Shown: piece by piece, positions 1 through 28,780 of the stretch
Numbering within the stretch: the stretch's first letter is position 1
Layout of the letters: every line of letters starts with the position of its first letter
Program-made: the position numbers and the translations under genes
Source of the DNA: a virus
Virus record (IMG/VR): IMGVR_UViG_3300040801_000798
Span: 1-28,780 of that record
DNA: 28,780 nt
Reading direction: 5' to 3' (one strand)
The notes under the pieces: model-generated
Seen by the model: the letters and a program-made list of their open reading frames with translations, nothing else
Told to the model about the DNA's origin: nothing
Databases searched by the model: none

Positions 1-35
1 ACTCAACCTATTCAACCGAAAGAGGAACCGAAGTA

Positions 36-482
36 ATGTTCACCAACCCCATGAACTACTCGCACGGCGAGACCAAAAGCCAGCGCCTAATCCGGGCTGA
101 AGAGCAACTCGAAGACATCCGCGACCCAAGCCCCGCGCCGGGGTCGGGCTATTGGGATTCACCACTCGTCCTCCCGGACGTTTGGAGCGCGTCGGCACCT
201 AATAAGCGCATCGGACTGACGCTAGGTCTGGCGTTCGATCACTTCGGATCGGCTCAAGCATCTGCCGCCACCTATCCCTTTTCGCGCCTCGCGTTCTACC
301 TATTGAACCGGGGCCTCGGGCGGGAAAAGCTGGGCTCCTGGTTCAAGGTAGGCCGTGTCCAGACCGACGGGGGGAATCCCTATGAGAGGTCTCTGGTGGT
401 CGGCGTGATCATCGACGGGGTCGAGTATCGCGAGGTCGATGGTCTCGTCTTTGAACGTGCCTTGGAAGGGGAACGGCGATGA
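36..482 (+). CDS. Hypothetical early protein, 148 aa
   Basis: I do not recognise this protein. The start ATG is preceded by an AGAGGA ribosome site ten bases upstream, and the stop overlaps the next ATG (ATGA), so translation is probably coupled to the following gene. The N-terminal third is polar and proline-rich. The rest alternates hydrophobic and charged residues, with short strand-like stretches near residues 115-140, and suggests a small soluble domain. There is no signal peptide or membrane segment. Codon use is GC-rich at third positions, like most of the phage. It lies at the left of the early region, where T7 relatives carry poorly conserved host-takeover genes; that role is inference from position only. 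Confidence 0.65.
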   Translation: MFTNPMNYSHGETKSQRLIRAEEQLEDIRDPSPAPGSGYWDSPLVLPDVWSASAPNKRIGLTLGLAFDHFGSAQASAATYPFSRLAFYLLNRGLGREKLGSWFKVGRVQTDGGNPYERSLVVGVIIDGVEYREVDGLVFERALEGERR

Positions 483-1054
483 GTGACCTACCCGTATTTA
501 CACGCAAAGCAGACGAGCATATAGCTCAGCTTGAAGCCCGTGTGGCTGGGTTAGAAGGTAAAAGAAAAGCTCTTCAGCAAACTTGCAAGGGGCTGGAACA
601 AGAACGTCTTGAAGAAGAGACACGTGCCGAAAAAGCCGAAGCCCAAGTGGCTGAGTTGGAGCGCCGCAATGAAGAGTTGGAAGCCAAGCAGCCTATCTGT
701 TCGCAAGCCCGTTTGGAAAAAGCCTTAGACCGCGTGGCTGAGTTGGAAGAGGCTTTGGATTTGTGTCGTAAAGGTAGTGAAATACGCACCCGTGTTGAAG
801 AAACGTTACACGCCCGTGTAACTAAATTGGAAACCCTGCTAAACGAATACAAAGACGCTGAGTTCAGGGCTGTAAAACTGCATGGGGAAGCATTGGCCCG
901 TGTGGCTGAGTTGCAAGCGGAGCAAAAAGAAAACGCTAGTTTTATGCATAAAGTCCATGCTCACATTCTTCATGGCGACGCTGAAGTGGCTTTGCAGTTG
1001 TTTGAAGACCGTGCTTTGAAGCTAAACGCTTATGCAGAGAACAACGATGAGTAA
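479..1054 (+). CDS. Coiled-coil protein with repeated RVAELE heptads
   Basis: This 191-residue protein is almost wholly helical coiled coil. The segment (R/Q)VA(E/G)LE recurs about five times (near residues 21, 56, 84, 140, and as RVTKLE near 111), embedded in Glu/Lys/Arg-rich heptads. The DNA repeats too, as variants of CGTGTGGCTGAGTTGGA. Base use differs from the neighbours: Leu is often TTG, Lys AAA and Glu GAA, whereas adjacent genes favour CTC, AAG and GAG, so the gene may be a recent acquisition. It starts inside the previous stop (ATGA). I know no specific function; a structural or scaffold-like oligomer is possible. The opposite-strand ORF here is a shadow of the repeat. Confidence 0.75.
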   Translation: MSDLPVFTRKADEHIAQLEARVAGLEGKRKALQQTCKGLEQERLEEETRAEKAEAQVAELERRNEELEAKQPICSQARLEKALDRVAELEEALDLCRKGSEIRTRVEETLHARVTKLETLLNEYKDAEFRAVKLHGEALARVAELQAEQKENASFMHKVHAHILHGDAEVALQLFEDRALKLNAYAENNDE

Positions 1055-1265
1055 ACCAAAAGATAGCCGTGGCTATCTCCCGGCGCTAGGAAAGACAGGC
1101 CTAGCTATGCTTCTGGTTGTCGGATACCTAGACCACCACTACCTAGACGGGGCCTCCAAGGTCTGCGTCTACCGATCTGAGGTGGGGCCCTTGTATCACA
1201 CCGTCCCGGCGGACGAGACCTGTCCCGCCTGGATTGAACGGGAGGTGGACCGTGGGGATCGCTGA
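1047..1265 (+). CDS. Small hypothetical protein, possible membrane anchor, 72 aa
   Basis: The ATG at 1047 overlaps the end of the coiled-coil gene (ATGAGTAA) and is preferred over an in-frame ATG five codons upstream, because phage genes here are typically coupled this way. Residues about 14-26 (LGKTGLAMLLVVGY) are hydrophobic and could be a short signal anchor. The remainder is polar, with two cysteines (CVYRSE and TCPAW) that might form a disulphide if exported. No family is recognised. The gene contains a TGAGGTGGGGC stretch (1179-1189) resembling the candidate phage promoter core, treated as chance. Confidence 0.55.
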   Translation: MSKPKDSRGYLPALGKTGLAMLLVVGYLDHHYLDGASKVCVYRSEVGPLYHTVPADETCPAWIEREVDRGDR

Positions 1266-1416
1266 GTTAGAGCGCCGCCTAGAGTACTGGGAGGCCGAGG
1301 TCGAGAAGCGCCGCGAGGACCGCTTAAGGCCCGCCCTAAAGGAGGCCGAGCGTAAGCTCCGGGATTTCGAGGAGCGCCTCAGGGCCATTCGAGGATCGTC
1401 TCGCCGTAATCGGTAG
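1252..1416 (+). CDS. Small charged coiled-coil protein, 54 aa, GTG start
   Basis: A GTG at 1252 has a strong ribosome site (GGAGG at 1241-1245, six bases away) inside the previous gene. An in-frame TTG at 1234 is possible but lacks that spacing. The product is a highly charged amphipathic helix (IAELERRLEYWEAEVEKRRE and onward), ending in a basic tail (RGSSRRNR). It echoes the AELE heptads of the coiled-coil gene upstream, so the two could pair; that is inference. It is the last gene before the sigma70-type promoter of the integration cassette. Function is unknown. Confidence 0.6.
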   Translation: MGIAELERRLEYWEAEVEKRREDRLRPALKEAERKLRDFEERLRAIRGSSRRNR

Positions 1417-1424
1417 TTAGACGG

Positions 1425-1453
1425 TTGTGGCTAAAAACCCGCTGGTCTATAAT
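1425..1453 (+). promoter_or_regulatory. Sigma70-type promoter for the integrase cassette
   Basis: TTGTGG (1425-1430) and a perfect TATAAT (1448-1453) are separated by 17 bases, the optimal spacing for the bacterial housekeeping sigma factor. The -35 is poor, the -10 perfect. Transcription would start near 1460 and run through a hairpin leader into the HTH and integrase genes. No other site in this part of the window looks as good. Confidence 0.6.
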
Positions 1454-1513
1454 CCGCTCGCGCATGCAGGATGCTAGTGAAATGAAAGATGAAGGAGATG
1501 TGGAACACGCAAC

Positions 1514-1559
1514 GAGACGGTCGGCACCTGAGGGAGATAGTACCGTGCCATCCGTTCTC
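1514..1559 (+). promoter_or_regulatory. Leader hairpin upstream of the HTH/integrase genes
   Basis: Two nested stems face each other: GAGACGG (1514-1520) with CCGTTCTC (1552-1559, one bulge), and GGCAC (1523-1527) with GTGCC (1545-1549). The loop contains GAGGGAGA. The structure lies between the promoter and the first ribosome site (GAGAGGAG, 1567-1574). There is no U-tract, so it is not a classical terminator. It could stabilise or gate translation of the leader, or be an operator. Confidence 0.4.
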
Positions 1560-1619
1560 ATCAACTGAGAGGAGTATTCTTATCATGAACACCAAGACCA
1601 TCAATAGGGGAAGTTCAAA

Positions 1620-2015
1620 ATGCAATACACGATCTACCGCAATATCGACTACACCGGACGCAAGGCGCTCTTCAACCTCGTCCCTGGTTTTTGCGGGTCG
1701 CTCTTCCAACTCACGCTCTGCGGGTTTACACTCGAAGTCCATCGTGAGGAAGAAGCTCCAGGAACGCAACATGACCAAGCAAGACTTAAGGAAAGTGCAG
1801 CGGTTTCTGACCAACGTGAGGAGGGCCGAGGGGGACATGTCCGTTCAGCGTCTCCAGGTTCTCATTCAGGGGTACCTGGGGGAGGAGCTCGATCAGACCT
1901 CACTCGTGAAGGGAGCCGATCTTTCACCCTCCGCGACCTCGAAACATATCGCATCGTGGACCAAACTGACGGCGGCAAAAAAGCCGGGACCGGGGTATCT
2001 CGAATCGCGTCCTGA
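1620..2015 (+). CDS. Small ORF at head of integrase cassette; 3' end uncertain
   Basis: ATG at 1620 follows AGGGGA with eight-base spacing. The first ~45 codons (MQYTIYRNIDYTGRKALFNL and onward) have strong C/G third positions like real phage genes, while the overlapping frame reads as Ser/Arg-rich noise there. From about 1771 the situation reverses: the overlapping frame becomes the HTH gene, and this frame turns Gly/Arg/His-rich without a stop until 2015. So either a ~50-residue protein has lost its stop and runs 245 bases into the next gene, or a one-base shift near 1740 changes frame (a TGA is available at 1745-1747 in the third frame). Function unknown. Confidence 0.4.
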   Translation: MQYTIYRNIDYTGRKALFNLVPGFCGSLFQLTLCGFTLEVHREEEAPGTQHDQARLKESAAVSDQREEGRGGHVRSASPGSHSGVPGGGARSDLTREGSRSFTLRDLETYRIVDQTDGGKKAGTGVSRIAS

Positions 2016-2097
2016 TCCGATGAATCTCAAGACTCGGATCATCTCCCTCACCCCGCGAGGTAGGGAAGCAGTCGAGTCTATTTTGGAGCACAGCTAG
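1771..2097 (+). CDS. MarR-like winged-helix DNA-binding protein, 108 aa
   Basis: The N-terminal part looks like a recognition domain: DMSVQRLQVLIQGYLGEELD followed by LVKGADLSPSATSKHIASW, a helix-turn-helix of the type MarR-family proteins use. Then comes a wing (PDPMNLKTRIISLTPRGREA), the classic MarR 'R...LT..G...' signature. MarR proteins act as dimers on palindromic operators. The open frame extends upstream to 1489, but only from ATG 1771 does it look like protein; an AGGA ribosome site lies just upstream. It sits nine bases before the integrase with its own strong GGAGG between them. By context it may regulate the integrase or lysogeny; no operator was proven. Confidence 0.7.
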   Translation: MTKQDLRKVQRFLTNVRRAEGDMSVQRLQVLIQGYLGEELDQTSLVKGADLSPSATSKHIASWTKLTAAKKPGPGYLESRPDPMNLKTRIISLTPRGREAVESILEHS

Positions 2098-2105
2098 GAG
2101 GCATC

Positions 2106-3119
2106 ATGAAGCTCAAGAAGAGAGGTAAGACCTACATCCTCGACGGCTACATAAACGGCCAGAGGATACGCATATCGACGGGGTGCCAGGACCTAGGGGA
2201 GGCCAAAGCGGTCGCCCCTGGGCTCTGGGCCCAGGCCATGACGGAGAGCATCGAAAAGAGCGGGACCGGATTGACTCTGGCTAATGCTTTCCAGCGGTTG
2301 ATGGATGAGGAATGGAGCAAGCAGCGGGATGTCCACCACACCCAAGCGAGGATCGATGAGATCACGGAGATTCTCGGCCCGAAGACGCGACTGGTGGACA
2401 TCGACCGAGCCGCCCTCGTGCGTCTCCAGGAAGAGCTCCGGAAGAAGACGGGGCGCAACGTCAACAAGCCCGCCTCGCCGGCGACCGTGAATCGGAAGAT
2501 GGCCGTGATCCAACGGTTACTCCGGGTTGCCTGTGAGGAATGGGAGGAGCTCTCCTCTGTTCCCAAGGTGCGCCCCCTAAAGACCCCGAAGACCAAGATG
2601 CGGGGCATCACTACGGCTGAGATGCGGACGCTTATGAAGCTCGTCCCCGCGGACGCCGCTCAGGTCTTCAAGTTCCTCATCGAGACCGGTCTGCGGGTAG
2701 GGGAGTGGGACCAACTCTCGTGGTCAGCTATCGATTTCGAGGAGAACGTGATCCGCCTTGATCCCACTCAGATGGACATCAAGACGCACTCAGAGCGTAC
2801 CCTACCGATGACCCAAAGCACGAGAGATATGCTCTTAGAGAGGCGCTCGCGGGGTCTCACGGCACCGTTCTCGGACGTTGGTCGGGACTACATCTGGTAT
2901 CACTTCAAGAAAGCCCGCAAAGCGATGGGCCTCGAGGGTGACCGGGGGTTCGTCCTGCATGCTCTTCGGCACACCACCGCCACACGTCTCATCGACAAAG
3001 GCGTACCGACCTCGACCGTTCAGAAGTGGCTCGGCCATTCGTCGATCACCACGACTGAGCGATACATCCAACAGTCAGACAAGGAGCTCCACAAATATGC
3101 CAAGCTCGTAGAGGTGTGA
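2106..3119 (+). CDS. int: Tyrosine-type integrase
   Basis: A 337-residue site-specific recombinase of the lambda integrase superfamily that would insert phage DNA into the host chromosome. Residues ~1-45 form an arm-type DNA-binding domain (three strands, GYINGQRIRISTG). Residues ~55-155 are the core-binding SAM-like domain (TVNRKMAVIQRLLRVA). The catalytic domain shows R197 (TGLRVGEW), the beta-hairpin K226, H285 and R288 (LHALRHTTATRL), H311 (WLGHSS) and the nucleophile Y320 (TTERYIQ), so the active site is complete. It starts after an AGGAGG site. The attP described below begins within 140 bases of its stop, the usual int-attP arrangement. Integrases in T7-like phages are known in cyanophages and pelagiphages but are unusual. 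Confidence 0.95.
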   Translation: MKLKKRGKTYILDGYINGQRIRISTGCQDLGEAKAVAPGLWAQAMTESIEKSGTGLTLANAFQRLMDEEWSKQRDVHHTQARIDEITEILGPKTRLVDIDRAALVRLQEELRKKTGRNVNKPASPATVNRKMAVIQRLLRVACEEWEELSSVPKVRPLKTPKTKMRGITTAEMRTLMKLVPADAAQVFKFLIETGLRVGEWDQLSWSAIDFEENVIRLDPTQMDIKTHSERTLPMTQSTRDMLLERRSRGLTAPFSDVGRDYIWYHFKKARKAMGLEGDRGFVLHALRHTTATRLIDKGVPTSTVQKWLGHSSITTTERYIQQSDKELHKYAKLVEV

Positions 3120-3209
3120 CCCCAGGCGTGGTCACATCGCACTCGCGGCATGCGTGACCAAACGTGTGCCCAAATGTGACCAGCCGTGACCTGATTAGGT
3201 CACACCCGA

Positions 3210-3342
3210 GACGTAAGGTGTTGTTTTATATAGGGTAATCGCCCTCTCAAGGGATTCGTAATGCGTAGGTCGTCTGTTCGAATCAGACTGTCGGCACCAC
3301 TACCTACCCTCCGAATCTCCTTCTAAGACAACACCTTACGTC
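3210..3342. repeat. 18-nt inverted repeat bracketing the attP core
   Basis: GACGTAAGGTGTTGTTTT (3210-3227) matches the reverse complement of 3325-3342 (AAGACAACACCTTACGTC) at 17 of 18 positions. The inner gaps to the tRNA-like core are 26 and 25 bases, so the arrangement is nearly symmetric. This is what paired integrase arm sites or an accessory-protein site would look like. The rest of the 3120-3499 stretch holds no gene. Confidence 0.75.
3254..3299 (+). other. attP core: 3' half of a tRNA-Thr(CGU) gene
   Basis: The segment reads as the tRNA from position 31 of the anticodon arm to the CCA end: anticodon loop TTCGTAA (anticodon CGT), 3' stem TGCGT, variable loop AGGTC, T-arm GTCTG-TTCGAAT-CAGAC, acceptor strand TGTCGGC, discriminator A, then CCA. 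It closely resembles E. coli tRNA-Thr(CGU) from memory. The 5' half is absent: the bases before it (GGG) cannot pair with the 3' anticodon stem, and no GCCGACA acceptor strand lies upstream. So it is not a functional tRNA but the identity block through which integration would rebuild the host gene. Confidence 0.85.
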
Positions 3343-3425
3343 ATTCCCTGGGCCCACTTTCCGGGCCGAAACCAATTCCATTAGGACCGAACGCGACCAA
3401 ACCTGTGACCACCTTAAGGCATTGA

Positions 3426-3439
3426 TTTCCATACGGAAA
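3426..3439. promoter_or_regulatory. Palindrome copy 1 (TTTCCATACGGAAA)
   Basis: A 14-nt near-perfect palindrome that recurs after the RNA polymerase gene at 5951-5964. It lies 32 bases upstream of the first TAGGTGGGGC element. A dimeric repressor or activator site is the natural reading; the protein is unknown, and the MarR-like product of this phage is one candidate. Confidence 0.5.
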
Positions 3440-3471
3440 CAATGAATGCGGGTGCCCAAAGCAACTTAAGT

Positions 3472-3494
3472 GCCCTGCATTAGGTGGGGCTTAC
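3472..3494 (+). promoter_or_regulatory. Candidate phage RNA polymerase promoter, copy 1
   Basis: GCCCTGCATTAGGTGGGGC followed by TTAC, shared with the site at 5981-6005 and, for its core TAGGTGGGGC, with the site at 15971-15981. It lies just upstream of the polymerase gene. Recurrence in intergenic positions of one orientation is what a T7-type promoter set looks like, with initiation plausibly at the AGG or GGGG. GCCC and GGGC can also pair as a short RNA hairpin, so an RNA element is an alternative. Confidence 0.5.
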
Positions 3495-3520
3495 CGTAGA
3501 TGACAATGGAGATCACCACT

Positions 3521-5947
3521 ATGAGTGAAGAACGTCAGCTAGAACAAGAGAAAGAGTCCGTCACCCTTGGGGCTCTCAAGTACGAGAAGAGTCTCAAGTA
3601 CCACGACAGAAACAACACGCTGGATCAGACCGCACCGGCCCGTCAGTTGATGCGCCACGCTATCGACGAGGTATCGGAGGCCATCGAGCTCGACCGTAAC
3701 CGGAAGCGCCGGGGGCGGGGACGCACGTACCTCCCTCTCGTGGAGACCATCGAGTCCGACGTTCTCGCGGCGCATGCACTCCGGGCTCTGCTCGCTAAGC
3801 TCGTCCAACTCCCGACACACACGGCGGTCTGCGCCACGTTGGGCAAGGCCCTCGTTGAGGAGCTCAACTGGCGGAAGTTCTACGACCAGGACCGCGTCCA
3901 CCACGATACGACCCAGACGATCAGCAAGAAGTCCACGGGGTACCGCCGAGTCCGGGCGATGCGGAAGATGTTCTCCCGCGCCCACATCACGCCGGTCACC
4001 TGGACCAACGAGGAGCAGGTCCGGGTGGGCCATTGGCTAATCGAGATTGTCATCGCCGTCACGGGATGGGGCGTCTTCGGTAAGCGCCGCGTCGGGAAGA
4101 ACAAGACGGAGCGGGTGATCAACCCGACCCAAGACTTCCTTTCATGGGTAGAGGACGCACACACGCAGCTTGCTTCACTCAATCCCGTCCGCCTTCCGAT
4201 GGTCTGCAAACCTCTGCCGTGGACCTCCCCGACCGAGGGCGGCTACCTCACGGACCTCGGCGGCGAGGTGAGCATCGTCAAGTCCTATAACCGGGGGTAC
4301 CTCGAGTCCCTCGAGCAGGTAGACATGCCGGAGGTGTACGAGGCGCTCAATGCCATCCAAGACACGCCCTGGGAGATCAACGAGTTCGTTCTCGATGTCG
4401 CCCAGAAGATGTGGGAGGAGGGGATTGCGGTCGGCCCTCGGGGCTCTGAGTCCATGCCTAGCCGCCGGCCCTTCGAGGTGTCCGCCTTCCCTGCTCAATG
4501 GGAGGGCAAGGTAGACGAGTGGAAGAAGGAAGACGAGGAAGGCTACCGGAGGTGGTGCAAACGTGCCGCCCAGGTACACCGGGAGAACGCCCGTCTCTTC
4601 TCGAAGCGTCTGTCTTGCGGTACCAAGCTGAGTCTCGCCGAGAGGTACCGGGGGGATACGATCTACTTCCCGCACCAGATGGACTTTCGGGGACGCGTTT
4701 ACCCCATCCCGGCGCACCTCAACCCGCAGGGGGACGACCTCGCGAAGGCGCTCCTCCAGTTCGCCCAAGGTAAGCCACTCACCGCTGACGGGGTGCCCTG
4801 GCTTATGGTCCACGTAGCGAACTGCTTCGGTGTGGACAAGGTCAGCTTCGAAGAGCGCATCGCTTGGACGGAGACTCATCTTGAGGCCCTCATCGATTCC
4901 GGCTTTGATCCGGTGGACGGGGAACGCTTCTGGATGACGGCGGATGACCCGTTCTTGGCGCTCGCCGCTTGCAGGGAGCTCGCTGGGTGGTCGATTGCCG
5001 GGGATAACTACGTCTCAAAGATTCCAATCAGCATGGATGGCTCCTGCAATGGGCTCCAGAACTTCTCTGCCATGCTCAAGGATGAAGTGGGAGGCCGTGC
5101 CACCAACCTCGTACCTTTGGACAAACCTGCGGACGTCTACCAGGAGGTGGCGGACATCGTCGCTAAGAAGATCCGCGCCAAGGCGGAAGCAGGAGAGCCC
5201 GAGGCCATCGGTCTCGACGGGTACATCTCCCGGTCACTCGTGAAGCAGCCTGTCATGACCCAGCCGTACGGTGCCACCATCGCCGGCATGCGTCAGCAAC
5301 TCTTGGACGCCCTCCGCAAGTCCGACCTTCTGGAGACCGTAGTGGGTTCCCAGAGGTCGTGGCATGTGGGAGGCTACCTTGGGTTTATCGTTCACGAGTC
5401 CATCGGCGAGGTGGTGATCGCTGCTCGACAAGCAATGGACTGGCTCCAAGAGACGGCCCAGATCGTGGCATCCGAGGAGTACCCGCTCCGGTGGACTACG
5501 CCGGTGGGCCTTCCGGTGCTCCAAGAGTACAAGCGGTTCGACGCCAAGCGGATGATCATCTACATCCAGGGGCAGCGAAGCGAGATGTACACCCGGATCG
5601 AGGGCAAGAAGCTGGACCGCAACCGGATGCGCCAGGGCATCAGTCCGAACCTCATCCACTCTTTCGACGCGGCCCATATGATGAAGACCACCAACCTCGC
5701 CAAAGCCAATGGGATCGAGTCCTTTGCCATGATCCACGACAGCTTTGGCACCCATGCATGCGACACCCCGCTGTTGCATCAATGCATCCGCGAGTCTTTC
5801 GTAGAGATGTATCGGCCCAACCTCCTGGCCCAGTTCAAGGAGCAGCTTGAGAGCCAGATTCCCGAGGACATCGAGCTCCCTGAGCTCCCTCCCGAAGGTA
5901 CGCTGGACCTCGATCAGGTCAAGGAATCACGCTATTTCTTTGCCTGA
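3521..5947 (+). CDS. 1: T7-type single-subunit DNA-directed RNA polymerase
   Basis: Transcribes the phage's middle and late genes from phage-specific promoters. The start chosen is ATG 3521, with GGAG nine bases upstream; ATGs at 3500 and 3506 are in frame but lack a site. Counting from 3521 (808 aa; T7 is 883), DFRGRVYP carries R392 (T7 R425). SMDGSCNGLQNFSAM carries the first catalytic aspartate, D506 (T7 D537). K575 and Y583 match T7 K631 and Y639 with the same spacing. IHDSFGT has H739 and D740 (T7 H811, D812). The C-terminus ends in FFA, like the T7 FA foot that contacts the active site. The N-terminal 300 residues, which hold promoter-recognition parts in T7, are divergent. It is flanked by matching palindromes and candidate promoters. 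Confidence 0.98.
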   Translation: MSEERQLEQEKESVTLGALKYEKSLKYHDRNNTLDQTAPARQLMRHAIDEVSEAIELDRNRKRRGRGRTYLPLVETIESDVLAAHALRALLAKLVQLPTHTAVCATLGKALVEELNWRKFYDQDRVHHDTTQTISKKSTGYRRVRAMRKMFSRAHITPVTWTNEEQVRVGHWLIEIVIAVTGWGVFGKRRVGKNKTERVINPTQDFLSWVEDAHTQLASLNPVRLPMVCKPLPWTSPTEGGYLTDLGGEVSIVKSYNRGYLESLEQVDMPEVYEALNAIQDTPWEINEFVLDVAQKMWEEGIAVGPRGSESMPSRRPFEVSAFPAQWEGKVDEWKKEDEEGYRRWCKRAAQVHRENARLFSKRLSCGTKLSLAERYRGDTIYFPHQMDFRGRVYPIPAHLNPQGDDLAKALLQFAQGKPLTADGVPWLMVHVANCFGVDKVSFEERIAWTETHLEALIDSGFDPVDGERFWMTADDPFLALAACRELAGWSIAGDNYVSKIPISMDGSCNGLQNFSAMLKDEVGGRATNLVPLDKPADVYQEVADIVAKKIRAKAEAGEPEAIGLDGYISRSLVKQPVMTQPYGATIAGMRQQLLDALRKSDLLETVVGSQRSWHVGGYLGFIVHESIGEVVIAARQAMDWLQETAQIVASEEYPLRWTTPVGLPVLQEYKRFDAKRMIIYIQGQRSEMYTRIEGKKLDRNRMRQGISPNLIHSFDAAHMMKTTNLAKANGIESFAMIHDSFGTHACDTPLLHQCIRESFVEMYRPNLLAQFKEQLESQIPEDIELPELPPEGTLDLDQVKESRYFFA

Positions 5948-5950
5948 AGG

Positions 5951-5964
5951 TTTCCATATGGAAA
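5951..5964. promoter_or_regulatory. Palindrome copy 2 (TTTCCATATGGAAA)
   Basis: A perfect 14-nt palindrome four bases after the polymerase stop, differing from the copy at 3426-3439 by one base. It lies 16 bases before the second TAGGTGGGGC element. Having the pair of palindrome plus promoter-like element on both sides of the polymerase gene argues for a shared control protein or a duplicated regulatory cassette. Confidence 0.5.
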
Positions 5965-5980
5965 TCAAAGAGATATGGAA

Positions 5981-6005
5981 GCCCTGCCTTTTAGGTGGGG
6001 CTAAC
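5981..6005 (+). promoter_or_regulatory. Candidate phage RNA polymerase promoter, copy 2
   Basis: GCCCTGCCTTTTAGGTGGGG followed by CTAAC, two bases longer in the spacer than the 3472 copy. It is placed directly before the ssDNA-binding protein gene, where T7 relatives switch to phage-polymerase transcription of the replication genes. AGCCC and GGGCT could form a five-pair hairpin across it, so an RNA role cannot be excluded. Confidence 0.55.
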
Positions 6006-6035
6006 TGAACAACAACCCACAACGAGGAGGCCCGT

Positions 6036-6665
6036 ATGGCTGATCCGAAGTTCGACCGTTACGACATCCTGGTGACCCCGAAAGGCGTTGCCGCCTTCCC
6101 GTGGCTCACGAAGCCCGACACCAAGTTCAACGAAGAGGGCGTCTACAAGACCGGCCTCGCTTTCGATCCGGAAGATCCGGCCTTCGTGAAGTTCAAGAAG
6201 AAGATCGAGGCGATCCACAAAGAGGCTGTCGCTGCCGTCAAGGAAAGCGGCAAGAAGAAGGTCACGGTGGTTTCACCCTTCCGCCCCGAAGAGGACGAAG
6301 AAGGTGAGCCGACGGGTCGCATCATCATCAACGCCAAGTCCAAGGCCAAGCAGAAGTACCGCGACGGCACCATCCAGGACGTGACACTCAACATCGTCGA
6401 TGCCAAGCGCAACGAGGTGCCCTCAAGCACTCCCGTCTACGGCGGTTCCGTGCTGCGGCTCGCGGTGCGTCCCGCCCCCTACTTCATGCAGGGCAAGTGC
6501 GGCATCACCTTGTACATCTCCGGAGTCCAGGTGATCGAGCTCCAGTCTGGCGGCGGTGGTGCGGCTGACTTCTTCGATGAGGAAGAGGGCTATGAGACCG
6601 AGGACGTCTCTGAGTCTCCCTTCGAGGATGACGCCGAAGACGAGGACGAGGACGACCTCTACTAA
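6036..6665 (+). CDS. 2.5: Single-stranded DNA-binding protein (T7 gp2.5-like)
   Basis: Coats single-stranded DNA during replication and recombination and contacts polymerase and helicase. The 209-residue protein has the family's early motif (GVYKTGLAFDPEDPAFVKF), an OB-fold core through about residue 170 (GRIIINAKSKAK, VYGGSVLRLAVRPAPYF), and a long acidic tail (EDDAEDEDEDDLY). T7 gp2.5 likewise ends in an acidic tail with a final aromatic residue, which binds the replication proteins. The start follows GAGGAGG. It is the first gene after the candidate promoter at 5981-6005. Confidence 0.9.
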   Translation: MADPKFDRYDILVTPKGVAAFPWLTKPDTKFNEEGVYKTGLAFDPEDPAFVKFKKKIEAIHKEAVAAVKESGKKKVTVVSPFRPEEDEEGEPTGRIIINAKSKAKQKYRDGTIQDVTLNIVDAKRNEVPSSTPVYGGSVLRLAVRPAPYFMQGKCGITLYISGVQVIELQSGGGGAADFFDEEEGYETEDVSESPFEDDAEDEDEDDLY

Positions 6666-6667
6666 CT

Positions 6668-7108
6668 ATGGATCTCATGGAGAGCCTCCTTCGGGGGGCT
6701 CGAGAGGCTCGTCACGTTGCATCGCTCCGTATCCCAGTAGACCCCATCCCAACTCCGCGCCCTCGCATGACGAGAGCGGGCAGGGTCTATTACCCAAAGA
6801 GCTACTTGGATTGGAGAGACAGCGTCAGGAAACACCTCAAGGAGGGTGACACCAATCTTGAGGGACCAGTAGTCGTCGCTGTGGAGCAGGTCAGACAAGC
6901 ACCAAAGAAAAGCAAACTGACCCATCCTCCCGGCGATGCCGACAATTACCTGAAGGCAATCCTCGATGCGATCACTCGTGCCGGGGGCTGGTGGAAGGAC
7001 GATGTGCAAGTCGTGTACGCGATCACCCGTAAGCGGTGGACGCAGAGCGGCGAAGATCCGCACACCGCCGTGGAAATCTACGAGATCGACGAGGACACCC
7101 GACCGTGA
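6668..7108 (+). CDS. rusA: RusA-like Holliday junction resolvase
   Basis: A structure-specific endonuclease that cuts four-way DNA junctions. The signature is clear: PIPTPRPRMTRAGRVYYPKS near residue 30, then GDADNYLKAILDAI and WWKDDVQV. D90, D92, K96 and D111 have the same spacing as E. coli RusA D70, D72, K76 and D91, so the active site is intact. It occupies the slot where T7 has the gene 3 endonuclease. The start is uncertain: ATG 6668 and 6677 are in frame, there is no clear ribosome site, and most RusA proteins begin near residue 20 of this frame. The first two bases after the SSB stop suggest coupling. The stop overlaps the next GTG. Confidence 0.9.
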   Translation: MDLMESLLRGAREARHVASLRIPVDPIPTPRPRMTRAGRVYYPKSYLDWRDSVRKHLKEGDTNLEGPVVVAVEQVRQAPKKSKLTHPPGDADNYLKAILDAITRAGGWWKDDVQVVYAITRKRWTQSGEDPHTAVEIYEIDEDTRP

Positions 7109-7563
7109 CGACCAAGCGTTGCTCACGGTGTAAGGAAACCAAACCCGTCTCTGAGTTCTGTCGGTTGTCCCGAAATCACGATGGCCGTCACAACTACTGT
7201 AAGCCTTGTCATAACACCTACCGCCGAGAGAGATACGCAGAGAACCCGCTCCCCACGCTACTGCTTGGGGCTAAGTACCGAGCCAAGAGTAAGGGGGTGG
7301 AGTTCAGCATCACGAAAGACGATGTGTTTCTCCCGAAGGTGTGCCCCGTTCTGGGTATTCCTTTGGAAGTAGGTACGGGCAACGGACCTATAGGCACTTC
7401 GCCAACCCTCGACCGCATCGTCCCCGACAAGGGATACGTCCCCGGCAACGTGGCAGTCATTAGCCACCGAGCCAACACCCTCAAGAGCGACGGCACTCCA
7501 GAAGAGCTACTCGCGGTAGCTGCGTGGGTGCGTGACCAAATCAACCAACAAGAGAAAAAATGA
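7105..7563 (+). CDS. Zinc-ribbon HNH/endonuclease VII-like nuclease
   Basis: A 152-residue protein with an N-terminal zinc ribbon (C6, C9, C32, C35: CSRCKETK and YCKPCH) and a C-terminal segment typical of a phage HNH-like nuclease family (LDRIVPDKGYVPGNVAVISH then RANTLKSD). A conserved CP near residue 76 (VCPVLGIPL) fits that fold. The start is GTG 7105, inside the RusA stop (GTGA); an upstream ATG at 7036 lies in RusA coding sequence and gives an arginine-rich non-protein lead. These genes often sit in T7-like replication modules as homing-like or DNA-degrading enzymes. The C-terminus overlaps the amidase start by four bases. The specific role is not known. Confidence 0.75.
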   Translation: MTTKRCSRCKETKPVSEFCRLSRNHDGRHNYCKPCHNTYRRERYAENPLPTLLLGAKYRAKSKGVEFSITKDDVFLPKVCPVLGIPLEVGTGNGPIGTSPTLDRIVPDKGYVPGNVAVISHRANTLKSDGTPEELLAVAAWVRDQINQQEKK

Positions 7564-7991
7564 ACTTCAAACCGCTGGAGCCGGTGGAATACATCGTAAT
7601 CCATTGCTCCGCCAACACGGCTGACTCGAAGTTCCGCCTCAAGGACATCGACCTGGAACACCGCAAGCGGGGCTGGCTCGCCTGCGGGTACCACTTGGTG
7701 ATTCCCCGAGACGGGACGCTTGAGTTCGGTCGTCCGTTAGATCGACAAGGAGCGCACGTTCGTTCCTACAACCATAAGTCAATCGGTGTGTGCCTCGTTG
7801 GAGGTATCCGCATCGAGAACGGCATCCACATTCCCGAAGACAACTTCACCGAGAACCAACTGCGTACGCTGCGGTTCGCTTTGGCGGCACTCCAAGAGAT
7901 GTATCCGATGGCAAAGGTCGTCGGACATAACGAGTTGGATGCCCGCAAGGCGTGTCCGGTTCTCAAGCTGGAGGACTACGGGCTCCGGTAA
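7560..7991 (+). CDS. 3.5: N-acetylmuramoyl-L-alanine amidase (T7 lysozyme-like)
   Basis: Cleaves the bond between muramic acid and L-alanine in peptidoglycan; in T7 the same protein also binds RNA polymerase and slows it. The 143 residues match the T7 fold: IVIHCSA (zinc ligand H15), GYHLVIPRDGTLEFGRP (Y44), SIGVCLVGGI, and GHNELDARKACP, with H123, K130 and C132 matching T7 H122, K128 and C130. There is one extra residue between H and K. There is no signal peptide, so release for lysis would need a holin. The surface that contacts T7 polymerase cannot be judged here. Confidence 0.93.
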   Translation: MNFKPLEPVEYIVIHCSANTADSKFRLKDIDLEHRKRGWLACGYHLVIPRDGTLEFGRPLDRQGAHVRSYNHKSIGVCLVGGIRIENGIHIPEDNFTENQLRTLRFALAALQEMYPMAKVVGHNELDARKACPVLKLEDYGLR

Positions 7992-8014
7992 TCATCCATG
8001 TAGGAGGCACCCCC

Positions 8015-8254
8015 ATGTTCCAAGACCTAAGCACCCTCGCGCCCCAGGAACGCACCGTATTGCGCCACCTGAGGCACACCGGAAGTATCACCCGGAACGA
8101 GGCCGAGGCGCTTCACAAGATCCGCCACCTGCCGACACGTATCCACACCTTGCGTGGTTTGGGGTTCGACATCCATAGCGACCGCCGCACCGACGTTAAC
8201 GGTCAGCGGTACGTCCGGTACTACCTCATTAAGGAGCCCTCCCATGAAGCATGA
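8015..8254 (+). CDS. Helix-turn-helix protein, 79 aa
   Basis: ATG 8015 follows a GTAGGAGG site; the frame extends upstream to 7952 inside the amidase gene, but that part is non-coding in character. The core (VLRHLRHTGSITRNEAEALH then LPTRIHTLRGLGFDI) is the helix-turn-helix typical of the small phage HTH_39-like family, followed by a wing (NGQRYVRYYLI). These short proteins are common in phage replication modules, and their targets are unknown. It could be a transcription regulator or a replication accessory factor. Confidence 0.7.
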   Translation: MFQDLSTLAPQERTVLRHLRHTGSITRNEAEALHKIRHLPTRIHTLRGLGFDIHSDRRTDVNGQRYVRYYLIKEPSHEA

Positions 8255-8408
8255 CGTTACGCCGATCCCTACGGCGATGTTCGACGCCTTCATGAGGGCC
8301 GAGGTAGTGAACCGAGAGTCTCCTCTGGTGGCTTCGGTCCTCCGCAAGGCGACCAAGGGTAGGGGCATCGTCAAGCGCCGGCAGTTGTGGAACCGGCAGC
8401 GGGGATGA
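8244..8408 (+). CDS. Small hypothetical protein, 54 aa
   Basis: ATG 8244 lies eleven bases before the end of the HTH gene, with AGGAG seven bases upstream, and its stop overlaps the next ATG (ATGA). The product (MKHDVTPIPTAMFDAFMRAE and onward) has an amphipathic helix and a basic C-terminus (KGRGIVKRRQLWNRQRG) that could bind nucleic acid. No family is recognised. Confidence 0.55.
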   Translation: MKHDVTPIPTAMFDAFMRAEVVNRESPLVASVLRKATKGRGIVKRRQLWNRQRG

Positions 8409-8758
8409 GCATCCCGGCCCTCCTACTTTACTCACTCATTCCCTACGCGCTCGGGCTTATGACCCGATGGCTCATTGACCTTTGGAGACATCTATGGCGG
8501 AAACGCACGAGACCGAATCAACCTGCGTCGGGCACGAGCCGTGCCCCGAGTGCGGCTCCAGGGACAACCTCGGGCGCTACGACGACGGGCACGGCTTCTG
8601 CTTCGGCTGTGGGTACTACGAGCATGGCTCGACGTCTTCCGATGCACCCGCTGTACCTCGAAGACGTTCTTCGCCAGAACTACTTGAGGGGATGGACTTC
8701 GAGAAATCCCACCGAGCAATCCGACCCAAGACCTTCCAGCATTGGAAGTACGAAGTAG
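8405..8758 (+). CDS. Small membrane protein overlapping the primase gene
   Basis: ATG 8405 overlaps the previous stop. Residues 2-25 (IPALLLYSLIPYALGLMTRW) form a hydrophobic segment followed by a basic cluster (RHLWRKRTR), a single-pass inner-membrane anchor with the positive side in the cytoplasm. After about residue 35 the frame runs inside the primase-helicase gene and becomes Ser/Thr/Gly-rich with no stop until 8758. Either the product is really about 117 residues with a 265-base out-of-phase overlap, or only the first 30-40 residues are selected. The function is unknown, and the long overlap lowers my confidence in the end. Confidence 0.4.
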   Translation: MSIPALLLYSLIPYALGLMTRWLIDLWRHLWRKRTRPNQPASGTSRAPSAAPGTTSGATTTGTASASAVGTTSMARRLPMHPLYLEDVLRQNYLRGWTSRNPTEQSDPRPSSIGSTK

Positions 8759-10119
8759 GGTTCGACTCCGACGGTAAGCCATTCCACATTGCCAACCACT
8801 TCGAAGGCGGGCGCAAGGTAGGCCAGAAGATCCGCCGAGGTGGCAAGAAGTTCTCCGTCAAGGGGAAGCTAAGCAACCTATATGGCAAGTGGCTTTGGAG
8901 CCCGACCAAGCGGATCATCATCACCGAGGGCGAGCTCGATGCCCTCAGCGTGTCCCAGATCCAGGGCAACAAGTGGCCCGTCGTGTCGCTACCCCAGGGG
9001 GCCCAGAGCGCGAAGAAGGCCTTAAGTGCAGAGCTCGAATGGCTCCAGCAGTTCGAGGAAGTCGTCCTCATGTTCGACATGGACGAGCCCGGACAAGAGG
9101 CCGCACTCAAGTGTGCGCGTCTCTTCAAGCCGGGGACGGTGAAGATCGCCAAGCTTCCTCTCAAGGACGCCAATGAGATGCTCAAGGCGGGGCGGGGTGA
9201 TGAACTCCAGACCGCTATCTGGAGCGCCGAGGTCTACCGACCCGACGGGATCGTCACGCTCGACTCGGTGACCGAGGACGTCCTCAAGCCCATCGAGTGG
9301 GGGCGCTCGTACCCCTGGCCCGTTCTTACGGAGCGGACCTACGGTCGTCACGACGGTCAGGTCATAGCGATTGGCGCAGGTACGGGCATTGGTAAGACCG
9401 ACTTCCTTACGGAGTGCATCCTTTGGGATCTCCACGAGCTCAAGCTCAACGTCGGCGTACTGATGCTCGAACAGCTACCTGCGGAGACCGTCAAGCGTAT
9501 CGCCGGCAAGCTGGCGGGCAAGCGGTTCCACGTTCCGGATGGCTCGTGGTCACCCGAGGAACTTGCCGCGGCGGTAGAGCAACTCAAGAGCGACGGCGGG
9601 TTGTTTCTCTATGACTCCTTTGGGGCCATCGATTGGGACACCATCCAGCACCGCATCCGCTATCTCGCGCTCGATGCCGGCTGCAAGCACATCTACCTCG
9701 ATCACCTCACGGCCCTGGCGGCACACGCCGACGATGAACGGACGGCCATCGAAGGGATCATGGCGGACCTTGCAGGGATGGCCCAGGAGATGCGCGTAAC
9801 GATCCACATCGTCTCGCACTTGGCGACCCCCGACGGTAAGCCCCACGAAGAGGGTGGTCGGGTGACGCTTCGGCACTTCAAGGGCTCCCGGTCCATCGGC
9901 TACTGGGCGCATGCAGCAATCGGTCTGGAGCGTGATCAACAAGCCGAGGACGAAACCGACCGCAACACCACCACGGTGCGTGTCCTCAAGGACCGCTACA
10001 CCGGACAAGCCACGGGTTTCACCTTTGGCCTCACCTACGACCACCAGACGGGGCGGCTCAAGCAAGCCGGTGCCCCTGAGGAGTTCGAGTTCAACGACGA
10101 ATCAGAGGAGATCTACTAA
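8494..10119 (+). CDS. 4: DNA primase-helicase (T7 gp4-like)
   Basis: Makes RNA primers and unwinds the replication fork as a ring. ATG 8494 has GGAG six bases upstream; a TTG at 8482 in the same frame is less likely. From 8494, the zinc-binding cysteines are C17, C20, C36 and C39, the same numbers as in T7. The TOPRIM primase core shows IITEGELDALS and LMFDMDEPGQEAA. The RecA-like helicase has Walker A GAGTGIGKT (K301), Walker B KHIYLDHL, motif 3 TIHIVSHLA and the arginine region (HFKGSRSIGYWAHAAIGLER). The tail ends in acidic residues and an aromatic (ESEEIY), as expected for polymerase contact. It has 541 residues; T7 has 566. Confidence 0.97.
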   Translation: MAETHETESTCVGHEPCPECGSRDNLGRYDDGHGFCFGCGYYEHGSTSSDAPAVPRRRSSPELLEGMDFEKSHRAIRPKTFQHWKYEVGFDSDGKPFHIANHFEGGRKVGQKIRRGGKKFSVKGKLSNLYGKWLWSPTKRIIITEGELDALSVSQIQGNKWPVVSLPQGAQSAKKALSAELEWLQQFEEVVLMFDMDEPGQEAALKCARLFKPGTVKIAKLPLKDANEMLKAGRGDELQTAIWSAEVYRPDGIVTLDSVTEDVLKPIEWGRSYPWPVLTERTYGRHDGQVIAIGAGTGIGKTDFLTECILWDLHELKLNVGVLMLEQLPAETVKRIAGKLAGKRFHVPDGSWSPEELAAAVEQLKSDGGLFLYDSFGAIDWDTIQHRIRYLALDAGCKHIYLDHLTALAAHADDERTAIEGIMADLAGMAQEMRVTIHIVSHLATPDGKPHEEGGRVTLRHFKGSRSIGYWAHAAIGLERDQQAEDETDRNTTTVRVLKDRYTGQATGFTFGLTYDHQTGRLKQAGAPEEFEFNDESEEIY

Positions 10120-10358
10120 TGATCGACACCGAGTATTCCATCCTCGACATCAAGGACTCCGTCACCGACGCCTACGAGGCCAACCTCGGGTGTGACCCAG
10201 AGCGGGTCAAGACGGAGCTCACCACCGCCCTCGCAAAGATCGATGCCGTGATGGACGAAGAAGACCGCTACCGGGAGCGCCGCCGAGAGGCCCGCGAACT
10301 GGAAGCCGACATGGACCGCGCAGGTCTGTGGGAACAACAGTACGACCGCCCGTGGTAA
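10119..10358 (+). CDS. Small charged hypothetical protein, 79 aa
   Basis: The start overlaps the primase-helicase stop by one base (TAATG). The product is mostly helical and very charged, with a central RYRERRREARELEADMDRA helix likely to form a coiled coil, and ends in WEQQYDRPW. No family is recognised. It belongs to a run of six tiny coupled genes between the primase and DNA polymerase, the place where T7 relatives carry fast-evolving accessory genes. Confidence 0.55.
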   Translation: MIDTEYSILDIKDSVTDAYEANLGCDPERVKTELTTALAKIDAVMDEEDRYRERRREARELEADMDRAGLWEQQYDRPW

Positions 10359-10510
10359 CAGACGACCGTTCCCTAAACGACATTCTCGAAGACACACCCG
10401 AGCCTACCCTGGAGCACTTCCTGGAGTGGGCTCGTTCCGTTGGGGCGTATGCCATCGCCGACGGGTTCGAGAGATACACCGCCTACTTACAAAAGAGGAA
10501 AGAGCAATGA
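10352..10510 (+). CDS. Small hypothetical protein, 52 aa, GTG start
   Basis: GTG 10352 overlaps the previous stop; an in-frame GTG at 10328 is an alternative. Neither has a strong ribosome site, so the start is uncertain and coupling is assumed. The sequence (LNDILEDTPEPTLEHFLEWA then AYAIADGFERYTAYLQKR) looks like a two-helix protein. No family is recognised. Confidence 0.45.
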   Translation: MVTDDRSLNDILEDTPEPTLEHFLEWARSVGAYAIADGFERYTAYLQKRKEQ

Positions 10511-10722
10511 GCGAAACAAAGCTGGAAGACGTCCTGATGGCCCGCGTGGCAATCCTCACCGAAGACGCCAAGTATGCACCGTTCGGTGAAGTGGTGAACA
10601 TGCTCGTCGATTCTATGGAGGGGGACGAGACCGCGGTCGGCTTCACCTTCCCCGAGTTGGAGGCGCATGACTGCTACTTCGTCCTGAACCTTGCGACGGG
10701 TTCTACGGTGGCGAACGCCTGA
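10507..10722 (+). CDS. Small hypothetical protein, 71 aa
   Basis: ATG 10507 has AGAGGAAAG upstream and overlaps the previous stop by four bases. The sequence runs helix (LEDVLMARVAILTEDAKYAP), helix (VVNMLVDSMEG), then strands (AVGFTFPELEAHDCYFVLNL). The acidic character suggests a soluble accessory protein. The function is unknown. The stop overlaps the next start (TGATG). Confidence 0.6.
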   Translation: MSETKLEDVLMARVAILTEDAKYAPFGEVVNMLVDSMEGDETAVGFTFPELEAHDCYFVLNLATGSTVANA

Positions 10723-10907
10723 TGAGCGGAAAGGGTTCGAAACGTAGACCGCTCGGAGTGAGTGAGGAGGTCTTCGCAAACAACTGGGAGGCCATCTTCG
10801 GCCCCGTAGGAGGTAAGCGTGAAGAACCCCGTAGCGAAACACCAGAGGAAGTTCAACCGGTCCCAGAAGATGCGGGACCGGAAGAAGGACTACCGACGGA
10901 AACCTAA
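10722..10907 (+). CDS. Conserved-type small phage protein (SKRRP...FANNW), 61 aa
   Basis: The N-terminus KGSKRRPLGVSEEVFANNW followed by EAIFGP resembles a short phage protein I have often seen in podovirus and siphovirus replication modules, with a basic SKRRP start and a NW.xIF motif; I cannot name a function. The C-terminal half is acidic and proline-rich (EEPRSETPEEVQPVPEDAGP) and probably disordered. That disordered half overlaps a separate basic micro-gene in another frame (10819-10950), which may explain its composition. Confidence 0.65.
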   Translation: MSGKGSKRRPLGVSEEVFANNWEAIFGPVGGKREEPRSETPEEVQPVPEDAGPEEGLPTET

Positions 10908-10950
10908 GCACCCCAAGAAGGAGAACCCCGATGGCGATTCAAGCCGATAG
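10819..10950 (+). CDS. Basic micro-protein (KNPVAKH...DRKK), 43 aa
   Basis: GTG 10819 has an excellent AGGAGG five bases or so upstream. The 43-residue product (VKNPVAKHQRKFNRSQKMRD then RKKDYRRKPKHPKKENP) is extremely basic. It matches from memory a widespread family in T7-like phages with the pattern KNPVAKH...FN+...DRKK.Y+RKPKH. It overlaps the end of the previous gene by 89 bases out of frame and the next gene by 20. It is likely a nucleic-acid- or protein-binding accessory; no function is established to my knowledge. Confidence 0.75.
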   Translation: MKNPVAKHQRKFNRSQKMRDRKKDYRRKPKHPKKENPDGDSSR

Positions 10951-11167
10951 CCGCACGGCGGCATTCATTGAAGGTTGGGCTAACACCGCCCTCGGGTTCA
11001 TCTTCTCGGTGCTTGTGGGTCTCATCGTCTACCCGCTCTTCGGGTGGGAGGCCTCCCTCGGGGAAGTTACGGGGCTCACGTTTCTATTCACCGTATTGAG
11101 TTTCGTCCGCGCCTACGGGCTGCGGCGCTTGTTCGTGTGGCTCAAGGCTAAGGGGGTGCTCTCATGA
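10931..11167 (+). CDS. Two-segment membrane protein, 78 aa
   Basis: ATG 10931 follows AAGGAG. Two hydrophobic segments span about residues 20-37 (ALGFIFSVLVGLIVYPLF) and 47-60 (GLTFLFTVLSFVRA), then a basic end (YGLRRLFVWLKAKG). The ending SFVRAYGLRRLF is characteristic of a small phage membrane-protein family (DUF7220-like, from memory) commonly found beside DNA polymerase genes. The stop overlaps the polymerase ATG. Possible roles are membrane attachment of replication or superinfection effects; both are guesses. Confidence 0.65.
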   Translation: MAIQADSRTAAFIEGWANTALGFIFSVLVGLIVYPLFGWEASLGEVTGLTFLFTVLSFVRAYGLRRLFVWLKAKGVLS

Positions 11168-12969
11168 GACTCGTATTCGACATTGAAACCAACGGACTCC
11201 TGCACCAGATGGACCGCATCCATTGCATCGTTGCACAAGATGTGGACACCGGCTACCTCCGTGTCTTCACCTCAGATGCAGCCGAGGGTACCTCGACCTC
11301 CATCGGTAGCGGGCTGGGCCTCTTAGAGGGGGCCGACGAGCTCATTGGGCACAACATCATGGGCTTCGACATCCCCGCGATTCAGTTGATCTACCCCGAC
11401 TTCGAGCCCCCGGAAGTGGTGACCGACACGCTTGTAATGAGCGAGTTGATCTACACCAACCTGAGGGACAAGGACGCAGAGCGGGGCCTTGAACCCAAGC
11501 ACCTTCGAGGCCGTCACGGCTTGGAGGCCTGGGGGCACCGCCTCGGGTTCCACAAGGGCGACTACTCCAAGGAGATGAAGGCCAAGGGCCTCGACCCGTG
11601 GGCTGAGCTCAATGAGGAGATGATCGACTACTGCATCAACGACGTAGAGCTCAACGTGAAGCTCTACAAGATGCTTATGCGGGCCGGCTTCTCCGACCAT
11701 AGCATCCGCCTCGAGCACGACATTCGACGCATCTGCAACGAGCAAGAGCGGTTCGGTGTCTACTTCGACGCGGCCAAGGGTGCCGAACTCTACGCTCGTC
11801 TCAACCGCGAGCGCCAAGAGATCGAGGAGGAACTCATCGAGACCTTCGGGTCGTGGTGGGTTGGCGAGAAGTTCGTACCTGCGCGGAGCAACAGCCGCCT
11901 AGGTTACGTCGAGGGGTGTCCCGTTACCAAGATCGAACGTGTGGAGTTCAACCCCGCCTCGCGGGCCCACATCGCGAAACGCCTTTCGGATCTCCGAGGG
12001 TGGAAACCTAAGAAGTTCACGCCTAGCGGTCAGCCGATGGTGGACGAAGCGATCCTTGGGAAACTCAAATTCCCCGAGGCGAAACTGCTCTGCCGCTACC
12101 TCATGCTTAACAAGCGCATCGGCCAGTTGGCTGAGGGCCAGGAGGCGTGGCTCAAGCTAGAAAGAGACGGGAGGATTCATGGTCGTATACGCACTAATGG
12201 CGCGGTTACGGGAAGGGCAACGCATAGCCGCCCGAACTTGGCGCAGGTTCCTGCGGTTCGTGCACCGTTTGGATTGGAGTGCCGATCCCTTTTCGGAGCC
12301 CCTCCGGGCATGGCATTTGTGGGCGCTGACGCTTCTGGCCTGGAGTTGCGGTGTCTGGCTCATTACCTAGCTCGTTACGACGACGGCGAGTATGTCGACC
12401 TCGTGCTCAACGGGGACATCCATACCGCCAACCAGGAAGCCGCAGGCCTCGATACTCGGGACCAGGCCAAGACGTTCATTTACGCGCTCCTCTATGGGGC
12501 CGGTGATGCCAAGATAGGTCAGATCGTAGGAGGCTCTTCCCGCCAAGGTAAGCAACTCCGCGGCAAGTTCATGAAGAACATCCCGGCATACGCTCGCCTA
12601 CTCAAGGGGGTACAAGCCGCAGCGAACAGTCGAGGTCGCCTCAAGGGACTCGACGGTCGCTACCTCCATGTTCGCTCGGCCCACTCTGCGCTCAACACGC
12701 TCCTCCAGGGGGCCGGCGCGGTAATCATGAAACAAGCCATCGTCAACTTCCACGGTCTCATGGACCACCTCGGGTTCACCCACGGCGTCGAGTACAAGCA
12801 AGTCCTATTTGTCCACGACGAGCTCCAAGTCGAGTGCGCCTCGTGCTACCCGGAGATCGTGGGGCAGAGCCTTGTGGAGGGCATGCGGATGACCGCCGAG
12901 GATTTCGACCTCTGGTGTCCCATCGACGGCGAGTACAAGGTCGGTACCAATTGGGCCGAGACCCACTAA
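11164..12969 (+). CDS. 5: DNA polymerase, family A (T7 gp5-like)
   Basis: Replicative polymerase with proofreading. Exonuclease motifs: FDIETNGLL (D6, E8), HNIMGFDIPAI and DYCINDVELN. Polymerase motif A is GADASGLELRCLA (D389, T7 D475). Motif B is RDQAKTFIYALLYGAG (R432, K436, Y440; T7 R518, K522, Y526). Motif C is VHDELQVE (D552, T7 D654). At 601 residues it is about 100 shorter than T7 (704). Part of that comes from the thumb insertion that binds host thioredoxin in T7: between FGSW and the FNP(A/S)SR motif there are about 40 residues here against about 80 in T7. Y440 matches the tyrosine that lets T7 polymerase accept dideoxynucleotides. Confidence 0.97.
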   Translation: MRLVFDIETNGLLHQMDRIHCIVAQDVDTGYLRVFTSDAAEGTSTSIGSGLGLLEGADELIGHNIMGFDIPAIQLIYPDFEPPEVVTDTLVMSELIYTNLRDKDAERGLEPKHLRGRHGLEAWGHRLGFHKGDYSKEMKAKGLDPWAELNEEMIDYCINDVELNVKLYKMLMRAGFSDHSIRLEHDIRRICNEQERFGVYFDAAKGAELYARLNRERQEIEEELIETFGSWWVGEKFVPARSNSRLGYVEGCPVTKIERVEFNPASRAHIAKRLSDLRGWKPKKFTPSGQPMVDEAILGKLKFPEAKLLCRYLMLNKRIGQLAEGQEAWLKLERDGRIHGRIRTNGAVTGRATHSRPNLAQVPAVRAPFGLECRSLFGAPPGMAFVGADASGLELRCLAHYLARYDDGEYVDLVLNGDIHTANQEAAGLDTRDQAKTFIYALLYGAGDAKIGQIVGGSSRQGKQLRGKFMKNIPAYARLLKGVQAAANSRGRLKGLDGRYLHVRSAHSALNTLLQGAGAVIMKQAIVNFHGLMDHLGFTHGVEYKQVLFVHDELQVECASCYPEIVGQSLVEGMRMTAEDFDLWCPIDGEYKVGTNWAETH

Positions 12970-12980
12970 AGGAGATTCCT

Positions 12981-13145
12981 ATGAAAGAAGTAGAGGTTGT
13001 CTACCTGGACAACACCACGGAGACCATTCCCTATGTGGTGGACGCCTACACCGGCAACTCCGCATTCAACCTCGTGTGCGAGAGCGGCATGGAGATCATC
13101 ATCCCCATTGGCAACGTCAAGAAGATCTGCGTGGAAGACCAATGA
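12981..13145 (+). CDS. Small hypothetical beta-rich protein, 54 aa
   Basis: ATG 12981 has AAAGGAG seven bases upstream. The sequence (MKEVEVVYLDNTTETIPYVV, then FNLVCESGMEIIIPIGNVKK) alternates like a small beta barrel or sheet. The pattern 'EVVYLDNTTETIP' resembles an immunoglobulin- or SH3-like strand pair. No family is recognised. The final ATGAG overlaps the next gene. Confidence 0.6.
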   Translation: MKEVEVVYLDNTTETIPYVVDAYTGNSAFNLVCESGMEIIIPIGNVKKICVEDQ

Positions 13146-13570
13146 GTTGGACCGCAGCAATACCCATCGTCGGGTCCATCATCGAGTCGTTCAACGGCTG
13201 GAGGGAGCGACGCCATGAGATCAAGCTGAAGCAGCACGAGGTCAAGATCAAGGAGGTCGAGGTCGAGGGCGAGGTGAAAGTCGCCAAGGCCACCGCCGAG
13301 ATCCAGATGCTCCACCAGAGGGCCACCGCCGATATCGACTGGGAGCTCCTACATATCCAGAACGCCGGCTGGCGGGACGACGGGGTCACCGTCTACACGC
13401 TCGTCTTGCTGACGGCTCTCTTCGTTCCCTACACGCAGCCCTATGTCCGGGACGGCTTCGAGATCCTCGGTGAGCTCCCGATGTGGTTCCAGGTGATGGT
13501 CGCCATCGTTTGGAGTGCGCCGTTCGGGGTCCGGGTGTTCGACAACTTCCAGAAGCTGGTTCGGACATGA
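13142..13570 (+). CDS. Putative holin-like membrane protein, 142 aa
   Basis: The first part (IPIVGSIIESFNGWRERRHE) is a hydrophobic helix followed by a long charged helix (KLKQHEVKIKEVEVEGEVKV). The second half has WRDDGVTVYTLVLLTALFVP and MWFQVMVAIVWSAPFGVRVF, two membrane segments. This layout, with E/K-rich helix then a W+DD motif then two TM helices, resembles the three-TM holins of gene-transfer agents and related phages (GTA_holin_3TM type, from memory). A holin would release the amidase (7560-7991). A structural membrane role is the alternative. Overlap with the previous gene is four bases. Confidence 0.5.
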   Translation: MSWTAAIPIVGSIIESFNGWRERRHEIKLKQHEVKIKEVEVEGEVKVAKATAEIQMLHQRATADIDWELLHIQNAGWRDDGVTVYTLVLLTALFVPYTQPYVRDGFEILGELPMWFQVMVAIVWSAPFGVRVFDNFQKLVRT

Positions 13571-13845
13571 ACTGGTTCAAGAAGTGGATCAACAAGCCTC
13601 CGCCCCAAACCGAAAACGATAACGGCTTACTGGCTTTCATCCTGATCGTCGCGTCCTTGATGGCCCTGGCGTTCCTCCTGCCGTCCGCCGACGCCGAGGA
13701 GCTCTCATGCAGGGACGAGGTCGAGGCCGCGTACATCCAAGGTCGGATCGACTCGGCGCTAACGTTTCGAGAGCTCTGCATCAAGGGCCACACCTTCAAA
13801 GAGGGCACCGCAGCCTACCGCTGTGGGCCCACCCTTTCTCTCTAA
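13567..13845 (+). CDS. Small exported or membrane-anchored protein, 92 aa
   Basis: ATG 13567 overlaps the previous stop. A hydrophobic segment at about residues 21-38 (LLAFILIVASLMALAFLL) precedes PSADAEE, which would suit signal-peptidase cleavage after an A-D-A motif. The remainder has three cysteines (SCRDEVEAAYIQGR, LCIKGHTF, AYRCGP), consistent with an oxidised periplasmic domain. It directly follows the holin-like gene, so a spanin or other lysis accessory role is possible, but I see no lipobox or long coiled coil. Function unknown. Confidence 0.5.
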   Translation: MNWFKKWINKPPPQTENDNGLLAFILIVASLMALAFLLPSADAEELSCRDEVEAAYIQGRIDSALTFRELCIKGHTFKEGTAAYRCGPTLSL

Positions 13846-13860
13846 CAAGAGGTACTACCT

Positions 13861-14565
13861 ATGTTTGATCGCATCCGCGACTGGTTCCGTTCGCTCTTCG
13901 GAAATGACGAACCGACCCCCGCCCCCCAGCCCGTCCCGCCGGTCACCGATGTGACCCCTCCGGCAGACACCGAAGTGCCGCCGACGGTAGGGCCGGTTGA
14001 TCCCGCCCCGATGCCGCCCAACGTGCCCGAACCGGACCAGCCGGAAGTTCCGGGGTCTCCCATCGTCCTTGAGCCGGGGGAAGAAGTCCCGAGCATCGAG
14101 CTCGATGACGGTTCGGTCTACGTGCCGCCTCATGTGATCCGCCGTCCCGGCAGCATCATCTCCCAGGTCCGCCAGGGTGGTACCAAGGGTCCGGACTTTG
14201 AGCCCTCCCGCAGGGGGACCGATACCGAGGTTCCGTTCCCGGATCTCTACGGCGGCTCGTTCGGTAATCACGCCCAGGGTCTCGATGCCGTGCTCCCCGG
14301 CTTGGAGTCGAGGGGGTCGTGGTATTACGAGCTTTACGCGGCGGACTTCATTGTCCGCTCTGGCACCGCCTCTGGTTCAAACGGACGGCCCGACATCCGA
14401 ATCATCCTCGAAAAGGAAACGTTCTTTCGCTTGGTGATCGCGGACCAGTACGGCAACAACCTGACGATTCCGTTCTACAACAATATGCGACGGCTGGCCT
14501 CCTTCACGTTCGTCAACCGGGGACAAGACCGCGCTCTCCAGGTCGGAACCCAGGATCTCGGGTAA
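13861..14565 (+). CDS. Proline-rich linker protein with C-terminal domain, 234 aa
   Basis: The start follows AAGAGGT. Residues 1-16 (MFDRIRDWFRSLFGND) form an amphipathic helix that could touch a membrane. Residues ~17-75 are almost all Pro, Thr, Val, Asp and Glu, a long disordered linker. Residues ~80-234 form a folded domain of mixed strands (SWYYELYAADFIVRSG, RIILEKETFFRLVIADQYGN, LTIPFYNN). I do not recognise this domain. The layout (anchor, extended linker, domain) suits a surface or membrane-tethered effector, or a virion or superinfection protein, but nothing in the sequence decides. It ends only four bases before the exonuclease. Confidence 0.6.
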   Translation: MFDRIRDWFRSLFGNDEPTPAPQPVPPVTDVTPPADTEVPPTVGPVDPAPMPPNVPEPDQPEVPGSPIVLEPGEEVPSIELDDGSVYVPPHVIRRPGSIISQVRQGGTKGPDFEPSRRGTDTEVPFPDLYGGSFGNHAQGLDAVLPGLESRGSWYYELYAADFIVRSGTASGSNGRPDIRIILEKETFFRLVIADQYGNNLTIPFYNNMRRLASFTFVNRGQDRALQVGTQDLG

Positions 14566-14568
14566 CCC

Positions 14569-15339
14569 TTGAACACTCTGCTTATTGACGCGGATGTTCT
14601 GGCCTACCAGTTCGCCTTCCGCAACACCGAGTCGTGGAAGTGGGACGAAGAGGACGAGGAGGTCACCGAGAGGCTACAACCAGAGAAAGCAAAAAAAGAG
14701 GTTGAGCTATTCATCGGTGACCTCCGGGATCACCTCAAGGGCGACGAGGTGCACATCATCCTGAGTGACCGGAAGGAGAACTTCAGGAAGCAACTCGAGC
14801 CCACCTACAAGGCCACCCGCAAAGCCAAGCCGACCCTGTGGGAAGACATGAGGAGTTACCTAGAGGACTCCTCGGCCCACGGCTTCCCCGTCCACCACCT
14901 ACCGCGGCTGGAGGGGGACGACGTTCTCGGCATCATGGGGACACACCCAAAGCGAGGCCGGCGGTCCATCATCGTCTCCATCGACAAAGACATGAAGACC
15001 GTCCCGTGTCGTCTCTTCCTATTCAACAAACCCGACGACGGTGTGCGCCACATCGACCGCGACGAGGCTGTCCGATTCCACATGCTCCAGACGCTCACGG
15101 GCGATGCTGTGGATGAGTACAAGGGTATTCCAGGGGTCGGCCCGAAGAAGGCGGAGCGGCATCTCGACGGTGTTCCACGGGAGGATCTATGGGACGCCGT
15201 CGTGGAGCTCTACTCCAAATACAACATGACCGAAGAAGATGCGCTCCTCCAAGCGAGGCTCGCGTACATCCTACAACACGGTGACTACCGCAAAGGAGGC
15301 ATTCGCCTATGGAAACCCAAACTCAACACGCGCCCGTAA
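14569..15339 (+). CDS. 6: 5'-3' exonuclease (T7 gp6-like), TTG start
   Basis: Removes RNA primers and degrades host DNA to supply nucleotides. It opens at TTG 14569, and NTLLIDADVLAYQ contains the first metal-binding aspartates. YKATRKAKPTLWEDM is the flexible arch, LEGDDVLGIMG and SIDKDMKTVPCRLF carry further acidic ligands, and GDAVDEYKGIPGVGPKKAER is the helix-hairpin-helix DNA clamp. The end (LAYILQHGDYRKGGIRLWKP) matches the T7 gp6 C-terminus. 256 residues against about 300 in T7. The rare start and the weak ribosome site suggest low translation or coupling to the previous gene. The end overlaps the next gene by 31 bases. Confidence 0.93.
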   Translation: MNTLLIDADVLAYQFAFRNTESWKWDEEDEEVTERLQPEKAKKEVELFIGDLRDHLKGDEVHIILSDRKENFRKQLEPTYKATRKAKPTLWEDMRSYLEDSSAHGFPVHHLPRLEGDDVLGIMGTHPKRGRRSIIVSIDKDMKTVPCRLFLFNKPDDGVRHIDRDEAVRFHMLQTLTGDAVDEYKGIPGVGPKKAERHLDGVPREDLWDAVVELYSKYNMTEEDALLQARLAYILQHGDYRKGGIRLWKPKLNTRP

Positions 15340-15974
15340 ACTGGGACTACCCTCTCTTCCGAAAGAGCGACGGCGCGGTAGTGGTCCGCATTGATCCGGT
15401 GCCCCCCGACGAGTTGAGGAAGAATGTCTGGTTCGAAGGTGAGGAAACGTGCTGGCGTTATTATAACGATGGCCGATGCTGCGGAATCCCCGCGAGAGAC
15501 CTCACGAACTTCCCTCCCGACGTTCCTGAGGTTGACGGCCCAGGCTCGATGACGGTTACGTTCGTCCCCGCCGGTCGCTTCGAGTACGCCCAGGATCCTG
15601 AGCGCGTCACCCAGCCGACCCGCGGGGACTACCAGCCGGAAGACGACCTCGAGTTCCTATCCATCGACTGGCTCATCGATCTCCACGAGACGACCTGCAA
15701 CGCCGCCCAGCACACCATGTTGAGGAAGAACCACGACTACACCGCTGGTAGCGACAACGTGTTCGCCAACTTCGAAGGGTCTTCGAGCTTCGGCATCCAT
15801 CCCATCATGGGGATCATCTTGCGCCTGACGGACAAGCTCAAGCGGATCGAGACGTTCGTCACCAAGGGGACGCTCAAGGTCAAGGGCGAGGGTGTAGACG
15901 ACGCCATCGAGGACGCAATCAACTACCTCATCCTTATCAAAGGTCTGGTTCGCAAGGAGCAAGCCAACCAATAG
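15309..15974 (+). CDS. DUF1599/Nmad1-domain protein with N-terminal extension
   Basis: The C-terminal ~100 residues match DUF1599 (nucleotide-modification-associated domain 1): a RKNHDYTAGSDNVFANF motif, then the helix IHPIMGIILRLTDKLKR, and VDDAIEDAINYLILIKGLV. In phages this all-helical domain is linked to DNA base modification or nucleotide handling, with no proven reaction that I know of. Residues ~1-110 form an extra domain (VWFEGEETCWRYYNDGRCCG, then MTVTFVPAGRFEYA) that I cannot place and that is absent from standalone DUF1599 proteins. The start overlaps the exonuclease end. The stop TAG lies inside the third TAGGTGGGGC element. Confidence 0.8.
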   Translation: METQTQHAPVNWDYPLFRKSDGAVVVRIDPVPPDELRKNVWFEGEETCWRYYNDGRCCGIPARDLTNFPPDVPEVDGPGSMTVTFVPAGRFEYAQDPERVTQPTRGDYQPEDDLEFLSIDWLIDLHETTCNAAQHTMLRKNHDYTAGSDNVFANFEGSSSFGIHPIMGIILRLTDKLKRIETFVTKGTLKVKGEGVDDAIEDAINYLILIKGLVRKEQANQ

Positions 15975-15981
15975 GTGGGGC
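15971..15981 (+). promoter_or_regulatory. Candidate phage RNA polymerase promoter, copy 3
   Basis: ATAGGTGGGGC, the same core as at 3481-3490 and 5992-6001, sits at the boundary between replication and structural genes, where a late T7-type promoter is expected. Upstream bases (AAGCCAACCA) match the other copies only weakly (GCC). Confidence 0.5.
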
Positions 15982-15987
15982 AAAGAG

Positions 15988-16016
15988 GGGAACCTTCGGT
16001 ATTTCCGAGGGTTCCC
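15988..16016 (+). terminator. Strong 12-bp hairpin in the late leader
   Basis: GGGAACCTTCGG pairs fully with CCGAGGGTTCCC (one G-U pair) around the loop TATTT, followed by TTCCGATTCT rather than a run of T. It lies seven bases after the candidate promoter core at 15971-15981 and 23 before the next gene. With no T-tract it may terminate poorly; an RNase III site or a stabilising 5' cap for the late transcript is as likely. Confidence 0.5.
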
Positions 16017-16038
16017 TTCCGATTCTAAGGAGAAACCG

Positions 16039-16227
16039 ATGGACGCCATTCCCCCGCTTTCAGTAGATCTGATCGCCGAGCTCGATGTGCTTTACCCGCC
16101 GATCACCGCCAAGGAAGTCCTCTTGAAGAGCTCAGAGGAAATCCGTCAGCGGGCTGGAGCCAGGGCGGTCGTTGAGTATCTCCTCCAAAAGCTCGAACTC
16201 GAGAAGGAAGAAGACCTCAATGTGTAG
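16039..16227 (+). CDS. Small hypothetical protein before the portal module, 62 aa
   Basis: AAGGAG precedes ATG 16039. The sequence (LSVDLIAELDVLYPPITAKE and RAVVEYLLQKLELEKEEDL) is helical and acidic. Small helical proteins of this kind commonly open the structural operon in T7 relatives, but I know no function. The stop overlaps the next start (ATGTGTAG). Confidence 0.65.
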   Translation: MDAIPPLSVDLIAELDVLYPPITAKEVLLKSSEEIRQRAGARAVVEYLLQKLELEKEEDLNV

Positions 16228-16441
16228 CTCTCCCTCACCCCCTCAGACAAACACGCAGCCCGAGCAAAAGCCTCTGCGGATTCTCTTGGGCCGCGACCGC
16301 TTCGACAAGATGGGCGGCGGCGGAGGCTCACCTGCGGTAAACGCCGGAGTACTGCTCAGCCGGAACTTCCGTTCTACCGCTAACGGGCCTCTCCAGTCTA
16401 CCGTTCCGCCCTCCGGCGCTGGCCTCAACATTTCACCGTGA
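16220..16441 (+). CDS. Proline/glycine-rich protein, possible T7 gp7.3 counterpart, 73 aa
   Basis: ATG 16220, with AGGAAG upstream, gives MCSSPSPPQTNTQPEQKPLR, then a GGGGGS loop and the end VPPSGAGLNISP. The C-terminal SGAGLNI resembles the SGGGINI end of T7 gp7.3, a small virion protein encoded just before the portal, and the position is the same. The second-residue cysteine is not a lipobox, since no hydrophobic signal precedes it. The identification rests on position and this short tail, so it is tentative. The stop overlaps the portal GTG. Confidence 0.5.
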   Translation: MCSSPSPPQTNTQPEQKPLRILLGRDRFDKMGGGGGSPAVNAGVLLSRNFRSTANGPLQSTVPPSGAGLNISP

Positions 16442-17979
16442 TTGAGGTAGGCCAAGCACGGGAGCGATGGAACCACCTACATAGGTGCAAGTCCCAAGTA
16501 CGGCAACGCGCAGAGAAATGTGCGGCCCTCACGCTCCCGACTATCATGCCGCCCGAAGGTCACGTTGAAGGTAGCAACCTTCCCGAACCCTTCCAGTCTC
16601 TCGGCGCGAAGGCAGTCAACAATCTGAGCTCCAAGATTCTCATTGCTCTATTCCCCCCGAACACCGCTTTCTTCAAGCTAGGATTCGACCAGATCACCCA
16701 GGCCCGTATGGAAGGTGAAGGCCTCGACATCACGCGCATCCAAAAGGATCTCGCCGTGATCGAGCAGACCGTCGTCTCTCAGCTTGAGCAGACCCGACTC
16801 CGGGCCGAGATGGGCATGTGCATCAAGCACCTGCTTATTACCGGGAACTACGTAATCGATACGACTCCCAATCTCGGCTTCCGCGGCTTCGGTCTGAACC
16901 ACTTTGCGGTCAACCGTGACCCCGAAGGCGCTGTTCTTGAACTCGTGATTCGCGAAGAGGTTTCCCCTCTGACGCTCGACGACGAGACCAAGAACGCCTG
17001 TTTCAACGAGCAGGAAAAGCGCGAGTTCTCCGCCAACCCCGACGAAGATATCGAGGTGTTCACCGTCCAATACCGAGACGGGAACCAAGTCAAGGTCCGC
17101 CAGGAAATCAACAACAAGGTTGTCCCTGGCTCCGAGGGATCATACCCCCTAGACGCTCCTCGATTCGTCGCATTGCGCTGGTCCTCCATTACCGATGAGG
17201 ACTACGGGCGCGGGATGGTTGACGAGTACTACGGGGATATCCTGGCGCTTGACTCCCTGAGTCGCGACCTTCTGTTGGCTTCTTCGGCAGCAGCTAAGGT
17301 GATCTTCACGGTTGACCCTAATTCCATCCTCACCCCGCACAAGATTGCAAGCGCCAAGTCTGGCGACGTTCTCAAGGGCAATAGCGAGGAGGTAGGAACC
17401 GTCAGCGTAGACAAGATGCAGGACTTCCAGATTGTCCTGGAGCGTCTGCGCGATATCCAACGAGACCTCTCCGAGGCATTCCTCATGAACACCTCCGTCC
17501 AGCGGGACGCCGAGCGTGTCACGGCGGAAGAGATCCGCTTCATGGCCCAGGAACTCGAGGACGCCCTTGGCGGTGTCTACTCGGTTCTGGCTCAAGAGCT
17601 CCAAGTGCCTCTCCTGAGGCGCATCCTCAAGCTCTTGGCCCGCCAGAAGCTCATCCCCGATCTCCCCTCCGATGTGCAGTTGAGCATCACCACGGGGCTC
17701 GAGGCGTTGGGTAGAGGTCACGAGGTTCAGAAACTCATGCAGTTCTTCGGGGCTGCGGCACAAATCATTCCTCCCGAGCAGTTGGTCATGCGGATCAAAA
17801 CCCAAGACGTTCTCAACATCTTTGGGTCCGCCTTCGGTCTCGACACCGAGTCCATCCTACTGACGGAAGAGGAAGTCCAAGCCCAGCAGCAGCAAGCGAT
17901 GGCAGCACAGGCCATGCAGCAAGCGGCTCCTGGGGTAGCCCAAGAAATGGTACGTCAAGGAGGTAATCCCAATGGCTAA
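16438..17979 (+). CDS. 8: Head-tail connector / portal protein (T7 gp8-like)
   Basis: Forms the twelve-fold ring at the head vertex through which DNA is packaged and ejected. The 513 residues match T7 gp8 (536): NLPEPFQSLGAKAVNNLSSK early, then LALDSLSRDLLLASSAAAKV, and RDAERVTAEEIRFMAQELED, the portal's conserved 'R.TA.EI..' helix. The C-terminal Gln/Ala-rich stretch (VQAQQQQAMAAQAMQQAAPG) is flexible. The start is GTG 16438, overlapping the previous stop. Confidence 0.95.
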   Translation: MIEVGQARERWNHLHRCKSQVRQRAEKCAALTLPTIMPPEGHVEGSNLPEPFQSLGAKAVNNLSSKILIALFPPNTAFFKLGFDQITQARMEGEGLDITRIQKDLAVIEQTVVSQLEQTRLRAEMGMCIKHLLITGNYVIDTTPNLGFRGFGLNHFAVNRDPEGAVLELVIREEVSPLTLDDETKNACFNEQEKREFSANPDEDIEVFTVQYRDGNQVKVRQEINNKVVPGSEGSYPLDAPRFVALRWSSITDEDYGRGMVDEYYGDILALDSLSRDLLLASSAAAKVIFTVDPNSILTPHKIASAKSGDVLKGNSEEVGTVSVDKMQDFQIVLERLRDIQRDLSEAFLMNTSVQRDAERVTAEEIRFMAQELEDALGGVYSVLAQELQVPLLRRILKLLARQKLIPDLPSDVQLSITTGLEALGRGHEVQKLMQFFGAAAQIIPPEQLVMRIKTQDVLNIFGSAFGLDTESILLTEEEVQAQQQQAMAAQAMQQAAPGVAQEMVRQGGNPNG

Positions 17980-18130
17980 GGCCAACGCACACACAATGGA
18001 CGACAAAGACCTGCCGAAAGAAGAGGCCCCGAAAAAGGAGCCCAAGCCGGCCCCCCGTCCGCCCAAGGCCGACACCACCGGCCCGACGGTTCGGGAACTC
18101 GATAACGGCGGCAAGCTCATTCAGCGATGA
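17972..18130 (+). CDS. Small Lys/Pro-rich protein between portal and scaffold, 52 aa
   Basis: ATG 17972 has the best ribosome site in the region (AAGGAGG with a seven-base gap), placed inside the portal's last codons. The product (MAKANAHTMDDKDLPKEEAP and onward, then PAPRPPKADTTG) is disordered, with KEEAPKKEPKP runs, and ends VRELDNGGKLIQR. It ends at TGA inside the scaffold start (ATGA). It could help scaffold or portal assembly, but this is inference. Confidence 0.65.
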   Translation: MAKANAHTMDDKDLPKEEAPKKEPKPAPRPPKADTTGPTVRELDNGGKLIQR

Positions 18131-18933
18131 GTGAAGCTCTCCAGCCGGGAACGCCGGAGTACGATGCGGCTATGGTCGCCAAAGCCGAAGGGGCAGCAGC
18201 CCCCGAAAGCACTCCGCCGTCCAACGAAACGCCCGAGACGTCCGAAGAGACGCCCAAGTACGCCAACAAGTTCCAGTCAGTTGAAGATCTGGAGAAAGCG
18301 TATCTCGAGGCACAGAAGCTCATCTCCTCCGGTCAACATAAAGAGCCGCAAGCGGCTAATACCGAGGAGACCCCGCCGACCACCGACCTGCCGGAGCGCC
18401 CCGAGGCGTCCGACGAAAGCGCGGAAGACTCTGGCGGGATCGACTTCGAGAAGTACTCCCGGTCCATCGCGGAGAATGGCGCTCTGACGGATGAAGACTA
18501 CACCGAGCTCGAGGCCAAAGGTCTCCCTCGCGGTGTGGTCGATGCGTACGTAGCCGGCCTCCAGACCCAAGCCCAGGCCCGTGTGAACGCGGTAGCCGAA
18601 GCTCTGGGTGGCGAGGAGACGTTCGAAGCAGTTCGTCAATGGGCTTCCTCGAATCTGAGCGACGACGAGTTCGCTGCCGTTCAGTCTCAGCTTCAGAACG
18701 CGAAGTCGGAGGCGGAGGTCATTCTGACCTACCAGACTCTCCAGACTCGCTACAACCAAGCGAACCCCGGCGAGGCCTCTCTCGTTACCGGGAAGACCTC
18801 GTCTACGCCGTCGGCCCGCCCGTACGGCAACAAGCAGGAGCTCACCGAAGCGATGGCGGACAAACGCTATCAGGTGGATTCCGCCTACACCAAGGAAGTC
18901 GAAGAGCGCCTCATGGCGACCGACTGGGTGTAA
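18127..18933 (+). CDS. 9: Capsid assembly scaffold (T7 gp9-like)
   Basis: Internal scaffold that shapes the procapsid and leaves before DNA entry. The 268 residues are acidic and largely helical. Typical features: an N-terminal disordered Pro/Glu-rich region, a KFQSVEDLEKAYLEAQKLIS helix, IDFEKYSRSIAENGALTDED, and a basic-aromatic end (YTKEVEERLMATDWV), as in T7-type scaffolds whose C-terminus binds the capsid shell. The position between portal and capsid agrees. The start overlaps the previous stop. Confidence 0.88.
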   Translation: MSEALQPGTPEYDAAMVAKAEGAAAPESTPPSNETPETSEETPKYANKFQSVEDLEKAYLEAQKLISSGQHKEPQAANTEETPPTTDLPERPEASDESAEDSGGIDFEKYSRSIAENGALTDEDYTELEAKGLPRGVVDAYVAGLQTQAQARVNAVAEALGGEETFEAVRQWASSNLSDDEFAAVQSQLQNAKSEAEVILTYQTLQTRYNQANPGEASLVTGKTSSTPSARPYGNKQELTEAMADKRYQVDSAYTKEVEERLMATDWV

Positions 18934-18943
18934 CACTCCTAGT

Positions 18944-18963
18944 GCGCCTCTCGGGGGCGCTTT
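18944..18963 (+). terminator. Probable intrinsic terminator after the scaffold gene
   Basis: GCGCCTC (18944-18950) pairs with GGGGCGC (18954-18960) across a three-base loop and is followed by TTT. It is short on U residues, so termination may be partial. It sits between the scaffold stop and the capsid leader. The rest of 18964-19144 is GC-rich, carries a ribosome site (AAAGGA) just before the capsid ATG, and I see no promoter in it. Confidence 0.5.
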
Positions 18964-19144
18964 ACAAGTACCCGACCCTCTCTCGCTTTCCCCTAAGTAC
19001 CTCGGACCCGCTGCGGGCGGATACCCCGAGAGAAGACGGTGAAGGCCTCGCAGTACCCTCTCATAACGAGGCCCGCATCCTCGCGGACACCCTCTGAGTG
19101 AAGAGTTCCCCCAACTCTCTCAACACTCTAAAGGAATATATCCA

Positions 19145-20128
19145 ATGGCAAACGCCAATGTTTCCCTCCAGGGTCAGAACAACGGTGCTGGCGCTGAAGA
19201 CGCTCTGTTTTACAAGCTGTTTACCGGTGAGGTTCTGACTGCGTTCTCCGCGAACAACGTCATGGAAGGCCGTCACCGCATCCGCAACATCTCCAGCGGC
19301 AAATCCGCCGCCTTCGCCAACACCGGCAAGGCCTTCGGTCGGGTCCACACTCCGGGTGAAGAAATCCTGGGTCAGAACCAACTGCACAGCGAGACCGTCA
19401 TCACGGTTGATGACCTCCTGATTGCGGACACGTTCATCGCCGACATCTACGAGGCCAAGAACCACTACGAAGTTCGTGGTGAGTACGCCAAGCAGAACGG
19501 TCTGGCGCTGGCTCGGACCTTCGACAAGCAGTCCTTCCGTGTGGCCGCGACCGCGGCTCGTGCTTCCAACAAGATCACGGGCCTTCCGGGTGGTACCTCG
19601 CTGACGCTGAGCGCCGGCTATGCCGCTGCCTCCGACGCCGCCAAGGCCCAGGAGTTCGCCGAGGCGCTGTTCACCATCCACCAGAACTTCGTCGAGAAGG
19701 ACGTCCCGCTCGAAGGCGTGTTCTGCGCCGTTCGTCCGGTTGACTACTTCCGGCTGGTCCGCAACAAGGATCTCCTGAACAAGGACTGGGGTGGCCTGGG
19801 CTCCTACGCAATGGCAGACCTGCCGATGATCGCCGGCATCCCTCTGGTGGTCACGAACCACCTGCCGTCCCAGGACGACGCTGCCAACGTGGTCGGTGGA
19901 AAGATCTCTGACAACGGAGACCTCATCCAGGACAAGTACTCCGGTGACTGGACCTCCCTCCAGGCCATCGTCATGACTCCGGAAGCTATGGGTACGGTCA
20001 AGCTGATCGACCTCGGCCTCCAGAGCGAGTACGACATCCGCCGTCAGGGTACGTTGATGGTTGCCCGCATGGCCATCGGCCAGGGCCTCCTGCGTCCCGA
20101 GTGCGCGGCTGAAATCGTCACGCCGTAA
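19145..20128 (+). CDS. 10: Major capsid protein (T7 gp10-like)
   Basis: Shell subunit of the icosahedral head (HK97-type fold). ATG 19145 follows AAAGGA. The 327 residues show T7 gp10 features: an N-terminal arm (LQGQNNGAGAEDALFYKLFT then GEVLTAFSANNVME), the SGKSAAFANTGKAFGRVHTP loop, DDLLIADTFIADIYEAKNHY, and near the C-terminus VKLIDLGLQSEYDIRRQGTL and VARMAIGQGLLRPECAAEI. The high third-position C/G and strong ribosome site suit the most abundant protein of the virion. A dedicated terminator follows. T7 makes a minor longer capsid form by frameshifting; I see no slippery run at the end here. Confidence 0.97.
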   Translation: MANANVSLQGQNNGAGAEDALFYKLFTGEVLTAFSANNVMEGRHRIRNISSGKSAAFANTGKAFGRVHTPGEEILGQNQLHSETVITVDDLLIADTFIADIYEAKNHYEVRGEYAKQNGLALARTFDKQSFRVAATAARASNKITGLPGGTSLTLSAGYAAASDAAKAQEFAEALFTIHQNFVEKDVPLEGVFCAVRPVDYFRLVRNKDLLNKDWGGLGSYAMADLPMIAGIPLVVTNHLPSQDDAANVVGGKISDNGDLIQDKYSGDWTSLQAIVMTPEAMGTVKLIDLGLQSEYDIRRQGTLMVARMAIGQGLLRPECAAEIVTP

Positions 20129-20152
20129 GCACGGCCCCCTAGTAATACCCTC

Positions 20153-20188
20153 GCCCCCTCTAGGCCTAAAAATCTGGAGGGGGCTTTT
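20153..20188 (+). terminator. Intrinsic terminator after the capsid gene
   Basis: GCCCCCTC (20153-20160) pairs with GAGGGGGC (20177-20184), with AG and CT adding to the stem, and TTTT follows. It is the clearest terminator in the window and lies where T7 has its TPhi terminator after gene 10. Partial read-through would let lower amounts of tail genes be made. Confidence 0.85.
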
Positions 20189-20209
20189 AATCTCTCCAAG
20201 GAGTCCCCT

Positions 20210-20848
20210 ATGGCAATCCCTACTCCAACTACGGAGCTTTCTGCCGTTAACGAGATGCTCACCAGCATCGGCGTCACGCCGGTCTCGACCCTTAGCGTCC
20301 CCGGCACGACTGACGCGGCAATCGCGCTGGATACTCTCCGGAGCATCTCCAAAGAAGTCCAGGCCCAGGGCTGGTGGTTCAACCAAGATTTCAACGTGTC
20401 GTTCGCCGCTTCCAACTCTGAGATCACCGTACCCGCTAGTGTTCTGGCGATTCGCCCCTCCTTTGGGACCGTGGATTCAACGCCCGAGTCCCGCCAGTTC
20501 ATCCTTCGGGACAACAAGCTGTGGGACCAGGGCAGCAAGACCTACACCTTCGCCTCCACCGTCCGGGCCGATGTGATCTACGAGATCGAGTACGAAAATC
20601 TCCCTGAGTCCTTCCGCCGGTACATCGCCATCCGCGCCGCCCGCGTGTTCCAGACCAAAGTCCTCGGTGACGAGGCCCAAGGTGTCTGGAGCGAACGCCA
20701 CGAGCTCGAGGCATGGTCTATCGTCGAAGGCGACGAGGTGGTCCAGAACCCCCAGAGCTCTCTCTTCATGCGCCGTGCGCGAGCCGTTGGTGGTGCCTAT
20801 CGCGCCGATCCCGTGGTCGCCACTCAAGGTAACCAGAGACAGCGATGA
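20210..20848 (+). CDS. 11: Tail tubular protein A, copy 1 (T7 gp11-like)
   Basis: Forms the gatekeeper ring under the portal. The 212 residues carry AVNEMLTSIGVTPVSTLSVP, a QAQGWWFNQDF segment and IRPSFGTVDS, features of T7-type gp11. The later half has YIAIRAARVFQTKVLGDEAQ and WSIVEGDEVV, as in the family. CAAGGAG precedes the start and the stop overlaps the next gene. The following gene encodes a related protein, so this is the first of a tandem pair. Confidence 0.92.
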   Translation: MAIPTPTTELSAVNEMLTSIGVTPVSTLSVPGTTDAAIALDTLRSISKEVQAQGWWFNQDFNVSFAASNSEITVPASVLAIRPSFGTVDSTPESRQFILRDNKLWDQGSKTYTFASTVRADVIYEIEYENLPESFRRYIAIRAARVFQTKVLGDEAQGVWSERHELEAWSIVEGDEVVQNPQSSLFMRRARAVGGAYRADPVVATQGNQRQR

Positions 20849-21453
20849 GCCTCCTCTTCGAGTTCTTCACGCGGGATGAGGATGTAGAGCAGATCAATGA
20901 CATGCTCGAAGTCATGGGCCTTCCGCCCGTGGCATCCCTCTCTAACGTCTCCCGCCAGTCCGACGCCGGGATGGCTATGCGGACCTACTTCAAGGTTATC
21001 CGCGAAGCCCAAGGCCGCGGCTGGTGGTTCAACTCCCAGTACCGCCAAGAGTTCGCTCCGGACCTCAACAACAACATCCTCGTCAACAAGGCCCTCCACG
21101 TTCGCCCCTCACCGCCCCAGCCTGGGGAGCTCATGCAAGACCCTATCTACCTCGTCCCGAACCCCGACTGGCTGACGTCCAAGGTGGTCAACGCGACTAC
21201 CAACTCTGACGAATGGACGGACCCTCTCTGTTTGGATGTGGTGTATCTCAAGAACTCCCTCGAGATCCCCGAGGAGCTCCGGGAGTACGCCCTGGCACGG
21301 GCATCCCGGAAGTTCGCGGCCAAGTTCGGCCAAGCGGTAGACCCGACGGACGAGCAGCAAGCGTGGGTAGCCCTCCTTCGGAAGGACTCCGAGTTGGGTC
21401 AAGACCCGAACCTCTTCCTGAATCCTCAAATCTACACGCAGGTATTCCGCTAA
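20845..21453 (+). CDS. Tail tubular protein A paralogue, copy 2
   Basis: The 202 residues align with copy 1 across the whole length: INDMLEVMGLPPVASLSNVS against VNEMLTSIGVTPVSTLSVPG, EAQGRGWWFNSQY against EVQAQGWWFNQDF, HVRPS against AIRPS, and YALARASRKFAAKFGQAVDP against YIAIRAARVFQTKVLGDEAQ. T7 itself has only one such gene. The pair suggests two stacked or alternating ring proteins, or division of labour between portal and tail nozzle contacts. The first residues (MSLLFEFFTRDED) are different, and the insertion around YLVPNPDWLTSKV is specific to this copy. Confidence 0.88.
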   Translation: MSLLFEFFTRDEDVEQINDMLEVMGLPPVASLSNVSRQSDAGMAMRTYFKVIREAQGRGWWFNSQYRQEFAPDLNNNILVNKALHVRPSPPQPGELMQDPIYLVPNPDWLTSKVVNATTNSDEWTDPLCLDVVYLKNSLEIPEELREYALARASRKFAAKFGQAVDPTDEQQAWVALLRKDSELGQDPNLFLNPQIYTQVFR

Positions 21454-23576
21454 TGTCCCTAGTCCCTCAGTCGATCCCGGCCCTATATGGCGGGGTCTCT
21501 CAGCAAGCCGCTGTTACGCGGAACCCGACCCAATGCGAGGACGCCGTCAACTGTGACTTCTCTATCCTCAAGGGTGTCTCTAAGCGGCCCCCTCTGGAGA
21601 CCGTCACGGAACTGGCTAGTGCCGACCTGAGGGACGCCTTCTTCCATTGGGTCCGCATTAGTAACGGGAGGTGGTTCATTGTCGTGGTCCCCGGCGACGG
21701 GACGTACTCGGTGTACGACGTCGAAGACGGGTCCAAGATCACCTCGGTGGACGACTCCGCCCAGGCATACCTGACGAGCACCGCCAAGGCCCAAGACGCC
21801 TTCTTCGCGGTGGACCTCAACGGTGAGGTCTACATCGTCAACCGAGAGGAGCAGGTCCAGTTGACGTCCGACCAGACCGCCGGTTCAATTGCCGGCACGG
21901 CCCAGACGCTCCAAGACTCTGCGCTTGATAGCGCCGCGGAGGGGTCTATCTGGGAAATCCTGGGGGACGAGAACAACCCCGTGGATACCTACTACGTCAA
22001 GAAGTCCAACGGCAAGTTCTTCGAGTGGGTCCGCCCTGGCATCCCCTTCCGTATCAACCAGGGAACGATGCCCCATGTGATCGAGATCCTCGAAGACCCC
22101 GTTGATCCCCTCGGTGTCCGCGCTGAGTTCGGCTCGGTGTCCTGGGGAGAGCGTGAGGTCGGAGACGCTGAGTCCAACGAAGCGCCGTCCTTTGTGGGCG
22201 AGCGCATCCGATCCCTTAGCTTCAAGAGCGACCGCCTTGGGCTCCTGGCCGGACAGAGTTTCACATACTCGGAAGTCGGGGAGTACCGGAACTTCTGGCG
22301 CACGACCGTGACGGATGTACTTGAGTCCGACCGCATCGACAACACCGTCAACGCCTTCGAAGTTTCTCAACTGTACTTTGCCGAGACCGTCTCCCGGTCC
22401 CTCGTCTTGTTTGCCAACGAGCGCCAGTTCTCTGTGGACGGAGATGTCTTCTCCCCCACCTCCCTCAACGTCAACCCCGTTACCGCCTACCCCACCTCGG
22501 AGAACCTGAGGCCGATCTCCATCGGACCTACGGTCTACTTCGCAGCCAACGCAGGTGACTTCACCCAGATCCGTGAGATGTTCATTCAGAACGACACGGT
22601 GACCCTGGATGCAGCAAACATCACCTCGCATGTCCCAGACTACATTCCGTCAAACGTCCGTGTGATGGAGGGACACCCCTCACTTGACCAGATCTTGCTC
22701 CATAGTCCCGACGCTCCGGGAGATCTCTTCTCCTACCAGTTCTACTGGAAAGGCGATGAGAAGGCCCTCAGCGCATGGAACCGGTGGACCATTGCCGGCG
22801 GGGCTTCCCCCATAAGCCTCCGTGCCATCGGTCCCTACATGTATTGCGTGTATCACTACGAGTCCGCCAACGGGAATCACGCCTTTCTCGGGCGGTTCAA
22901 CCTCAAGCGAGGCGACCTACCTGAGGGCATGCCCCACAAGATCCACCTCGATCACCTCCAGAAGGTGAACCCCGTGTACAACTCCATCGAGGACCGGACC
23001 TACTTCGTGACCACGTTCCCCTTCGGAGACACCTTAGTGGACCACGACTTCGTGCTCTTGCGGGGCAACGGGTGGAACAACAAGGGCTCCTACCAGACCC
23101 GCAACGATGGCTCCTCCCAGATCTTCAAGGGAGTGGGGCTTAACCAAGTCTACATGGAAGGAGACCAGACGGGTGGTGATTGGTGGATCGGGCTCAACTA
23201 CGAGATGTCCTATCGCTTCTCTGAGCAGTTCTTCTACAAGGACGGACGCCCTCAGCTTCACACCCGTGTGAATATCCGTAGCGTCACCGTCCACTTCGAG
23301 GACACCGGGTACTTCCAGGTGCGTACCCAGGTGCGCGGTGCCGATCCCATCGAGGCGGACTACGTGCCGGGGCTCGAGACCTCCTATACGGCTCGCACCG
23401 TGGGGGACACCTACTTCCGCCTAAATGCTCCTCAGCTTCAGAGCGGTACCTACCAGTTCCCCATCTTCGGGAGAGCCTCGGACATCTTCTTCGAACTCGC
23501 CAACCCGACCCCAATGCCCTCCAACTTCCAATCTGCCGAGTGGAAGGGGCTCATCTCAACGAGGACTCCACGATGA
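21453..23576 (+). CDS. 12: Tail tubular protein B (T7 gp12-like)
   Basis: Forms the nozzle of the short tail. The start is ATG 21453, sharing one base with the preceding stop, because the N-terminus is then PQSIPALYGGVSQQAAVTRN, typical of gp12 ('IP.L.gGVSqQ...R'). Upstream frame sequence is inside another gene and arginine/proline-rich noise. The 707 residues (T7 794) include DCDFSILKGVSKRPP-like start sequence, repeated beta-propeller segments (TYSVYDVEDGSKI, AFFAVDLNGEVYIVNREEQV), and VSQLYFAETVSRSLVLFANE followed by RQFSVDG. The C-terminus ends WKGLISTRTPR. The stop overlaps the next start. Confidence 0.93.
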   Translation: MSLVPQSIPALYGGVSQQAAVTRNPTQCEDAVNCDFSILKGVSKRPPLETVTELASADLRDAFFHWVRISNGRWFIVVVPGDGTYSVYDVEDGSKITSVDDSAQAYLTSTAKAQDAFFAVDLNGEVYIVNREEQVQLTSDQTAGSIAGTAQTLQDSALDSAAEGSIWEILGDENNPVDTYYVKKSNGKFFEWVRPGIPFRINQGTMPHVIEILEDPVDPLGVRAEFGSVSWGEREVGDAESNEAPSFVGERIRSLSFKSDRLGLLAGQSFTYSEVGEYRNFWRTTVTDVLESDRIDNTVNAFEVSQLYFAETVSRSLVLFANERQFSVDGDVFSPTSLNVNPVTAYPTSENLRPISIGPTVYFAANAGDFTQIREMFIQNDTVTLDAANITSHVPDYIPSNVRVMEGHPSLDQILLHSPDAPGDLFSYQFYWKGDEKALSAWNRWTIAGGASPISLRAIGPYMYCVYHYESANGNHAFLGRFNLKRGDLPEGMPHKIHLDHLQKVNPVYNSIEDRTYFVTTFPFGDTLVDHDFVLLRGNGWNNKGSYQTRNDGSSQIFKGVGLNQVYMEGDQTGGDWWIGLNYEMSYRFSEQFFYKDGRPQLHTRVNIRSVTVHFEDTGYFQVRTQVRGADPIEADYVPGLETSYTARTVGDTYFRLNAPQLQSGTYQFPIFGRASDIFFELANPTPMPSNFQSAEWKGLISTRTPR

Positions 23577-24037
23577 TCTCCGATATCTGCGCCCCTACTG
23601 ATGCCGTTCTTGAGCGAATCATCGACGACATCGAGACCGCCGACGCAGAAGAGCTTCTGGCTGCTTGCCCCGGTAAGTGCCTCAAGCAGATCCTGGAGGA
23701 GTCCCGAGCTACGAGCTATGAGTGCTTCGGGTCCGTAAAGGACGGGGAGCTCCTAGGCCTCTTCGGTATCTCCTGCAACTCCCACGAGGGGGAAGTGGGG
23801 ATACCGTGGGCGGTCTTCACGATCACCGGACGGAAACACCGACGGACGGTCCTGGAGACCTCCCGCCATCTGGTATCGCGGTGGCAGACGCTCCACGAGT
23901 GTCTCACCAACATTGTGGATGTGAGGAACGCCCGCGCCATCCGGTGGCTGACATGGCTCGGCTTCGAGTTCATCGATGAGTTCCCCATCGGGGACACCAC
24001 CTTCAAGCAATTCTTCTGGAGTACCCACAATGTGTGA
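23573..24037 (+). CDS. 13: T7 gp13-like protein with GNAT-like fold, 154 aa
   Basis: ATG 23573 overlaps the TTPB stop. The protein is built like GNAT acetyltransferases: an N-terminal domain with two helices, strands EGEVGIPWAVFTITGRKHRR and VDVRNARAIRWLTWLGFEFI, and an end in a strand pair (DEFPIGDTTFKQFFW). T7 gp13, an internal-core assembly protein in the same position, is 138 residues and has a GNAT-like sequence in many phages. No acetyl-CoA motif (Q/R-x-x-G-x-G/A) is clear, so catalytic activity is doubtful. Confidence 0.75.
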   Translation: MISDICAPTDAVLERIIDDIETADAEELLAACPGKCLKQILEESRATSYECFGSVKDGELLGLFGISCNSHEGEVGIPWAVFTITGRKHRRTVLETSRHLVSRWQTLHECLTNIVDVRNARAIRWLTWLGFEFIDEFPIGDTTFKQFFWSTHNV

Positions 24038-24506
24038 ACCAACCACGATTGTGATGGCTGCTACCCTCGCGGCCTCTGCCTACTCCCTCAATGAGCAACG
24101 CAAGACCGCCAAGCGGAATGAGCGGTTTGCTCGAGCCGCTCAGGCAGAGCAAGCGAAGCAAGCCTTCACCAACAGATCAACGGAAGCAAACCAGAGATCC
24201 CAGCGGGCTCGGGCCGAACGTGCTCGGCTGCGGGCGATGAGCGCGGAGACCGGCCTCTCCGGAGTCACCACCGACTCGATCCTACGTAACGTTGACTTCC
24301 AGGTCGGAAGAGACGTAGCGCGTATCCAGCGGTCGGGAGACTTCGACCAGACCAACTCTCGTTATCGCCTCCAGAGCAACCTCAACCAAATCCAGCAACC
24401 CGACTATGTCGGTGCCGCGCTCAACACCGGCCTTGCCCTATACACGGGCTACCGAGATGTCCAGAACGCGGGCAACCCTGCTAATGCCCCCGGAGGCTCC
24501 CCATGA
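24030..24506 (+). CDS. 14: Internal virion protein (T7 gp14-like), 158 aa
   Basis: Starts at ATG 24030 inside the previous gene's end. An N-terminal hydrophobic helix (TTIVMAATLAASAYSLNEQR) is followed by charged helices with long Ala/Arg/Gln runs (RAAQAEQAKQAFTNR, RSQRARAERARLRAMSAETG), then GVTTDSILRNVDFQVGRD. T7 gp14 similarly has a membrane-active N-terminus and is ejected into the host envelope as part of the DNA channel. The length (T7 196) and order agree. The stop overlaps the gene 15 start by four bases. Confidence 0.8.
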   Translation: MCEPTTIVMAATLAASAYSLNEQRKTAKRNERFARAAQAEQAKQAFTNRSTEANQRSQRARAERARLRAMSAETGLSGVTTDSILRNVDFQVGRDVARIQRSGDFDQTNSRYRLQSNLNQIQQPDYVGAALNTGLALYTGYRDVQNAGNPANAPGGSP

Positions 24507-26584
24507 GACGACCGACTCGCGAGCGTAAGGAGAAGGTAAGCCTACAAAAGGCCGACCTCGGTGACGTACGCCAAGGTAGTCTGCTCAACCAGAACATCTA
24601 CTTTGAGCGCGACAACAGTCGCCAGATGACCAACTTCCTGAACAACCTTGCGAGCTTCGCACAAGAGCGGGCCGTAGGTGAGGCCCGAGAGTCAGCCAAA
24701 GAACAACGCGCTGCTCTTGAGGCCCAGGCCCAAGCGGACGTAGCTGCCGGCGAGATCGACGATGATCTGCTCGCCAACCAGCAGGTGTACCGCGAGTCGG
24801 TCTCCCTCATCCAGGGACACAACGCCGGCCTCGAGGCCCGCGCCAGTATCCTCCAAGACGCCATGCGTGAGGCCGAGATCCAAGGCCCCGGCTTTGACTA
24901 CAACGCCTACGCAGAGGAACGTGTCCGGGAACTCACCGAGAGCGACGCCTTCCAAGACCCTCAGTTCGCCGCAGCCGCGAGCGAGCAGTTGGGCCTCTTG
25001 GAGCAGGAGATCACCTCCGCCGCGGTCAAGCGACAAGCCGAGCTTGAAATCCAGGAAGGAGAGCTCACCGCCCAGCAGGTGGCCTTCACGATGTTCCGAA
25101 CCGGAACGTGGGACTTCGAAGAGTTCAACGCCCAGACCGAAGAGATCGGACTCACCCCGAGTGAGAAGACCGCAGCCAAAATCGGCGGTGCCATCTCGGC
25201 GATGGATCAGGCTAAGTCCCTAGATGACCTCAAGGCCCTCGATGCGCTCATGGAGTCTCTCCCGGAGTCCCAGAAGGCCCAGTACGGGGACGACCTCCAG
25301 AAGGCCTATAGGACCGCCGAGCGGCGGCTCTTGGCCGCTGAGGGCAAGCAGAACAACGCCCGGACCCTCGAGGAGATCCTTCGTCGCCGTGCCCTCAAAG
25401 AGAGCTACCTCAACGACGAGGTCGGCACCGAGCACTTGTTTGCTGCCCGTGAGTCCGGTCTTCTGAGTGACTCCGAGGTCGAGACCTTGGTCAACCAGCG
25501 GATCGACGCCGAGGAAGCCTTCCAGGCCGAAGTGGCCCTCGAACAGGAATACATCGGTGTCATGGAGATGGGCCCGGAGGCTCTCGCTCTGCGTGGCTCC
25601 GAGTTCCAGCGAGGCTTCACCGAGTGGTACAACGAGGCCTCAAGAGAGGTCGGCGACCAAGTGATGAGTCTTGCTCTTCAAGCACGTAGCGGGGCCGATC
25701 CCGACGGCGTTCGTCAGCAGATCCGAGAGGTTCTCGAAGCAGACGCGCATATCGTCCGCGGTATGCAGGAGCTAGGTATCCGGCCTCCGTGGCTCAAGGG
25801 CTACCTTGCGACCGCCAAAGATCCCGCCACCCCGGCTATGGAATCCATCGCTATGGTTACGGAAACGATGGAAGGCATGTTCGGCACGGGCATCCTTGCT
25901 GATGTCCCAGACGACGTCAGAGCCAACATCCGGGCCTACCGGAAGCTCACCCAAACGATGAGCCACGAGGAGGCCCAGGCGGTCCTGACGACGCGCTCAG
26001 CGAGCCCCGCGGCGTTCACCGCTCGGGTGGTCAAGGCGGACAAGGACTTCCAGAAGGCAGTAGAAGACATCCTCGAGGACAACCCCTCCGGTACGGCTGA
26101 TGCCGAGGAGTTCACCGACATGGTGACTCGCTACTACGCGATGCACAACGACATGGACTGGGCCCTCGAGCAAGCAGAGGCCGACTGGCAAGACACCACC
26201 GTCAAGATCGACGGGAGGACTTGGCGTAGCGCAGACCTACCCACGGGCTTCGCTGAGGTCTACGAGGACAACAAGGACCGCCTCGGTGAACGTCTCGCCC
26301 AGGCCGGCGTCATCGGAGAAGGCGATGAGTTCGCGCTTCGACCCGTGCCGGGGCTCGATGGTGAGTTCGAGATTCTCAACGTCACTCAAGGCCTCTGGGG
26401 TTCCGCCCCGCAGGGAGGCCGTGTTCGCATGAACACCCAGGAACTCTTCGAGGCGATGGGACGTTTCGAGCTCGAGGACAAGAAAGCCGCTGAAGCCGCC
26501 AAGGCCGAGCGCCTCAAGACCCAAGCTCGCTACGCGGACGAAGCCAGAGAGCTCGAACAACAATTCAACGGAGTAATTCGATAA
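24503..26584 (+). CDS. 15: Internal core protein (T7 gp15-like), 693 aa
   Basis: A large, almost entirely helical, acidic protein with no transmembrane segment, placed between gp14-like and gp16-like genes, as in T7 (747 residues). It starts basic (MRRPTRERKEKVSLQKADLG), then NLASFAQERAVGEARESAKE and many E/A/Q-rich helices. The C-terminal end (LEDKKAAEAAKAERLKTQAR, LEQQFNGVI) is also helical. T7 gp15 forms part of the stack inside the head and then the periplasmic channel. Sequence identity is not provable by eye; the call rests on size, position and composition. Confidence 0.82.
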   Translation: MRRPTRERKEKVSLQKADLGDVRQGSLLNQNIYFERDNSRQMTNFLNNLASFAQERAVGEARESAKEQRAALEAQAQADVAAGEIDDDLLANQQVYRESVSLIQGHNAGLEARASILQDAMREAEIQGPGFDYNAYAEERVRELTESDAFQDPQFAAAASEQLGLLEQEITSAAVKRQAELEIQEGELTAQQVAFTMFRTGTWDFEEFNAQTEEIGLTPSEKTAAKIGGAISAMDQAKSLDDLKALDALMESLPESQKAQYGDDLQKAYRTAERRLLAAEGKQNNARTLEEILRRRALKESYLNDEVGTEHLFAARESGLLSDSEVETLVNQRIDAEEAFQAEVALEQEYIGVMEMGPEALALRGSEFQRGFTEWYNEASREVGDQVMSLALQARSGADPDGVRQQIREVLEADAHIVRGMQELGIRPPWLKGYLATAKDPATPAMESIAMVTETMEGMFGTGILADVPDDVRANIRAYRKLTQTMSHEEAQAVLTTRSASPAAFTARVVKADKDFQKAVEDILEDNPSGTADAEEFTDMVTRYYAMHNDMDWALEQAEADWQDTTVKIDGRTWRSADLPTGFAEVYEDNKDRLGERLAQAGVIGEGDEFALRPVPGLDGEFEILNVTQGLWGSAPQGGRVRMNTQELFEAMGRFELEDKKAAEAAKAERLKTQARYADEARELEQQFNGVIR

Positions 26585-28780
26585 ATGACTGACGCCCTTA
26601 GTTTCCCCCTCAGGTCCGCTACGGACGCCCCGCGCTCCTCGGTAGCCCTCAGGGATACCCCGGAGGCGGCGGCTGAGGAGAACCTTGAGCCGTCGATGAC
26701 CTGGGGAGAGCTCTACAACCGACAGGTGGGAGAGAACCACATTGTCCCGAGCCTCTACCGGAAAGCCGGCTACGAAGCCGAGGAGGTCGATACGACCTTC
26801 ATCGATAACCTCTCTATGGAGCGCGTGGAAGAAGACCTTCAGAAGCTCGGGGTGGAACTCCCCGATCACATGAAGATGTCTCTCTTCCGGGCGCGGAACG
26901 AGGGCGACTACTACAACCGCATCGGACGCGCTCAAGAGCGGCAAGAGATGCTCAACGAGATCGAGGCCCAGGGATGGGCTGGCTTCGGGGCGGAGATCGC
27001 TTCCTATGCGTCGGACCCTGTGGCCTTTCTCATCGACTCCGCCACCGGCATCGGAACCAAAGGCCGCTTGGCTAAGAGATTCCTCCAGGCGGGTACGGCC
27101 TCCACCGCCTCTGAGCTTGCCATCCAGGCGGCTCTCACGGCGGACGGGGAGGGCACCTCTGCAAGCGAGATCTCCATTGGTGTCGGCGCTGCGTTCGTCT
27201 TGGGTGGGTCCATCGGTGCCGCCCTTGGTAAGCGCGATAACGGTGCTGAGCTCATGCGCCAGTTCGAGGTCGTGGAAAACGAGAACCTTGCCGAGGAAGC
27301 CCTTGAAGGCACCGTCGGTAGGATCGACGATGGCGTAGGTGCACAGCGCTCCGCCGTGATCCTCGACGACGACACCAACCCTCTCGACGCAATCCGCATG
27401 GAAGGCCGAGACGAGGTGGAGTTCCGAGAGACCCCCGGCAGGGGGCGCTTGGGCCGGCTCAAGGATAACCTCGTCCAGAAGGCCCGCATCGACAACTCCC
27501 GTCAAATCGAACGCAACGCCAAGGACAACGTCGCCGCCCATTGGCTCAGGGACAAGCTCTTCCCCAGCTTCATCACGCGGGACAAGACCCAAACGAACCA
27601 CATGTCCGCGGTGGAGTGGGCGAACCAGTTCGTCGGCGAAGAAGAGCGGGCGCTCAAGTCCACCATCAACGGACTCTACTCATCCTGGGAGGCCTCAACG
27701 CGAGGCATCAAGGGTGTCGGCGGGTTCGCCAGCAAGACCTTCCGGGGTGGCAAGCACCTTGATATGCGGGAGGACTTCAACGAAGCCGTCGGGGAGGTAA
27801 TGCAGCGCCGCATGGAGCTCGAAGACCAAAGGAACGGCCAGATCCGCTCCCTTCGGGCAGACGCTGTTGCTCGCGGTGTGGACCCCGACTCGATTGAGCT
27901 TCCGCCGATGCCGGAGTTCGACGGTGCCGGATTTGCTCCAGAGATCGTCCAAGCAGCAGATGAGTACTTCAAGGGTTACCAGCGAATGGATGGTCAACTC
28001 CAAGAGCGGGGCATCCGAATGGTCCGCGACGACGCAGAGGTCAATCTGGAGATCGAGCGGTACTACAACGAGCGGGCCGAGATGGAAGAGGCTGAGTTGC
28101 TCCAGCAGTATCGGGATGCCGTCGGCGACCAGAACGCAGAGCCCACTCAGACGGATGTAATGCTCCGTCAGGCGGAGATCGAGGAGGTGGCTTACAAAGC
28201 TGAGGTCGATTACCTCATCGATAACCTCAATCCAGCTTCGGGCAAGTTAACTCCTGCCAACAAGAAGTTCCTGCGGGATCTCTTCTCAGGCGTAAAGACT
28301 CCGTCTGCCCAACGTCTTAAGAACGGCATCAAGCTCTACCTTGATGTAGCCGGAGATGTGGAGTTCGGCGAGGGCTTCATGACGAGCGTCGATGACTACC
28401 TCAGTCAATGGGGTGGGGCGATCACCAAGGACAACATCTATGAGATGGCGGAAGACCTCCGTCTTGGCTTCCGAGGACTGATGGACGACGACGGACTCAT
28501 CGCGGCGCGTAAGGCTGCGGGTGAAGCCGAGGTTGGAAACAACCCGTTCCTCTCCATAAGCGACCGAGGCGAGGTGCTTGCCCGTGATCTCCGCGACGGC
28601 ATCAAGTCACCCCTACGTGACAAGGCCCTCCGGGCCAGGGTCGAGGCGGGCGTCCCCAAGCGTTCGCTCTACATGCCTCGCCGGCTCTCCCGTCGTCGAG
28701 CAAAGAAGTTCCTCAACGAGACCGGCCAGAGCCGTGAGCTCATCGAGGAGCTCGTAGAGAACGCTCTGCGGGCTGGCCGA
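26585..28780 (+). CDS. 16: Internal core protein (T7 gp16-like), N-terminal part, cut by window end
   Basis: Opens at ATG 26585, one base after the previous stop, and stays in frame to the last base (732 codons), so the C-terminal part is outside. The first 100 residues (SMTWGELYNRQVGENHIVPS, DHMKMSLFRARNEGDYYNR) are helical. A hydrophobic and glycine-rich stretch follows (ASYASDPVAFLIDSATGIGT, and SIGVGAAFVLGGSIGAALGK), likely membrane-penetrating. Residues ~660-720 show KRSLYMPRRLSRRRAKKFLN. T7 gp16 begins with a lytic transglycosylase domain; I see no E-S type catalytic motif here, so that activity may be lost or encoded elsewhere. Position after gene 15 and the expected large size support the call. 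Confidence 0.8.
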   Translation, partial: MTDALSFPLRSATDAPRSSVALRDTPEAAAEENLEPSMTWGELYNRQVGENHIVPSLYRKAGYEAEEVDTTFIDNLSMERVEEDLQKLGVELPDHMKMSLFRARNEGDYYNRIGRAQERQEMLNEIEAQGWAGFGAEIASYASDPVAFLIDSATGIGTKGRLAKRFLQAGTASTASELAIQAALTADGEGTSASEISIGVGAAFVLGGSIGAALGKRDNGAELMRQFEVVENENLAEEALEGTVGRIDDGVGAQRSAVILDDDTNPLDAIRMEGRDEVEFRETPGRGRLGRLKDNLVQKARIDNSRQIERNAKDNVAAHWLRDKLFPSFITRDKTQTNHMSAVEWANQFVGEEERALKSTINGLYSSWEASTRGIKGVGGFASKTFRGGKHLDMREDFNEAVGEVMQRRMELEDQRNGQIRSLRADAVARGVDPDSIELPPMPEFDGAGFAPEIVQAADEYFKGYQRMDGQLQERGIRMVRDDAEVNLEIERYYNERAEMEEAELLQQYRDAVGDQNAEPTQTDVMLRQAEIEEVAYKAEVDYLIDNLNPASGKLTPANKKFLRDLFSGVKTPSAQRLKNGIKLYLDVAGDVEFGEGFMTSVDDYLSQWGGAITKDNIYEMAEDLRLGFRGLMDDDGLIAARKAAGEAEVGNNPFLSISDRGEVLARDLRDGIKSPLRDKALRARVEAGVPKRSLYMPRRLSRRRAKKFLNETGQSRELIEELVENALRAGR

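Follow-up and report, generated by a model that had tools for sequence, protein, structure and literature searches.

Positions 3254-3299 of the window (the whole viral record analysed here, 28,780 nt or 28.8 kb) are almost certainly the phage attachment site (attP) of a temperate member of the Autographiviridae, as judged from the sequence and the neighbouring genes, and through this stretch the phage probably splices into a bacterial threonine-tRNA gene. We consider it likely that the site has a lambda-like build, which combines a tRNA-Thr core, arm sites of the form GTG[AC]CCAAA and paired bending sites. The attP of T7-like temperate phages has so far mostly been reported as a mere tRNA match, and the anatomy of core, arm sites and bending sites proposed here can be tested. 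The attP of the window is probably ordinary but well-resolved; what is new is the arm motif, its use for finding attP and the probable bending sites. A pair of GTG[AC]CCAAA copies locates such sites in virome contigs without an integrase query, and hosts can be predicted from the tRNA core.

A tRNA-Thr(CGU) core between the integrase and RNA polymerase genes

T7-like replication and structure genes are present in the window, where profile matches include a T7-type RNA polymerase, a DnaB-like helicase-primase, PolA and a head-tail connector. Around the attP, three genes follow each other on the plus strand: a MarR-like transcription regulator gene at 1771-2097 (PHROG 9665 transcriptional regulator, E 1e-12; its start codon is uncertain and a longer ORF begins at 1489), a tyrosine integrase gene of 337 aa at 2106-3119 (Pfam PF00589, E 4e-27; PHROG 1, E 1e-49) and a T7-type single-subunit RNA polymerase gene at 3500-5947 (PF00940, E 2e-118; PHROG 414, E 6e-252). 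The integrase gene (int) thus ends directly upstream of the core, as the initial annotation had stated, and the int-RNA polymerase gap extends from the int stop at 3119 to the polymerase start at 3500. The catalytic residues of the integrase (R197, K226, H285, R288, H311 and Y320) are conserved and invariant in the alignment, while the integrase as a query found no close match in viral contigs. The same order, marR-int-attP-RNA polymerase, is found in the isolated phages HTVC019P, P-SSP7, CRP-125, CRP-171 and RHEph21, and the position of marR is common to the window, HTVC019P, P-SSP7, LUZ100 and the CRP phages. LUZ100 carries marR, int and the polymerase gene in this order, but has its tRNA-Leu between marR and int; Pasto has additional genes ahead of the polymerase gene.

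On both sides of the RNA polymerase gene, a palindrome TTTCCATAYGGAAA (3426-3439 and 5951-5964) is followed by TTAGGTGGGGCTWAC (3480-3494 and 5991-6005). These copies may be promoters or operators, because the phage-specific promoters of LUZ100 sit at these two places. A TATAGGG in the left arm of the inverted repeat described below was considered as a promoter for the single-subunit polymerase and rejected, since it has no other copy in promoter context.

The identity block ATTCGTAATGCGTAGGTCGTCTGTTCGAATCAGACTGTCGGCACCA (3254-3299, plus strand) corresponds exactly, over 46 nt, to tRNA-Thr(CGU) from base 31 to CCA, which bears out the initial reading of the core. ARAGORN called no tRNA from the block alone, and called a complete tRNA-Thr(cgt) once a script had placed a natural 5′ half from bacteria in front of it; the tRNA part shows no damage, and its pairing with natural 5′ halves is perfect. 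Rfam gave nothing beyond a tRNA match below threshold. Just 5′ of the block the phage has AGGG vs ACGC or similar in whole bacterial tRNA-Thr(CGU) genes, so the identity between phage and tRNA begins at base 31. As all the whole bacterial genes seen diverge just upstream of this base, the anticodon loop, TTCGTAA (3255-3261, plus strand), is the probable place of the crossover and the putative strand-exchange region. Orphan tRNA-Thr(CGU) 3′ parts with the same start base occur at three bacterial loci (L056, L058 and L112) and in one other phage contig (L120), which suggests that other elements also use the tRNA-Thr(CGU) site. The three bacterial ones, in gammaproteobacterial genomes, lack a 5′ half and are read as remnants or ends of other integrated elements. 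In another gammaproteobacterial genome (L091, about 5011-5826), the end of an integrase gene and a tRNA-Thr(CGU) gene are ~110 bp apart. The anticodon arm might have a degenerate inverted copy in the right flank (3300-3323), an idea that was dropped, as the pairing excess is weak (18 and 46 of 2000 shuffles).

A bacterial gene with exactly this 3′ part had also been expected, but the 46-mer has no exact match in GTDB species genomes (about 85,000). Neither did the 46-nt block at ≤3 mismatches match in a sample of 369 genomes, nor its 35-nt prefix in viral contigs. Among 385 sampled genomes of the alphaproteobacterial class, the nearest was one small genome with 2 mismatches, the closest of all, and a second member of its order showed 3 mismatches. 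Since the exact target gene is absent from the bacterial genomes searched, the integration site is inferred from the core, and neither host nor integrated form has been seen.

Direct repeats as candidate integrase arm sites

Copies resembling TGTGACCA are concentrated in the int-RNA polymerase gap. It turned out that 9 of the 25 copies of GTG[AC]CC[AT] in the window lie inside the gap vs 0.33 expected, and the full GTG[AC]CCAAA is inside the gap in 3 of 4 cases in the window and, within the DNA examined, in 3 of 3 in each of two other IMG/VR phages, L136 and L139. All three phages carry a GTG[AC]CCAAA pair exactly 12 bp apart 5′ of the core and more copies 3′ of it. The pair of the window consists of the putative P-arm sites GTGACCAAA (3154-3162) and GTGCCCAAA (3166-3174), and a weaker P-arm-like copy, GTGACCAGC, follows at 3176-3184, noted for the clustering of GTG[AC]CC[AT] in the gap. 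On the other side, the putative P′-arm sites are GCGACCAAA (3393-3401, 1 mismatch), GTGACCACC (3405-3413), 12 bp from it, and a second GTGCCCAAA (3452-3460); all six copies are on the plus strand.

When viromes (IMG/VR) were scanned with the 12-bp pair alone, 45 stretches were retrieved, 23 of which have a tyrosine integrase within 700 bp (a count that has no background rate), and many also contain the 3′ end of a tRNA and, downstream, more copies of the motif. The candidate arm sites stand outside the inverted repeat on both sides of the core, like the repeated arm sites of lambda-type systems. The initial annotation had taken the inverted repeat for the integrase arm sites; the GTG[AC]CCAAA direct repeats further out fit better as candidates, and the inverted repeat matches paired IHF-type sites.

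The inverted repeat and its possible roles

The inverted repeat noticed initially was reproduced with 17 of 18 positions paired (3210-3227 and 3325-3342), 26 and 25 bases from the 46-nt block, and it extends to 18 of 19 (3210-3228 and 3324-3342). No other looped inverted repeat in the window is as long as its 15-nt perfect part, and when the gap was shuffled 20,000 times with dinucleotides preserved, a perfect repeat of this length never arose, so it is not a chance feature; the 19-nt arm has no match in viral contigs. The near-equal spacing had been taken to indicate paired protein sites. The arms do behave like paired sites, but the spacing argument is weak, because relative to the anticodon (3257-3259) they have their centres near -39 and +75 and are thus asymmetric about the anticodon-loop crossover. 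The longest internal repeats of the arm-defined loci fall into two groups, the window, L326, L328, L297 and L304 at p <= 0.0025 and the others near chance. The view that T7-like attP sites generally carry a long inverted repeat was rejected, as most relatives are without one and the repeat of L149 is a terminator.

The IHF consensus is WATCAANNNNTTR (PMC8942017), and in lambda the IHF sites are located between arm and core sites (PMC4880445). The motif came to notice only after the repeats had been seen. In the window, the left arm (3210-3228, minus strand) holds a putative IHF-type bending site AAACAACACCTTA with 1 mismatch and the right arm (3324-3342, plus strand) a putative site AGACAACACCTTA with 2 mismatches, which are not significant alone. 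L136 has AATCAACACCTTG as far, or nearly as far, from its arm pair as the left site of the window is from its own, and CAACACCTT is common to the two. Between arms and core, 39 regions (some related, not all independent) contain 18 exact consensus sites vs 0.6 expected; 3 of 24 independent loci have exact sites to either side of the core, oriented as predicted, vs 0.00 in shuffles, and none has them in the opposite orientation. The 17-nt perfect repeat of L326 is made up of two exact consensus sites. A good match on both sides is absent from most arm-defined loci, and the significant repeats of L328, L297 and L304 are counter-cases that fit the consensus poorly. From the exact pairs in attP intervals, the composition of the L326 repeat, the near-matches of the window and the CAACACCTT shared with L136, it seems reasonably probable that the inverted repeat represents paired IHF-type bending sites.

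Other roles were weighed against this one. The repeat might itself be the pair of integrase arm sites, leaving the GTG[AC]CCAAA repeats to another protein (an excisionase or the MarR-like regulator). There is a precedent, since pelagiphages have a single inverted pair around the core, AGGATAGTTG/CAACTATTCT at about -70/+70, which is conserved in sequence in 41 loci (25 distinct arm pairs) and may be arm sites; it has sharp bounds like a protein site, and part of it is kept in HTVC109P despite a different tRNA core. In these pairs (L203, L210 and L217-L274, after int) the two copies show an invariant G-to-A difference. In the window, however, the repeat is inside the GTG[AC]CCAAA sites and not outside, and this motif and its 12-bp spacing persist across phages whose repeats differ or are absent, which makes the repeat rather unlikely as the arm-site pair. 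Slightly less doubtful, but still unlikely, is an RNA hairpin across attP in the int-RNA polymerase transcript, acting as an RNase III site, a terminator or an int retroregulator. The folding energy (z = -6.6) agrees with it, as does the lone mismatch, which is a U.G pair when the int-sense strand is folded, and this strand pairs better (-28.0 vs -24.6 kcal/mol); in contrast to many relatives, the window shows no recognisable intrinsic terminator in the gap, and LUZ100 has a strong terminator 3′ of int (PMC10134795). But any long inverted repeat trivially gives such a folding energy, no T tract follows the stem, and IHF motifs account for the repeats of L326 and L320 without RNA. The pelagiphage set shows no covariation outside its conserved motif, and there the hairpin was rejected in view of this and the sequence-level conservation.

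Because integration separates the arms, only the free phage would have such a hairpin. In a variant that we regard as very unlikely, the attP core would be in the loop of the hairpin and integration would end a control over the expression of int or RNA polymerase, a logic comparable to lambda sib retroregulation. An alternative in which an imprecise excision long ago left the 46-nt block behind as a passive scar, in a phage that no longer integrates, would agree with the missing exact target gene and with T7-like cyanophages integrating without stable lysogens (PMC8776855); it is highly improbable given the intact catalytic residues, the undamaged tRNA part with its perfect pairing and the candidate arm sites to the left and right of the core.

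With the lambda-like build, the integrase encoded directly upstream would make its cut within the anticodon loop and link the phage to the chromosome, where the phage-borne 3′ part would restore the host tRNA-Thr(CGU). The N-terminal domain of the integrase would hold the GTG[AC]CCAAA arm sites flanking the core, and the inverted repeat would offer two opposed sites at which a bending protein, for example IHF, would fold the arms back onto the core.

Comparison with known attachment sites

T7-like cyanophages integrate at tRNA-Leu, and experiments on one such phage showed that both int and attP are required (PMC8776855). The int and RNA polymerase genes flank attP-like gaps in many phages, several of which have tRNA pieces there, of different identity (Leu in L002 and L129, a CAU anticodon in L136, Asn in L139 and His in L123). 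In L002, a T7-like relative, a predicted ORF upstream (320-961) is rich in pentapeptide-like repeats (GANLSGADLYGA). In some pelagiphages and P-SSP7, the gap holds a tRNA 5′ part (Leu, Arg) and not a 3′ part (L211 4023-4278, L206 5769-6038 and the int-RNA polymerase gaps of L212-L214).

P-SSP7, S-TIP37 and HTVC019P, like the window, have a tRNA-derived core pointing to a crossover in the anticodon region. The cores themselves differ, being tRNA-Leu in the cyanophages, a tRNA-Cys-like piece in HTVC019P and tRNA-Thr(CGU) in the window, and so do the flanking repeats, which are AGGATAGTTG in HTVC019P and GTG[AC]CCAAA arms in the window. L136 and L139 share with the window the arm pairs, int upstream and the polymerase gene downstream, but their cores come from a tRNA with a CAU anticodon and from tRNA-Asn(GUU), neither has a long inverted repeat, and their integrases are only about 28% identical to that of the window. 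Conversely, L120 (IMGVR_UViG_3300028024_000025) has the tRNA-Thr(CGU) core with the same start base next to an integrase gene, yet it is a different phage, with a 27% identical integrase, the core on the strand opposite int, TGTGGC-like flanking repeats and no long repeat.

Unlike lambda, the window has a tRNA gene as target, another arm motif, a wider spacing on the P′ side and no recognised Xis or Fis sites, and its IHF sites are putative. Nevertheless, it resembles lambda in its heterobivalent type of tyrosine integrase, with a predicted arm-binding domain, and in the proposed order of arm sites, bending site, core, bending site and arm sites.

Follow-up and report, generated by a model that had tools for sequence, protein, structure and literature searches.

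The locus studied here raises the question of why a T7-like phage should encode two tail adaptors at the position where T7 encodes one, and of how two such proteins may be accommodated in a single tail. The seating of a 12-fold adaptor on a 6-fold nozzle with six fibres, in a tail that counts among the textbook machines, is a case of the general symmetry-mismatch problem of phages. A group of phages whose adaptor has been duplicated and appears to have diverged at its contact sites would offer a genetic handle on this mismatch.

Two gp11-type genes at the adaptor position

The stretch of DNA analysed, referred to as the window, comprises the 28,780 bases of IMG/VR record IMGVR_UViG_3300040801_000798, derived from an uncultured virus, and is a segment of a T7-type phage genome. 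It carries an integrase (2106-3119), a T7-type RNA polymerase (3500-5947), a primase/helicase and a DNA polymerase, as well as the structural genes for the portal, a head-tail connector of the gp8 type (16438..17979, plus strand; PF12236, 250.4 bits), the scaffold (18127-18933) and the major capsid protein (19145..20128, plus strand; recognised by alignment with phage major capsid proteins). The capsid gene lies immediately 5' of the gp11-type adaptor copy A (20210..20848, plus strand; 212 aa), which is followed by the gp11-type adaptor copy B (20845..21453, plus strand; 202 aa) and the gp12-type nozzle (21453..23576, plus strand; 707 aa; PF25675, 465.9 bits), the internal virion proteins being encoded downstream of the nozzle. 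The stop codon of A and the start codon of B overlap in the sequence ATGA (20845..20848, plus strand), and the stop codon of B and the start codon of the nozzle also overlap (TAATG). Both copies are located between the major capsid and nozzle genes, that is, at the position of the gp11 gene in T7. The integrase directly upstream of the RNA polymerase gives the appearance of a temperate T7-like phage, a comparable case being Rhizobium phage TRX32-1, the record of which states that it was induced from a lysogen. The position of the T7 internal virion protein gp15 is occupied by a 693-aa protein (24503-26584) with no PHROG match at E 0.01.

Copies A and B both exceed the cut-off of the PF17212 'Tube' family (122.3 and 60.2 bits, respectively; cut-off 22.3) and both match phrog_446 (1.5e-45 and 8.7e-21), while they share 27% identity with each other over 187 aligned columns (E 5e-17 for this one comparison). 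Scored with a profile built from single-copy adaptors, with no tandem sequence included, A reaches 187.0 and B 98.2 bits, and the top score among 300 shuffles of the six tandem proteins (214 of them reported) is 5.1 bits, which rules out a chance match. A single gene that has been split or frameshifted is likewise ruled out, as each copy covers nearly the whole profile, unlike the adaptor of one other locus (L030), where one gene is split into two frames whose pieces fall at profile positions 4-98 and 96-193. The sequence motifs on which the preliminary description had based its pairing of the two genes, NEML/NDML, GWWFN, RPS and an arginine/alanine helix (AIRAARVF in one and ALARASRKF in the other), are found in both translations.

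AlphaFold2 models, made from alignments of 61 adaptors, were obtained with a mean pLDDT of 89.1 and a pTM of 0.80 for A, and of 89.5 and 0.82 for B. The order of elements is H H E..E H H H in both, B having an extra short helix at its start, and each model consists of two main helices, a five- or six-strand barrel and three further helices, the last of which is of low confidence in both. Copy A is predicted to run from helix 1 through a loop to helix 2, the fibre-dock barrel, helices 3 and 4 and an extended C-terminal tail; B is predicted to have the same fold, with degenerate fibre-dock residues and Arg as its last residue. In Foldseek searches against the PDB, T7-type adaptors take the top 19 places for A and for B. 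The best match of A is the P-SCSP1u adaptor gp22 (8i4m_G, E 3.8e-15; 6r21_M, 3.2e-14) and that of B is the KP32 tail tubular protein A (5mu4, E 7.6e-12; 6r21_M, 2.2e-11), which we take to be a single-copy protein. VIA-align superposes the models on T7 gp11 (6r21_N) with Z scores of 18.4 for A and 17.9 for B, and the layout of T7 gp11 given in section 8 of PMC6702177, with main helices, a barrel and more helices, agrees with both. The two proteins are thus both T7 gp11-type tail adaptors by profile and by predicted fold, and the suggestion that they are true paralogues of one fold, which a difference in fold would have overturned, is borne out by the models and both structural comparisons.

The preliminary description also assigned to B a different N-terminus and an extra segment. 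The N-terminus is indeed different and slightly longer, and the extra segment corresponds to residues inserted in the region of the fibre dock; about five residues are missing from B after helix 3, and the longer C-terminal tail belongs to A, not to B.

Distribution and descent of the pair

Single-copy adaptors are the rule among the relatives examined, where one gp11 gene stands in the place of the pair, as had been proposed from the window by itself. Searches by tblastn against 50,697 phage records returned matches to A in 1,794 records (1,795 places) and to B in 1,094 records (1,095 places). The A and B queries land on the same gene in OR464703, KT997847 and MN857473, which are therefore one-copy phages, and ten phage records that were opened contain one gp11 each by profile search. 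The one record of the 1,794 with two places matching A may be a further phage with two copies, or its match may be split. A set of 392 loci was fetched from IMG/VR, GTDB genomes and phages and the window was added; 341 loci with capsid, gp11 and nozzle were recognised by profile search after four copies of the window and of one relative (L270) had been excluded, and they comprise 282 distinct gp11 sets. Four of the 341 show several gp11 open frames (the window, L270, L359 and the split gene of L030) and three have two gp11 genes (the window, L270 and L359), among loci that are not a random sample, since they were fetched by similarity to the genes of the window and include overlapping contig pieces, and from collections that may lack the closest relatives of the window. 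These three depart from the one copy per genome that is usual, if not strictly defining, for PF17212 adaptors.

Viral contigs scanned with B alone and with the window nozzle alone yielded no relative, and those scanned with A alone yielded three distant ones. Megablast of the whole region against named phages and a search of plasmids with B were without matches. PF17212 was found in two of 385 genomes of the class to which a Xanthobacter genome (G003, locus L250) belongs, with one match each and none in tandem, and a capsid-based scan of genome contigs gave 26 loci, 23 of them with gp11 and none with two. No account of a phage with two gp11 genes was found in the literature at the level of titles and abstract openings, and an unlisted or closed paper may exist. 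In seven other loci (L013, L054, L245, L247, L252, L255 and L292) the capsid and gp11 genes are separated by a gap of 1.6-2.4 kb, which in L013 holds proteins of 104 and 545 aa annotated as hypothetical.

The first of the two relatives with the pair, L270 (IMGVR_UViG_3300047160_001227), has a capsid protein 61% identical to that of the window and encodes A at 6082-6726, B at 6726-7349 and the nozzle at 7353-9452. The second, L359 (IMGVR_UViG_3300037465_000085), is a 4.3 kb contig with A at 2069-2725 and B at 2729-3361, and with its nozzle cut off. The order A-B-nozzle is common to all three phages, and in each of them the gene lying between A and the nozzle is an intact B of 202-210 aa. The A copies of the relatives are 45-47% identical to that of the window and the B copies 20-27% (BLASTP of the window B against the L270 B gives 26% over 102 residues). 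In the family search, the A copies of the relatives pass PF17212 with 139.9 and 133.5 bits and the B copies fall below its cut-off of 22.3 with 15.9 and 14.1 bits. These B copies are still matched by phrog_446 (1.8e-7 and 3.3e-4) and by the single-copy adaptor profile (37.0 and 33.4 bits; best shuffle 5.1), and a profile made from all three B copies can be aligned with single-copy adaptors at a probability of 99.7% (E 6e-27). An unlabelled gene 5' of the nozzle may, as a caution, be a second adaptor that is too diverged for Pfam.

The nozzles of the tandem phages are 44-52% identical. When 42 nozzle rows were placed in a tree, the three phages grouped together in a single clade with an SH-aLRT of 100, and the sister group (98) consisted of eight rows with one copy each, Stenotrophomonas prophages among them. 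Judged from these trees and gene orders, the pair is heritable and has been inherited in three divergent phages. A tree of 89 adaptor rows unites the A copies in one clade (100) with end branches of 0.51-0.83, and the end branches of the B copies measure 2.05-2.55 (for the window, 0.83 in A and 2.05 in B). By branch length B has been diverging several times faster than A, the conserved copy, and the six tandem sequences represent two lineages rather than six independent events.

The closest partners of the A clade in a tree of 50 rows are the single-copy adaptors of L100 and L265 (support 77). As L100 also belongs to the sister group in the nozzle tree, A is probably the inherited copy. The tree position of the B copies is unsure because of long-branch placement. 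When A and B were forced into one clade in the 50-row tree, the likelihood was 1.52 above that of the free search (p-AU 0.559), so that the test does not reject a duplication inside the lineage; this origin is compatible with the data, short of proof, and a fast-evolving foreign gp11 is a possible source of B. As B diverges very fast, a relaxed constraint or a new role for it may also be considered. A foreign base composition of either copy was looked for and gave no clear signal, GC3 being 0.75 in A and 0.81 in B, and 0.64-0.80 in five neighbouring genes.

Residues kept by each copy

The fibre dock was compared at seven positions conserved in at least 75% of the family, giving 21 cells per set of three copies, the region having been delimited by us. 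The A copies keep 19 of these 21 cells and the B copies three, and outside the dock B keeps 56 of 102 conserved cells (Fisher p 0.0007, a descriptive value since the cells are not independent). At position 99, where 98% of single-copy rows have Arg, the residues are R/R/R in A and D/P/P in B. Part of this loss may reflect misalignment, as the alignment of B is gappy in the region. That the tandem clade might have replaced its T7-type fibre anchor was considered and set aside, since PF03906 is present in the L270 record (G001:C1:10018-10341), as it is in each of the 12 records searched. The L270 phage also has, downstream of its internal virion protein genes, a gene for a 557-aa protein with the bacteriophage tail-tip fibre domain PF09327 (L393:7708-9378, minus strand).

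Contact positions of T7 were transferred to the tandem copies via phage T3, the adaptor of which has the same length (196 aa). In T7, the loop between helices 1 and 2 of gp11 (E26, D35, D39) rests on the nozzle in two alternating conformations, according to section 10 of PMC6702177, because each nozzle subunit meets two adaptors. At the E26 position, 292 distinct single-copy rows have E in 212, Q in 70 and other residues in 10 (E or Q in 282 of 292). The three A copies have V/T/T and the three B copies L/L/L, Leu being found in none of the 292 rows, and the same result is obtained in the separate 89-row alignment. D39 is kept in all six tandem copies in the 89-row alignment and in five of six in the larger one, where one B loses it. 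A compensating change was sought in the nozzle at the equivalent of P-SCSP1u R766, a nozzle residue that touches the adaptor. The aligned column is variable, with Arg in 92 of 255 nozzles, Gln in the window and Arg in L270, so that no matching change is seen.

The portal contacts of T7 gp11 are listed in section 9 of PMC6702177 as E173, E175, D177 and R196. In both alignments position 175 is D/E/E in B and E/H/H in A, and position 177 is E/E/E in B and V/N/V in A. Arg at position 196 aligns in all six tandem copies in one alignment and in three of six in the larger one.

Arrangement of the two adaptors in the tail

The adaptor rings of T7 and P-SCSP1u contain 12 identical subunits, set against six nozzle subunits and six fibre trimers (PMC6702177, PMC10575957). 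The T7 protein depends on the portal for assembly of this ring (PMC6702177). Since 12 adaptors meet six nozzles and six fibre trimers, neighbouring adaptors already have different jobs. Section 9 of PMC10575957 describes each P-SCSP1u nozzle subunit as meeting two adaptors, and each fibre trimer as docking on two adaptors through unequal contacts. The reading we favour, at a rough probability of 0.45, is that an old tandem duplication of gp11 in one T7-like (Autographiviridae-type) clade has given two paralogues that alternate in one 12-subunit ring. The two adaptor jobs would then be encoded as two genes, and A and B, co-assembling as six of each below the portal, as we infer, would fill the two unequal positions of one ring in register with the six nozzles. 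In such a ring A would retain the main fibre dock, B would take the other position and retain the acidic contacts to the portal clip, and each paralogue would present a different residue to the nozzle. Somewhat more tentatively, the step from 12 to six, for which known phages use a single protein in two conformations, may itself have been divided between the genes of an A6B6 ring. The ATGA overlap is likely to reflect translational coupling, by which translation of B would depend on that of A and the two products might be kept in balance.

A heteromeric ring appears to be the best fit to the residues kept by each copy, and the alternating arrangement also accords with the ATGA overlap of the two genes, the fibre anchor in L270 and the changes at the E26 site in both copies. 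The very fast divergence of B and the lack of a matching nozzle change count against it. If A and B do hold the two positions, their sequences would indicate which residues each position needs, and the clade would provide a natural case of a pseudo-symmetric ring turned into a true heteromer by gene duplication.

The contrast between a conserved and a fast-evolving copy could also mean that A alone builds a normal ring and that B serves as an assembly factor, as a plug of the portal before the ring is closed, or as an extra contact to fibre or receptor. Such an accessory role, which we regard as somewhat unlikely, would suit the several times faster evolution of B, its loss of most conserved fibre-dock residues and the sub-threshold PF17212 scores of the relatives. 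It is less easily reconciled with the full predicted fold of the window B, with the acids kept at 175 and 177, with the intact frame in all three phages and with the alignment of the three-B profile to single-copy adaptors. The intact frame bears equally on the notion that B is a redundant or decaying relic of the duplication, assembling at random or never. Asymmetric divergence is typical of a copy that is being lost, but a neutral relic would hardly survive so long in compact genomes whose nozzles are as divergent as those of the three phages, nor would it be expected to share Leu at T7 position 26 in all three B copies; we consider this explanation quite improbable.

Ring proteins stack in the necks of long-tailed phages such as T4, GTA and Milano, and structures from these necks are among the PDB matches of the A and B models. 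One paralogue might sit on the portal and the other form a further ring below, in contact with the nozzle, giving a longer tail neck. Both models have a complete fold including the C-terminal segment, and the portal-clip acids are kept in B and largely lost in A, as would be expected if only one copy touches the clip. Stacking nevertheless seems unlikely to us, as the lower ring would have to be offered a face resembling the portal and neither model contains a new domain for this, as the nozzle-contact residue is changed in both copies rather than one, and as A keeps the fibre-dock residues of the family in a tail type where the fibre is placed between the adaptor and the nozzle. HK97 (gp6/gp7) and SPP1 (gp15/gp16) also have several rings under the portal, where adaptor and stopper form rings of different folds, whereas the copies of the window are predicted to share one adaptor fold.

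T7 gp11 (PF17212, phrog_446; PDB 6r21, 7box, 7ey7) is like A and B in fold, in the order capsid-gp11-gp12 and in profile match, but it is a single gene whose product supplies 12 identical subunits (PMC6702177), while the window has two genes with different kept residues and a changed nozzle-contact residue. The adaptor of P-SCSP1u (8i4m) presents two unequal positions per fibre trimer (PMC10575957), but one gene product fills both. What is unusual is the adaptor copy number, family and predicted fold being of the known T7 gp11 type. The term gatekeeper, used for the ring in the preliminary description, is not appropriate, as the T7 gp11 channel is described as wide (40 A) and without constraint and the gates are placed in the nozzle gp12 (PMC6702177, sections 8 and 10).

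In the nozzle of the window (21453-23576), about 100 residues are missing relative to positions 136 to 240 of T7 gp12, in a stretch that in T7 leads to the nozzle tip (PMC6702177). The short nozzle is not tied to the duplication, since many single-gp11 relatives also have short nozzles. Just 5' of the capsid gene, a tRNA-Asn gene is found in RHEph21 (L007:1109-1182) and in LUZ100 (L010:1114-1189).
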